A DNA stretch of 64,000 nucleotides from Diplolepis rosae (Eukaryota; Arthropoda; Insecta; Hymenoptera; Diplolepididae). A program made the position numbers and the translations under genes. The stretch covers positions 2,852,001 through 2,916,000 of the forward strand of contig JAPYXD010000704.1 in assembly GCA_030998225.1 (NCBI GenBank), in the 5' to 3' direction. The notes under the pieces are model-generated. The model did no database searches and was not told the origin of the DNA. It saw only the letters and a program-made list of their open reading frames with translations. Shown in pieces: positions 1 to 64,000 of this stretch (within the stretch, counting starts at the first letter, position 1; every line of letters begins with the position of its first letter).

Positions 1-203
1 GTAGAACGTGCAGAAAGCGAATTAATTTTGAGATATGGCTTATGGCTGACAAAATCAATTCGATAACTCGAATCCATTTCCAATTGTTTCTGTTACCCAA
101 AGTAACCCAAACTTTTGAAGTTTTCCATTGGTGTGTAGGAAATTGTCATGCAAGTGTTATAAAAAATGTTTTTTTTGTCAGAACGATTTTTCCTACAGTA
201 TTA
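1..203. other. AT-rich flank without a gene
   Basis: I see no coding or repeat signal of its own here. It ends at the TA dinucleotide (202-203) next to the mariner terminus. Confidence 0.5.
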
Positions 204-384
204 TCAGGTGTACAGATAAGTTTCCGCCGTTTGACAAAAGTTGGCGTCACCAGTAAGTAGTAAGTTTTGGTTGAAATTGGCAGATGTGGAACGTCACTGT
301 CGTAAGGTTGGACGTTTTTCAACAACATAAACTTGAAATATTAGTGAATTTTTATCAGTATAATATATTCTTTTGTGTGCGAAA

Positions 385-696
385 ATGTCGAGTTTTGAGC
401 TAAATAAGCGTAATTTCCGGGAACTTTTGATTTACTTCTTCAATTTGAAGAAATCTGCATCTAAGGCGCATAGATTGCTTATAGAAACATGTGGTGAGGC
501 TACCTTAATTGAAAGAGGTTGTCGTGAGTGGTTTCAAAAGTTTAAGAACGGTGAATTTGATATCGAAGACAAAGAACGTTGCGGAAGGCCGAAAGTGTGT
601 ACGAAGACGCGAAATTGGAAGCATTATTGGATCAAGATCAGTGGTACCAGACCTACGGAAACCGCAGTAAGTCTACGGATTTCTGAAGGTCCATAA
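385..696 (+). pseudogene. Mariner transposase, N-terminal fragment
   Basis: The reading frame starts at ATG 385 with MSSFELNKRNFRELLIYFF. It runs through the paired helix-turn-helix region typical of mariner transposases, including KKSASKAHRLLIETCGEA, a CREWFQKFKNGEF motif and a GRPK AT-hook-like turn. It stops after about 100 residues, and the catalytic DDE/D domain is absent, so it cannot be active. In a full mariner this domain binds the terminal repeats and the C-terminal half cuts and joins DNA. The last 20 or so residues no longer match the family, which marks the breakpoint of the foreign middle section. Confidence 0.8.
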
Positions 697-2580
697 TAAA
701 AATATGGATTTTTCTACGAATTTTAAAATTACTACGGATTTCTACGGATTTTTTAAATATATACTGAAAAAATATTTAGGTCTCTGTAATATATTCTGTA
801 TCCAGATCGTATACAGAACTTGATTGGTGGATCTTATGGAAAATACAATGCAAGCTCGCCTGGGATCCCACTATACCTACGAATTGAAGAATTTTATATC
901 TTTACATTTAAATTTTATAGCGATTGCTTAAAAAAAAATTATTGATGTTTCAGATATTTGAAACAACTAACAATTACAACATGACTTGGAAACCTGGATC
1001 TGCTACAATATGGTAATACATGCTCACGAATCACGAAAAGTTAGTTGATTAAGAGGGCAAAACACTATTGGCTGAAAAGCCATGGTTTCTTTGCGATTTT
1101 TTTTAAAACTAACTATACATCGAATCTTTCTAAAATTTGTACCATGTTTTATTGAAATAAATCCGAATAAATATTTAGCCGCCACCTTTAGCAGAAACGA
1201 GAAGTCAAAAGTCTGCTTTTCTCCCTCTTTCTCTCTCTGATCAAGATTCATGCCAAACGCAAGAAGAACAATACGACCCCGATATTAATGTCGTAGGCAA
1301 CATTTGTCAATAACACATCCATCGGATTTACCGAAATTTATACATAATTGTCCTAAGATGCGACCGCAAAACGCTAAGATTTTCCATGCATTCAAAATGA
1401 GCCTAATAACAGAGCAAAATCTGCAGCATAACAGATCATTCGTATTGAGACCTTCCATTCCCTTACTACCTCTCCATTACAGCAGCATAGTGTGTGCATC
1501 AAATGTAGCATTCTGAAAGATGCATTTAGACTGCTTTTTTGCACCACACCATTATAAGACGACACAGCATATGATGCTCAAATAAATGTGTCACTACTCA
1601 TGACTTTAAAATAACATGTAGGAATATTTTTTAGGTTGCTATAGAATATATTTGGCCAACAAGTTGATCACACCAATGCAAATTTATTTTCAGGCTACTT
1701 AGCGAAGTTAAAAATTAATATTGAGTACTGCTTACACAAAAATTATTAACATTAATGCAAAATCCTAAACTTCGTTTTTTTTTTTTTTAGTAATAAGGAA
1801 ACGAACCTCAAGTGCCTCACTGACATCACGAACCAAACAAACAAAAATTCTCGGGTTAACGATTTTCTGATGAAAATGATCGGAACACAGAAAAATGTTG
1901 TAAAAACCAAAAGAAGTAGAATAATATTACAAAATAAAAGCAATTTATCCGAATAACACTTGGCACGTGATACAATAAAGCCTAACATTCAACGAAATAG
2001 AGGTATTCTTTCTGTAATCCCAAAAATGTATTCCGCAATTTTCAGCCATCGATAATATTTTCGAAGAGTTCATGCGTATAAATATTACGTAAACCCTAAA
2101 AAATTTTTTCATGACAAAAGTCTCAATAATGCATAAATATGAAAGTAAATCTCGAATCACTGTTGACTCTGTAATGATTGAAACATCCTATACGAGTTCA
2201 CGCACTCCAACGCATGACATTGTGATGTTGCCTTTATTGACAGAAGTCTGCGGCGTCTTTAATGACTGACTGAATGCTCATTCGTGGCAGAATCGTATTC
2301 AACACGTGATTGCGAAAAAAACACAACAAGATGTGACCCCATATTTTTGTGTTACTCCGGCATGATATTTTAACGCGTTAATCACACGTAAATGCACAAT
2401 GAATAGTACACTGGAAATACTCAACAAATCTTTTTCGTGAATAAACACAAATAAGTATCAATCATTGATACATATAAGTCTCTCATTTTAATTGACGAAA
2501 TGTTGAGCTCAATCTTTTGCTATCGGGGGATGGATAATACTTCAAATGAAACATATGGTTCCGTTCTTTCACAATAAATC
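697..2580. other. Foreign AT-rich sequence inside the mariner; no gene seen
   Basis: No continuous reading frame or recognisable domain was found on either strand. There are short direct repeats of CTACGGATTT near 700-750 and a poly-T tract at 1777-1788. It probably derives from one or more unrelated insertions. Confidence 0.4.
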
Positions 2581-2635
2581 CAAATTTTTGATAAAAAGCG
2601 GCGGAAACTTATTTCTACACCTGACATATTATTTA

Positions 2636-3106
2636 CACAGAAAGAAATTTGATGGCTAACTGTATTAGTTTCGTGAGAAGAAGTACCATTTTTTTCATAA
2701 TGGTAAAGTTTATAATGTCAATCATTACTTGCTGTCTGTCTGAAATTTGAGTCTAATAATGAGACATAATAGCAGTATTAATAACATTTTACCGAATCTT
2801 CTGATGTAAATACACTCGAGATTCCCTATAACGAGATTCTCTGTAACAAGGCCTCCCTTATACTTATATTTCAACCTATGGAATGTCTTATAATGTAAAC
2901 GCGAAAGATATGCACATCTTTAAAGATATATTTTGTCAATTAAAAGTTGGCATATGAATTTTCAATTTTTACCATCAATTCTTGGTGATATTTCTCGAAA
3001 TATGTTATATTAAGTAGCATATTTTTGGGAATATCTGGAAAAAATTCCTAATGGTTCTGGTTTATCATCAAAAATCGTATTTTCAACCAACAAATTCCTA
3101 TCCGTG
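2636..3106 (+). mobile_element. Non-autonomous element with CACAG/CCGTG ends (copy A)
   Basis: It begins CACAGAAAGAAATTTG and ends CAAATTCCTATCCGTG, imperfect inverted repeats of about 25 bases. It is flanked on both sides by TA, a 2-bp duplication. Its interior matches 32410-33054 in two blocks (TTTCGTGAGAAGAAG to CTTCTGATGTAAAT, and TATTTCAACCTATGG to ATTCTTGGTG). Between the blocks, copy A has a CTCGAGATTCCC-type unit and copy B has different filler. No coding capacity was seen. Confidence 0.65.
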
Positions 3107-3431
3107 TACTTTAAATATTTGTTATAAAGTATAATATGAAAATATAGGTGACGTTTCTTCATATAAATACAATTTCCGTATGCATCAATGTGAAAAGCTT
3201 GGAAATTATTGATACAAGTATATACACATGGAAAACAAAAATACTCATTTATGTAATTTATGCTGTTTGTTAAACAGATATCATTAATAATAAAATTGCA
3301 ATTTCTGAAACTATAATAAAATATTTTTTCTTAGAGACCTGGTTTTTCGCAACCTTAACTTTGAATTTTCTTGAAAAATCATATATCAATAAGAATAATA
3401 ACTTTGTTTAAAAACACAATATTTAAAGTTA
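3107..3431. other. AT-rich spacer
   Basis: I see nothing beyond low-complexity AT sequence. Confidence 0.4.
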
Positions 3432-3962
3432 CACTGAGAAGAATTTTTAGTTCGAATAACTAAGAATTGCTCATCATCCCAATTAAAAGAATGTAGTTCG
3501 TTTTGGCGTCAACTAAGTGTTTGTAGTTGGCGCCACTATGTCTTCGTAATTAGCGCAACGATATCTTCGTTGTTAGACTGAGAAAATGTTTAGTTCGAAT
3601 AACTAAGAATTGATCATCATCCCAATTAAAAGAATGTAGTTCGTTGTGGCAATTAACTAAGTTCTTGTAATTGGCGCCACTATGTCTTCGTTGTTAGCAT
3701 AACCATAACATGTACCTTTTTTAAATGAAAAAGCTGATTATATCGAAAAACAACATTTTTCATTTTTATAATAAAGAAGAATTTTGATGCAAATAATTCG
3801 ATTTTCTTAAGGGCAATAAGTTAATAAATAGTGGTGAATGTGAAATGTAATTGAAATAGGAAAAAGTGATTGAAAACAGTCAGAAGTTTGAAGTAATTTT
3901 TTTATTTACAATATCCTGAAGCTTTTTTATAAAAATTATACTATACATGATAAATGTTAGTT

Positions 3963-4532
3963 TTAATAGGAACAAATCACGTAAGACTTATTATTAATTA
4001 TAGATGTAACGTAAGATTTATAAGAACAAAGAGAATGCAAGAAAACGAACTTATGTTCCTTACTATTTGTTATCTCATAAGCTTGGATGTGATCGTCGAA
4101 CGCAGAGCGAATCATCTTAACTTTTATCACAAAGTGCTCTAATTTCGTTCCATCGAAGCTTTCGTTTTTATACAGTGTTTCTATCGTACCAAAAATCGGA
4201 ACATTATTAGTGAGGCCTAAAACTATAATCGAACCACATTGCAACGCGTGATTTTCAACATTAACCTGTTTGATGATCTGAAGCACGGAGTTTTCGAAAT
4301 CAACTTTTAACCTTCCATCACAACGTGATTCTTTATAAGGTTTATAAGATATAGGGATTAACGAAAACATATTATTCAAAAAATATTCGCATAATCCGAG
4401 CTGATGTTTTAGAGCGACACTATAATTCAAATTTTTTCGACTGTGATTAATGTGACAATATTGCTTAAACGAGCGATGTTTTCCTTCGAATCTCATGGCC
4501 CAAATGTTGCGAAGAGGACCTAATAAATACAT
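3963..4532 (-). pseudogene. C-terminal part of a CACTA/EnSpm-like transposase
   Basis: About 190 residues are open on the minus strand. Near the N-terminus is LGPLRNIWAMRFEGKHRSFK, followed by KHQLGLCEYFLNNMF. The pattern GPL..W.MRFE.KH..FK followed by a KHQ/RHQ segment is one I recall from animal transposon proteins tied to EnSpm-like elements; this is memory, not a search. The frame appears to continue a few residues upstream (CHYSYVMYLLGP) and then meets a stop, so most of the protein, including the acidic catalytic residues, is missing. It lies about 530 bases inside the left terminus with its stop pointing to that end, as expected for the last exon of a transposase running inward from the right end. 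Confidence 0.55.
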
Positions 4533-5161
4533 AACGTAGGAATAGTGACAACTGCTTTATGTGCAAGCAAACTTTCCAAGACCTATGAACAGTAATTCGT
4601 GAATGCAAAATTCTAAATAAGAAACAATCACTCCAATTTTGATGCACATACTTCCCCTTCATTTCCAGCACTGTTATGGGTATTTGATGCATCAGTTGCG
4701 TCTGCTTGACTTTCATCCGTACGAAATAAAATTACATTCTCGCAAATGATCCCATCAGACGCTTTTTCAAGCGGGTTTTGTATATGGAATCCTTTCTAGG
4801 ACAAAAATAAAATCCGCAACATCTTATTAAATAAGCAATCGACTGGCAATCGTAAGATCCAGGCTCGTATCCTGGCACAGTGAAACGTGTGATTTTTTTT
4901 AGAGAAAGATTTCAAATTCTTTAATATCTTAAATTTATAAATAATACAACTGATAAATAATGAATAAAAATTAAATAAAGAAAAAAAATGGTTTTAAAAT
5001 ACGCCATTTATCCTTCCGAAGCGGTCTGGGATTTTTATTCTGTGGGTTTTCTATCGTGTAAAAGTGTACGTGGTTGTTTTCTCGTGCCGTTTTTTTTTGG
5101 AAATTTTAATTGATTGTGACACCCACACTTACTTCCGGAGATTTGTGCTGATCAATCACCA

Positions 5162-5358
5162 CACTGAGAAAAAAATTTATCCAACAAAACTTTTTTTGTT
5201 GTCCTGACAAAATATTTTGTTGTCCCAACAAAACATTTTGTTTAAGTAACAAAATTTGATTGAAATAGCAAAATGTTTTGTTGGCACAACAAAAGAATTT
5301 TGTTAGCTAAATACTAACAAAATATTTTTGTTGATTTGACAAAACTGTTTTCTCAGTG
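5162..5358. mobile_element. 197-bp miniature element, CACTGAG ends, CA duplication
   Basis: It begins CACTGAGAAAAAAATTTA and ends CAAAACTGTTTTCTCAGTG. CA flanks both sides. The interior is made of repeated AACAAAAT/ATTTTGTT units in both orientations. It is nested inside the 3432-6982 element. Similar AACAAAA units occur at 22180-22380, 30830-30860 and 53370-53460. Confidence 0.75.
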
Positions 5359-7461
5359 CAGTTGCTCGGGTTCCAACAGAAATTGGTATGCGTGAACTTT
5401 GTTGTCTATTAAAACATGGATTTCAGAATCCGACAGCATGAAAAAATTTGTTTCGTCAACATTAAAATCTGCAAAATAATTATAAAAAATGAAATAAAAG
5501 ATTATAAGAACGAACTCCGTTTTTTCTTGTAACGATTTGTCCTTCGATTTCAAAAAGAATGATTTTTCATTGTTACATCGAGTTTTGCAAGATTGAATAA
5601 AAAAGATTTATTCTAATACTGGAAACAAAATTGTTTTTGAAATAATAAAGAATTATAAAACGTGGGTATACTTTTGAAAACGTCGATATAAGCTGAAATT
5701 TTGAAATTTCGAAGCATGTCTTCCACAAAATTACTCATTATAACAGACGATTTCCATGTAGATCATGCACTGTTGAAAAATAATAAAATCATATTAAAAT
5801 TTTAAAGTATTTACAATATTTACAATATTTACAATTTACTTTATTGTTACTTCCATAAATTTAACAATCCTATCATGTACATTTTTTTGTATATTATTGA
5901 AGAATAAGAATTTTTGGAAATCGATAATGTGGTTTTGAAAGGTATAGCAACTTTTAGAAAGTTATAAAAATAATGCGCGAGGTGAAGCTAAGTCAATTTC
6001 GAAACACACCCTAAAATTCTTTAATATTTTAAAGATACAAAAGCTTCAAAGAAAAAAAAATGAATGTACGTGTTAGTTAATTAATAAAGATATTTCTTCT
6101 ATATTATATTTAGGTTTTGCCGGATACAAAACTGGAAATACTTGAGGTTAAAATTGCGTCGCGTCATCGAAAACTTTATTAACAAATATTTTTTATCACC
6201 CTGTTTTTCACAAAGCATCCATTCAAAACCATCTTAGGCAATGATACGGAGATGCATTTAAGTTAATTGAATAAAAATGTATTATTCCATACTTACGGAA
6301 TATAATCTTGGTCCGCCGTGAAAAAACAGCACTCAAATACATATAAGCCGCTGGTCAAATCACCAAAACAGAATCGCAACGCTGCCAACTTTACGTGGTT
6401 GGCAACAGCTACTCATAAAATTCAAAAATGAACTATTGAAATTTCGATGAACGAATATAATTATAAATACTTTGTATAACTATGATGTAATGCATATCTT
6501 TAGTCAGCATATTTTGATCTGAAAAACCATTGAAAAATTGCAAATAAATTATTATTATTTACAATATGAAACCTGATCGACCTTACAAAGATAATATTAT
6601 GCCATCTTATCTAATCTTCAGGCTTAAACTTTCAAAGTAAATTATAGGTATTTTAAAACAACCATTACTTGGATATAGTTAAAACAATGCAATTTTCACT
6701 GATTGCATTTACTTTGTATATTAATAACGATTACTCTAAGACATTGAATTGAAGTAACTATACTCTTATTGCAACTTCAATTGATTCTTATAAGTTCGCC
6801 AAATAAAAAATTTAGTTGACGCCAAAACGAACTATAAAATGTAGTTGGGCATAACAAATATGCGCCCTTAGTTAGAACAAGCATAAATTGATTTTATCCA
6901 ATCATAAATATAATTTTCTCAACTAAAATTAGTCCAACTATAAAAATATATTTAATTTAGGTACACACGATTTCTCTCAGTGTAAAATTGTAGTTACCTG
7001 AATTTAAATAATTTACATTTAGAACACTTAGATATTGAAAAATTTTAATTTTAAATTACATAATCAGCATGGTACGTCCGCCAGTATAAAATTATTACTA
7101 AACTTTATTTTGCAAATCCGTCTCTCATTTATACCCCAAAGTCATTAATATTAATATAACTACCACTAATTTAAACCTATGTAATACACAAAAATATGTT
7201 TTACGTTGCGTTACTCTCCTAGTGAAAAGGATATTAATACTTTATAATTTTAATATACTTCAATAATAGAAAATAATTCTGATTTAGTGTGTAAATATCC
7301 TCGCGATTATTCAATCAATTGATTTCCGTGTTGTGATCAAAGGAAAAAAGGCATTTAAACTCATTCAAACAGCGTTAATTCACGTGAGATTTATTAAAAT
7401 TTCAATCGCTATGGCAAAAATTAGCTATTAGCAATTTTTCTCTTCTTTTCCGGTCTTTCTT

Positions 7462-8072
7462 CACTGAGAAAACTGGAGTGTCAACCTAAACATTTGGAGG
7501 GTGAAGCAGACTATATTTGAGGTTAAACTATAGGACAGCCTTCTAGATAGTGTAACTTATTACCTGTGAATTGTCAAAATAAGATGGTCAACTTGAATAC
7601 TTTAGAGGGAAAAGTTGATCATCGCAGAGAGAAAAATAGATTATCGAAGAGTGAAAAATATACTATAATCTACCTCTATGGCTAACCTCAAAACTATTAC
7701 ATTTAAGCTTTCACAATTATTATGTTATTATAGCAAGTGAAATAGGTACTCGCCAATTAGTTAGCAAAAATAACCCTCGTGACACTTTAACACGTAAAGG
7801 ACGCGAAACCGGCAATGAGGTTAGAGTCCACGCTGGTGATATTGGAGGAAAAATAGGCGAACCCACGTGACTTTACAATTTTGGCGCGTATTTCGCCAAT
7901 CGACACTCTTTATAGTGATTCTGACACTCTGGTAACAGTTAAGCAGAATATCAAATGAGTGTCTCCCTGACCAAAAAGAAAAAATTTCGGAAAGAGTGTT
8001 GTACTATCTAGAAGTTCAGACTGACTATCTACATTTTGACACTCAAAGTTTGACACTCCAGTTTTCTCAGTG
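7462..8072. mobile_element. 611-bp miniature element, deletion derivative of the SAM-gene element
   Basis: The inverted ends are exact for 23 bases: CACTGAGAAAACTGGAGTGT at the left and its complement at the right. TT flanks both sides. The right 380 bases (about 7690-8072) match, in inverted orientation, the first 410 bases of the larger element at 8878, including the CCTCGTGACACTTT and GATTGGCGAAATACGCGCC blocks. The larger copy has about 54 extra bases between the CCTTTACGT and AGTGTCACGAGG blocks. I infer internal deletion from an element like 8878-16457. Confidence 0.75.
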
Positions 8073-8877
8073 TTTTGAAAAGCTCGCTTGTTATTTATCA
8101 ATGTATATATAGTATACGTTGACAGACGTAAATACAAAGTTTCTCGATTTCGCCACCACAAACACTGTGGTCAAAATAACGACTGTTTTAAATTTGTCAC
8201 GGTGCCTTCAATATAGTTCTGAGAAAGAGTAATGACTTTCCAGCTAAAAGCTTGAGTTCTCAGAAAAGTTAATGCTTTCCACTTAATTGAATTTTGGTTT
8301 ATAAGACTAGTTGCTAGTGGAGCTGTCAATGAAATCTATTTGTTACAATTGTTCAACTATTATATACAATAGTTTTCAATTATTCAAAATTGTTTATTAT
8401 ATTTTATATGATAATTATTATTTTGAGATTATATTTGAAATTTTACACAATATCCTGAAATACTTGAATCATGATACAGGAAGTTGAGATCAGTGAAAGC
8501 AACTTATTGTAAAGTAAAGTAATGCCGAATTTAATGTTCATAGTCCCTAAATTGAATCAAGAACCAGTTTCAGGAATTCTTGAATTCCGAAAATGTTAAA
8601 TTCAAAGAATTTACAGAAATAAGAATTTTGCGTTTTGAAGAAAAGATGGGTAGGCCCAGCCTACCCTGAAAAAAAGGTAAGTAGGCCGGGCCTCAATCAC
8701 CTCTATACAATCTCAGACCTGCGTTACCATTAACTTTTATTTCTACTACGCATGTACCATCTGATCAAATTTGATCCGGACTGGTTAAAAAAAAACAACA
8801 TTTTTATGTATTTTAATATAAATCTTTATTATCGCCTTCAAAGTAGGGTCCCTTTTGAGCCAATACAAGCATGCCAA
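8073..8877. other. Spacer between two related elements
   Basis: No gene seen. A short palindromic stretch lies at 8650-8690 (GTAGGCCCAGCCTAC, then GTAGGCCGGGCC). Confidence 0.4.
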
Positions 8878-11520
8878 CACTGAGAAAACTGGAGTCTGAA
8901 CTTCTACATAGTGCAACACTCTTTCCGAAATTTTTTCTTTTTGGTCAGGGAGACACTCATTTGATATCCTGCTTAACTGTTACCAGAGTGTCAGAATCAC
9001 TATAAAGAGTGTCGATTGGTGAAATGCGCGCCAAAATTGTAAAGTCACGTGGGTTCGCCTATTTTTTCTCCAATATCACCAGCGTGGACTCTAACCTCAT
9101 TGCCGGTTTCGCGTCCTTTACGTTTCAGCTATTTCGTGTGATTTTCGTAATTTTATTTTAATAAATAAGTTCGGACTGCTTTAATAGAAAGTGTCACGAG
9201 GGTTATTTTCGCCAACTAATTGGTAAGTACCTATTTCACTTGCTATAATAACATAATAATTGTGAAAGCTTAAATGTAATAGTTTTGAGATGGATTTTGT
9301 TATTATTCTATCAATAATGTTTTAACTAATATAAATTTGTTTAAAAGGAAAGAAAATGGCTGACAAAAATACGTTTTTGAAGATTATGGAAAGCTGGTAA
9401 TGTGGAGAGACGATAATCAACACATTTCAAGGTATTTTTAGAAATACTATTTTATTCTTAAAGCTTCTTCTGCGTAAAAATATGTGTAGCTGTAATTGCC
9501 TACAATAATTTCAAATTTTATTAGTAATAGGTGCAATCTAACCGTGTTTTTCTATACAGTGCTTATATCACTTCATCTGTACACTTTTATGTAAGATTGT
9601 TTTTAAATACTTTCGAGAGAATATTTTTTGCATTTAGAATATTTAAAAAAATCTTTGTTTTTAACGCAGCGTGGTTATAGGGTGACATTAAACTGCAATT
9701 CTTGAATTTTCGAAGATTCTAAGGAAAAATTTTTGAACTTTGGGAAGCTTTGAGTTCGAAAAGTTCAATTCAGAAATTTTTTAAATTTTAAATAAAGCAA
9801 TGGAAAATTCTATACATCAGACTTTTTATCCCATAGGGACTTTGAGTAATAACTTTGATTAAATCATCGTTTTGCACATAGAGTACTATTCAATTTCAGA
9901 TAACGAGATCGACGTTGAGTCTTTTCTACTTTTAAGTGATCAAGACATTCGTGATATGATTCCACTAGCAGGGTCACGTACTAAATTTGTAAAAAATTAT
10001 GCAGCTCATTTGCAATCGGTATGATATATATTTTCTTTGAAAATAATGAGCTTCAAACTAAAGAAGGGATATGAATTTTAATTATCTTAATAAATTTATT
10101 TGGTAATATTCCTAAATCTATTTCCTTTCTTTTTTCAAGAACCGATTACTATTATTATCTACCGATGTCGAGGTAGAAGAAGGTCCTCCTGTTGCTGAGA
10201 AGTCGAAACTCAGTAATTGCAAACGTCAAGAAACCCATGGAAACATTGTACAATTGAGTTCAAGGGCCAAAAATACTGAATATACTCTACAAAACTCGAC
10301 AGATTTCCAAGAAACTGCACTGTTTCCGAATGCAGGGTTGCCACAAGTTTCAGTATCCTAATTTCCCTGACTTTTCCCTGACTTTTCAAGCTGATTTCCC
10401 TGACCAAAATCTATTGTAAGAGGACTCATCTCGGTGGAACTATGTTCCTATTATATAATATTTGCGTGTTTTTCCCTGTTATTTTTCAACAGAGAGGATG
10501 TTAAATAAGAGAAGGTAAGATAGAAACAACGTATTTCTATTTATTTATTTTTTATCAAAACTTAAAAGGAAACGAACTGGTATGCCATAACTTGCATGTT
10601 GCTATCGAACGTTAAACATAAAAAATGGCATCATAGGAAATTTATAACTTTTTGGTTATATCAATCACAGCGGGGTCAACTTAAAGAGATCAATCTTACA
10701 TATTAGTATTTTCATTGTTTAAACAATTTTCGCATGCTTGACCCCTCAGTGAAAAAATATTTAACATCTTCCGATCTAATTGAGTCTCCACTTTTATTAA
10801 ATATGCGCTAGTTACATTGTGACATAGCGCATATGATACTTCTTTTTCCACATTTTTTCACTGAGGGGGCAAACATGCGAAAATTGCTTAAACAATTAAA
10901 CTACCAATATCTGTAGTTAATTAACAAAATAAAAATTATAAAAATATTTATCTGAAACCTAACGTAATAAGCTAAAAAATGAAACAAACCCGAAATCAAT
11001 TTAATTATTTCAACCGGAGATAATGAATTTTAAGCACAAGAGACTTTAGCATTTTGTCCAATTTTATCAAAAGTTTAAATTAATATATCTCTCAAAAAAA
11101 ATTTTCTTTCGAAAATTCTGATATATGTGTCGATTAAATTAATAAAAAGATGCCACAGAATAAAATTTAAGACTTTTAAAAATGTGAACAATCTTCTTTT
11201 TTTGAAATCCGTACGATTTGCAAAGGAATGTCCTATATAAGTTACAATAAAAGTTTATGTAATATTATTTTTTTTTTAAAGTTCTCATTTCATAATTAGT
11301 TTATACATGCTTGATCTGCAAAATCAATTTGACAGAATAGAGTAATAAAGTTTCGTTGTTCTTACTTCCAAATTACTTTACAGACATTTATTCTTATTAT
11401 AGCTACTTTTCTTTTGAAAAAAAGTATTCCAGCACGTCATCCTTCAAAAATTTTCGCCAATAACAGAGTAAATAACAAATTACCAGTTTTACTGCCTATT
11501 TATCGAATTACGGTAAGAAA

Positions 11521-11720
11521 TTACCAGTGACCAAAAAATGGCGGTATCGGCACATCACTAGTCCAGAAGCAAAGGCCGAACCATGTTTGCCTAGCAAGAG
11601 GAGCACTTACTGTCACATAGCCGTAAGAATGTGAAACCACGCGAGTATACGCAGAACGTGGATGTTTTCGGCCTCCACCACTGACCCGTGTGGATCTGCA
11701 CACAATCAAACTTCGTTCAA
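11521..11720. other. GC-richer block inside the 3.8-kb element
   Basis: This block of about 200 bases is less AT-rich than its surroundings and has no convincing frame. A second GC-richer block with different sequence lies near the right end at 13890-14030. Either could be a leftover from the element's original body. Confidence 0.3.
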
Positions 11721-12120
11721 ACGTGGCGCGAAGCAGAAGACATATTTAAAATGACTAAATAGATAATTTAAGAAATTACCCTCCTTTTTTTGATGTTTTA
11801 AAAGACCTTCACCTAAAATGAATATCTAAAAGATTTTTTTCGAATTTTAGGATGATTTAAACACTTGAGAAAAAAAATGTTCAGTAAAATGTATAATTCA
11901 ATAAATGTTAAAAGCTTCAAAACAAAATATAGATTTATATATTTTTTAGTATTGTAAATAAACTATTTAAAATGAAAAATTATGCCTAAAATACTTTATA
12001 TTAAAATGTTATAAATATAAAAAACATAAATTGTATTTAAATTTACACACAAAATTAGACAATAAGATTTTTTTGATAGAAAGCAACATGAAAAAACATT
12101 AAATTCCAATAAAATATTCT

Positions 12121-13885
12121 TTAAAGTTTTTGAAATATGTAACATTTTTTATGAAATGTCGTTTTCGAATCCCAAGTGCGAATAAAAGGTTTCATTGTTT
12201 GAAAAGAAATCATGCCTAAATTTGGATACGAAATTACATCATAAGATTTCTCTGCTGTGAAGGAAAGTTGAAGAATATTTCGTTCAAATAAAGTGCTTCG
12301 AAACAAATTTTTTAATATATATTTTATTATATTTTTTCAATATATTAGTGTAAATAAAGGGTTAAAATATTTAATAAATATATACATATACACTATATTT
12401 AAATATGCATACAAAATAAAACTGAAATTTCTTTGGTATGAAGCAAAATTATTAATTATTTAACGCACTTTTTTGAATGATAGTTTTATCGATAAACATT
12501 ACGGAAATCCCTGTTAAAATTAACATTTTGAAGAAAATTTCTTATTTTATCAGTTTAACAGGCATTCCTTAGCGAATTTATAAGTTGCACATCAGAAAAA
12601 ATTTTAGTAAAATTTACAGGAAGTTCAATACTTATTTTTACAAATTGAATTTTGAGTAGATATATTACCAGAAATCTGGTGCAATGAACAGTTTTTTTGT
12701 ACAGTCCACTTAACTTCCAGTGAAATCTACCAAACTTGATTTTTTTCGTATCTGATAGATTTCACTGCATGCTAAGGGAAACGTACAGAAAATATGTATA
12801 CATGCACATGCATCAACTTTTGTTTCCAAAATTTTGGAAATGGTAAAGAAGATAGAAACGGTCATAGATAGACTACTTTTGGTTTTGACAAAGAAACAAA
12901 ATTTTCTGATACATATTTTTTTTTAATTTAAGTTTTTTTAATTTCGAAACCGCAGTAGTATATCTACGTCCGTTTTTATCGTCTTTATCATTTCGCAAAT
13001 TTTGAGCAGAAAATACCTAGCTCTTAAATACTTCAATACATTTCCTAAAAAGCTATTTTTTTCCATTCTATAGAGTTTTTGAATTTTCAAATTAAGAGTC
13101 TCTGCATATACAACAAAAACACAATATTTATTTTAAACTTGAACCTCATATTTATTGTAAAACACAATTTTGTGCATAATTTTTAAATTACAATAATAGA
13201 TTTAAAAGATACACAAAGTTTAAATCGATATATATTTTTTTAATTATTAACATTTATTGACTTTCAAATGTTAATGCAAAATCATATTTCAAGTGTCTAA
13301 ATCATTCTAAAAATTTAACAAAATTTTTCAGGTATTTTTTTTGGGCAAATATTTTTCAAAATATATGAAATCAAATAATTTAAGTTATTATTAAATAATT
13401 TAAATTTAAATTAAATATTCCATAAATAATGAATTGGCGTGTCTTTTGCGCTTTTTTTGCGTGGAGTCAGGAAAAACATACATAATTTTACTGAGTCAAC
13501 AATTTTAAATAGTTATAGCACAAAATTTTTGCAAATTTAGTAGATATTTTAATACAATTCACCGCTTTTTGGAAAGTATAATACATTTGCTGATAATCAT
13601 TACCAAAATGCCAGTAAAATTAATAAAATAAGCAATTATCTTCAAAATGTTGATTTTAACAGGCATTTCCGTAATATTTATCGACAAAACTATTATTTAA
13701 ACAAAATTTGTTTCGAAGCATTTTATTCAAACGAAACAGTCTTCAACTTTACTTTATAGCAGAGAAATCTCATGATGTAATTTCGTATCCAAATTTAGGC
13801 ATGATTTTTTTTTAAACAATGACACCTTTTATTCGCATTTGGGATTCGAAAACGACATTTCATAAAAAATGTTACATATTTCAGT
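12121..13885. repeat. Foldback-like inverted repeat, arms about 190 bases plus inner arms
   Basis: The arm at about 12125-12310 (GAAATATGTAACATTTTTTA, CCCAAGTGCGAATAAAAGG, TTTGGATACGAAATTACATC) recurs inverted at about 13700-13885. A second inner pair (TTAACATTTTGAAGA near 12520, TCTTCAAAATGTTGATTTTAA near 13640) follows. The unit could be a long-TIR element nested in the 3.8-kb element, or part of its own structure. No coding frame is present. Confidence 0.6.
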
Positions 13886-14700
13886 CAGTTCCACGATCTG
13901 AGAACACTTTTGCTAGCCTGTGTCTGCTGCGGCGAGTTAACCGAGCAAGAAGGAAGAAGAGTTGGAAAAACTGACCGCGGCACAGTGAAACGCAGTAACG
14001 CACGATCTGGCCACAGCGATTCCCTGACTAAACCTTAAATTCCCTGACTTTTCCCTGACTTTTCCAGACCACTACGATTTCCCTGACTTTTCCCTGACTT
14101 CCCTGACTTGTGGCAACCCTGGAATGTATGTAAAGTATCTTATTCGAGATATTTGATTGATTATATTTCCCATATTTTTCATAGTTACAAGTTTCAAGTT
14201 TGAAAATTATTGACAGGGTTTGAAAACTTATCTTGCCACAAATTATGAAGGTCGTCTTGCTTTAAAGTCTGGACAACATTTAAACAAATCATGTCGGATG
14301 CACTTGGCACGATCTGTTGTCGAATACCTGTTTCAGAATTATTCACATACAAATGTGTAAGTTATATGTTTATTTATTTTACAATAAATTCCATATTGCA
14401 ACATCAGAGTGGATTCTAGACTCGAAAACTGGGAATCTGTCGAGACCGAAATAGAGTGAGAAGTGGCAGTGAATTTAAGTGAATTTCTTTTCAAGTTGAG
14501 ATATTTTCTAATGTTTAATTGAAAAATGGATTTCATTTTTAGTATAACTTGATGTCATATGCAATTTCTGTTGAATGCGAATCCACATCTTTTAAAATTT
14601 CTAATGTTGAATTTCGGATTCTAATTTATTTAATTTAGAGGACTGTAATGCTTCGAAATTTTTTATTATTAAACATTTAAATTATTGGATCTATAACTTA

Positions 14701-15744
14701 ATTCGTGCGGTTTGCTAAGAGATGGCGTAACTTGATTATTATTCCATCGTTCCAATAATCCGAACATGAGTTGGAAAGCTACTGTCATTGTGCGTCTTTT
14801 TCAGTATATGTCATTCATTTGAAGCGTAAACAACAATAATTTTTTTTCACTCAAATATGTCGAACTTTGTGCCTGAAAAAGTGTTTTTGCGCGGAGTTCT
14901 TCTTCATTACTTTAATATGAAGAAAACTGCTGCCGAAAGTCATCGTATTTTGGTGGAAGTTTATGGTGAACATGCTCTAGCTGAGTGAACATGCCAAAAG
15001 CGGTTTGCACGATTTAAAAGTGGTGAAATTGGCTTGGAAGACGAAGAACGTTCTGGGCAGCCAAACAAGTTTGAAGATGATGAACTAGAAGCATTACTCG
15101 ATAAACATTGTTGCCAAACACAAGAAGAGCTCGCAGAATCTTTGGGAGTCACTCAAGCAGCCATTTCAAAACGTTTAAAAGTAGCCGGATACATTCAAAA
15201 GCAAGGAAATTGGGTTCCAAATGAACTCAAGCCGAGAGACGTTGAAAGGCGGTTTTGCATGTCCGAAATGCTGCTGGAATGCCACAAGAAGAAGAAGTCA
15301 TTTTTGCATCGGATTGTTACTGGTGATGAAAAATGGACCCATTACGATAACCCCAAGCGCAAAAAATTATATGTGAAACCCGGCCAACGATCCAAATCAA
15401 CGGCAAAGTCGAATATCCATGGCGCGAAGGTAATGCTCTGTATTTGGTGGGATCAGAAGGGTGTTATATTATTATAGCCCAGACCTTGCCCCTTCAGACT
15501 ACATTTTGTTCCGGTCGATGCAGAACGCCCTCACTGGAATACGGTTCACATCAGAACAGGGTATTAAAAATTGGCTTGATTCATTCTTGGCCTCCAAGCC
15601 GGCGCAGTTCTTTTGGGATGGAATCCACAAATTGACAGAAAAATAGGAAAAAGTCATAGCTTCAGATGGGCAATACTTTGAACAATACTATTGAACATGT
15701 TTTTCTTAAATAAACGTTCAAATTTTGAAAAAAAACGCACGAAT
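14701..15744 (+). mobile_element. Mariner element, 1044 bp, TA duplication
   Basis: The left end is ATTCGTGCGGTTTGCTAAG after TA (14699-14700). The right end is TTTGAAAAAAAACGCACGAAT before TA (15745-15746). It sits in an intron of the SAM-domain gene. It is shorter than a full mariner because about 240 bases of the catalytic region are deleted. Confidence 0.85.
14857..15694 (+). pseudogene. Mariner transposase with internal deletion and stops
   Basis: It starts at ATG 14857 (MSNFVPEKVFLRGVLLHYFN). A TGA interrupts the N-terminal domain after GEHALAE. The frame then runs from 15034 through DEERSGQPNKF, the second helix-turn-helix (QEELAESLGVTQAAISKRL), the WVPNELKP linker and VTGDEKWTHYDNPKRK, which carries the first catalytic aspartate. 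The motif CIWWDQKG is followed directly by YYSPDLAPSDYILFRSMQ, so the segment with the second aspartate (HDNARPH-type) has been deleted with a frame change. The C-terminus ends SDGQYFEQYY with a further TAG where the family has tryptophan. It is inactive. Confidence 0.9.
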
Positions 15745-16511
15745 TAAGTTATGGATCCAATACAGTTTCTTGATTTTGAAATGTTACAATTTTGCAGATT
15801 CTGATGTCATTGTGCAAACTCCACAATCTGCAGCAGCTTTCCAGTATTTACGGAATAACGTGGGTACTTATGAAGAACAGACAGATAATTGGAGACAGTG
15901 TTTACGAGAACATGTAGCTTACCTAGAAGCTCATTCTGTATATGAATATTTACTTCTCTTTCCTGCATTGAGAGTTCAATACGGCCATAAATTGTTATAC
16001 AAGATTTCGATGACATTTACCCAGAAAAGAAAAATGCTCTATATTCTGTTTGGCAACATCTAGCATTAGCGATTTTAAAAATCGCTGTTGGTAAAGGAGA
16101 TTTGTGCGAAAGTGTACCGGAAGACGTGAACGGTATGTAAATTTCTTATTTTGTACTGTTTCAAAATTTTTATTTACATAAAATTTCTTTTAAAATGATT
16201 AAAATTCCTTGATGAAGTTCGAAATATGTAATAAGTACTTGAAGTATTAATTGGTCAAATCCTCAATTCTTGATTTAAAATGTAATCCGCTGCAATTGTT
16301 TCAACTTTCTACATGCAGATCCCCAATCTTAAGGCTTGCATGTGAATCATTTATTGAATTCTCATTCTAGATCTGGAAAGATAGACTCGTTTAGGAATGA
16401 AGTCCGAAATGATAGCAGTGAAAGCGAAGACTTTGAAACCCATTTTTCACCGTGTAGGTATATACTCTCGGTGATTATCTATTTTTCCCCGTGCGTAAAT
16501 TGTTATAGTAT

Positions 16512-17279
16512 CACTCTAAAACAGATTATTGACTGTCAAACGATTCCTTTCACTATAGATGGATTTTCTATTCAAAATTGCCACGAGAGGAAATATTTTA
16601 ACAGTTAAAAGATTGTCGTTTCAAATGCTATCTTTTTACTGTCAAAGTATTTCCTTTGGTTTGGAAATAAAGTCATTTGTCGTACAAAGGAAATATAATT
16701 TCAAGGATAAAAGAAAACAAATTGTATAATATAACCTATAAGAAATGTACACAATCCGAACTTTGATAAATGCCAATATCAAATCTATCATTATCAATAC
16801 TATAACGATCCGTCTTAGATTTCAGCTTAAAGAAATTTTAAGATACAACTTTAAAGAAAAACATAATATTCAATGAAATTCAAGCATACTTTACAAAATC
16901 ATTTAAAAAAATGTCATTTGATAACCCTTCGAAGGTTAAAAGCATCAAAAATCAATAAATTTATAATACTTCGGTTGTCAGAAGTAATGAAAAATGAGGT
17001 TAAGCGCTGTTAAGCACAAGACGATGTACACTCATTCATGCGCAGGCGCACTTCGCCCGCTAGCCTACAAATTCAATCCTTTAATAGTTAAAGGATATCT
17101 TTTCATAGTCAAAAGAAATCGCTTATCGGTAAGACTATTTTCGTTTTGCAGTTTACAGATTATTTTTTTTTTTAACAGTGAAACGATTCTGTTGATAGAC
17201 AAAAGAAATATGCTTAATTTCAATAGATGCATTCTGAAAGGAACGCAATTTGACTATTAATAGACTTTTTTTGAGAGCA
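16512..17279 (-). mobile_element. CACTCTAAA-ended miniature element
   Basis: It begins CACTCTAAAACAGATTATTG and ends CTATTAATAGACTTTTTTTG followed by AGAG. Internal stretches match, in inverted orientation, the copies at 54670 and 56650: TCAAACGATTCCTTTCACTA, CCACGAGAGGAAAT, and GAAACGATTCTGTTGATAG. The short frames inside it are not genes. Confidence 0.6.
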
Positions 17280-17389
17280 TATAAGTTCTAACTAAAAGAT
17301 GTGCTCGTTTAAGTTGTGATTTTAACAATATACTTTTTTTCCGTGAATTATACTAACTCTCTAAAACCTGATTCCATTTTTCTTGCACG

Positions 17390-17710
17390 GGTGAGCAATT
17401 GATAGTGGGTCTTGAAACTCGAGTATAAAAAGGATCTCCTGCTGTACAGACAGACTTCTCTGTTAGTTGGACTTTAAGTAGGTGATAAATTAAACGCTTC
17501 ACCCTGCCCTTCAACCACCTCTGGTTCCTCGCGCGCCGGATTTAATAGAACTTTCTTTTCGCTAAAACTTTGTATCCTGAGTTAAGCTTTCGTTAAATAC
17601 TTCCCAAGCATCTAATTATTCAGTCTTGACTGAATTCTGCTCTTTTATTTCATCAGCCGCTTTCTATCGAGCTGTTAAGAACAACATCGGGTTTTATCTT
17701 AGTAGAAAAA
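17390..17710 (+). promoter_or_regulatory. TATA-containing block, possible LTR
   Basis: A strong TATA motif (GAGTATAAAAAGGATC at 17420) is followed about 25-30 bases on by ACAGACAGACTTCTCTGTTAG. Then comes a GC-richer, pyrimidine-rich stretch. This looks like the U3/R/U5 of an LTR retrotransposon. A gag-like fragment follows at 19440, after an inverted-repeat insertion. I found no TG..CA border pair or primer site, so a host promoter is not excluded. Confidence 0.35.
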
Positions 17711-17967
17711 ATCAGATTCCAAGTATTTCTTTATTATCTAGAGCGTTTTAATATGTTTTATAAAAAATACAGTGTTTTGCTCTTTTACAGACAATTTTAA
17801 AATAATTAGGAAGAACAAAAAGAGACTTCAACTAAATTGAATACGAAGAAAATACTGATAAATTAAGCATTTTAAGGCCATGGATCAACCAGTGATATTT
17901 TGATTTTAAAAATTGAGTGAAAAATTAATAATTTTGCAAATTTTTAGCAAGATACACTGCAGTTTAA

Positions 17968-18930
17968 CCATTCACATAAAAGCTTCTAATTTATAAAAAT
18001 TACCAATGAATTTTTTCCTTAGAATAACATGGAGGGTAACAAAATTCTGTAATTAATGGCCCCAAAACGAAATGTTTTAGTCCATTCTTAACAAAGATAT
18101 TGTCAAAGAAAGTATAAATTTAAAGCTTTTTTAAGTTTTGAATAACTCTTGAAATAATAGATATTTTTTAACTTTTCTTGACTCATTTCAAAATTGAATT
18201 TACGTAGAATGTCAGTAATGTGACAAGTCAGTTGTAATCAGTTTTCTTGAATGCAGCCAAAATCTGAGCTCAGAACAAAAAAGTTGTAAAACTTCAAATT
18301 TGTCAAATTATTTATGAAAGAAATTTCGAAAATAATTTTATTGTATTTTTTAATGATATTTTTAATGATTTTTAATGATATATTTTTTTAATATTATTAA
18401 TTTTTATCTTGCTATTGACTTCACAGTACTCCTATATTAGTTTAATTAAAATCACATACTTGACATAAGAAAAATGTACAATTCTTTAAAAAAATTGGTA
18501 CTTGAAAGAAAAAAACCATCGCAACTAAAATATGACAAAATTTGAATTTTATTTTGACAGAATCGTGACAAATTTTACAAATAATTATTTCTGATGTTTT
18601 GTGCAAATGTAGAAGGATTTAATAACTACAAGTATTTAGATATTGCTATTGATAATTTTGTGTTTATTAACTTTATAACTTTACCACAATTTTTATAATT
18701 ATTATAGAGTAAATAGAGAAAAAATATATTTTTGACCTGCAGAGGATGACATAATGTCATTGAAACGTCCTCATTTTGAAAGAAAATAAATTTGAGAAAC
18801 ATCCACTTGGTCCGAGGTTGGTCATTCTTCTTTCTCCAATGAAGAAAATTATTCGGACGTAAAATTATCTTCTTAATATAATCATTGTTAGTTATTTTAT
18901 AAATTAGAAGCTTTTATGTGAATGGTTAAA
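17968..18930. repeat. Inverted-repeat element, arms of about 34 bases
   Basis: TTAACCATTCACATAAAAGC at 17968 continues to TTATAAAA and recurs as an exact complement at 18896-18930. The 900-base interior is AT-rich and contains the GAAACGTC motif described at 18736. I see no protein. Confidence 0.6.
18736..18770 (+). ncRNA. Degenerate hammerhead-like motif, as in Penelope-like elements
   Basis: The order is CTGCAGAGGATGACATAATG, then TCATT and GAAACGTC. A CTGA(A)GA-type box, a short hairpin and GAAAC are the arrangement I recall from Penelope-like element termini, where a hammerhead ribozyme fold lies. The CTGATGA core is not intact here, so self-cleavage is unlikely. A similar motif lies on the minus strand at 28759-28795. 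Confidence 0.3.
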
Positions 18931-19439
18931 AGCAAGTGCCTGGCGACTTTAGTACAGCAGTGTATGTTTATTGAAAAACAAAATTCCAGTAAAAAGCCTT
19001 TCATAAACTAATTAAATACGAGTTATAATTACCAAATATTTGCTCAAATGAGTCACAGATCCTTAGATAGATGTACTTTAATACACAGTTAATTTCTCTG
19101 AAGTGAAGTAATAAACTTCTCGGAATAAAATAAATATTTTGCATCAGACTGAAACTGAGAACTTATTCTTCATTAATGAAAATAAGCCTCTAGTTTTAAA
19201 CTTTATCAACGAGTTAAAATATAAAAATCGTTAGAATCTCCTGAAAGTTTGCTTCCTAGTTTATTTTATTTCAGTTTGAAGGATTAAAAAAAAAAGAAAA
19301 TACTCCAAAGCCGGTGAGTAATTTAGTAGAAACGAAGTTCCACTTTGAGAGAAGAGCAAACGAGAGCAGGAAGTCTATTGAAAACGGTGACTCTGAGCTT
19401 CTGAACGCACGCGACACGATCTTTTGAACATCCCTGAAA

Positions 19440-19640
19440 ATGATAGTTGAAACAGAAGCAGATTTAAGGCTAGAGAACGTGGAGCTTGAGACAAAACTTT
19501 GCCGGTTGAGGGAGCGTGAGCTTTAGTGGGCGGTCCTACGGGATACCTGGAACTTTCGCAAGCGTCTGTCCAATCGGCATCGAGTATTACACGAGTGCAG
19601 ACCTTGGCTGATGCTTTCGTATCCGGAGCGTACGAAAAAT
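19440..19640 (+). pseudogene. Possible retrotransposon gag fragment
   Basis: From ATG 19440 a 28-codon frame encodes a charged, helical stretch (ETEADLRLENVELETK, then LCRLREREL) and stops at TAG 19524. A shifted frame directly after it reads VGGPTGYLELSQASVQSAS and ends EKL at about 19642. The coiled-coil start and base composition less AT-rich than the flanks suggest the N-terminal Gag of an LTR element, perhaps the one whose LTR-like block is at 17390. The identification is weak. Confidence 0.3.
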
Positions 19641-19884
19641 TATAACTTTTACTGGAATATAGCCGTGGTCAGACTTGCGCCCTAAACTTTGCCCCAATTT
19701 GCTTTCATTTTACTCACCAGTCATTTCGTGCTTTCTCTACTTTCGCAACCTTTTGTGTTCTGCTCTAACTTTTCGCTTGCGTTCACCACTCGCGGCACCA
19801 TAATGCATCATATTCGCATGTATATTACGTCTTTAATTCTCATGGCCCTTAGCTTTATGCTTCGGGCCATTAGATACACTGTTA

Positions 19885-21346
19885 CACATTTTTACATTCT
19901 CATCATGGATGAGAAGGTATTGGTTTTATGTGAAAAATGACTTTCGAAATTTTCATCAAATCTTTACGTTTTGAGACCCCCTGAGTCAGAAAAAAGGATT
20001 TTTACGAAAGTGTCTGTCTGTCTGTCTGTCTGTAGGTCGTGTGCGGCATAACTCTCGATAGAATTATCAGATTGAATTGAGCTTTGGTACACTTTATTGG
20101 AGCCGAAAAAGTAAGGACAAGTTCGTTAACCAGCCACATCCAATCAAAATTGAGGGGTTGAGCACTACTTTTGTGTTTTTGAAAATAATTTTTTGAAAAA
20201 ATCAAAAATTTCAATACTGGTTTTAGATAGTGCTCATAATGCTCTAAAAATTATCCTGATAATATTTTTTGATTAAATCAAAATTAGAAAAGTTACAGCA
20301 TATTCAAATTCGAAAAAAGTCAATATCAAAATTCCATTTTCCAGTTAAATTATACGAGATACGAAAAAACGTTATGATACAATATTATTTTCTACATAAA
20401 GTCCTACAAATTTTAATTGTAACATTCTTTCATAAGATGCATATTTTTCTTTTTAATTAAAAAAAAAAATATTGAAAATCCAAAATTTAATTTTTTAACA
20501 ATAATATTCGAAATACGAAAAAAACGTTAGAATACAAAGTTTGTTGTTTCAAAAATATCTACAAATTTTGTCTCACACAGTTTCTGATAAAACATATATT
20601 TTTCGTTTCAATTCCAAAAAATACGATTAAAATTCAAAAATTCCATTTTTTAGACAAAATATGTGAGATACAAAAAAAACTTTGAGATGAAAAATTGTTT
20701 GGCTAAATAAGGTCTACACATTCTGGTCGAGAAATTTCTCGACAGGATGTATATTTTAATTTTTTGATTTTTAATATTGAAAAAATTCGATTTTTTTCAC
20801 CAAAATATGTGAGATACGAAATAAGCGTTGTTCTGCAAAATCGTTTCCTTAAATAAAGTCTACGATTGTTTTTCCTTTTTAGATATGTGGAAGAAAGTAA
20901 ATTCTTTTAATCATGTAATTTATTAAAAAGTTATACTGAAATGTATACAGAAAATCGAGCGCGAAGCGCGAGCGCCACGATGAGAATGTGTTCCTTAAGG
21001 CTGATAGAGCCTTAAGTAAATTGAATTTCCTGTTTCACTTAAATTCAAAAAGAAATTGAGTGACTTTGAGAAAATGTGTAATTCACATCATCTGTAATAT
21101 TATTATAAAATTGGTTTGAGCTTCAGTATCAAATTATAATAAATAAACTTGAATGTATGTGAAGAGCACATGAACGAGCGCGAAGCGCGAGGTCCAGAAA
21201 GAACGGAGCGCGAAGCGCGACGTTCAAAAATTCTGGAGCGCGCAGCGCGACGATCGAGCGTACGGAGCGCGACGATCAAATCGCGCGCTCAAACTTGCGA
21301 GCGAAGCGCGCAATGAGAATGTGCCCGCGAAGCGGGCAGATTTTTT
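19885..21346 (+). repeat. Interspersed repeat family with GCGAAGC hairpins, copy 1
   Basis: It starts ACATTCTCATCATGGATGAG and contains a (TGTC)n microsatellite (20012-20035), GAATTGAGCTTTGG, and GGAGCCGAAAAAGTAAGGAC. It then has several diverged 130-base AT-rich units with GAGATACGAAAAAA. The 3' end is a GC-rich hairpin cluster finishing GCCCGCGAAGCGGGC before a T-run. Other copies are at 24806-25505, 55214-55690, 34340-34490 (3' end only) and, inverted, 36625-38215 and 51640-52010. It has no protein and no clear duplication. The 3' hairpin followed by T could fit a Helitron-like or Pol III end, but neither is proven. Confidence 0.65.
20951..21346 (+). repeat. Cluster of GCGAAGC mini-hairpins
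   Basis: GCGAAGC occurs at 20961, 21180, 21210, 21301 and 21327, each embedded in longer self-complementary contexts (AGCGCGAAGCGCGA; GCCCGCGAAGCGGGC). A variant GCGCAGC is at 21240. Another exact copy is at 25420, and a decayed one (GCGAAGT) at 34463. The d(GCGAAGC) sequence is known to form an unusually stable single-stranded DNA hairpin with a GAA loop. Confidence 0.75.
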
Positions 21347-21479
21347 TATTAAATTCAATATAAAAGTATATTAAATCATTTGTGTATACAGTATATTGAA
21401 TTTAATATACTTTCAAGTGTTGATAAAAAAAGGATATTTTCTAGATTTTATTGGTAACTTGTAAATCATTCAAACTGCC

Positions 21480-21810
21480 CTGGCGAAACTTTTGAATTGG
21501 AATTCAGTTCGAGCGAATCAGAGCTGTATTCCAAGCCATTTTGAAACAATCCGAAAAAAGTTTTGTATCTCGTTTCATAAAAAACACTCAAAAATCAATC
21601 CGAGGCATCGATCCGAATTAATACAAACCAAGTTTTCAATTAGAATCAATCCGAGTTTGGAATGATTCGTATTGAAAATTCGGTTGAGAACAATCCCAAC
21701 TAGGATTAAAAATTTGGTCTGGATTTACTCGGATTGAAACGGAATAAATCGGATTGATTTTTGAACGTTTTTCTTCAAACGAGATACAAAACATTTTTCG
21801 GTTTGGATCA
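21480..21810. repeat. Imperfect inverted-repeat element with AATCCGA units
   Basis: TTTTGTATCTCGTTTCATAA near 21560 is mirrored by TTCAAACGAGATACAAAACA near 21780. Between them AATCAATCCGAG and CTCGGATTGA units alternate in both orientations. It looks like a miniature element without coding capacity. Confidence 0.5.
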
Positions 21811-24805
21811 GAATGTTCAATCTTTGTTTACTTTTGAATTTAATCATCAATATTGTTTAAATTTTTTGTTGATGTGCATAAGTGCTTATAAGTTAAGCTG
21901 ACTAATTTTTTAATACCTAAGATAGAATATTATAAAGAATTTAAAAATGAATGTCTATATGAAATAAAATATAATATTAAATTTCATATTCAAATGCGTA
22001 TGATATTTAATAATATTTTTAACAGCCTATGTACTTTAAAATTAGTTTTTCACTAAAAAACTCTCTAATTGAAATAACTCAAGAAAATGTTAAATATGCT
22101 CTTACTGGAAAAACTATAAAAGAATTTTATAGGTACGCGATTGCTACACTCTGATTGACAAACGATATGATATGACGAACAAAAGTTTTGTTGGCTCAAA
22201 AAAGTAATTTAGTTAGTGTGTGTGCAACAAAATAGTTTTATTGTCCCAAAAAAATTTTTTTGTTAGGATTAAATATTTTTGCTGGCCAAAGCGAATTTAT
22301 TTATTGGCTTAACGAAACATTTTTTTTGTCTAATAAAATAATTGTTGGCTAAAAAAAATAGTTTCATTGGCTTGAAAAAATATTTTTTACAGATCAAAAA
22401 TGTTAATCGTGATAAAAATTATTTAATTATAATTGATATGTATTTGCATTTGAATGCAACTTTTTTTGTGAAATTTATTTGATGAGAATTAACTTAAAGA
22501 GTGAAATTAGGACTTAGAGTGACATCTCTTAGGTTTAATTGCAAACACTTCCGTGAATTGACAATGTTAGCTGGTAAATTACCTAGAATTAACTATTTTT
22601 TTCAAACTAATTCTGATCATTGAAATTCAACGTTTAAAAGTTATTTTAAAATTTTACTATTTGAGGCCAAAAATCCAAATGATAATAATTGAATTTACTT
22701 TTTAAAATATAACTATTTAAAGCTCTGAATGGGCTTTTATCAAAATCTCGAAAATTTACATATAAGGTATGTAGTAATTTCTTTGTATTGAAATTGGAAT
22801 TTCTGGAAAATTATTTAACCTCTACATTACTAGGCTGATGTAAATGATAGAATTTTTGAAAATTAAAGTTTGCGGATAAAAGAAAAATTTGTTGAAATTA
22901 TTTTTCACTGGTTTAATACCTGAAAAAGAGTTTCATTGACTTAAAGAAATGATTTATTTGAATGAAAAAAAATTTTTTTGATCCAAACAAAGTATCTTTG
23001 AACCAAATAAAAATTTTTTCAAATTAAATAAATTTCTACCTTAAGGGATTTCATCACCTTTGCATGTTTAAAAAATAATTTTTTTTTTTTATTGCATAAA
23101 AAGGTCCCTTAGGGTTTCAATAATGATGCCCAATAGGTTTATCGCGGAGGTGGGCATAGCAGATTAGTTTATTAGAACCGATTTTTAGGGTCCAATGGAG
23201 TTTAAACAAGAAGAAACCTCTGTAGTGTGAAATTCATCCACCTGCAAGAAAGTATTAATAGGAAACTGATTCTTGCTTTCAAAAATTAGAAATTCACAAT
23301 CTGAATTTTTGTGATTGCAATCATATAAAATTTATTTTGGAAAGTGTGAAATTACAGCATTTTAATGAGGCTCAGAAAATTTGGAGGAATCCTAGCACCA
23401 GATGGAATGCAGAATAAATTAGTTCCATAAACAAATTGAAACAGAATAATTTATTTCCTTTAGTTCTTGCAAAATTCTAAAAAATCGTCTTTGACACAAA
23501 TTTTTTACAATTATTAATATTGTTAAGAAAATTCGCTCTAATTCGTGTATATTTATAAAATACGAGTACATTGCCCAATTAAAAAAAAAAATATTGAAAT
23601 AAATTCATTGAAGTTCATGATATTATAAAAAGTATAATTAAAAAAGAACATTTTTCCACAATTCTGACTTCTTTTTAAGAATGTACACGGAGAAACTCTT
23701 CATTGTAAAATTTAGTATTGTTATATTTATTTTTACTAAAAGTCAATAGGAAACGAGGATGTAACGTCACTTTTTTAGAAATTACTATTTTGAATATTAA
23801 ACTATGGAGTTACTAATAATATTGGAGAAAATGGTGATATAATTGTATTTATGCCTAAACACAAAATCAAGTTTTATTTCTTGAAATAGTAAAATCGTAA
23901 TCGACACAATTACTTGTATATTGAAGTATACCCAATAAATGTTTCATTAATTGCTAGAAAAGAATTTTAAGTTTACAAAAGACAATAGTAAAGTCACATT
24001 TTTGTCTAACCGAATCACCATAATCTTTTGGAGATAGTGGAACCATATTTATAACTTTTCTTATCGAAAATAGGAAATAATAGCACCTCCATGATATAAA
24101 AAAATCACTCATTCATAAATTTTACCATAGTTCTTATTAAATTTTGTGAGCTACATAGAGAGAGATTTATAAACATAGTTACATATTTACATACACATAC
24201 ACGTATATGCATATCAATATAAATAATAAACATACCAATGCACGCTCAAATACTAATTCAATGCAACTTAACCTAACTGCACAACGCACACATTCATATA
24301 TTCATAAACGCATCGCAGTGATATGTCAATTAGAATGTAGCAACTTCATTATATACTGAACTGTGGAAACTTTTACGATTTGTGAGGAAAAGCTCGGTAG
24401 TCCCTCTGCTAGAAAAAATCGTAAGTTAGAAAGGCGCCATATTCAAATGTAAAAAAATATATTACTATATCGGCTACCGACAAATAATCATAACGAGCAC
24501 ATGGAGCGATTCTCGGGTAATATCAGAAACGTTCGGCGTATCTGACGTCACTCGGCAGTACATTTAATATTTCCAATGGGAATTTTGGCAACGTTCTATT
24601 CCAATATATGATGTATTCGATTGCAAAATATTCAAGTGTTTCTCTCTTCATTCTTCATTACTATTGACAATGGTAATTTCTCTAAACTATTTTTCAATTT
24701 ATATTATTCAAAAGATCAATTCTTGCATTGATAGTTTTACTTTTTATTTATATAGGTATCACTTATTTCTTGTTTCAAAATTTACTTAATTATAATAATA
24801 ATTTC
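21811..24805. other. 3 kb AT-rich stretch without a gene; isolated element end
   Basis: No domain or splice-supported frame found. AACAAAA/TTTTGTT units at 22180-22390 resemble the 5162 miniature element. An isolated left end CACGGAGAAACTCTTCA starts at 23686 after TA, with no partner found. A tract of ACATACACATACACG sits near 24190. Confidence 0.4.
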
Positions 24806-25505
24806 ATTTTTACATTCTCATCATGGATGTCTGTCTGTAGGTCGTATACTCGATAACTTTCGATAGAATTATCAGACTGAATTGAGCTTGGACACACTTT
24901 ATCGGAGCCGAAAAATTAAGGACAAGTTCGTTAACCAGCCATATCCAACCAAAATTGAGGAAACTATACCATTTTTTGTGTTTTTGAAAAAATCAAAAAA
25001 ATTCTAATACTGGTTGTTGATAGTGCTCATGAACCTCTACAAATTATCTTCATAACATTCTTTGATTAAATCAAAATTAGAAATGTTACAGCATGTAAAG
25101 TTATTCGTTTTAAAAAGACCTACAATTTTTATCTAACACAGATTCTGATAAAACATATACTTTTCGTTTCAATTCCAAAATTACGATTAAAATTCAAAAA
25201 TTCAATTTTTTAGACAAAATATGTGAGATACAAAAAAAACGTTTAGATGGAAAATTATTTGCCTAAATGAGGTCTACAAATTCTCATCAAGATACTTCTC
25301 GACAGAATGTATATTTTATGTTTTGATTATAAGAAGCACTATTGAAAGATTCCATTTTTTAGCCTAAATATGTGATATGTGTATTAAAAAGTTACTGAAA
25401 TGTATAGAGAAAATCGAGCGCGAAGCGCGAGTGTCATGATGAGAATGTGTTCCTTAAGGCCGATAGAGCCTTAAGTGAATTGAATTTCCTGTTTTACTTA
25501 AACTC
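24806..25505 (+). repeat. Interspersed hairpin repeat, copy 2
   Basis: It carries the same opening (ACATTCTCATCATGGATG), then an internal deletion to TGTCTGTCTGTAGGTCG. The body runs to CGAGCGCGAAGCGCGAG (25416) and GAGAATGTGTTCCTTAAGG. It matches copy 1 up to about 25505. Confidence 0.65.
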
Positions 25506-26320
25506 AAACCGGATCACATGACTTGATTCCTACCTTACCAGCACTTTCTCATTTGTGTGACCCCATTTCTGTAAAAATAAGATAACAATTTGAAAATTTG
25601 TGAGAGTAAATGAAATGCACTAAGACAAGTCTGTCTGGTCATATGTTAAATATTTATAATTATTAAAAAAAAATTTCAAGGAATTTTTTTTTCATAATTA
25701 TAAACATTTATGACCAGACGGGCCTATATTAATGTATTTTATTCAACTCTACAATTTTCCAGTTGCCTGTCTTCATTTTTATGGAAATGGGGTTACACAA
25801 ACTGAAATAGCGGTAAAGTAGGAATCTAGTCACATGACCAGATTGGTCCATGGGCTTCAATTGTATCACATGTCATGTACATGTTGTGTACATGTTATGT
25901 ACACATTAGTTGTAATTCAAACGAGAATTGACTAAATCACGTTTTGAAGTGGGTTAGTTAGTATTAGTATTTTATATAACTTACAGTTTACGAGTAATTG
26001 CAATTGTAAGGTTCCATCAAAGAAACGTAATTTACTAAAATCAATTAAACTTTGATCTATTTAATATTTAATTCCATTAGCCCGATATGCATTATTCACA
26101 AGATGTAGCAATGATCTACACTTACAATTGATCCTTCAACTGTTTAATAAAGGTAATTGGATTCACGTAATATTATCTTGGTTCATTAAACAGAATAGTT
26201 AGGTTAGATCTGTCAAGTACTGCACTAAAAAAGATAAATATTAAACGACATTTGGCTTTGATAATTTGGGTAAGTTTAAGTTGTATGTCGTTCAACTCCG
26301 ATGTGCTATCTTCAATATAT
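25506..26320. other. Unassigned stretch; no gene
   Basis: A long imperfect inverted repeat lies around 25505-25860: GGATCACATGACTTGATTCC with TTTCTGTAAAAAT against GGGGTTACACAAAC and GGAATCTAGTCACATGACC. It probably marks another miniature element. GTACATGTTGTGTACATG near 25875 is a small tandem repeat. Confidence 0.4.
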
Positions 26321-26592
26321 TACTCTCTAAATCTAAATCAGTCAAAATCTACTGATTATCAGTGAAATTTGTATGATTTGAATAGCTGAAAAGAGGTTAC
26401 TGTGAATCAGTCAAACTTCACTGATTCAATCAGTGAAAATTAACTGGTTTAACACTGAAAATATTTTTTACTGTTACTCCAGTATACATATTGACTGATT
26501 TGACAGTGAATTTTTTTTCACTGATGAATCTGTGAAAATTAAAATTACTGATTCAATCAATACAAATTTGACTGATTCAGATTTAAAGAGTA
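26321..26592. mobile_element. TACTCTCTAAAT-ended miniature element, copy 1
   Basis: Ends are TACTCTCTAAATCTAAATCA and GACTGATTCAGATTTAAAGA followed by GTA. The interior is built from CAGTCAAA, CACTGAT and ATCAGTG units in both orientations. A second copy is at 29380-29604. Confidence 0.7.
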
Positions 26593-27234
26593 GATATTTA
26601 TGGTTAATATCAGAGATTGTAGATTTCAATGCGAATTCTGATATTAACCATTTTTATATCGTCTATAAAGATAAAAATGTTACATATAATGTACTGATAT
26701 CTATAATATATACATCGTGGGGTAATATAAAAAATTTAAAGATTTCAATATCTACTTCTTAATATCCATTTTTCTTAAAGTGTATTTAATTCTGCGGTTT
26801 GAGATAAGATTATATTGATGGTACTTTAAAATTTTTTCTTGATGAGAAAACTTGACATCTAATTACATTTCAGCTAGCTCATCAAGCATCACAATTTTAT
26901 GAAAAACATTTTTCAGTTATCGAAATTTAATTTGATCATTGTACATTTTATTGCATGTGTCAAGGCTGAAGGCGGGAGAAATATATTTTATTCACATATA
27001 TGGGGAAATAAATTCTATTTTATTTTGAAAGCGTTTATACAGATGTACCACGAGTGTGTTGTGGAATAGGAATTATATAGTATAAAAGAGTTTTGCATAA
27101 AATGCAATTTTCTCAGTTGGTAAAGCAGTTTATACACGTATACTAAAGTCTTAACACTATATTCCTATTCTGCAACCCTCTCGTAGCCACTCTGTACACG
27201 TATGCGGCTTACCATGTCATTCATTTTCTACTTA
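26593..27234. other. AT-rich stretch; no gene
   Basis: It contains a tRNA-D-arm-like CTCAGTTGGTAAAGCAG at 27115 that has no matching T arm. No other signal was seen. Confidence 0.4.
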
Positions 27235-27379
27235 GGTTGACATAATGTCTAAGTTTAAAGGTGCTGTCTTACCAAGACCCACTTTCTCTACTAGAAATAC
27301 TTCGCCAGTAGAAACAGTCAACTCACAATCAGATCAAGTAGAAAAGTACATAGTGCAAAGATATATTCTTTCAATTTAA
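27235..27379 (+). CDS. Possible orphan exon with an ATG
   Basis: After a plausible acceptor (TTTTCTACTTAG) an ATG at 27245 opens a 44-codon frame starting MSKFKGAVLPRPTFSTRN and ending at TAA 27377. A possible donor (GAAAA before GTACAT) lies at 27346. Residue use is hydrophilic and proline/serine/threonine-rich, unlike the chance frames nearby. No family recognised and no partner exon found, so it may be a fragment of a mobile-element or host gene. Confidence 0.3.
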
Positions 27380-27749
27380 AAAATTCAAATGAGAAAGTTT
27401 AGCATATTTCTAAAGTGTGCCCTAAATCAAAGATACACTAAACTATAATTATGTGCCAATTGTTATTTTTGGCAAAATTTTTAATAGCTTCTTGTAAATT
27501 TAATTTTAATTTTTTACACAGCTAAAAACTTTGAACTAAAAAACTTTTTTACTCTACTGTAAAAAAGTTTTGAAACTAATAGAAAATAACAACGAAATTT
27601 AGCAAAAAGCTACAATTTTTCCATAGAATTGATATATGAATATCTATACTTTTTTGTATTTTGTAGATAAGCATATATTTGATTTTAATGAATGTCATAA
27701 TTAAATAGACTGTGTAAGTAACTAGTAAGTAGACCAAAATAGACTGTTT

Positions 27750-28330
27750 CTAATGGTCTCTGCAAAAATGGTTCCTCTAACGGGTTTTTCCCGTCGTGAG
27801 GCATTCATTAGTGGCTTTGGTGGCAAAATAGTTTCAAAATGGCGGGTCTTTAAAGTCGAGGAATCGAAACAGAGTCGCGTATCGCATATCCTCGTCAAAG
27901 CTAGCCCGGGCAGCATCGACCGGTGTTTCATGGTTTAGCGCAAGCGCTTTTCTTACCCGAGAATATCAACCGAATGTCGTGCTTCAATACCTGATCGTTC
28001 GCCCCTTTCTCTTCGCTTCGCCAAACTCTTCTGCACCCCCACAAGCCACCCCATGATCCGACATTATTCGCCGATTGTAGCGAAATCACCACCGAGGAAG
28101 CAAGCTGTCCTGATTTTTCCCTCCGTTCTACCCACAACCGGATATCTATTGACTGTCTCTTCTTTGGACGCACTTCGAACCATTTTAGGACCTTCGAGTA
28201 CAGGGTTTCGATTTCGAGGTCTCAGCATACTTTCAGATCGACAGCGATCCGTATTGTCAAGATTCTTTGCGATGCTTACGTATATTAGGTGTCACAGACT
28301 ACGTGCCTCAAATTCCAATGTCAACTGCGC
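27750..28330. other. GC-richer block, no convincing gene
   Basis: This 580-base block is clearly less AT-rich than its flanks. Frames of 60 to 100 residues exist on both strands but overlap each other, and none shows a known motif, start context or splice signals. It could be a piece of an LTR element, an untranslated exon or foreign DNA. Confidence 0.4.
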
Positions 28331-28337
28331 TTTTAAC

Positions 28338-29026
28338 ACCCAGAAAAAATTTCTTTGATTCAAAAAAAATTTCTTTCAATCAAACAAATTTGCGCATTGC
28401 TATACGGTAAAAGAAAAGTTTCTTTGATTTAAATTAATTTCTTGATTGTTTTTTTCTTTCAATTTAAGAAATGAATGTCTGCGCAGTTACATAAGTACAT
28501 TTGTAATGAAATTAACAGAAATATTTTCTTTAATTTAAAGAAAAAATTGTCTTCGTTCAAGATAATAAAATTAAATAAATTATTTCTCAAGTTTTTTCCG
28601 GTATTGTATTTGAATCAAATAAATCATTTTAAGGAAACAATTTCTTTTATTTAAAGAAGGCTATAAACGTGATTTCTGTAAATCAAGAAAATTTATATTT
28701 GAAATAAGTAGAGAGATAAGTGGCTTTTCCGGTGTTGTAATGATGTTTTAATTAGTACGTCGACGTTTCGACCAAGAATTTGGTGCTTTTCAAAAGTACA
28801 AAAGATGAAAATACATCAAAAGCGAAGAGTGTAAAAATATTTTGTAAAAAGACAAAGTGGTTATTCAAGAAATAAAAAATATACATTTTTTTAATGAAAC
28901 AATGAAAAAAGAGAGGAAAAGGAGAAAACATACCTTATATTTGTTTTAAAGGTGTTTTTACTTCGGATTGAAGAAATGAAGTTAAAAAAACGATTTCTTA
29001 AATTTAAATAAAACTTTTTTCTGGGT
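28338..29026. mobile_element. CCCAGAAAAAA-ended non-autonomous element
   Basis: It starts ACCCAGAAAAAATTTCTTTG and ends AAAACTTTTTTCTGGGT. The interior carries AAATTTCTTT and AAAGAAAT units in both orientations, and a minus-strand Penelope-like GAAACGTCG motif at 28759-28795. A related fragment lies at 50598-50790 (CCAGAAAAAAATTTTATT). No protein. Confidence 0.55.
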
Positions 29027-29379
29027 CAAATGATGCTCGGAAAGAAAGTTACTTTTCGTTTCAATAAATCGATATCCTAACAAATACTGGGATCCTCGAA
29101 TATGTGCTGTAAAGTTACTTTTATTCGTTCAAAATTATCAACTAGGATTTGAATCAAATTTCTCGACAAATATGGGATTATACGGAGAAAAATGGATTAT
29201 AAAATTTAATATCCAGATCCAGTGACTATGAGTCAGCCATTTATATTATAAATAGTACAATCTAGATCATGAGAATTATAATCCAGATTATAAGTGACAT
29301 AACCTACAATTTATTCTATGTTATAAAATTATACCGTTTATAATCGAGATTAGACTTTTTATAATTAAAATGACTGTCC

Positions 29380-29604
29380 TACTCTCTAAATCTGAATCAG
29401 TCAAAGTTCCATTGATTTAATCAGTCAGTTGTCTTTCCACTGATTCATCAGTGGGAAAGATATTTTTCACTGCCAAATAAGTTAATTTTCACTGATTGGA
29501 TCAGTAAAATTTGACTGGTTTATAGTAACCTCTATTTAGCTATTTTAATTAGTCAAATTTCACTGCTAATCAGTAGATTTTGACTGATTTAGATTTAGAG
29601 AGTA
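29380..29604. mobile_element. TACTCTCTAAAT-ended miniature element, copy 2
   Basis: Ends are TACTCTCTAAATCTGAATCA and GACTGATTTAGATTTAGAGA followed by GTA, with the same CAGTCAAA/CACTGAT interior as the copy at 26321. Just upstream (29175-29375) is a fragment starting ACGGAGAAAAATGGATTATA that resembles the element at 41913. Confidence 0.7.
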
Positions 29605-29631
29605 CAGTTGTAACCGAGGAGTAATGACAGT

Positions 29632-30412
29632 ACTGCCTGTAAATACTGTGCCAAACATTTCCATATTACTGGCTTGCTACTGGCGCAGTGCTAGAGTAGT
29701 ATTCTTTGGCAGTACTGGTGAAACACTGAAGTAGGGATATCATTAACAGTTGGCACTCTACTAGTTTTCTACTGGTGCAGTGGTGATTACTATAACTGGA
29801 AAAAGTCGACAAAAGAGTTCAACTGTTTTACTAATGCCGCAGTACTAATTATCATTACTGGAAAATTGCCGACGTGCTATTTACACAACCTTTTACTTAT
29901 CTATTTTTGACATATCCATTCAAAATGTATTTTTATAAATAATTTCATAATTATTTTTCATTGAGCGTTTCATACATTTTTAATTATTATTGCAAAAGAA
30001 CTATATTTGTCAATACAAAATATGAAATTACAATAAAATGTTTTTATTCAATTTGTATAAATTTACTTTTAATAGTATTGTAAAACTTAACGATAATCTG
30101 GCTCCTAATATAGCTTTACTAGAAGTTAGAATACTTTTGTAATTACAAAATGTCACCAGATAAAATCCAGTCAGTATCGGCTGCTAATACTCGACCAGTA
30201 CTATTTTAAAGTACCAGCCCAGTACTGACTGCCAACTGCCAGTCGAGTTATAATTGGAGGTCTAACCAGTACTGCTTTCAATTACCAGATCAGTACTGGC
30301 TGTAAACTCCCAGCCGAGTTATTATTAGGTTCTAGCCAGTACTGTGCCAGTATCCATGCTGATATTGTGTCAGTACTCTGTCTGTACCAGAAATTCAAAG
30401 ACGGTACTGGCG
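29632..30412. repeat. Element with many CAGTACTGG-type subrepeats
   Basis: CAGTACTG, CCAGTACTG and GCAGTACTGG units recur about a dozen times in the first 250 and last 250 bases, with an AT-rich centre (29900-30150). Clustered short palindromic units at both ends are typical of transposase-binding subterminal repeats. No clear terminal sequence or protein was seen. Confidence 0.5.
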
Positions 30413-30749
30413 TTTCCAATTTTTGAAAATAAATTCTTTAATGGCTGAAACCATTAAAAGACAATTTTCCAAAACAACATTTTTATAAACAGTTCCTGAA
30501 TTTGATACAGTTCACTCATGCAGAAATTTTTCCGTGGCCCAGATAAGGCATGAATCTGGCAAGCCCTGACTATGTATTTAACGCTGAAGTGGACCTTGGT
30601 CCGGATTGTCGGACAAATAATTGTAACGCAATCTACCGGACTTCGAACTTATTTGAGAAGTCTAGGTCTGGTTTGACGTGTAATGGCTATATGCAAAAAA
30701 AATGAAATTCAAAATTTACTTGCCCAAAACCAGTTAAGCGTTTTAAGTG

Positions 30750-31100
30750 CACGGAGAAAAAATATTTTGTTCTGTATTAGCAAACGGATTGTTGATATAT
30801 ATACAACCAATAAATTTTTTCTACTGTCCCAACAAAACTTTTTGTTGAATCAACCAAAAGTTACAACAGGACTTGCACACGGAAAAAAATAGTTCAGTGA
30901 AGTTTATAGAACTGTTGAAGAGTTGAAGATACAGGCATTTACGGAACAGAATTCTGCAAAATTTATAGAACTTTTCAGTATAAAATGCAGAACATTCAGG
31001 AAAAATTATTGAAAGTTCTACATTAATTATGAAAAGTTCTATAAATTTTGTAGAACTTGTTTGCGCAAATGCCTGTATCCTTAACTCCTAAACAGTTCTA
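30750..31100. mobile_element. Two partial CACGG-ended miniature elements side by side
   Basis: CACGGAGAAAAAATATTTTG at 30750 continues GTATTAGCAAACGGATTGTT, the left part of the family seen complete at 52781-53527. A second start, CACGGAAAAAAATAGTTCAG at 30878 after CA, has an internal inverted repeat (AAATGCCTGTATCC against GATACAGGCATTT). Its right terminus is missing. Confidence 0.55.
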
Positions 31101-31104
31101 TAAT

Positions 31105-31465
31105 AGTATATAATAGTCCTGCGAGCATTTTAAGCGAGTCTCGTAATTACCCGAATCTAATCTAGTATTCATCATGATTTTCGTCCATTGCACTTGATAT
31201 TTTGCGACTAGCTCTGGACATTTTAATTTTCTCGATCTTGTGTAGTAGTAGCGTATTGTAATAGAGCATGCGTAGTTCAAATGTACAAGGCTTTGTCAGT
31301 ACGGTGCCAACGCTGTACGAAGAAGAAGATTAAGCTCCGCTGTATGGTTATAGGTACATGCGTAGTTCAATTTTTACATTACATTCCTCTGTATCGTAAT
31401 ACACAACATTACGCTACTATCAACTGTAGCGTAAAAACGAGTTTACGCGCCAGAGGCACATAAAT
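31105..31465. repeat. Composite of two dispersed repeats
   Basis: 31110-31252 (CCTGCGAGCATTTTAAGCGA to GATCTTGTGTAGTAGTA) matches parts of 39780-40000. 31253-31465 (GCGTATTGTAATAG to GCGCCAGAGGCACATAAA) matches 48118-48335. Both hold CG-containing words (GCATGCG, TTTACGCGCC) that stand out in this AT-rich DNA. Confidence 0.6.
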
Positions 31466-32409
31466 TAAATTTAACTATTTTCTTCCGAGCACATGCGCAG
31501 TCAATAACTTTCCAGCTGCGGGCCTAAAAATTCATTTGCAGAACTTTATCGGTCCATTCCAATGCCTGGCAAAGAGAAATGCACAGAATAGATCAATCGA
31601 TACCTGCAATTGAATAATTTCTCGGCCTGTAGCCTGGGAGTTATAAAAGCACCTTTAGATTTTATTTATATTTCACCTGTTTTATAATTCAATTTTTTTA
31701 AAAATAATGTATTAAGGGGTTAGATACACTTAACATTTTTAAAAAATCGATTTTTTAATATTGCATTTTCTGAAAGCTGGTATTGAGGAAGAAGGTTCAC
31801 TTTATGGTCCCGTAATTGGTAACTCAATGTAAGTTGAAAAATAAAATTTTTATATACATCCAAATCATACTTGAAACTTTAAACGCGTTTTTCTCGAAAC
31901 CGCACGTTTCCAAAGTCGGTGAACACTCTAGCTCTATAACAGCTCAACCGATCGTTACCAAATGTTCACCAGTTATTAATAACATAAATGGCCTCCGGCT
32001 GAAAGAAAGATTTTTTGATTTAATGGATTTTTTTTGCAGCCAAAAAATGAGCGATTTTTGTTATAAAAATTTAATATGGTCAAAATTGATCGTTCATCCG
32101 GAGGGAAAAGTCGTTTTCTAACTTATCTCACAAATTTTTTTATTTCAGATGATCCAGTCATGGGTAGCAATGTTCACAGCAAAACGCCTTTTTTTTATAT
32201 TTGGCAGAATGGCTGTAACTCCATTATTTATATTATTATTCAATAAAAAATTTTTTATAACATCTCGAAATATTTATTATTTGAATGCCACAACATTTAT
32301 AACAAAATAAATAAACGAATCGTCAAAAAAAAAAAAAATCGTAAAAATTGAGGTTTTTTGGCGAAATAAGTATATTATAAGTTATTATATTATTATATTA
32401 TAATTATAT
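31466..32409. other. AT-rich stretch; no gene recognised
   Basis: A 101-codon frame at 31816-32121 on the plus strand has a few conserved-looking stretches but no known motif. A long A-run at 32325-32338 and ATTATATTATT repeats at 32375-32415 mark low-complexity sequence. Confidence 0.35.
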
Positions 32410-33054
32410 TATTATAAGTTTCGTGAGAAGAAGCACCATTTTAGACAGTAAACCAGAGCTATTAGAAAAAGTTGTGAAAAAGTCCCATCATAATGGTAAA
32501 TTTTATTATGTCAATCATTACTTGCTGTCTGTCTGAAATTTGAGACTAATAATGAGACGTAATAGCAGCATTTATATCATTTTAGCGAATCTTCTGATGT
32601 AAATATACGTCATTGTATAGAGCAGAGTTTTGCAATCAGCGCTTACGACCTACGACCTACGGATTTTAACGCACCTACGTTCTACAACAAACGCACTAGA
32701 CTACTCTCGCAATTGTGGTTCGAAATTTTGGATCCTGTATTAGAAGACTGCTTTGCTAGAACGTTTTTTCGGGGGAGAAAAAGTACCATCTACGATTCTA
32801 ACGTTTGAATTCTGATGGGAACTTTTTCGAACGTTCCGATTATAATAGTCCCTAAATGCGTGAAAGTAATATTTCAACCTATGGAATGTGTTATAATGTA
32901 AACGCGAAAGATATGCATACACATCTTTAAAGGTATACTTTGTCCAAAAAAAAGTTGCCATATGAATTTTCAATTTTTACCATCATTCTTGGTGGTATTT
33001 CCCGAAACGTGTTACCATTGTATGGTATTTTCAACCATCAAATTTCTATCCGCG
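32410..33054. mobile_element. CCGCG-ended element, copy B of the 2636 family
   Basis: It shares the two conserved blocks of copy A (2636-3106). The right end, TCAACCATCAAATTTCTATC followed by CGCG, is the counterpart of copy A's CTATCCGTG end. The left terminus is lost in AT repeats. It interrupts the mariner coding remnant at 33055. Confidence 0.6.
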
Positions 33055-33324
33055 TATGTCATATGACGACCTTGCATTATCAGTTTTTGCACAGCACTAA
33101 TGTTTTCTAGCCCAACAACTGATTTTGGACGACCTTTACGAAATTGGTCGGTGAGCGAATGGCGGCCACGATTAAACTCGTTATACCAGCGTTTCACAGG
33201 GGGATAGGATGGGGCTTCATCGCCAAAAGTGGAAATAAGTTTATCGATGCATTCTTGTCTTGATAATCTACCTCAAAAGTCGTAATAAATAATCGCAAGA
33301 AAATTTTCACGAGTTAACTCCATT
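33055..33324 (-). pseudogene. Mariner transposase N-terminal fragment, second lineage
   Basis: From ATG at 33324 the minus strand reads MELTRENFLAIIYYDF, a TGA stop, then GRLSRQECIDKLISTFGDEA. It continues into KRWYNEFNRGRHSLTDQFRK, GRPKSVVGLENISAVQ and MQGRHMTY. This is the helix-turn-helix domain of a MELTRENF-type mariner. It is cut by the element ending at 33054, and the catalytic half is absent. The sequence upstream to about 33450 is probably its 5' end. Confidence 0.85.
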
Positions 33325-33450
33325 TTTTTACTGAGACACAATCTTCAAGTCACTGTAAACAGCACAAATAACGCTCAAATGACAAAACGTTCTAAAGGTG
33401 GATATTGTCAAAAAAATGTCAAACTTTCCAGTGAAAATGGTAGATGGCAC

Positions 33451-34330
33451 CTGAGAAAACTCAGTATTGCCAAGCTTCAAAATATAAATAGTGCCCCTTG
33501 TTACGTCCAGTACGTGTTAGATATAGTTTAAGGATTAAAAAAAACAATTTCTGACAGTAAAAACAACACATCAGGTATAAAAATTTTATACTACCCAGTA
33601 TATAAAGGGAAAACCTTTTAAAACACGAAATATCAGACTTTCGACTCATAAAAACTGCATAGTTAAGATACGCGCAACGGACACTGTAAGTGCTATTCCG
33701 TAAGATTTCTATTTTCGATGAGTCCAGAATTTATTTACGTTCGAAATTGTTTAAAGCTAAAATATCATGTTTACAAAAATCAAACTTTCAAATTCCATCA
33801 GACTTATGTTTAAATGCGAAATGTGCAATTACCAAATAAATCTAAGCATATAATATACATGTATATGCACATGGATATTAATATAAACGTGCATTTACAT
33901 ACATAGTATAACGGACAATTACGATAATGAATAAACAGGTGGACAGTGAGTTACTTGCTCAAAAAAAAGAATACCATATTTGTTGCGAAAATAAGAACAA
34001 AATAGTAAATTGTATATATACAAATACTACATACATACATAAATTAATGTATTTAGCATCAGCAAATCATGCACGAATAAAAGTAGCCTAATAATACCCG
34101 GTACAAGTTAATTTTAATTTAACAATCGACTTTAACTTTGGAAGTCAATCAAGTCAGTTTTCAATATGATCATATACCAGTTTTCAATGTAGTGCCTCAG
34201 GTTGTCTTGGATTGGCGAATGTTTGCATTCTTGTAAGAGATTTTAAGAAGGTAATCCTAACGGAAGTTTTATTAATAATATATAATACTAAGGGATCAAC
34301 ATTCGTTGATCACTATTGAAATAATATTTT
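33451..34330. other. AT-rich stretch; no gene
   Basis: Only low-complexity ATACAT repeats (33850-34050) and short frames without motifs were seen. Confidence 0.4.
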
Positions 34331-34339
34331 TGCATGGTG

Positions 34340-34500
34340 CGTCTTCGGACGTAACACTCTCGTAAAATTGGCTTGAGCTTCAGTATCAAATTACAAGAAA
34401 TAAACTTGAATCTATGCAAAGAATATAAGATCGAGCGCGATGGGCGCGATGATAATGTGCCCGCGAAGTGAGCAGATTTTTTTGTGTGCAATTTAGAGCC
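34340..34500 (+). repeat. 3' end of the GCGAAGC hairpin repeat
   Basis: GCTTGAGCTTCAGTATCAAA to CAGATTTTTTTGT matches 21108-21346. The hairpin core has decayed to GCCCGCGAAGTGAGC. Confidence 0.6.
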
Positions 34501-34557
34501 AGGTCAAAAAATGTCTACACAAGTATGGTTGCTTTCTGAATTAAAATTGCAACTCAG

Positions 34558-34624
34558 CTTGAAAGTTGCTGATCACGTATTCGTCATATCCCCACTTCTT
34601 TAAAAGTTCACTAATTTCACTCAT
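34558..34624 (-). pseudogene. First exon of a second SAM-domain gene, fragment
   Basis: From ATG at 34624 the minus strand encodes MSEISELLKKWGYDEYVISN followed by FQ and one extra base. This is the first part of a SAM domain. It aligns with exon 1 of the gene at 9356 (FLKIMESW.CGETIINTFQ) and ends in the same phase (CAAG). The base after the exon is not GT, so the donor and all later exons are lost. The start lies 495 bases inside an element end at 35119, against 478 in the other copy. Confidence 0.6.
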
Positions 34625-35119
34625 GGTAAAATTTATACAATCCAATAAAGCTATTTTTTTTACATAAACCAGTTCTTCCGTAAAACGTGCTCGCGGAAAC
34701 ATGCAATAACAAGTATGGACCTTCTTCTTTTGTTTCTGTGCAGAAGAGGCTGCGCAAACATTGTTTCTTGTAAGCCATGGTTTTTACGCAAGCGCAGAAT
34801 AGAAAACGCGGTATTCTTAAGAGTCGTTAGCAACTACAGTCAACTTAAATATATGTCACCGCAAAAGTGTAATAGCCATGAGTGTGAATCTTTAGATTCA
34901 CTAGGAGAACTAATAGTTTTAGCAGTGAAAAACAACTGATTTGATGCAGCGCTTAATACGTTAGGGACATAGAGCAAATTTTCAGCTTGCATTACGGCCA
35001 ATATATTCTAGCTGACCTAGCAAACTGTTTCTTCTCTCTGCGTACTTTTTATCAGTTACAGTTAACTAGTTGACAGCTAACTTTAATTAGCAACTACAGC
35101 CATTTCATTTTTTTCCGTG
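34558..35119 (-). mobile_element. CACGGA-ended transposon end with SAM-gene exon
   Basis: Read on the minus strand it begins CACGGAAAAAAATGAAATGG at 35119 and leads to the SAM first exon. TAGCAACTACAG occurs near both 34830 and 35090, a subterminal repeat. The other end is missing, replaced by the hairpin repeat at 34340-34500. Confidence 0.45.
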
Positions 35120-35338
35120 TAAAAATATCTTCAGTTATATGCAAGAAAAATGGTTTTAAAAAACAAGTTTTTTAACATATCAAATCAATTTTTGTTTATT
35201 TCTGTGGGCTTAAATCTTAAAAATACTTTTGTAACAACTTCCCGATTCTAAAACTAATAAGTATTCAATGGATCTTCTAGGTTGTCTGTCTTTTTCGCTC
35301 ACAAAAGCTGTGACTGGTAAAAATATAAGAGTTATAGC

Positions 35339-35387
35339 TAGACACGATGATATAGAAAGCAAATGCCGCTTTTCTATATCAACGTGT
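35339..35387. repeat. Short hairpin, possible small-RNA precursor or mini-element
   Basis: AGACACGATGATATAGAAAG is followed by a 7-9 base loop and an almost perfect complement (CTTTTCTATATCAACGTGTC). Partial pairing extends outward (AAATATAAGAGTTATAGCT against CGCTTACTCTTATTTTC). Expression cannot be judged. Confidence 0.35.
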
Positions 35388-35847
35388 CTCGCTTACTCTT
35401 ATTTTCTTATATTAACATTTCTTTATGAACTTAAGAGAATCAGAGAATATTCTCCGTCATATTAGCTTTTTAGAACACACTAATCAGAGTAAAACTGAGT
35501 CACTGACGTACGTTCATAATTAAAATTTAGTATGTCATGTTAAAAGTGAGAAACAACACAGAAAAAAAAAGTCTCAAATTTTTTACGTCGAAGAGACGAT
35601 TTTAGTTTAAGTTTAGCCGCCCAGTATATAAGATTATAGGTCTGTCCTTTTCTAATGGTCTAGATTTTGTTACATCTTAAAGTTAGCGATTTTCAGACTT
35701 TTGGATTAAAGCTTTTTTTTTGCAGTGAACTTTTAATCACTTACAAGTAAAAGCTGTTATATATATATGTACATATACAACACATATTTTACAGTTAACA
35801 ATTTTAGTTTGAGAACCTCATTAAGTCAGTTAATCTTTTTTCAAATA

Positions 35848-36177
35848 ATGACGATAGTGGCTGTGGCTTTAATATGTATTTCCGTCTATGTTAGTGATGC
35901 TAGAGGTAAATAAAAAAAAACTTAATTAATTGTTTGATGAAATCATTTTTTTTATTAAATTGTTTTTGTAATAAATTTTTGTAAGATTAAATGGATGAAT
36001 ATGTTTACTAATAAAAAATAAATAAAAATCTCAGGACTTCTTATGGAAACGTGGAAAATATTTTATATTTTGAAAAAGATTTGGTCTCGATTGATTCATG
36101 AAATTTCAAATGAGATACCTTCGAAAATTAAGTTTCAGAAGAAGGTGTGTCCAAATAATTGTATTAAAAGGTTGTGA
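35848..36177 (+). CDS. Two-exon gene for a small secreted cationic peptide
   Basis: Exon 1 (35848-35905) starts at ATG and encodes a hydrophobic stretch, MTIVAVALICISVYVSDAR, that reads as a signal peptide with likely cleavage near SDA. It ends in phase 1 at GTAAAT. Exon 2 (36035-36177) follows an acceptor ending TCTCAG and stays open for 46 codons to TGA. The 66-residue product has a mature part of about 48 residues: a lysine-rich amphipathic segment (WKIFYILKKIW) and a single CPNNC cysteine pair near the C-terminus (residues about 58-62). The 129-base intron is short, as usual in insects. A TATATATATATG motif lies about 90 bases upstream. Size, charge and signal peptide recall insect antimicrobial or venom peptides, but I recognise no family. 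It could also be a chance combination of two open exons. Confidence 0.5.
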
Positions 36178-36624
36178 GTTCAATAAGCTCACATGTCATC
36201 TTGTTTGTTTAAGGCCTTATATCAACAGGACTACGTAACTAAATTCATATAAAGGTTTCTTTAAGATAACATAAACTTCTAGTTTACAAAATATGTTTAT
36301 AAAATACAATGAAAGACGATAAAATACGTCTGTCAACTTCGTTTCACGAATAATTTTGCAGACAATTTTTCAGTTGACCGTAATTGTCAATAACTCTTTC
36401 AGTTTTATTTTCTTTAAAAAAATTGTGGGCGAAATTCAAAAGAAAGGTAATAGATTTTTTTTTATTGTATTTTATTATGTTCCTCAAATTTTTCGCAAAA
36501 TATATTGTATATATTGCAATCTCACATATTTTCATTAAAAAATGGAAGTTTTTATTTTCAATAGTGTTTTTAAAATCAAAAAACATAAAATATACATCTT
36601 ATCGAAAAATGTCATAATGAGAAT

Positions 36625-38215
36625 TTGTAGATTCAGGCGAATAATTTTCCATCGTAACGTTTTTTTTCGTCTCTCCCATATTTTGTTTTAAAAATGAAAT
36701 TTTAACATTTTAATCGTATTTTTTTGAATTAAAATGAAAAATATATGTTTTATCAGAAACTATGTAAGTCAAAATTTGTAGATCTTATTAAAATGAACAA
36801 TTTTGCAAACTTACGTTTTCTTCGTATTTTACATATTACACTGAGAGATTTTTCGTCAGAATAAATCGTAAAAGTGAATCATATTTTAGTATAATATCGT
36901 TTCAAAGTGAGGCAAGCAGGGTTTACATATCAAAAATTAATATAGTGGTTTTCAAGGGGCAAATTGATATTTTCGTTTGTATAAATGGAATATAAGTTTT
37001 ACTATCTGTTACAAAACCGACGAGAATTTGAAATTCACTATATTAAAGTTGCGAAGCGAATTTAAAGTGGTGTTAATACATTTTATTCGAAAGACTGAAA
37101 GAATCTTTTCAAATTTTCAAACAAAGAATATGGGAATCTGAAAACCACTATATGAAAAATCACTCACTCCATCAAAAGGTTTGACCTTTAGTAGTGACGG
37201 CTTCAGAAAAGGAATTCTTGTGTCTTTTTCTGATGCGACATTCTGAAACACATACACAAATATTATTATCATACCTTATTTATGTTCACATATTTAAGTA
37301 CGCAATAATACACTATTTTATAATAACATACTTGAATTGAATTTCAGAATCGCTTTTTGGGTTCGAACCCTCTAACCCTACCTATATTTACATAACTAAA
37401 CGCATGTCTAACGCCTAAAGCCTCTCGGCTATTCTCGCAGCTCGCTTGCCATTTTCCGAAAGAAATATCGCTTATAGGCCACTACTGAGTTGGGCAGACT
37501 TGGATTGAGTCTACGAAGCCAATCGGAAGCACTCGTACTGCATTCTGAAACGAATTATACGAAAAACCGAGAATAAACATTTTGATTTTTGCTGCGCGTC
37601 GCCAGATTTCTAGCAAGTTCATATTCATAATATGAATTTCTCAAACATGCTTTCCAAAATGTGATATTTATTGTGCATCTTATTCAAATTATTTTTAGAC
37701 ATCTTAGTAATCATAATATCATTTTCTCGTACTTTCAATTCCTCGAATAGAGATTGATAATATTTAGTATTTAAAATACTACTTTATCTTCTTCATGTAT
37801 TAAAGACCGTTATGACTATATCAAACTTCGATGTCATAATATGAATAAGTCTAATAAAGCCTCGGCTTTCCCCATTTTGAAACGATATTATACTAAATTT
37901 TGATTCATCTTTATCATTTACTCTAACGAAAAGTCTCTCACTGTATTGTTAAAAAATTGAATTTTCAATTTACAATGGTATTTTTTTTAATTAAAAAGAA
38001 AAATATACATCTTATAAAAGTATGTAGCGATTCAAATTTTGTATATCTTTTTGTAGTAAACAATTTCGTATGATAAAGTTTTTTCGTATCTCGTATAATT
38101 AAAATGGAAAATGGAATTTAGATATTGATTTTTTATATTTCAACATGTACTGTAACTTTCTTAATTTTAGTTTAATCAAAAAATGTTATTTATGGATCTA
38201 GTTTATAAATTTAAA
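36625..38215 (-). repeat. Inverted copy of the hairpin repeat, split by an insertion
   Basis: 36625-36836 and 37946-38215 are reverse complements of the AT-rich 130-base units in copy 1 (TTCGTATTTTACATAT, AAAATTTGTAGATCTT, TTTAATTAAAAAGAAAAATA). The split is made by the CACTGAG element at 36839-37943. The short frames at 36344-36617 fall in this repeat and are not genes. Confidence 0.6.
36839..37943. mobile_element. CACTGAGAGA-ended element, short copy, TA duplication
   Basis: It starts CACTGAGAGATTTTTCGTCA and ends CGAAAAGTCTCTCACTG, with inverted similarity for about 75 bases (ATTTTAGTATAATATCGTTT against AACGATATTATACTAAATTT). TA flanks both sides. The same family is present in a longer form at 45352-48848, sharing the subterminal GGATTGAGTCTACGAAGCCA block. 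Confidence 0.75.
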
Positions 38216-38307
38216 TCTGAATACTCAACATCCAAAAATTTCACAATTCTATAATATGAATGAAGTAAATTAAAATGAATATTTCTGTAAATTGGACAAA
38301 GTTAATA

Positions 38308-39458
38308 CACGGAAAAAATAAGTACTGGGAAATTTACTTGACAGTCCTCAACTTTTGGACAGGACAAATTTTTCCGAAGATCCTATATACTTTTTATTAA
38401 GAAGCTTAGAACTTCATCAAAAAAAAGAAATAATGTCCTAGATTAATTCAAGCACAGTCAATGAATGAAATTCTTTCAAATTTTATTGTATAGTTTTTGA
38501 AAAAATTATAGAAAGGCAAATAATACTTCTTCTAAAGAGTGCTTCACGTTTTAAAAGAGTTTGGATAGAATAATTTGATTAGGAAGAGATGAATACCTGC
38601 TATACAAATCAAAGAAAAATTCTTGGACTGCGCTTGAAAGTCTTGTGAAATTTTTAGTGGTACGATTCGCAGTTGTCAATGTCAGTTTTTTAGATACGCA
38701 AAATTTTTATTACTTTGTAAATTGACATAAACTTCAGAAATTATGAAATTCTTATATTCGATATTTTAGAATTCAGTAACTAATTTATTAAAAGTCTCTT
38801 TATCTAAAAACTTTTCTTAGCCTTATATAAAATTTATGGCGAAACAAGGTGCAGCAATTTATTACACGGCCCTGCATTTTCAAAGGATAAAATGTACCCA
38901 ACACTTTTGGAGAAGTATCGCAAATGCTTCGGTAGCCGTGCGGTTTAATTTATAAGGTTAGACTGCGTTATAGATGTAGGTTAGGTAAAAGTTAAGGTTC
39001 GAATCCTATCAGCGTAATATTAATTTCAACAGCGGTAATATAATTTGTAATAAAAATCAATAAAATAGTATATAAAAAAAAGGACAGCTCGCGAAAATAA
39101 TTTTTGTTTCTTATTGCCTTTGATAGTCCATAAAAATTTCATTGACTGGCTTTGAAGTTTTCATACACGAATGCTGTGCGAGCTCTATCTGCCTATATTC
39201 AGAATTTCATATTAATTCGTAAAAATATCCAATCTTTGAACTTTATTTTCTCAAATGATTCATAGACATTATACATTTTGCGTACTCAGAATTTTCACGG
39301 ACTTTCTACTGAATATACTTTTGAAAAGTTCTATACTTTTTCCAGGATTATTGATCTAATTGTACAAGAACGGTACTTCTAGTTTTAAGTAACTTTTGAA
39401 CGTATCTGAAAGTCGAGCACTCTGTCATGTAAATTTCCCAGTACTTATTTTTTCCGTG
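38308..39458. mobile_element. CACGGAAAAAATAAGTACTG-ended element, TA duplication
   Basis: Inverted ends match over 37 bases with one mismatch (CACGGAAAAAATAAGTACTG at the left; the complement ends at 39458). TA flanks both sides. The interior is AT-rich and non-coding except for a tRNA-like block at 38927-39014. Confidence 0.8.
38927..39014 (+). pseudogene. Degenerate tRNA-Leu/Ser-like sequence
   Basis: GGTAGCCGTGCGGTTTAA resembles the D-arm and A box of class II tRNAs (GRTGGCCGAGTGGTTAAG). GGTTCGAATCC about 65 bases on is an exact B box. The T stem and acceptor stem do not pair well, so it is a pseudogene or a tRNA-derived module in the element. Confidence 0.35.
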
Positions 39459-39700
39459 TACGCTTGCATCTTAAATTTTATTCATTTTACATGAAAATTC
39501 ATGAAAATTATTTAATATTATTAAAATAAATGCACATGTGTCTTTAAATTCAAATAGGAATTTGTAATTTTTTAAATGATAGTGTTTTAAATTAAACATA
39601 TAATACATTATTGAGAAAAACTTTCATTACATGTAAGGTAAACGTACCAGTTTGTGGACATGTAAGATGTGCAGGAATGATAGATCGGGAATAATAGTAT
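39459..39700. other. AT-rich spacer
   Basis: Nothing recognised. Confidence 0.3.
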
Positions 39701-40000
39701 ATTACGTGCCTAGGCGCACAATGAGGGTTATTGCGTGACGAGCGACAATGCTCGCAGGAGATCGAAGCCGAGGCGCGATCAGTCCTGCGAGCATTGTCGC
39801 GAGTCTCGTAATTTCCCGAATTGTGTGCATTGGCACGTATTCTATTTCTATTTTATGTGACTTCGGTGCGGATACGAGTTTTTATGCGTACACTTGAATC
39901 TAATCTAGTATTGTAGTTGTTTGCGGCGCTAGTCATTACACTTGATATGTCACGATTAGTCCCGGCCATTTTGATTTTATCGATCTTGTGTAGTAGTAAT
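39700..40000. repeat. CG-containing dispersed repeat with long hairpin
   Basis: GACGAGCGACAATGCTCGCA at 39737 pairs with TGCGAGCATTGTCGCGAGTC at 39796. The right part, CGATCTTGTGTAGTAGTAA, matches 31230-31252. No protein. Confidence 0.5.
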
Positions 40001-40005
40001 GGGTT

Positions 40006-40280
40006 TTATAAAATAATATGTCTCTCTGAACAGTGCAGGATGTTGAATACAGAAATCAAAATATTGTAAGTGAAACTGGTCGAATCAGAAATATAATATG
40101 GGAAGGCGAACAATACATTTTTCCATAGCAACCAATAATATGGTTGATTCGTTCATATTTATTGAGATATTATCGGAATGTTAAAATACAAATCTCATAT
40201 TGCTGTATCTATGCCAGTAATAAGGTAAGGTTAAATTAATCATAAATATCGTTGTAACAGCCATTCCTTTCTATCAGTGT
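40006..40280 (+). repeat. 275-bp dispersed repeat, copy 1
   Basis: From TTATAAAATAATATGTCTCT to CCATTCCTTTCTATCAGTGT it matches 41215-41489 with scattered substitutions, in direct orientation. Confidence 0.75.
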
Positions 40281-41028
40281 ACAGAATAAAAAGTCTCAAA
40301 AATGCGAACTCATCCCAATAAAACATTGCCAAACAAAAACTGACCTGTTATTCTGTTAAGTAGACGGACAAAACAATGGTGAAAAAAATTGATCTAAGTG
40401 ACGCAATCACAAATTCGTTTTTTTCCTCTTTCTTTTCTTTCGTCGCGAACAAGACAAGCACATAATTTTTGTAAAAGAACTCTTGTCACTACGGATTTGT
40501 CTTCAAAACTGAGTTGCATTTGGAAACAGACTTGGAAAAGGCTTTGTAAAGTGAAGTGGAGGGCTAGGTTTTTTGCTTTGGAAAGTCTCGGTTAAATGAA
40601 AAGGAGAAAAAAACTGTGTAAAGATGTCCACAAGATGACCAGAATACTGTGACAAAAGAGGGCTATGAAATTTGAAACGAGTCATAACAGTCTGTATATG
40701 TAACTGTTAGAAGTTTCTACCACAATCTCCAGAAACATATAACTACCTACCAAAATTTATATTTTTATAAGACTTAATAAACAGTCTATTATTACTTGTA
40801 TTATATTATTTTAAATGATTATTACTTTTAACTAAATATATACAACTTCGAAAGCTTCCTCTAGGAAGAAGTAAATTTATTTGATTTCTATGAGTAAGTA
40901 CTTGGAGAAAATTTTTTATAGTATCTGGTTTTTTTAATCAAATAAGGTTTAAAAGGTCACGCTTCTTCACTATATTTATATTTTAAACATTTCTATTACA
41001 TTTAGCATTTTGAAAAGAATAATAGGGA
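40281..41028. other. Stretch between the direct repeats; no gene
   Basis: A 65-codon frame on the plus strand at 40398-40595 has no known motif. No splice-supported exon was seen. Confidence 0.35.
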
Positions 41029-41214
41029 TACCCGTGTGGAAATTGCCAAATTTTTGCCCTATTACAAGTTTGGCCCCAACTTGGAAAATTATTATTTGGC
41101 TACAACATGGCGAATGTCTTGGATGTGGCATAAAGCCAACCTTGATCCTTCACTGATAGAAATGGTTCGGGAGTTTTAGCCATTCGGTTGCAGGCTGGGA
41201 ATTTATAATTGTAT

Positions 41215-41489
41215 TTATAAAATAATATGTCTCTCTGAACAACGCAGGATGTTTAATACAGAAATCAAAATATTGTAAGTGAAACTGGTCGAATCAGAAA
41301 TATAATATGGGGAGGCTAACAATACATTTTTCCATAGCAACCAATAATATGGTTGATTCGTTCATATTTATTCAGTTATATTCGGATGGTTAAAATACAA
41401 ATCTCATATGGCTGTATCTATGCCAGCAATAAGGTAAGGTTAAATTAATCATAAATATCGTTGTAACAGCCATTCCTTTCTATCAGTGT
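41215..41489 (+). repeat. 275-bp dispersed repeat, copy 2
   Basis: Direct repeat of 40006-40280. Its borders lack TG..CA, so it is unlikely to be one of a pair of LTRs. Confidence 0.75.
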
Positions 41490-41912
41490 TGTTCAATACT
41501 GGTTACGGTTACAGCGCCACCTACTTTGGCTGTGGTTGTGTTTTTAGATCGCCTCCAATCTTAAACCCGGGTTCTTTAAATTATACCAAAGATATTAATG
41601 ATTATGTTCGATAGTGTATGCGTTTAATTTCTGTGCGTGCTAATTAAAATGCCCAAAATAAAGAGCACTGGACGAGTCCGGAGGCATCGCGTGATAATTA
41701 AAGCAAGAAGAGTAAGCAATGAAAACGATAGTAACTAAATCAAATTTGTAGATTAGACTTTGAATCTGTCATTTTCGAGGTTGGAATAAAGTGTTAAATT
41801 TTTTCATTTATTTCAAGTGCGTGTTTGACACTTTCATTTTTAATAAATGAATGGGCTGTCGTGAACTCCATTGAAAGGTTCTTAAAAAGTTCATACTTGG
41901 TTTCACAGTGTA

Positions 41913-42828
41913 CACGGAGAAAAATGGATATTGAAAAGTAGATATTCAAATAGGAAATAATTCATCCATAATATCTAGATATTGACACGCAATATTAAAA
42001 TTTTTTTTTCAATATATAAGATTTTGCCGAGAAGTAACATTTGATATTCAGATTCAATAGTTTAGATATTGAAGCATGAAGTGCGCGCGCATATATATAA
42101 AGGTTATGTGATCACTTTTTCGCTCTCATCGAAATCTAAGTGAATCTAAGATTGACATGCTTGCAGCGTTCCGGAAAGATAAATTTTAAAAGTTTACTAC
42201 AGTTTACTTAAATTCTAATAAGTGTTTCTAATGGAGTAAAAGTGATCGGGTCATTAACTTGAGATGCAGTAATATATTTTCTCTATATGTGGTTTATAGC
42301 CGAAAATGAAATCCAACCTTAGTGTTAAGTTTAAGTTTCTAACAAGAACATTAAATTAATTTTAGACATGCCAGATAATGAAAATTTGGTTCAAACATCT
42401 ACATTACTTTTACAGAAAAGAACATAATAAAATATAATTTGACTTTTTTCTAAAAACTGAATATGTAGTTATTTTATAACCTTTAAAATAATTTTTTGAG
42501 TATCTTAGATATTGATCTGATGTAACATCTATAACTTACATTTCCAGTATACCTGATATTGATGTTAAATATCTGAGATAGTCAACTCTAGTACCTCAGG
42601 CATTCAAGTTTACTAACGAGGATATTCAGAAGTTTTGTATCTCGAATATTCATTCTTAATATCTGAGATAATCAAGTTCAATATCTGAGATACTGGTGGT
42701 TAATATCTCTTTTTCAATATCTGCAGGCATTGAAGTAGAATATCTAAATGTTTGTCACATAGTTGAATGCTACTGACATTGTGCCTCAATATCTAGATAT
42801 TATGGGTCAATATCCATTTTTCTCCGTG
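41913..42828. mobile_element. CACGGAGAAAAATGGATATT-ended element
   Basis: The 22-base ends are exact inverted copies. The interior is full of GATATTGA/TCAATATC and ATATCTGAGATA units in both orientations, a dense subterminal repeat array. The flanks are TA and TC, so no clean duplication remains. Non-coding. Confidence 0.75.
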
Positions 42829-43148
42829 TCCAAATCAAATTCAATTCAAAATATTTGTTAATAATATTAAAATATATGACTTGGACTACATTTTAAATCT
42901 CGAAAATTATTCTAGAAGGATTAGATGAAGACATTAAAAAAAAAATTTATCTGGCTGAGGCACTGATTCAATTTGACTGAGACTCACAAAATGAACGGTG
43001 CCAAGTTGGGACCAAACTGGGCCATGAGGTAGGCTTTGGTCGGGTTAGGCGTTTCATTTGCGGTTTGGTCCTGCCTCGATACCCAAGTTGGGGCCCGGTT
43101 TTTCCTGGTTGGGGCCTGGCTAGCGCCAGGACAAAATTTCCACACGGG

Positions 43149-43460
43149 TATCATAGACTGAATTTGTACTATACTATGACCTTCAAGACTGACTTTCTTT
43201 AGAAAGGTTAGTCCACTTGATGCCAAGACCAGTTATATCCCGTCAACTCTTGACGAAAAATATGAAGCAGTTAATTAACTTCAGTGTTCTCTGGAAACGG
43301 GGAATTCAGATGCAAATGCAACCTGATGAATATCTATAAGGTGCAGAATCATTTAAAAATTCTTGTATTTTCTACACTGTTAGAAATTTCTGTATTAAAC
43401 TTCCTTTAGATGTAATGGAAGTTTTTTTCAGTAAAGTACATATTAAATTAAAAATTTGTG
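43149..43460. other. Spacer; no gene
   Basis: Nothing recognised. Confidence 0.3.
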
Positions 43461-44424
43461 CACTGAGAGAAAATATTAGTCGTGATTACCTATTTTTTTT
43501 GTAAAAAAGGGTCATAAGTATGTTTTTTACTCTGTATCATCTAAGCACCTTAGTTCTTACAGCAATATTAACTGAGTAGCAATGATTAAAATTTTTAGTA
43601 AAACATACAAAATCCGATTAGTCGGTCCGTTTTGTAGCCGCGACTATTTTCATGCATTCCCACATTGTATCGAGCTTATAATAATAGATGTTACCAATAC
43701 GTTTTTGTAAAACTTACTAATTGCGTTAATTGCTTTTACTATTTGTCCAATTTAGTTATGACAAAAATATATATTTTTTCGACATAACGGAGAAAAGTTG
43801 TATTAAAAACTATTTCAATATCTTATAATTAGAAACTGATTAATTTTTTTCATCCGTACATGATTAAAATAGTAATTGCAACATTGAAAAAAAATTTTAA
43901 TTTACCATTCTATCTATTTTATTTTTGTTAATGTCGTTGGGAACTTTCTTAGGTTAGAATTTTTTAGGAGAAAAACTTTTTTAATTATTGTTTTTCAAAA
44001 TGTAACAAAGGATGACAATTGTTGAGAGGTATTTCATCAAAAACTGTACAACAGTTTACAATTATACTTTAAAATTACCATGATTTAATTCTTCTCATTT
44101 TGATGAAGAACAAAAGCAAAATTTTAAGAAATCAATGTATGTAACGATTTCAAAACGATTCAAAACAGTTGATAAGCAGGTAGAATCTAATTCTTCTGTA
44201 CAATAAATTATTTCTTGAAGTTTACTATCACCAAAGAATTGCAAGTCATGTTTACACACGAAATATTGCATATGGAAATAAAATATTTACATTTCTCAAA
44301 ATAAATGAATTTGATCAATTTTACAAAAATAATTAGTAGCATTTACAAAATTTTTGGTACTGCTTACTAAAAATATATAGTTGTGACCTTTTAGTCAACA
44401 CAACTAATAGGATTTCTCTCAGTG
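43461..44424. mobile_element. CACTGAGAGAAA-ended element
   Basis: It begins CACTGAGAGAAAATATTAG and ends CTAATAGGATTTCTCTCAGTG without its final base in the shared motif. AGTAGCAATGATTAA-type subterminal units appear near both ends. The flanks TG and CG differ by one base, consistent with a decayed 2-bp duplication. Non-coding. Confidence 0.65.
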
Positions 44425-44659
44425 CGATTTGCTTGATAACCCGAAATTTCTATAATCTATAGGAGTTTCTCCAAAAAAAATTTCTCAGTGCAGAGATAAG
44501 TCTTATATAATAATACATTTAAATTAATTTCTTAATTAACCAAAAATTTATTTAGTTTAAATAAATTATCTATTTTAAATAAAAAATGTATTTATTTCGA
44601 TAAATTTATTTATAATCCACCAATGAATTATTATTTGTAATGAATAACATTTTTCTTAA

Positions 44660-44908
44660 GATGAAGAAGTAGAGATCAACGAATGGTCAGACATCCTTAA
44701 TACAACACATTATCCTGCTTTTGGAGAAATGATTTTCTGTTTTCACTCAGCGATTGAGAGATTCCGCATTGCTTCAGTTTTGCAGATAAAATCGCAAAGT
44801 TCCATAGGAGAGTGGGGTAGAAAAAAAATTACTAAATCCTATCTGAATCACTGGTCCATTGAGCGGCGCGGCGCCGGCGGTTTGATATCGCGAAAGGATC
44901 TTTTTTGA
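44660..44908 (+). CDS. Possible orphan exon, 83 codons
   Basis: After an acceptor-like TTTTTCTTAAG the frame reads DEEVEINEWSDILNTTHYPA, continues through FGEMIFCFHSAIERFRIASV, and stays open to TGA at 44906. The first 45 residues look like genuine protein. The rest runs into a GC-rich block (GGCGCGGCGCCGGCGG) and may be non-coding. No family recognised, and no neighbouring exon found. Confidence 0.3.
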   Translation, partial: DEEVEINEWSDILNTTHYPAFGEMIFCFHSAIERFRIASVLQIKSQSSIGEWGRKKITKSYLNHWSIERRGAGGLISRKDLF

Positions 44909-44909
44909 A

Positions 44910-45300
44910 AAGAAGTCCCGTGTGGATTTGAGGAAATGGGAAATGCGGTCAGTGAGTCTGTTGAGAAAAGGAAGTAAAAGTAGAGTATATAAGGAAGAGA
45001 ATGGGCAGGACTTATCCTGACAATACATCCTTTAGGCTATCGACGAAAGAAAGATTGACTGACAGACAGCTCCTGTCTACTCGATACCCAAGCAAAGCCT
45101 ACCACCCAATACCAACCTTCAATCTATTTGAAATCAGCACCCTTCTTCGAACCCCTCTCAGACATCGAATATCGCGTAGTTACGTGCTGACATGCATTCA
45201 GGGACGCTCTTAGCGTTTTTCCAACTCTAGACTACTCGATAAGCCGCTTTGATGGACGTTCCTAACGTGTTTTACTCACTTTTCGGAAATAGTATAAATC
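44910..45300 (+). promoter_or_regulatory. TATA-containing block, possible solo LTR
   Basis: GAGTATATAAGGAAGAG at 44978 is followed by a pyrimidine-rich, less AT-rich stretch of about 300 bases. The layout resembles the block at 17390-17710, though the sequences differ. No retrotransposon protein is adjacent and no border repeats were identified. Confidence 0.3.
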
Positions 45301-45351
45301 TCGAGTAAACATTTCATATTGTTGAGATGTATTAATAGGGGATGGTATCCA

Positions 45352-48300
45352 CACTGAGAGATTTTTCGTTAAAGTAAATCATAAAAATGAATTATATTTT
45401 AGTATAATATTGTTTTAAAATGAAGAAAACAGGGTTTACGTATCAGATATTAATAAAGTGGTTTTCAGGCGGTAAAGTTGATATTTGTTCCAAAAATGAG
45501 GATATAAGAAAAATTCATTAGAAATTACGGACTTACTCGTTTAGAAATATTATAGAACATTTTGTAGAAGAATTAAGAATAATTTTGTAAAAATTCCCGA
45601 ACTGTGCAGTAATATTCTTAACGAGAATCTATTGAAAATTTCCAGAAATCAGTGAAGCACAAATTATATTAGTAGTCTCTGAAACTTTACGGGTTTATGT
45701 ATGGGGAAAATCCCACTCTTAACAACAGTAGAAATTTCGGTGTAGTTCGGGAAAATTTCTAGAATTCAGTTCAGTAATGATTCAGTGATCGTTATAGATT
45801 TCATGGGTCTTTACGGTGAGAATCCCACCGAGTTTGGGAAAAGTTCCAGTCATGTTTGCCTTCATGCTTGTTACGTCGAAAAAAATCTAAGATGAATGCC
45901 GTTGGAAACACTGAGACAAAGACGTATCTATTTTGTTCCATGTTGACAACGGCAATCCATCTTCCCTTTTTAGTATTCACAAGGATGAAATCAGAGAACT
46001 TAGAGAATATTTAAGCTGAAATTAAAATTAATTTTTTAAAGTTTAAAATGTAGAATGAAACAACTTTTGTGTAGCAACGTGTTAAACGTTTTTATTTTCG
46101 AACTCAAAAGTATTACATCCATAGCTTTGCTATGTAATTATAACTGTCGCTTAATTTATTACAAATAGTGACGATTGTATTTGAAGTGAGATCTTTAACC
46201 TTTAAAATGCTATACAAATACAATGAAGTTTCATCGAAAATTTTGATGCTTGTAAGTGTTCATTAAAGAAACAGTCCTCAAGCTTTTTCGAAATGATTTG
46301 GAAATTATTCCCGGATATCAGAATTTTTTGCACGAGGTAAAATTGTGGGCCGCTTTCTCAAAAAATCGTTACGACGCTGTAGCAACATGTGCTATGCGAT
46401 AGCATAACCTCTCTTACTGCTAGTAGTGCTCTAAGTCTTAGATTTAATTTCAGTCGTTATACTTGAACGAGACGATTCAAGCCAGTAAAAAATGGCATGC
46501 CCATGCAATAATTATTAAATATGTAATATAGAAAAGTACTTATTCAATGCAGTTTTCTTTGGTCGACATTATATTTCCGGTAACGCAATTTCATACTTTA
46601 CACTATATATATAACAGCTAACAGAGCAAATGCCGGTCCGCGGCGAGGTGCTGCACAATGACGTTTGCGCATTCTCTTTTATTTCACAGTTCAGGAATTT
46701 TTACAGACTGACAACCGTAATTCTCGCGGTGAATGAATTATGAAAATTTATTTTAGAAGAGCTATAAATTTCCCTGAGGCGTTTTGTAAGAAATATCGTA
46801 CTATTTTATATTTTATCTCAAAGACATTCCTAATATTCGAATAAAAGCTTTACTGCACAGTTCAGTAACTATATTGGAACCATTCGAGTTATTTCACTGA
46901 AAAATCATTGAAAATGATATCCTCAATTTTTTAACAATTCTGGAATTCTTCAAGAATAAATTTTTTCCGTGTGAGCTACTCATGGAGAATAGACAGAAGG
47001 AGACCAATTTCTTATGCATGAACTAGAGATCGAGCACGTTTTTGTCGGAAGTACATGGAAAAGGTACAAGAACTTCCCAATTGATGACGCTAATGCTAGT
47101 GGTGTTAAAAAATGCCCGCTCCTTCTGGTTACTCATCATCCTCATCATATTCTAACATAACCGCAAATTAAAGTAAATATTTGTAAACATTTATATCGAA
47201 TAATTTGAACAAACATTGTTTATCAGAAATGATCAAGTCATTCTTTAATATATATATCAATATATATTAAAGGTTAGATTTTGCCGAAAATGTCTCAAAT
47301 TATTGAAGAAATTAAAAATAGAAAAATATTTCCATAAATATATTACTTACCTGCTGCATTATAATATTATTTTTACATTTAAGTAAATTTAATATACAAT
47401 GATTAGTAATAATTAATTAATATCACCATGGAGACTATTCTCCATTAATATCACATAAATGATTCAAAGAAGAGTTCATTTTCTTACCCTACTTGCAGGA
47501 GCGCCATCTCTTGGGAAGTTGCTGTACTCAATCGATATATTTCCGACAAAAACATGCTCATTTTCAGTTACATTGGTTTGGTCTTCTTTTGTCTATTCTC
47601 CATGAAGCTAATACCAAGTTGGACAAACTTGGATCGAGTCTACGAAACCAATCGGAAAACGACGGAAGCACTCGAATGACATTTTGAAACGAATCGTATG
47701 GAAAACAGAGAATGAATTTTTCGATTTTTGCTGGGCGTCGCTAGGTTTCTAGCAAGTTCATATTCATAATATTGTATGAATTTATCAACTATGCTTTCTG
47801 GATCATTATAGTAGAATTATTTTTAGACAACTTCGTACTCATAATATCACTTTTTCGTACTCTTAATTTTTCGATTCACGTGAAAAACGAAACAAAAGAA
47901 TTGATTCTGCAAGAATCGATCGAAAAAATCGAAATTTTTTTTACTACTGTATTTCTCTTTTAAATATTTTTTTGATACCTAATTATTTCTTTTGCAATCC
48001 TTGGTTTAGTCGTCTTTCCCAAATGAAAGCACAAGAATCTATTCGTAAAAAATATTTCTTTTCTTACAGTTATAAATTCATAATATTGATATCCCTGGCG
48101 AAAGTATCGGATAGAAAAGTAGCGTATTGTAATAGACGCATGCGAAGTTAAAATGTATAAGGCTTTTTCAGTACGGTGCGAACGTTGTACGAAGAGAATA
48201 TTACGCTCCGCTGTATCATAATGGGCGCATGCGCAGTTCAATTTTTATACTACATCCCTCTGTATCGTAATACACAACATTACGCTACTCTCAACTGTAG

Positions 48301-48848
48301 CGTAAAAACGAGTTTACGCGCCGGAGGCACATAAAATATATTTAAATAATCTTATACCTACCGATCGTAAGATTTTAATAAGGTTAATAAATATGGCTGC
48401 CTTAGGGTGCTTTCATACCTCCTTTGCATGCAGACGGAAAATGTTACATTATTTCTCTCTCTCTCTCTCTATCACGCATCTTTTTTATAAATTTTTCTCA
48501 CTCTAGCACAGTGTCTCCAGAACGTGGGAAAAGTCCATCCCCACCACACGACTCACGAGCTCATGCTTTCTTTCTCTATTAATAGGGTCGTGACTGCTGA
48601 TAGAGGAAGAAAGAGAATCGGTTCTCCGATTCTGGGGGTAAAGAATCGATTCTCAAGAAAATCGAACAGCAAATAATCAATTCAAAAATCTATATCTATA
48701 TGATTTAAAGAGTGTTATGATTATATTGAATTTCGATGCCATAATATAAATAAATGTAATAAAACCTCGGCTTTCCCCATTTTAAAACAATATTATACTA
48801 AATTTTCATTCAATTTTATCATTTACTCTAACGAAAAGTCTCTCAGAG
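45352..48848. mobile_element. CACTGAGAGA-ended element, long copy, CA duplication
   Basis: It begins CACTGAGAGATTTTTCGTTA and ends CGAAAAGTCTCTCAGAG, the last bases mutated from CAGTG. CA flanks both sides. The first 130 bases match 36839 onward and the last 110 match 37830-37943. At 3.5 kb it is three times the short copy, but I find no transposase. It contains a CG-rich dispersed repeat at 48118-48335 and a CT microsatellite at about 48450-48470. Confidence 0.7.
48118..48335. repeat. CG-containing dispersed repeat
   Basis: GCGTATTGTAATAGACGCAT to TTTACGCGCCGGAGGCACAT matches 31253-31465 closely, including GTACGGTGCGAACGTTGTAC. Confidence 0.65.
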
Positions 48849-49181
48849 CATATTATGAATATAAAAAGTAATAATATGTGTAAATTTTTTGTAGATTATC
48901 AGTCAAATATTGTTTCTGCATAGAGAATTGATCTCGTGATTGAGATATAACAGTATCAATATTAATCGATAACATTACCACTTAAGTAATTTAAAAGTCA
49001 TTCACTTCATTCGATATCTCAAAAATCTGTTTACTCCCTTCTTCACTAGCGCGGGCACATTTTCATCGCGCACAGCTCGCAAATTTGAAATACTGTTCTA
49101 GATATTACAACTGAATAGAACTGAATAGAATCGATATATTAGATATAGAATAGAATATATAAAGAATTTGAAAATCTTTTT
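48849..49181. other. AT-rich spacer
   Basis: GAATAGAAT/TAGAATA repeats near 49110-49160; no gene. Confidence 0.35.
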
Positions 49182-49295
49182 GTGGAGAAATTAACGCTTT
49201 CGACTGCGCTGGGATTGGAGCCCTGGTCTTTCGATTGCCGGTCGACGAAGACCTGGGCTCGAATCCCAGCGCAGTCGAAAGCCTCTTTTTTTCCA
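49182..49295 (+). ncRNA. tRNA-like sequence inside a near-perfect 50-base hairpin
   Basis: 49202-49277 is 76 bases long. It has GACTGCG at the 5' end pairing with CGCAGTC at the 3' end, a T arm CTGGG-CTCGAAT-CCCAG, and a B box GGCTCGAATCC one base off consensus. A central TCGA-TTGCCGG-TCGA could be an anticodon arm with GCC. A run of seven T follows at 49286. The whole unit is also one long inverted repeat (arms from 49182 and to 49295), because the 5' half repeats the T arm in reverse. It may be a Pol III transcribed palindromic element rather than a working tRNA. Confidence 0.35.
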
Positions 49296-49721
49296 CAGAA
49301 AGATAATGTAGGCAGTGACAAAAATTTCAAACTCAACTAATTAATAGAATAGAATTTTTTAGGAAAACAATTCCTTCTGTTAAAATCTTTTTGCAGCGCA
49401 TATATCTTAGTTGGAAGAAGATCATTTTTAAAATGATTAATAGAATTATTAAAATAGAAAAATTAGTCGAAATTAGTAAAATTCATTATTTTGTTTGATA
49501 TCTTTTGCTTAATAAAACGTATTTTCATAAATTACATTTTTTGATAAATGTGTCTTTATTTCGGAAATTCAAAATAAGATCCCTTCCCATAAATTTTTAA
49601 TACTCGCAATGAAGTTAGCCTTTTTATAAAGTGGAAATGTCTAATAAGCTTGTCGTTTTAACTCAAGCGTAGTAGAAGTAGACAGAATTGAAAAAAAACC
49701 TTTTTCCGGATTCAGAGGGTT
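49296..49721. other. AT-rich spacer; no gene
   Basis: Nothing recognised. Confidence 0.3.
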
Positions 49722-50455
49722 ATGAAACGTGGAAATTTGTTGAAAAAAGAGAATTTAAAATTGTACACAAGTCTATATATTAAAAAAATATATTTTAATG
49801 AAAGTTTAAAAGTAATTACAGAGTACAAAGGCAGTAGTAGATTGTTGGAAGTAGTCGAGTACTTAAGTGAAGTATCACTCAATCGGGATCGTTCAGAAGC
49901 AGATCTTGGTGAAACAGCCAGTAGATCGGGCAGGCGACGGACAACGCGTTTTGCGGTGACAGAGCGTGTCTGATGGAGGGTTGTCACGGTATGGAGCACC
50001 CCTCAGACTTCGATATTAGAGCCCTTCTAATATAAGAGCAAAACCTCTGTTCTGCAAGCCTCCCTCTACTTCTCTTTTCTCGATATTCCTTACCCCTTAC
50101 CCTTTATCCCTTATCCATAACTCTACTTTCACCCCCTCAAGCCCCGTTAAACTCCATCGCCACGATAATGCCCACCGACAAACTATATCTTTTAAAATAT
50201 ACGTGTTCAGGGTTGAATGTGTGGGACCCTTGTCTCGGCTTCCGTATCCATCTAATACGCACCATTGACCACGAATGCACGTCCGATAGGACCACCCATG
50301 GTCCTCCTCAAAAATCAAGTTATCTCGATTCCTTCATGCTCATCGCACACCGTTTTAACTCACTATGCCATTTTTTATGTCCCTACAGTAAAACCGCCAC
50401 GAAAAATTCCGTTAATCGCTCTTTTATCAACGTTTTCGACCTATATATCAGCTAG
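49722..50455 (+). other. Possible 3' end of an LTR retrotransposon
   Basis: A plus frame at 49722-49973 ends in a basic tail (SRSGRRRTTRFAVTERV, then TGA). Directly after come a purine-rich TGATGGAGGG and TGTCACGGTATGGAGCACCC, which looks like an LTR start. It is followed by about 450 bases of pyrimidine-rich, less AT-rich sequence. No integrase or reverse transcriptase is present and the far LTR border is unclear. Confidence 0.3.
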
Positions 50456-51639
50456 TATTTAAAATTTAGCTCAAAATTTATACCTTATGGGTTGTTCTTA
50501 AAAAATTATGAAATTTGAACTATACAATTTTTAAAAATTTCAAAATCAGTATGTTTTTCATGTACTTACAGCTCTGAAGTTTATTGAACGATGCAACCAG
50601 AAAAAAATTTTATTTCAATTCAAGAAATCATTTTTAGCCTTTTTTAAATAAAAGATATTATTCTTTTAACATTTTTTATTTGATTAAAAAAATATTTTTT
50701 AAGTCAAATACAGTACTGGCACAAATTTAGGAAGTAATTAAGTTAATTTTATAACCTTGAACGAAGAATATTTTTTCTTCAAATTAAAGAAAATATTTCT
50801 GTGAAACACATTACATATGTACTATGCGACTGTGTATACATTGATACTTTAAATGTCAGCACAAACAAATAATTTGTAGAAAAAAATTTTCTTTTCTGCA
50901 AAAAAAATTAAAACTTTGGAAGTATTTATTTTTTTACATGACCGAATTTCAATTAAATCATGAAATCGGCAGATTTGGAATCTTTTATTTTTCCAGGTAA
51001 TGAAAAGAACATCGACGTTCTGACAAAAAAATGTTCAAAAATATGAGCTCTATTTTATCCAGGAATTGACACTAATACATTTTTACTTTTTGTTTTTTAG
51101 GTAAACGACCACATTTTAGAAATATGTAAAGAATTATGAACAAATTTCAAAATTACCTACAGACTTTTTTTCATTCTCAAACATAATTATATCCAAAATT
51201 CATCATAACTTTATGAAACATTCCTCAAGGTTCCCACTCGTTTAGAAAATAATATTAAACGCATATATTTTTTTCTCTTTATCAAGATTTCTGAAGAAAT
51301 TTCTCTCACGCAATTTTAATATTTTAAATTATTTTTGCAAAAAAATGAAATTGTACCGAAGCCTCATAAAGCTTAAAAAATTATCGACTAAAAATGCCTT
51401 GAGTTAGTACAGTTATCACATAGTAACATTAATTATTGTTGCATAATATTCCTTCATAAAAGCCATAGTTTCTGAGAAAAATAAAAACTTTTTGATTCAA
51501 AAAAAAAATTAGGACCTTTCACTAAGGTTGTCACTTTGTGCGAAATTACTCTCTATGTAAGTAGTAACCTAAGGGGAGAACATTTAAAAAAAATCTATTA
51601 TAGAATTTTTTAAATTTTTGCGTTCAAATTTAAAAAAAA
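50456..51639. other. AT-rich stretch; no gene
   Basis: 50598-50790 resembles the CCCAGAAAAAA family (28338-29026) by its AAGAAAT/ATTTCTT units. Otherwise featureless. Confidence 0.35.
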
Positions 51640-52010
51640 TATCACAATATTGAAAATGAAAAAAAAAAACATTTTTAGATCTTCTTGCAGTAAACAATTT
51701 TTTATCAAAACTTTTTTTTCTCATCTCCTATATAGTCTAAATGGAAAATGAAGTTTAGATATTGACTTTGTTTAAGTTCTAATTTACTGTAACTTTTCTA
51801 ATTTCGGTTTAATCGAAAAATATTATGAGGATAATTGGTAGTGATTTATGAACACTATCAGACACCAATATTGCAATTTTTTATTTTTACCAAAAAAAAT
51901 GTCGAAAACACAAAAGATGCTCTTATTTTCACAATTTTGGTCGGGTGTGGTTGGTACACGAGCTTGTACTTATGTATTTTTTCGGCTCCGATAAAGTATT
52001 TGGTTTAAAA
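51640..52010 (-). repeat. Inverted fragment of the hairpin repeat family
   Basis: Reverse complement similarity to 20080-20330: TTTTTTCGGCTCCGATAAAG, GATTTATGAACACTATCAG and AAATGGAAAATGAAGTTTAG correspond to blocks of copy 1 and of the copy at 55440. Confidence 0.55.
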
Positions 52011-52780
52011 AATATTTGAAATAATCTTTGAGAGCAAACGATGGTGTTCTTCCATTATTTTATTAATTATTTCTCTAAAAAAAATCCTGGACTACCGTGA
52101 AGAATTAAAGTTTTGATTGGTAATTTATATTTAGAATCATTTTGTTGGTAAAGTTTCCTTCCTTTCGAGGAGAACTAAAATATTTGAATTGTCATTTGAT
52201 GTAAAATCATTACAATGATTTCAATAATCATTTCTTAATGGTTCCTTGTAAAATAACTATATTTATCAATTTCTGGATTACTCACAGTAAATCTTCGACA
52301 CCAGACAGACAACCATTTGATGTCTCGTATCCTCATGCCGTGTGGTAACTTTAAGATGATGTCTCCATTTTTATAGTTTCCCAGGACAGGTGGGTCTCTA
52401 GAACAAAGTAAATAATATTATAAATCCATGAAGATCTGTAAAGAAACCGAAACGTTTCAGACTGTAAGAAAATTAAGTAACGCTTCTAGCGGGAAGGGGA
52501 AGTTGAATCAAATGTTACCATGTTTTACGAGCAGGAAGAGGAGAAATATGCATTTTTTAAATTTAAAGCTTTCATTTTATTTCCTTTTAATTTTGACGCA
52601 TTTCAAAATCTCCAAAATTAAAGACACCTAATTTTTCATTTTTCAAATACTCTAACTTATTATCATTTTTATTCATACCATTTTTCAATTCTCCAAATCA
52701 TCAAGCATTTAATTTCATTTGTAAAGACAAACGCGATTGAAAATTATAATCACTGCATGAATATTTGTAAAATATTGCTT
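52011..52780. other. Unassigned stretch; no gene recognised
   Basis: A short plus frame at 52428-52631 shows no motif. Nothing else seen. Confidence 0.35.
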
Positions 52781-52827
52781 CACGAAGAAAAAAGATTTGC
52801 TGTATTAGCAAACGGATTGTTGATATA

Positions 52828-53347
52828 CATTCTGTGAAAAAAGTACCGGGAATTGATCATTCAAAAAGTCCGCTTAAAGAGATTGTCAAAAACTAAGTTG
52901 GTACCACTGTCCTCTATATTAAAGTGGAGTTCCAGTGCGATCTGTTATTTAGTTTGTTCACAGTGCTCGATGTTGCCAGTTTATCTCAAGTATGTTTCGC
53001 GATTTTGCCAATAGATAAGAATATCGTACAAACAATTTGTCTCAAATTTTGCATTGCAAATGGAATTTCGTGTGCGGAATCGGTAAAAATGTAACAGAAG
53101 GCTTACGGTGCATTTAAAAGCGGTCGAGATTTGCTGGAAGATTTGCCTCGCTCTGGTCGGTCATCATTGTTTTCAATTGAAGTTAACATCGCTAAAGCGA
53201 AGGAAATGGCGACTGAAAATCGTCATTTAAGTTTAAGAGAGATAGCCGTCAAACTTTCTGTGTCTCACGAATGAATAAATAAATTTGGATGAATAATAAA
53301 TAGTTTGTGTTTTATTGACCAATTTCCGGTACTTTTTTGATAGAATG
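52828..53347 (+). mobile_element. Short mariner, TA duplication, third lineage
   Basis: Inverted ends: CATTCTGTGAAAAAAGTACC at the left and GGTACTTTTTTGATAGAATG at the right, with TA on both sides. The 520-base length shows heavy internal deletion. Confidence 0.8.
53027..53290 (+). pseudogene. Mariner transposase N-terminal remnant
   Basis: Pieces in shifting frames read ICLKFCIANGISCAESV, AFKSGRDLLEDLPRSGRSSL and KEMATENRHLSLREIAVKLS. These match the DNA-binding half of a mariner whose family has an EDLPRSGRPS linker. Frameshifts, a stop after SVSHE and a deletion of the Tyr-Trp-x-x segment make it dead. The catalytic domain is absent. Confidence 0.75.
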
Positions 53348-53527
53348 TATAACCTACAAATTCTTTTTTGCTGTTCCAACAAAATCTCAGCTCTCCCAAC
53401 AAAACTTTTGGTTGATTCAACACAAAGTTTTATTGAGAGAACTAAGATTTTGTTGAGACAGCAAAAAAATGTGTAGGTTGTATATCAACAATCCGTTTGC
53501 AAATACAGCAAATATTTTTTTTATGTG

Positions 53528-53964
53528 TTCCAATGAATTACTCGAAAAGGTTGAAATAGAAAGGTACCTAGAGCTGCTTGTGAAAAACTGTTCATAAAAA
53601 TATTCAGATTATATTGAATGATGACTGTGAAAAGTTTGAAAGCAGAGGGATGGTTAGATGAGCGCGGCAGTCCGTAACCAGGGGTTGAAATGAAACTCAA
53701 AGGGCTTGTTATATTCGAGGGTGGGAAATAAATAAATGGGTGGATATCTCATGCGGGGGTGTAGATAATAAAATGAGAATTACCCGTCAATCTCTCTTGT
53801 AGTTCATCTAAGCGAACACATTATACATACATATTAGCCTTTATGAACACTAAATATCCCCTTATGAAAGTCTGTGGCTTACAGACTATTTTTTTGACAA
53901 TGATTAAGCCGTCTTCCGATCCTTGTTAGTACATGAAATTTAACTGATTAATGTTTCATACGAA
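53528..53964. other. Spacer; no gene
   Basis: Nothing recognised. Confidence 0.3.
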
Positions 53965-54237
53965 CATGGAGAAAAATAGTTCGAGAAACTTTACTCAACT
54001 TTTAGCAGCTTTGGAAGTATGAACAAGTTGGTGATTATTTAATATTATGGTAATTATTTGTGAGATAACAAATGATAAAGAATGCATCAGAGTTTGGTAA
54101 ACTTTCAAGATGTATAGTGAAGTTTCGAAATGTACGTCACAAATTATTATAATAATATTAAATAATCTCCAACTTGTCCATATATCTCAACTTTGCTCAA
54201 AAGTTGAGTAAAGTTTCTCAAACTATTTTTCTCCGTG
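53965..54237. mobile_element. CATGGAGAAAAATAGTT-ended miniature element
   Basis: The left end CATGGAGAAAAATAGTTCGA and the right end AACTATTTTTCTCCGTG are inverted copies for about 44 bases (GAGAAACTTTACTCAACTTT in both arms). The left terminus carries one change from CACGG. The flanks AA and CT do not match. Non-coding. Confidence 0.7.
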
Positions 54238-54422
54238 CTCTGTTCAAAATTATGGTCTGAATTTTCAGAATCAGGAAACTTAACTTTTATGCAATTACTA
54301 TATCGTAAAATGAAATTGAAAAACATGCGGATAGCTAAGTTACGTAATAGTGAAATGACTTCTCAAAACTAGTAAAATTAATTAGATTTTCAGTTAATTT
54401 GATAGAACATTTTTAACAGCAT

Positions 54423-55089
54423 CCCAAGCAGAAATCATGACACTCTGCCGACTGTGACGATCGGTTAAATGTTAGTCCGATGTAGGAGATCGACTGTTGG
54501 TCACCAACGTTGGTACAATGTTGGGAAACAATTGGCTCAACCTTCTTCCGACTGTGGAAAAAGTCATTTTCCGACAGTAAATGTACAAGGTCAAGCCAGT
54601 GTCTAATCGACTCTGATAATTAACACTGTAAAATAACAGTGTTTCTACAAAGTTGATTCGACACTGGTACACTCTAAAAAAAGTCTATTGATAGCGAAGT
54701 TAGGTTCCTTTCAGAATGCATCCATTGAAATTAAGCAGATTTCTTTTGCCTATCAACAGAATCGTTTTACTGTTATTGTAGTATTGATGATAACCAATTT
54801 AATATTAGCATTTGCCAAATTTGGGTTTGTGTACATTTCTAATATTTATATTAAATATAGGTTATATCATACAATTTGTATTCTTTTTTCCTCGAAATTA
54901 TTTTTTTTGGTACGAGAAAGTATTTCATTTCAAGACCAAAGGAAATACTTTGACAGTAAAAGGTTAGCATTTAAAACGATAATCGCTCAACTGCTAAAGG
55001 ATTTCCTCTCATGCCAATTTTGAATATAAAATCCTCTAATAGTGAAGGGAATCGTTTGAGAGTCAATAGTCTGTTAATTTCTGCTTGGG
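54423..55089. mobile_element. CCCAAGCAGAAAT-ended element, copy 1, AT duplication
   Basis: It begins CCCAAGCAGAAATCATGACA and ends TTAATTTCTGCTTGGG, with AT on both sides. The interior has GTTGGTACAATGTTGGG and a CACTCTAAA module (54670 to about 55065), present at the same place in copy 2. Confidence 0.7.
54670..55065. mobile_element. CACTCTAAAAAAAGTC module, copy 1
   Basis: It starts CACTCTAAAAAAAGTCTATT and ends GTTTGAGAGTCAATAGTCTG. The 111-codon frame inside is a chance frame: it is shared as DNA, and the second copy breaks it. Confidence 0.6.
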
Positions 55090-55213
55090 ATAATTTTCTT
55101 TATTATTGTATCTTTGAATAATCTAATATTTTACTTAAAATCAGGAGAAACGGTTTATAGAATGACTATAATTAATTAAATAAGAGTAGTTAAACTTTCA
55201 CTTTATGAATGTT

Positions 55214-55690
55214 ATTTTTACATTCTCATTATAAATGAGAATAAGGTATTAATTTTATGCACAAAATGAATTTCGGAATTTTCATAAAATCTTTACGTTT
55301 GTAGACCCCCTAAGTAAGAAAAAACGAGTTTTACGAAAGTGTCGGTCTGTCTGTTTATTATAGTAGAAGTAGTCGGTCATATACTCGATAACTCTCGATA
55401 GATTTATCGGATTTAATTGAACTTTGGCATACTTTATCGGAGCCGAAAAAGTAAGGGTGAGTACATTACCAACCAAATCCGCCCAAAATAGTGTAAATAA
55501 GAGAATTTTTTGTAATTTTGGAAAAAACTTTTTAAAAAAATTTTAAATTCCAATATCGGTTGCTGATAGTGCTCATAAATCTCTACTAATTATTCTGATA
55601 GCATTTTTCGATTAAACTAAAATTAGGAAAGTTACAGTATGTTAAAACTTGAAAAAAGTCAATATCTAAATGCCATTTCCTAGTTTAATT
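55214..55690 (+). repeat. Interspersed hairpin repeat, copy 3 (5' part)
   Basis: TTTTTACATTCTCATTATAA to GGAGCCGAAAAAGTAAGGG, and on to CAATATCTAAATGCCATTTC, matches copy 1. The GC-rich 3' end is missing, replaced by the element at 55692. Confidence 0.6.
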
Positions 55691-55691
55691 A

Positions 55692-57310
55692 CCCAAGCAG
55701 AAATCATGACACTCTGTCCACTGTGACGATCGATAAAATGTTGGTCAGACGTAGGAGATCGACTGTTGATTACCACCGTTAGTACAATGCCCTATTGAAA
55801 AACTTGACGTAAAAACTGACGTAAAAAACGACGTCAAAAATTGCGTAAAAAACGACGTCAAGAATTGGGATAGTTTTTTACGTCATTTTTTACGTCAAGA
55901 ATCTGTTGTCTTGACAAGTGATATTGAAAAAGTGTGCGTGTATGTTGTAAATAATGGCACTGAGTATTTGTGTGTGGTACCTAATTTATACTCTTATTAG
56001 AAAAATATAGTCGACTCACTATATTTAATTGAATATACTCTTATACAATCAGTAAACTAAAGTTAACCATAAAATATTGTACTATTTATTTTCCTCTTAC
56101 AGTTTTATGTCACTCCTTTATGGAATGCCCATTCCACTTTGAAATAAATTATTACACTATATAATAGTTCTTTTACTGATGGGCATTTCTTAATTACAAT
56201 ATCGAGTAGGCGATTAAATATAAATTGTTAAGGATTCTTAAAGAAAAACTTGACGTAAAAAATGACTTAAAAAACTATCCCAATTCTTGACGTCGTTTTT
56301 TACGTCGTTTTTTACGCCATTTTTGACGTCATTTTTTACGTCATTTTTTACGTCAAGTTTTTCAATAGGGTGTTGGGAAACAATTGGCCCAACCTTATTC
56401 CGACTGTGGAAAAACTAATTTACTGACAGTGGATGTACAAGGTCAATCCAGTATCTATTCAGCCCCGATAGTCGACTGTAAAATACAGGGTATGTACAAT
56501 GTTGGATGTACAACAGGCCCAACCTTCTTCCGACTGTGGAAAAAGTCATTTTCCGACAGTAAATGTACAAGGTCAAGCCAGTGTCTAATCGACTCTGATA
56601 ATTAACACTGTAAAATACCAGTGTTTGTATAAAGTTGATTCGACACTGGTACACTCTAAAAAAAGTCTATTGATAGTGAAGTTAGATTCCTTTCAGAATG
56701 CATCCATTGAAATTAAGCAGATTTCTTTTGTCTATCAACAGAATCGTTTTACTGTTATTGTAGTATTGATGATAACCGATTTAATATTGGCAATTGCCAA
56801 AGTTGGGCTTGTGTACATTTCTAATATTTATATTAGATAGGTTATATCATACAATTTGTTTTCTTTTATCCTCGAAATTATTTTTTTTTGGTACGAGAAA
56901 GTATTTCATTTCAAGACCAAAGGAAATACTTTGACAGTAAAAGGTTAGCATTTGAAACTGTAATCGTTCAACTACTAAAGGATTTCCTCTCATGCCAATT
57001 TTGAATAGAAAATCCTTTAATAGTGAAGGGAATCGTTTGAGAGTCAATAGTCTGTTTGTAGAGTCTAGTCTTCTTTAAAAAATGTCTTTAACCGTAAAAC
57101 ATGGATTTAATAATAAAATTATATAACCAGTATTTTAGAAATGTTGACAGCCAGAGTTGAAAATATGTTGGTTACCAGTATTAATACAACGTTGGAAACT
57201 GGTGTTGTACCAACGCAGTACATCGTTATCATTTCGAATGTCCACCGACAGTCGGAAGTTGGTATCTAACTTTGGATCGACGTTGGTCCGATTGTTAATT
57301 TCTGCTTGGG
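55692..57310. mobile_element. CCCAAGCAGAAAT-ended element, copy 2
   Basis: It begins CCCAAGCAGAAATCATGACA and ends GTTAATTTCTGCTTGGG. It contains a nested CCCTATTG element (55790-56370), a local duplication of the CCCAACCTTNTTCCGACTGTGG unit, and a CACTCTAAA module (from 56654). The last 250 bases carry ACGTTGG/CCAACG units facing the opposite way to those at the left. No gene. Confidence 0.7.
55790..56370. mobile_element. CCCTATTGAAAAACTTGACG-ended element, TG duplication
   Basis: Exact inverted ends (CCCTATTGAAAAACTTGACG and complement) enclose arrays of ACGTAAAAAACGACGTC units at both ends and an AT-rich centre. TG is duplicated. The related copy at 54423 shows the uninterrupted target (GTACAATGTTGGG), confirming insertion at TG. 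Confidence 0.85.
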
Positions 57311-57677
57311 AATAGACGATTTTCTGTTTTTTCTTCATTTTGTAGGCATAGCCAGCTTATATTACGTGTGTGTACCAAGTATCAAACGGGGTTTTTCAGT
57401 TTTCATGTATAGTATTGAAAATAATCACCAGATGAAAAAATAGCATTTTGAAAAATTAATTTTTTAACTTTTAAAATTTTTATCCACTGGGATTTTTTAT
57501 TATTATTGTTCAAACAAATTTCTTAAATCTCGGGGTGGGCGATCGTCTCAATTGCCCTTTAGTACGTGGGTTAATTGAAAAGTGACGAGAATTTTGTAAT
57601 GGCATGCACTGTATCTTCTCAATTGATTTGATTTTTTTCCTGTACGTAGGCAGTTCTGTCAATGATGTACGTTTCAA
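57311..57677. other. Spacer; no gene
   Basis: Nothing recognised before the CACAGG terminus at 57681. Confidence 0.3.
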
Positions 57678-57680
57678 TTA

Positions 57681-58171
57681 CACAGGCACACAAAAAAAAC
57701 CAAGTCTCTGATATTTGAACGCGACACATATGTTCCCATGTAATTTGATCCGCTGATCACGAATCCGCGGTCCAATTGACCCCATGACATCTGGGTCAAG
57801 GGCATTTGAAGGTCAAAATTGAACACACACATTTGAGTTGAAAAAAATGACTAATCTTTATGTTTTTTGGGTCGCTGAATAATAATTCGAGGTCGGTTTG
57901 ACCTCAAGTAGTAAAGGTCAAGGTCATTTGAAGGTCAAACGTGTTTATTTTGGAAATAATGCATTTTTGACTGCAGATTCTGAAAGAACGGAAAATTTTA
58001 CGTCCAAAACTGTATTTTGTAATTTTTTTAATATGATCCAAAGGTCATTTCAAGGTTATTATAAGTGGTGATGTGGAGAATCAATTTAATCACTGCAAAA
58101 ATACGAAAATATGGTTCCCTTCACCTAAACTATTGCGGCAATATATTTTGGTGATCGTTGAACCAGAATAC
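57681..58171 (+). repeat. Left long terminal inverted repeat
   Basis: It is rich in AGGTCA half-sites, including AAAGGTCAAGGTCATTTGAA near 57918 and TTTGACCTCAAG. Its partner is 60579-61072. Confidence 0.85.
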
Positions 58172-58262
58172 AAGGTTCGTCTGTCTCCTCAAGGACAAGA
58201 TAAGGGTCGCCCCATCAAGGTAAAAAAAGAACTGAATCTCTGCAGAACTATAAATATGAGAC

Positions 58263-60224
58263 TTAGCTATTGTTTTTTCTTCTATAACGCTTTCTTTTAC
58301 TTTCGAAGGATCTGTGTAGCGGATTTCTAATTCTTTTTGCGCTCTCGTCATCTTCTTCATCATCTGATACTCGATCTCTTTTCAGTAACCAACAGTAGTC
58401 CGCCAACATATTTACGTCCCATTTCCCTTGCCATCTAGTTTCAGCCTCTTTCAGATCTTGATGGAACCGTTCCCCTTGTTCTTCGCTGTAATCTCCCAAG
58501 TTATCAGGGAAATAGCTGAGATGAGCATCCATAAAATGAACTTTGTGACTCATCAAACATCCCAAACACTTATGGTTTCTTATCATATTTGCTACAATAG
58601 TTTTGTAGTCATCGCTTTTGTTATTTCCCAAAAAGTTCTGACAAACATCTCGGAAACTGAGCCATGCAGCTTTCTCTAAGTCATTCATGGTATCAATGAA
58701 TTTTTCATCGTTAAACATTTTACGGATTTGAGGTCCATCGAATATCCCTTCCTTCAACTTCGCTTCACTTAATCGAGGGAATCGCTCCACTAAGTACTTA
58801 AAACATTTTTCACCTTTATCCAACGCTTTGACAAACTGTTTCATCAGCCCAAGTTTTATGTGAAGAGGCGGAAGTAAAACTTTTGAGGGATCAACTAAAG
58901 GCAGTTTCAGTATATTGTAACTTCCAGGAACTAGTTGTGCTCTTGATTGCCAATTTTTTTTTACATAATGGTTTTCGCGATCTCTACTATCCCATAAACA
59001 TAGGAAGCAGGGATACTTTGTAAATCCTGACTGTTGACCAAGAAGAATCGTTATTATTTTTAGATCGCCACAAATCTGCCAATTATGTTCTTTATATCGT
59101 ATTTTATCTAATACGTATTCCACATTTTCGTAACTTTCTTTCAATTGCGTTGAGTGCGCTAAAGGTAGACTTGCGTACCCATTTCCATTATTGAGAAGCA
59201 CTGCCTTCAGACTCCGTTTTGAGGAATCTATAAACAATCTCCATTCTTCAGGAACATAAATACCTTCTTTCATTTCGTTCATCAAACCTAAAACATCTGT
59301 GCAATATACCAGAGTGCCTTCTTCGTCTTTCTTGAAATATTGACGGAATTGTTTTTCTCTATTTCTGTAGACTGATGACTTCGTTCCCCGTTCAAGCATT
59401 CCTCGATTTTTCAACACAGCGGCCATGTATTCAGAAGCATCTTTAGGAAGCCCCATATCCCTGATAAAATTACTTAAACTTTCTTGATTGAATAGTTTTA
59501 CAGGTTTATTTTTTTCCTCCCTCAATTTTGGAACATATTCTTCTTCATGATCATCTTGGTCGGAGCTATCGAGAGATTCTTCTACACTGTCAAACCATTC
59601 CTCCCTATCAGTTTCTTTACTCGTTGAAGCTTCATTCATTGATGGACTCGTATCCATTTTTTCGTCAGCACACTCTACCCTAGATTTTGCTGGTACAACG
59701 GAAGATACTAGTGCGTATGATATCTGTGACTTTGTTTTAACGTTGAATCCTTTAACATTGGTATTGCAAAAATAACAATCTTTCTCGGATTCAGGTATTG
59801 ACCATATTACTGGTGAAGTATATTTCAAAATTTTATCATTTCTGGTTTTATCCCATCGGATAAGCATATTAAAACAAGAGCAGCAAATAGTTTCTGGAGC
59901 AAACGTTGAATTTTGAACAGAAAGTTCTTTTTTATAACATTTCTCATATATATCTGTACATTTTTTATTCATTGACCTACGATATTTGCTTACTTCATAT
60001 TTCCCGCAAACGTAACAAAAAATATTTTTATCAGTGCCACAAAAGTGGCTTGCAGCATCTTCAATTCTTCTTGTAGCATCATACTCCTTATTAGCCAAGT
60101 CACCAACTAGTAAAGAGCTGCGGTCACTTGATGACGATGATTGCGGGCCCGCTTGCTCACCCTGACCAACCGCCGATACTGGGCATCCAAGACCCTGCAT
60201 CGTAGACTTTCCTGTGCCAGCCAT
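58263..60224 (-). CDS. 653-residue transposon protein, putative DDE-type transposase
   Basis: An uninterrupted frame, much the longest here. Residues 66-120 hold paired cysteines (FCYVC at 69-73, CCSC at 114-117) and DCYFC follows at 149-153, together a likely metal-binding N-terminal module. Residues 180-240 are acidic and low-complexity. From 245 the sequence is strongly patterned: EEWRLFIDSSKRSLKAVLLN (D333), NWQICGDLKIITILLGQQSG (D387), YPCFLCLWDSR (C406, C409), LPPLHIKLGLMKQFVKAL, and YSEEQGERFHQDLKEAE (E585). D333, D387 and E585 could form an RNase H-like DDE triad with a CxxC after the second acid, as in hAT/CACTA-type enzymes; this is inference. I recall near-identical uncharacterised proteins from many arthropods. 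The true start may be downstream of ATG 60224, since the first 50 residues come from a GC-richer segment. No stop or frameshift is visible, so the copy may be functional. Confidence 0.8.
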   Translation of the reverse strand: MAGTGKSTMQGLGCPVSAVGQGEQAGPQSSSSSDRSSLLVGDLANKEYDATRRIEDAASHFCGTDKNIFCYVCGKYEVSKYRRSMNKKCTDIYEKCYKKELSVQNSTFAPETICCSCFNMLIRWDKTRNDKILKYTSPVIWSIPESEKDCYFCNTNVKGFNVKTKSQISYALVSSVVPAKSRVECADEKMDTSPSMNEASTSKETDREEWFDSVEESLDSSDQDDHEEEYVPKLREEKNKPVKLFNQESLSNFIRDMGLPKDASEYMAAVLKNRGMLERGTKSSVYRNREKQFRQYFKKDEEGTLVYCTDVLGLMNEMKEGIYVPEEWRLFIDSSKRSLKAVLLNNGNGYASLPLAHSTQLKESYENVEYVLDKIRYKEHNWQICGDLKIITILLGQQSGFTKYPCFLCLWDSRDRENHYVKKNWQSRAQLVPGSYNILKLPLVDPSKVLLPPLHIKLGLMKQFVKALDKGEKCFKYLVERFPRLSEAKLKEGIFDGPQIRKMFNDEKFIDTMNDLEKAAWLSFRDVCQNFLGNNKSDDYKTIVANMIRNHKCLGCLMSHKVHFMDAHLSYFPDNLGDYSEEQGERFHQDLKEAETRWQGKWDVNMLADYCWLLKRDRVSDDEEDDESAKRIRNPLHRSFESKRKRYRRKNNS

Positions 60225-60578
60225 GACGGCGTCATGCCTTCACCCCAGGGCTTAGCCGGAAAACAAACAAGAAAAACAAAGCCGTTTCCGCCGTCACCAC
60301 GTGGAGGTGCCCTGGGTGCTGACACAAGATAGGTATTACTGATAGATACTACTCCGTTCTTTCAGAATCTGGAGTCAAAAATGCAGTTTCTTTTCAAAAT
60401 AAACAAGTTTGACCTTAAAATGACCTTGACCTTCACAGCTTGAGATCAAACCGACCTCAAATTCGAATTCAGCGAACCAAAAAACATAATGATAAGTAGT
60501 TTATTCCACTAAAACGATATTTTTCCCAATTTCGACCTTCAAATGCCCTTGACCCAGGTGTGATGGGGTCAAAAAGAC

Positions 60579-61072
60579 CTCGTATTCTGATCCAGCAACC
60601 ACCAAAATATATTACCACAGTAGTTTAGGTAAAGGAAATCATATTTTCGTATTTTTGCAGTGATTAAATTGATTCTCCACATCACCACTTATAATATCCT
60701 TGAAATGACCTTTGGATCATATTAAAAAAATTAAAAAATACAGTTTTGGACGTAAAATTTTCCGTTCTTTCAGAATCTGCAGTCAAAAATGCATTATTTC
60801 CAAAATAAACACGTTTGACCTTCAAATGACCTTGACCTTTACTACTTGAGGTCAAACCGACCTCGAATTATTATTCAGCGACCCAAAAAACATAAAGATT
60901 AGTCATTTTTTTCAACTCAAATGTGTGTGTTCAATTTTGACCTTCAAATGCCCTTGACCCAGATGTCATGGGGTCAATTGGACCGCGGATTCGTGATCAG
61001 CGGATCAAATTACATGGGAACATATGTGTCGCGTTCAAATATCAGAGACTTGGTTTTTTTTGTGTGCCTGTG
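60579..61072 (-). repeat. Right long terminal inverted repeat
   Basis: Inverted partner of 57681-58171, ending GGTTTTTTTTGTGTGCCTGTG less its outermost bases. It contains TTTGACCTTCAAATGACCTT and GACCTTTACTACTTGAGGTC. Confidence 0.85.
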
Positions 61073-61138
61073 TTATCAGCCTGCTGTGACGCATAATTTA
61101 TGTTTAGCGAGCGAAAAAGCAAAACGTACTTACGTGTG

Positions 61139-61351
61139 CACGGAGAGAAAATTCCAGGAAAAATTACCGTGATTGTCCGATAAAGAGGGTGCGAAGAACA
61201 TTTCAACCGAATATTGTAGTGCTTTCCTTTTTTCTTTAAAAGAAGTTCATGAATTTTCAAGAGAGAGCACGAGAAAATTCCCTAAACTGCGCGGCAAGCA
61301 CCCTCTTTATCGGACAAGCACGGTTATTTTTCCTGGAATTTTCTCTCCGTG
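61139..61351. mobile_element. 213-bp miniature element, CACGGAGAGAAA ends, TG duplication
   Basis: The arms are 54 bases with two mismatches (CACGGAGAGAAAATTCCAGG; TCCGATAAAGAGGGTGC at the inner edge). TG flanks both sides. It is inserted just upstream of the coding remnant of a mariner. Confidence 0.85.
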
Positions 61352-61375
61352 TGTCGGCGATTTTTGTGTAGTGAA

Positions 61376-61689
61376 ATGTCGGATTAAAGAATTTGTCTGA
61401 AATTTTGCATTAAAAACGGAATTACGTGCAGCGAAGCGTTCAAAATGTTAAAGAAGGCCTTTGGAGACGACGCGACGTCACAACCACGAGTTTATCAGTG
61501 GTACAAACGCTTTCGGGTAATATAAGAAGACGTCGAAGATGACGCAAGGCTTAGGCGACCTAGCACACCCATTACTGATGAAAATGTGGAAAAAATTAAA
61601 GCGATTGAGCTTGCTAATCGCAGAATCACTATTAGAGAGGTTGCTGAAAAAATAGGAATTTCATAAGGCTCATGCGAAGCAATTTTTAC
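61376..61689 (+). pseudogene. Mariner transposase N-terminal half, fourth lineage
   Basis: From ATG 61376 one frame reads MSD, stop, RICLKFCIKNGITCSEAFKM, RVYQWYKRFRVI, stop, EDVEDDARLRRPSTPITDE, ANRRITIREVAEKIGIS, stop, GSCEAIF. This is the mariner paired helix-turn-helix domain with three in-frame stops. It is cut at a TA where another mariner begins at 61692. The catalytic domain is missing. Confidence 0.85.
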
Positions 61690-61691
61690 TA

Positions 61692-62350
61692 TCAGGTGTA
61701 CAAATAAGTTTCCGCCGTTTGACAAAAGTTGGCGTCATCGGTAAGTTGTAAGTTTTGGTTGAAATGGACAGATGTAAAACATCACTGTTATTCTTTTGTG
61801 TGCGAAATTGTCGAGTTTCGAGCCGAATAAGCGTGATTTGCGAAAACTTTTGATTTACTTCTTCAATTTGAAGAAATCTGCAGCTGGGGCGCATCGTTTG
61901 AAACTCTGAAACCGTAGTTGGAACAAATTCTGAAGTTTAACTTGTGATGAATGTGAGAGATATCTGTAGCAACTATAATGAAGAGTTGTTTCAATTTGAC
62001 GTTTACATTACAGAAATCGCAAACAACGTTATAAAACTTTTTTTAAAAGCCATTGTAGAAATAATGCATCAAGTCACAAAAATGTGTGTTCTAGTTTATG
62101 AGATGTATGTTCAAAGAATATTTCTTATAGAAACTCACTTTCAAAAAATTTTATTTACGTAGAAAGCACGAAACTTTTGAGAGTTTTTCGGACGAAATCG
62201 TCCATGTCCAAAAGTTAGGTTAGAATACGATTTTTTAAGTTTTCTTATATTTGAAAATATTCAAAACCTGAAAAAAGACCATAAAGTCCTTAAAAAATGT
62301 GTATGATTGTTTTTCAAATAAAATGAATAATCAAATATATTTTTATAATT
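61692..62350 (+). mobile_element. Mariner copy of the 204 family, truncated
   Basis: The left end TCAGGTGTACAAATAAG follows TA and matches 204 onward (GTTTCCGCCGTTTGACAAAA). The transposase start codon has become TTG, and homology ends after about 200 bases (KKSAAGAHRL-type stretch, about 61895). The remainder to 62350 is AT-rich and unassigned. No right end was found. Confidence 0.7.
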
Positions 62351-62351
62351 A

Positions 62352-64000
62352 GATGCACACTCGAGATTCCGTGCAACGAGATTCCCTGCAAGAAGAGAAG
62401 TTTAGTAGAACCGTTGCACTAGCGGTGGAAAGCCGCACCTCTTTGGTTTAGTGTGGCGTCTACTCTAAAATTGGGGAACTGGTTACCCCAAACTAACGAC
62501 AAAGTTTGCGCGAGAACAGCTAGCCCAAGCATTTTGCGTAACGACTCGCCTAGTTTGTCTTCTTCTTCTTCTTGTTTGTGGCTTCTTGCTGTTCAGCAAA
62601 TAGCCATAACTACCACATAATAGGAAACCTCTACGAATTAGTCTCTTCAATTTTATAGAAACACTCGCATTTACCAATAAAATTAAAGGTTGCAAAATAG
62701 TTGACGAATCAAGACACAGCAGTAGTAATTCGCCCAATCAAAATTCAGTTTCATAGCCACAAATATGCGCACACTCAAAAATGGCGTTAAAAGTCTGAGA
62801 CACCTCGCACTAAGACGAGCAGTTTCAAAATACTAGCAGAAAAATGCTTCAATGCATCGTAAAAGGACTCACACAGGTCCCACTGTATCCACTTACATTT
62901 CCGCGCACACGCAGGAGCCAAGCCAAACAGTTTCAGGGGTGCAGGCAAACGACCACGCTAAAGTCACCAAAAGTTAACCGTCCAAAATGTCCCCACGCTA
63001 TATGACAAAAGCTCTATGCTTTAGCTGCCAATGACGTCTTCCACTCTCATCCTTCTTCTTCCTTTTTGTGGCCTCTCGCTAGCCTTTCTTCATGAATCAA
63101 AAGAACCAAGGTAACAGCAGCACCAAAGTTGCACGAAAATCCGTAATTTTAAAATTATAAGCAATCAGCCAGTGAACTTCAAAATTAAGCGCAAGACATC
63201 AAATGAGACACCACTGATATCCGTAATTTTATACGTAAGATCTTCCAAGGATCTTTCAATGTGGCCTCTTGCTTTCCAGCAACAGCCATAACAATCGCAC
63301 ACAAAGTTTACTTCCAAAGTTATAGTAATGCGAATAACAAATGAACACACGGCTCACGTGACTACTAGAGATCGGGCTCAATAATAAACAGAAAAGGTCA
63401 AAGTAACACTAATTCAACCAGAGAGAGGTCACCCCACAACACGCTTCAAACTTAATTTGAAAAGACAATGTTGATTGGCATACATTCACCATATAAGTAG
63501 AAATTCTAAAATGTTTATGCATTCCGAAGACAAGGCGCAAAAATCCGTTGCATGTCCTGTCAAAGGTAGCACCTCCGAAGACATGACCGGTACGAGACCA
63601 AGCCGGCAGACCAAGAGTTATCAGAGAGGCGCAGGGTTAGAAGCACTCTCGTAAATGATAAAGCATAGTAGGTGTACAAAAGAGCACACCAGGGATATAA
63701 CCACATTAAAAAAGACTTTATTAAACCAATGCTCAAAGGAGCCACGCACGAACCGGACAGTAAATCCACTCATCAAGAGAACGCCAGAATAGTATTCAAA
63801 GAACAGGCGAACCACGAGCAAACAAACACGACCGGACCTCGCTCGCCTAGTTTGGGATAATGGTTCCCCCGAATTGGCAGAGCTGTTCGACTAAACAGAG
63901 GTCACGTAGCTCTCCGTGTGTTTGGCGCATCAGTCCTACGTGTTGAGCGAGTGGATCCACCAAACTTTTCTCCGTGTGCAACAAGGGTTCCCTTATAGTG
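62352..64000. mobile_element. Long-TIR element with internal repeats, runs to the window edge
   Basis: The left block at 62430-62500 (CACCTCTTTGGTTTAGT, AATTGGGGAACTGGTTACCC, CAAACTA) has an inverted, diverged counterpart at 63850-63915 (TAGTTTGGGATAATGGTTCC, GTTTAGTC). The outer unit CGAGATTCCGTGCAACGAGA (62364) resembles 2816-2850. Inside, a TGGC(T/C)TCT(T/C)GCT motif recurs three times: near 62578, 63068 and 63261. The interior is less AT-rich than most of the window but has only short frames on both strands. No recognised protein. Confidence 0.45.

What the first reader, a model, noticed from the sequence alone, without database searches (positions are those of the whole stretch)
34558..35119. 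A second SAM first exon at the same distance from a CACGG element end
The minus strand shows an element end (CACGGAAAAAAATGAAATGG) 495 bases before an ATG. The exon there, MSEISELLKKWGYDEYVISN followed by FQ, ends in the same splice phase as exon 1 of the gene at 9356, which sits 478 bases from its end. Two independent, diverged copies with the same architecture make chance adjacency unlikely and support a conserved accessory gene of the superfamily.
Basis: partly seen in the sequence, partly recalled or inferred. Interest (0 to 1): 0.75.

Follow-up and report, generated by a model that had tools for sequence, protein, structure and literature searches.

The report
Decayed SAM exon in CACTA-like transposon
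A short leftover of what looks like a jumping-gene helper gene, carrying the first half of a SAM protein-interaction domain, lies beside a CACTA-like transposon end; a better preserved neighbour in the same DNA suggests that such transposons carry this helper gene as cargo.

Summary
The letters are as reported: minus-strand CACGGAAAAAAATGAAATGG at 35119, ATG 495 nt inward at 34624, MSEISELLKKWGYDEYVISNFQ. Such ends are real: 20 strict ones against a mean of 1.7 in shuffles. The peptide is probably a real SAM first exon: similarity to the 9356 exon alone is weak (17 of 200 shuffled windows do as well), but none of 200 does with a donor-like site of 8 of 9 positions. That donor has lost its GT, so 'same splice phase' is inferred. 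No later exon was found, and a dispersed repeat begins 75 nt on. The 9356 gene is broken too.

Its first exon lies 1,244 nt from the end, so the 478/495 distance is no rule.

Best reading: a relic of an SAM accessory gene of CACTA-like transposons. Function is inferred. The window's own genome could not be searched, so all rests on three copies in 64 kb.

The parts
35100..35119 (-). copy C: CACTA-like element end CACGGAAAAAAATGAAATGG, preceded by TA
   Evidence: strict end class 20 vs mean 1.7 in shuffles
34827..35102 (-). copy C: 16-nt motif twice (34827-34842, 35087-35102, 94%), possible subterminal repeat
   Evidence: exact direct repeats of 13 or more are common in this window, 55 of 424 stretches
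34558..34624 (-). copy C: decayed SAM-type exon 1, 67 nt, donor without GT
34363..34483 (.). dispersed repeat (copies at 21106-21189 and 21301-21347) that begins 75 nt past the exon
8878..8897 (+). copy A: element end CACTGAGAAAACTGGAGTCT
9356..9431 (+). copy A: SAM exon 1, phase 1, in-frame stop
9900..10018 (+). copy A: SAM exon 2
10140..10332 (+). copy A: exon 3, interrupted by an insert 10333-14121
14217..14354 (+). copy A: exon 4 (3' limit approximate)
15798..16133 (+). copy A: exon 5 (limits approximate), frameshifted
3432..6982 (-). element B, 3,551 nt, CACTGAGA ends, TA on both sides
5672..5738 (-). copy B: SAM-type exon 1, 67 nt, phase 1, GT present
5133..5468 (-). copy B: exon 2, with a 197-nt element (5162-5358, CA on both sides) nested in it
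4652..4795 (-). copy B: exon 3
3963..4553 (-). copy B: transposase-like C-terminal remnant, in another frame than exon 4 (from 4582)
   Evidence: no Pfam match
7462..8072 (.). non-autonomous element that shares 96-97% of copy A's 5' region, TT on both sides

Best explanation
34624-34558 is the decayed first exon of an accessory gene carried by a family of CACTA-like (CMCT-type) DNA transposons, and 35119 is the 5' end of that copy. Exon 1 encodes the first helices of a SAM domain, a phase-1 intron follows, exon 2 completes the domain, and further exons and then a transposase gene follow on the same strand. Shown here: the excess of CAC(T/G)GA ends, 2-bp duplications, the exon order in copies A and B, and a transposase-like remnant downstream of the SAM-type exons in B. 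Inferred: that C once had the rest; that the remnant is a transposase; and that the SAM protein oligomerises and holds the subterminal regions together for the transposase, as TNPA is thought to do in En/Spm.
For: End class in excess, 20 vs 1.7. C exon: 67 nt as in B, best of 703 ATG peptides against A, donor-like site 8 of 9, and 0 of 200 shuffles match both. SAM_1 rises from 14.1 bits (A exon 2 alone) to 26.0 with C and 30.3 with B in front; 5 of 5 decoys 15.5-21.0. A and B align in register across the exon junction, 1 of 5000 shuffles as good. Element B holds SAM-type exons and a transposase-like remnant between ends flanked by TA, with a 29-nt inverted subterminal repeat at 93%.
Against: C has no GT, no exon 2 and no found partner end; 30750 and 30878 lack a matching duplication. 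C's peptide alone gives no SAM match, C in front of B's exon 2 gives none, C ranks 7 of 703 against B's exon, and its match to A alone is reached in 17 of 200 shuffles. B's own two exons give no SAM match and BLASTP aligns A and B out of register at E 0.014. C's first 495 nt shares no more words with A or B than random stretches do.
Confidence: 0.7

Rival explanations
1. Chance: a short random reading frame that happens to look like a SAM first exon, next to one of many CACTA-like ends.
For: Peptide similarity alone is reached in 17 of 200 shuffled windows; C alone has no SAM match; no GT and no exon 2; the window holds 20 strict ends.
Against: 0 of 200 shuffles reach both the peptide score and the donor-like site, 1 of 200 with a looser peptide score of 20; SAM_1 26.0 bits against 15.5-21.0 for 5 decoys.
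Confidence: 0.17
2. The SAM domain is the N-terminal part of the transposase itself, or of one alternatively spliced gene, not a separate accessory gene.
For: In B the SAM-type exons and the remnant lie on one strand with no end or promoter shown between them; in soybean Tgmt* one gene gives both functions (PMC2613891, passages).
Against: In B exon 4 and the remnant are in different frames, though a deletion seems to join them, so this says little.
Confidence: 0.3
3. A host SAM gene beside which or into which elements inserted, with its first exon carried along or copied.
For: Copies A and C have no second end found; SAM domains are common in animal proteins (recalled).
Against: Copy B lies between ends flanked by TA with a shared inverted subterminal repeat; three diverged copies in 64 kb, all broken.
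Confidence: 0.1

Closest known systems
[quoted passage not shown]
   Same: CAC...GTG ends; 2-bp duplications within the 2-5 bp given for the group (PMC12730594, passages); subterminal repeats in copy B
   Different: CAC(T/G)GA ends; the catalytic part of the transposase was not found in the window; no SAM gene of the group turned up in the paper searches
TNPA of maize En/Spm
   Same: a second function encoded in the same element as the transposase (PMC2613891, passages)
   Different: no sequence relation was tested or is claimed; SAM domain here; binding to subterminal repeats not tested
SAM domain (Pfam PF00536; bicaudal C 1 and ANKS6 by sequence)
   Same: 26.0 bits for C exon plus A exon 2; PDB 4rqm at E 2.3e-05 for that chimera
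   Different: these are chimeras of two copies; no copy in the window passes the cut-off on its own letters
ESTA elements of rust fungi
   Same: EnSpm-like with 2-bp duplications
   Different: ESTA use TA; here TA, TT, CA and TG; no sequence comparison made

Membership tests
EnSpm/CACTA (CMCT) DNA transposons | ends CA(C)...(G)TG | tested here: met
   20 strict ends vs mean 1.7, maximum 4 of 100 shuffles
EnSpm/CACTA (CMCT) DNA transposons | target duplication of 2-5 bp | tested here: met
   Of 49 inward pairs under 6 kb, a 2-bp match in 9 of 17 with at least 15 of 25 end letters alike (pairs overlap and compete) and in 3 of 32 others; base expectation 8%. Copy C has no partner end, so it was not tested for C
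EnSpm/CACTA (CMCT) DNA transposons | DDE/D transposase with C(2)C and H(3-4)H motifs | not testable with these tools
   only a C-terminal remnant is in the window, without Pfam match
EnSpm/CACTA (CMCT) DNA transposons | subterminal repeats | tested here: inconclusive
   B: 29-nt inverted (93%) and 66-nt direct (95%) repeats. C: a 16-mer twice, but 55 of 424 stretches of the window hold exact direct repeats of 13 or more
SAM domain (PF00536) | Pfam gathering score of 23 bits | tested here: inconclusive
   Copy A with X at its stop 17.8; C exon + A exon 2 26.0; B exon + A exon 2 30.3; B's own exons none; C + B exon 2 none; C alone none
TNPA-like accessory protein | binds subterminal repeats and is needed for transposition | not testable with these tools
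   inference only

The most novel reading that the evidence does not exclude
A whole lineage of animal CACTA-like transposons carries a conserved multi-exon SAM-domain gene upstream of the transposase, a functional analogue of plant TNPA that arose separately, in which SAM polymerisation pairs the element ends; many uncharacterised SAM genes of such genomes would then be transposon genes.
Probability: 0.4. Interest if true: 0.65.

Novelty: new variant of a known kind. Interest (0 to 1): 0.42.

Why it matters
If the SAM gene is standard cargo of CACTA-like elements, many uncharacterised SAM genes in such genomes are transposon genes, and animal elements have their own answer to plant TNPA. How CMCT-type transposases bring their two ends together would become testable with a domain of known polymerising behaviour (recalled). 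The finding itself, a 67-nt relic, only points to this.

Tried and rejected
Partner end of 35119: 30750 and 30878 fail on the 2-bp match; 23686 has TA in front but lies 11.4 kb off and shares little past the first letters, unlikely but not excluded. Partner of 8878: 17345 has matching flanks but sits beside stretches repeated at 54-57 kb, so I set it aside. The word CAACTACA (4 of 5 occurrences in the subterminal parts of B and C) was chosen after the fact, and overall word sharing is not above random.

Database work: one relative of A exon 3, none for the SAM chimera, two for the transposase-like remnant; no relative of the remnant in viral or prokaryote contigs. Six combined SAM or sterile alpha motif with transposon terms and two CACTA with animal or accessory terms; judged by the listings, none is about a SAM gene in a DNA transposon. 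Two papers were seen as passages only. The organism is not known; arthropod is a guess from content.

The pair 58091/60662 lies inside the arms of a longer element and is counted in the 9 of 17. Copy B came to light through a hit of E 2.1 to the recalled SAM consensus; its case rests on the later calls.

Full report
What is there. On the minus strand CACGGAAAAAAATGAAATGG begins at 35119, an ATG at 34624, and the frame reads MSEISELLKKWGYDEYVISNFQ, then AELQF and a stop. No GT follows; AAGCTGAGT agrees with the textbook donor (recalled) at 8 of 9 positions. The phase claim holds only for a supposed ancestor.

Are the ends real? CAC(T/G)GA(G/A)AAA occurs 20 times on both strands, against a mean of 1.7 and a maximum of 4 in 100 order-2 shuffles; the CACGGA form 13 times against 0.46. 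With one mismatch allowed the excess is weaker, 48 against 19.9. Pairs facing inward with similar ends tend to share 2 bp outside: 61139-61351 TG, 38308-39458 TA, 7462-8072 TT, 5162-5358 CA; 41913-42828 does not. Over all 49 inward pairs under 6 kb, 9 of 17 with at least 15 of 25 end letters alike match, against 3 of 32 others; pairs overlap and compete. The window is rich in non-autonomous CACTA-like elements, and 35119 is very likely such an end, although no partner was found.

Is the exon real? C is the best of 703 ATG peptides against the 9356 exon (33, next 27) but only seventh against the exon of copy B. In 200 shuffled windows 17 reach 33 against the 9356 exon; with a donor-like site of at least 8 of 9 positions, none does, and with a looser peptide score of 20, one does. 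SAM_1 gives 14.1 bits for exon 2 of copy A alone, 15.5-21.0 with five decoy peptides in front, 26.0 with C and 30.3 with copy B's exon; the cut-off is 23. C alone, and C in front of B's exon 2, give no SAM match. I take the exon as probable, not proven.

Copy A (9356). Exons 9356-9431, 9900-10018 and 10140-10332, then a 3,789-nt insert with CAGGGTTGCCAC ends and a GAATG duplication, then about 14217-14354 and 15798-16133, with a mariner-like stretch between the last two. It has an in-frame stop and a frameshift; as typed with X at the stop it scores 17.8 bits, under the SAM cut-off. P0001 matches its exon 3 (87%) and runs on into sequence found here beyond the insert at 14123-14200. A neighbouring 611-nt element (7462-8072) shares 96-97% of A's 5' region.

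Copy B, not in the finding. On the minus strand: exon 1 at 5738-5672 (67 nt, phase 1, GT present), exon 2 at 5468-5133 with a 197-nt element nested in it, exon 3 at 4795-4652, and a fourth from 4582 that runs, in another frame, into a 189-aa reading frame. P0002 (98%) and P0003 (84% over 51%) are relatives of that frame. Calling it a transposase remnant rests on my recollection of such insect proteins and its place in the element; Pfam has no match. The ends at 6982 and 3432 have TA on both sides, and a 29-nt inverted subterminal repeat at 93% joins them. Exons 1-2 of A and B align in register across the junction, with 1 of 5000 shuffles as good, though BLASTP prefers another register at E 0.014, and B's own letters give no SAM match.

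Of 20 strict ends, two have a SAM exon within 600 nt, the two of the finding, whose own exons were among the queries; the best score at the other 18 is 24. Copy B's exon lies 1,244 nt from a one-mismatch end. A random position has a strict same-strand end within 500 nt 7.5% of the time, so two of two would be about 0.6% if independent; a one-mismatch end within 1,250 nt is common (39%) and says little. The distance is not constant.

Downstream of C no exon like those of A or B was found, and a dispersed repeat with copies at 21106-21189 and 21301-21347 begins at 34483. C is a relic.

Function. SAM domains often polymerise (recalled). In En/Spm, TNPA recognises subterminal repeats and both TNPA and TNPD are required (PMC2613891, passages). 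I propose that the SAM protein plays that part here. No call tests it.

Limits. The window's own genome could not be searched, so all rests on 64 kb and three broken copies.

Noticed in passing
3432-6982: CACTA-like element with SAM-type exons and a transposase-like remnant on one strand, with a second element nested in exon 2.
   Followed up: yes
57677-61076: 500-nt inverted arms (97%) around a 653-aa reading frame (58263-60224, minus) with no Pfam match above cut-off; looks like a long-armed transposon.
   Followed up: partly
10333-14121: 3,789-nt insert with CAGGGTTGCCAC ends and a 5-bp GAATG duplication in exon 3 of copy A, hAT5-like by those features.
   Followed up: partly
15034-15477 and 33330-33020: mariner-like stretches; the first has Transposase_1 (PF01359), the second was recognised by eye only.
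   Followed up: partly
39912: The fifth window copy of CAACTACA, the other four being in the subterminal parts of B and C.
   Followed up: no
36838-36963 and 45351-45476: Two same-orientation copies (85%) whose letters start CACTGAGAGATTTTTCGT, perhaps another CAC-ended family.
   Followed up: no
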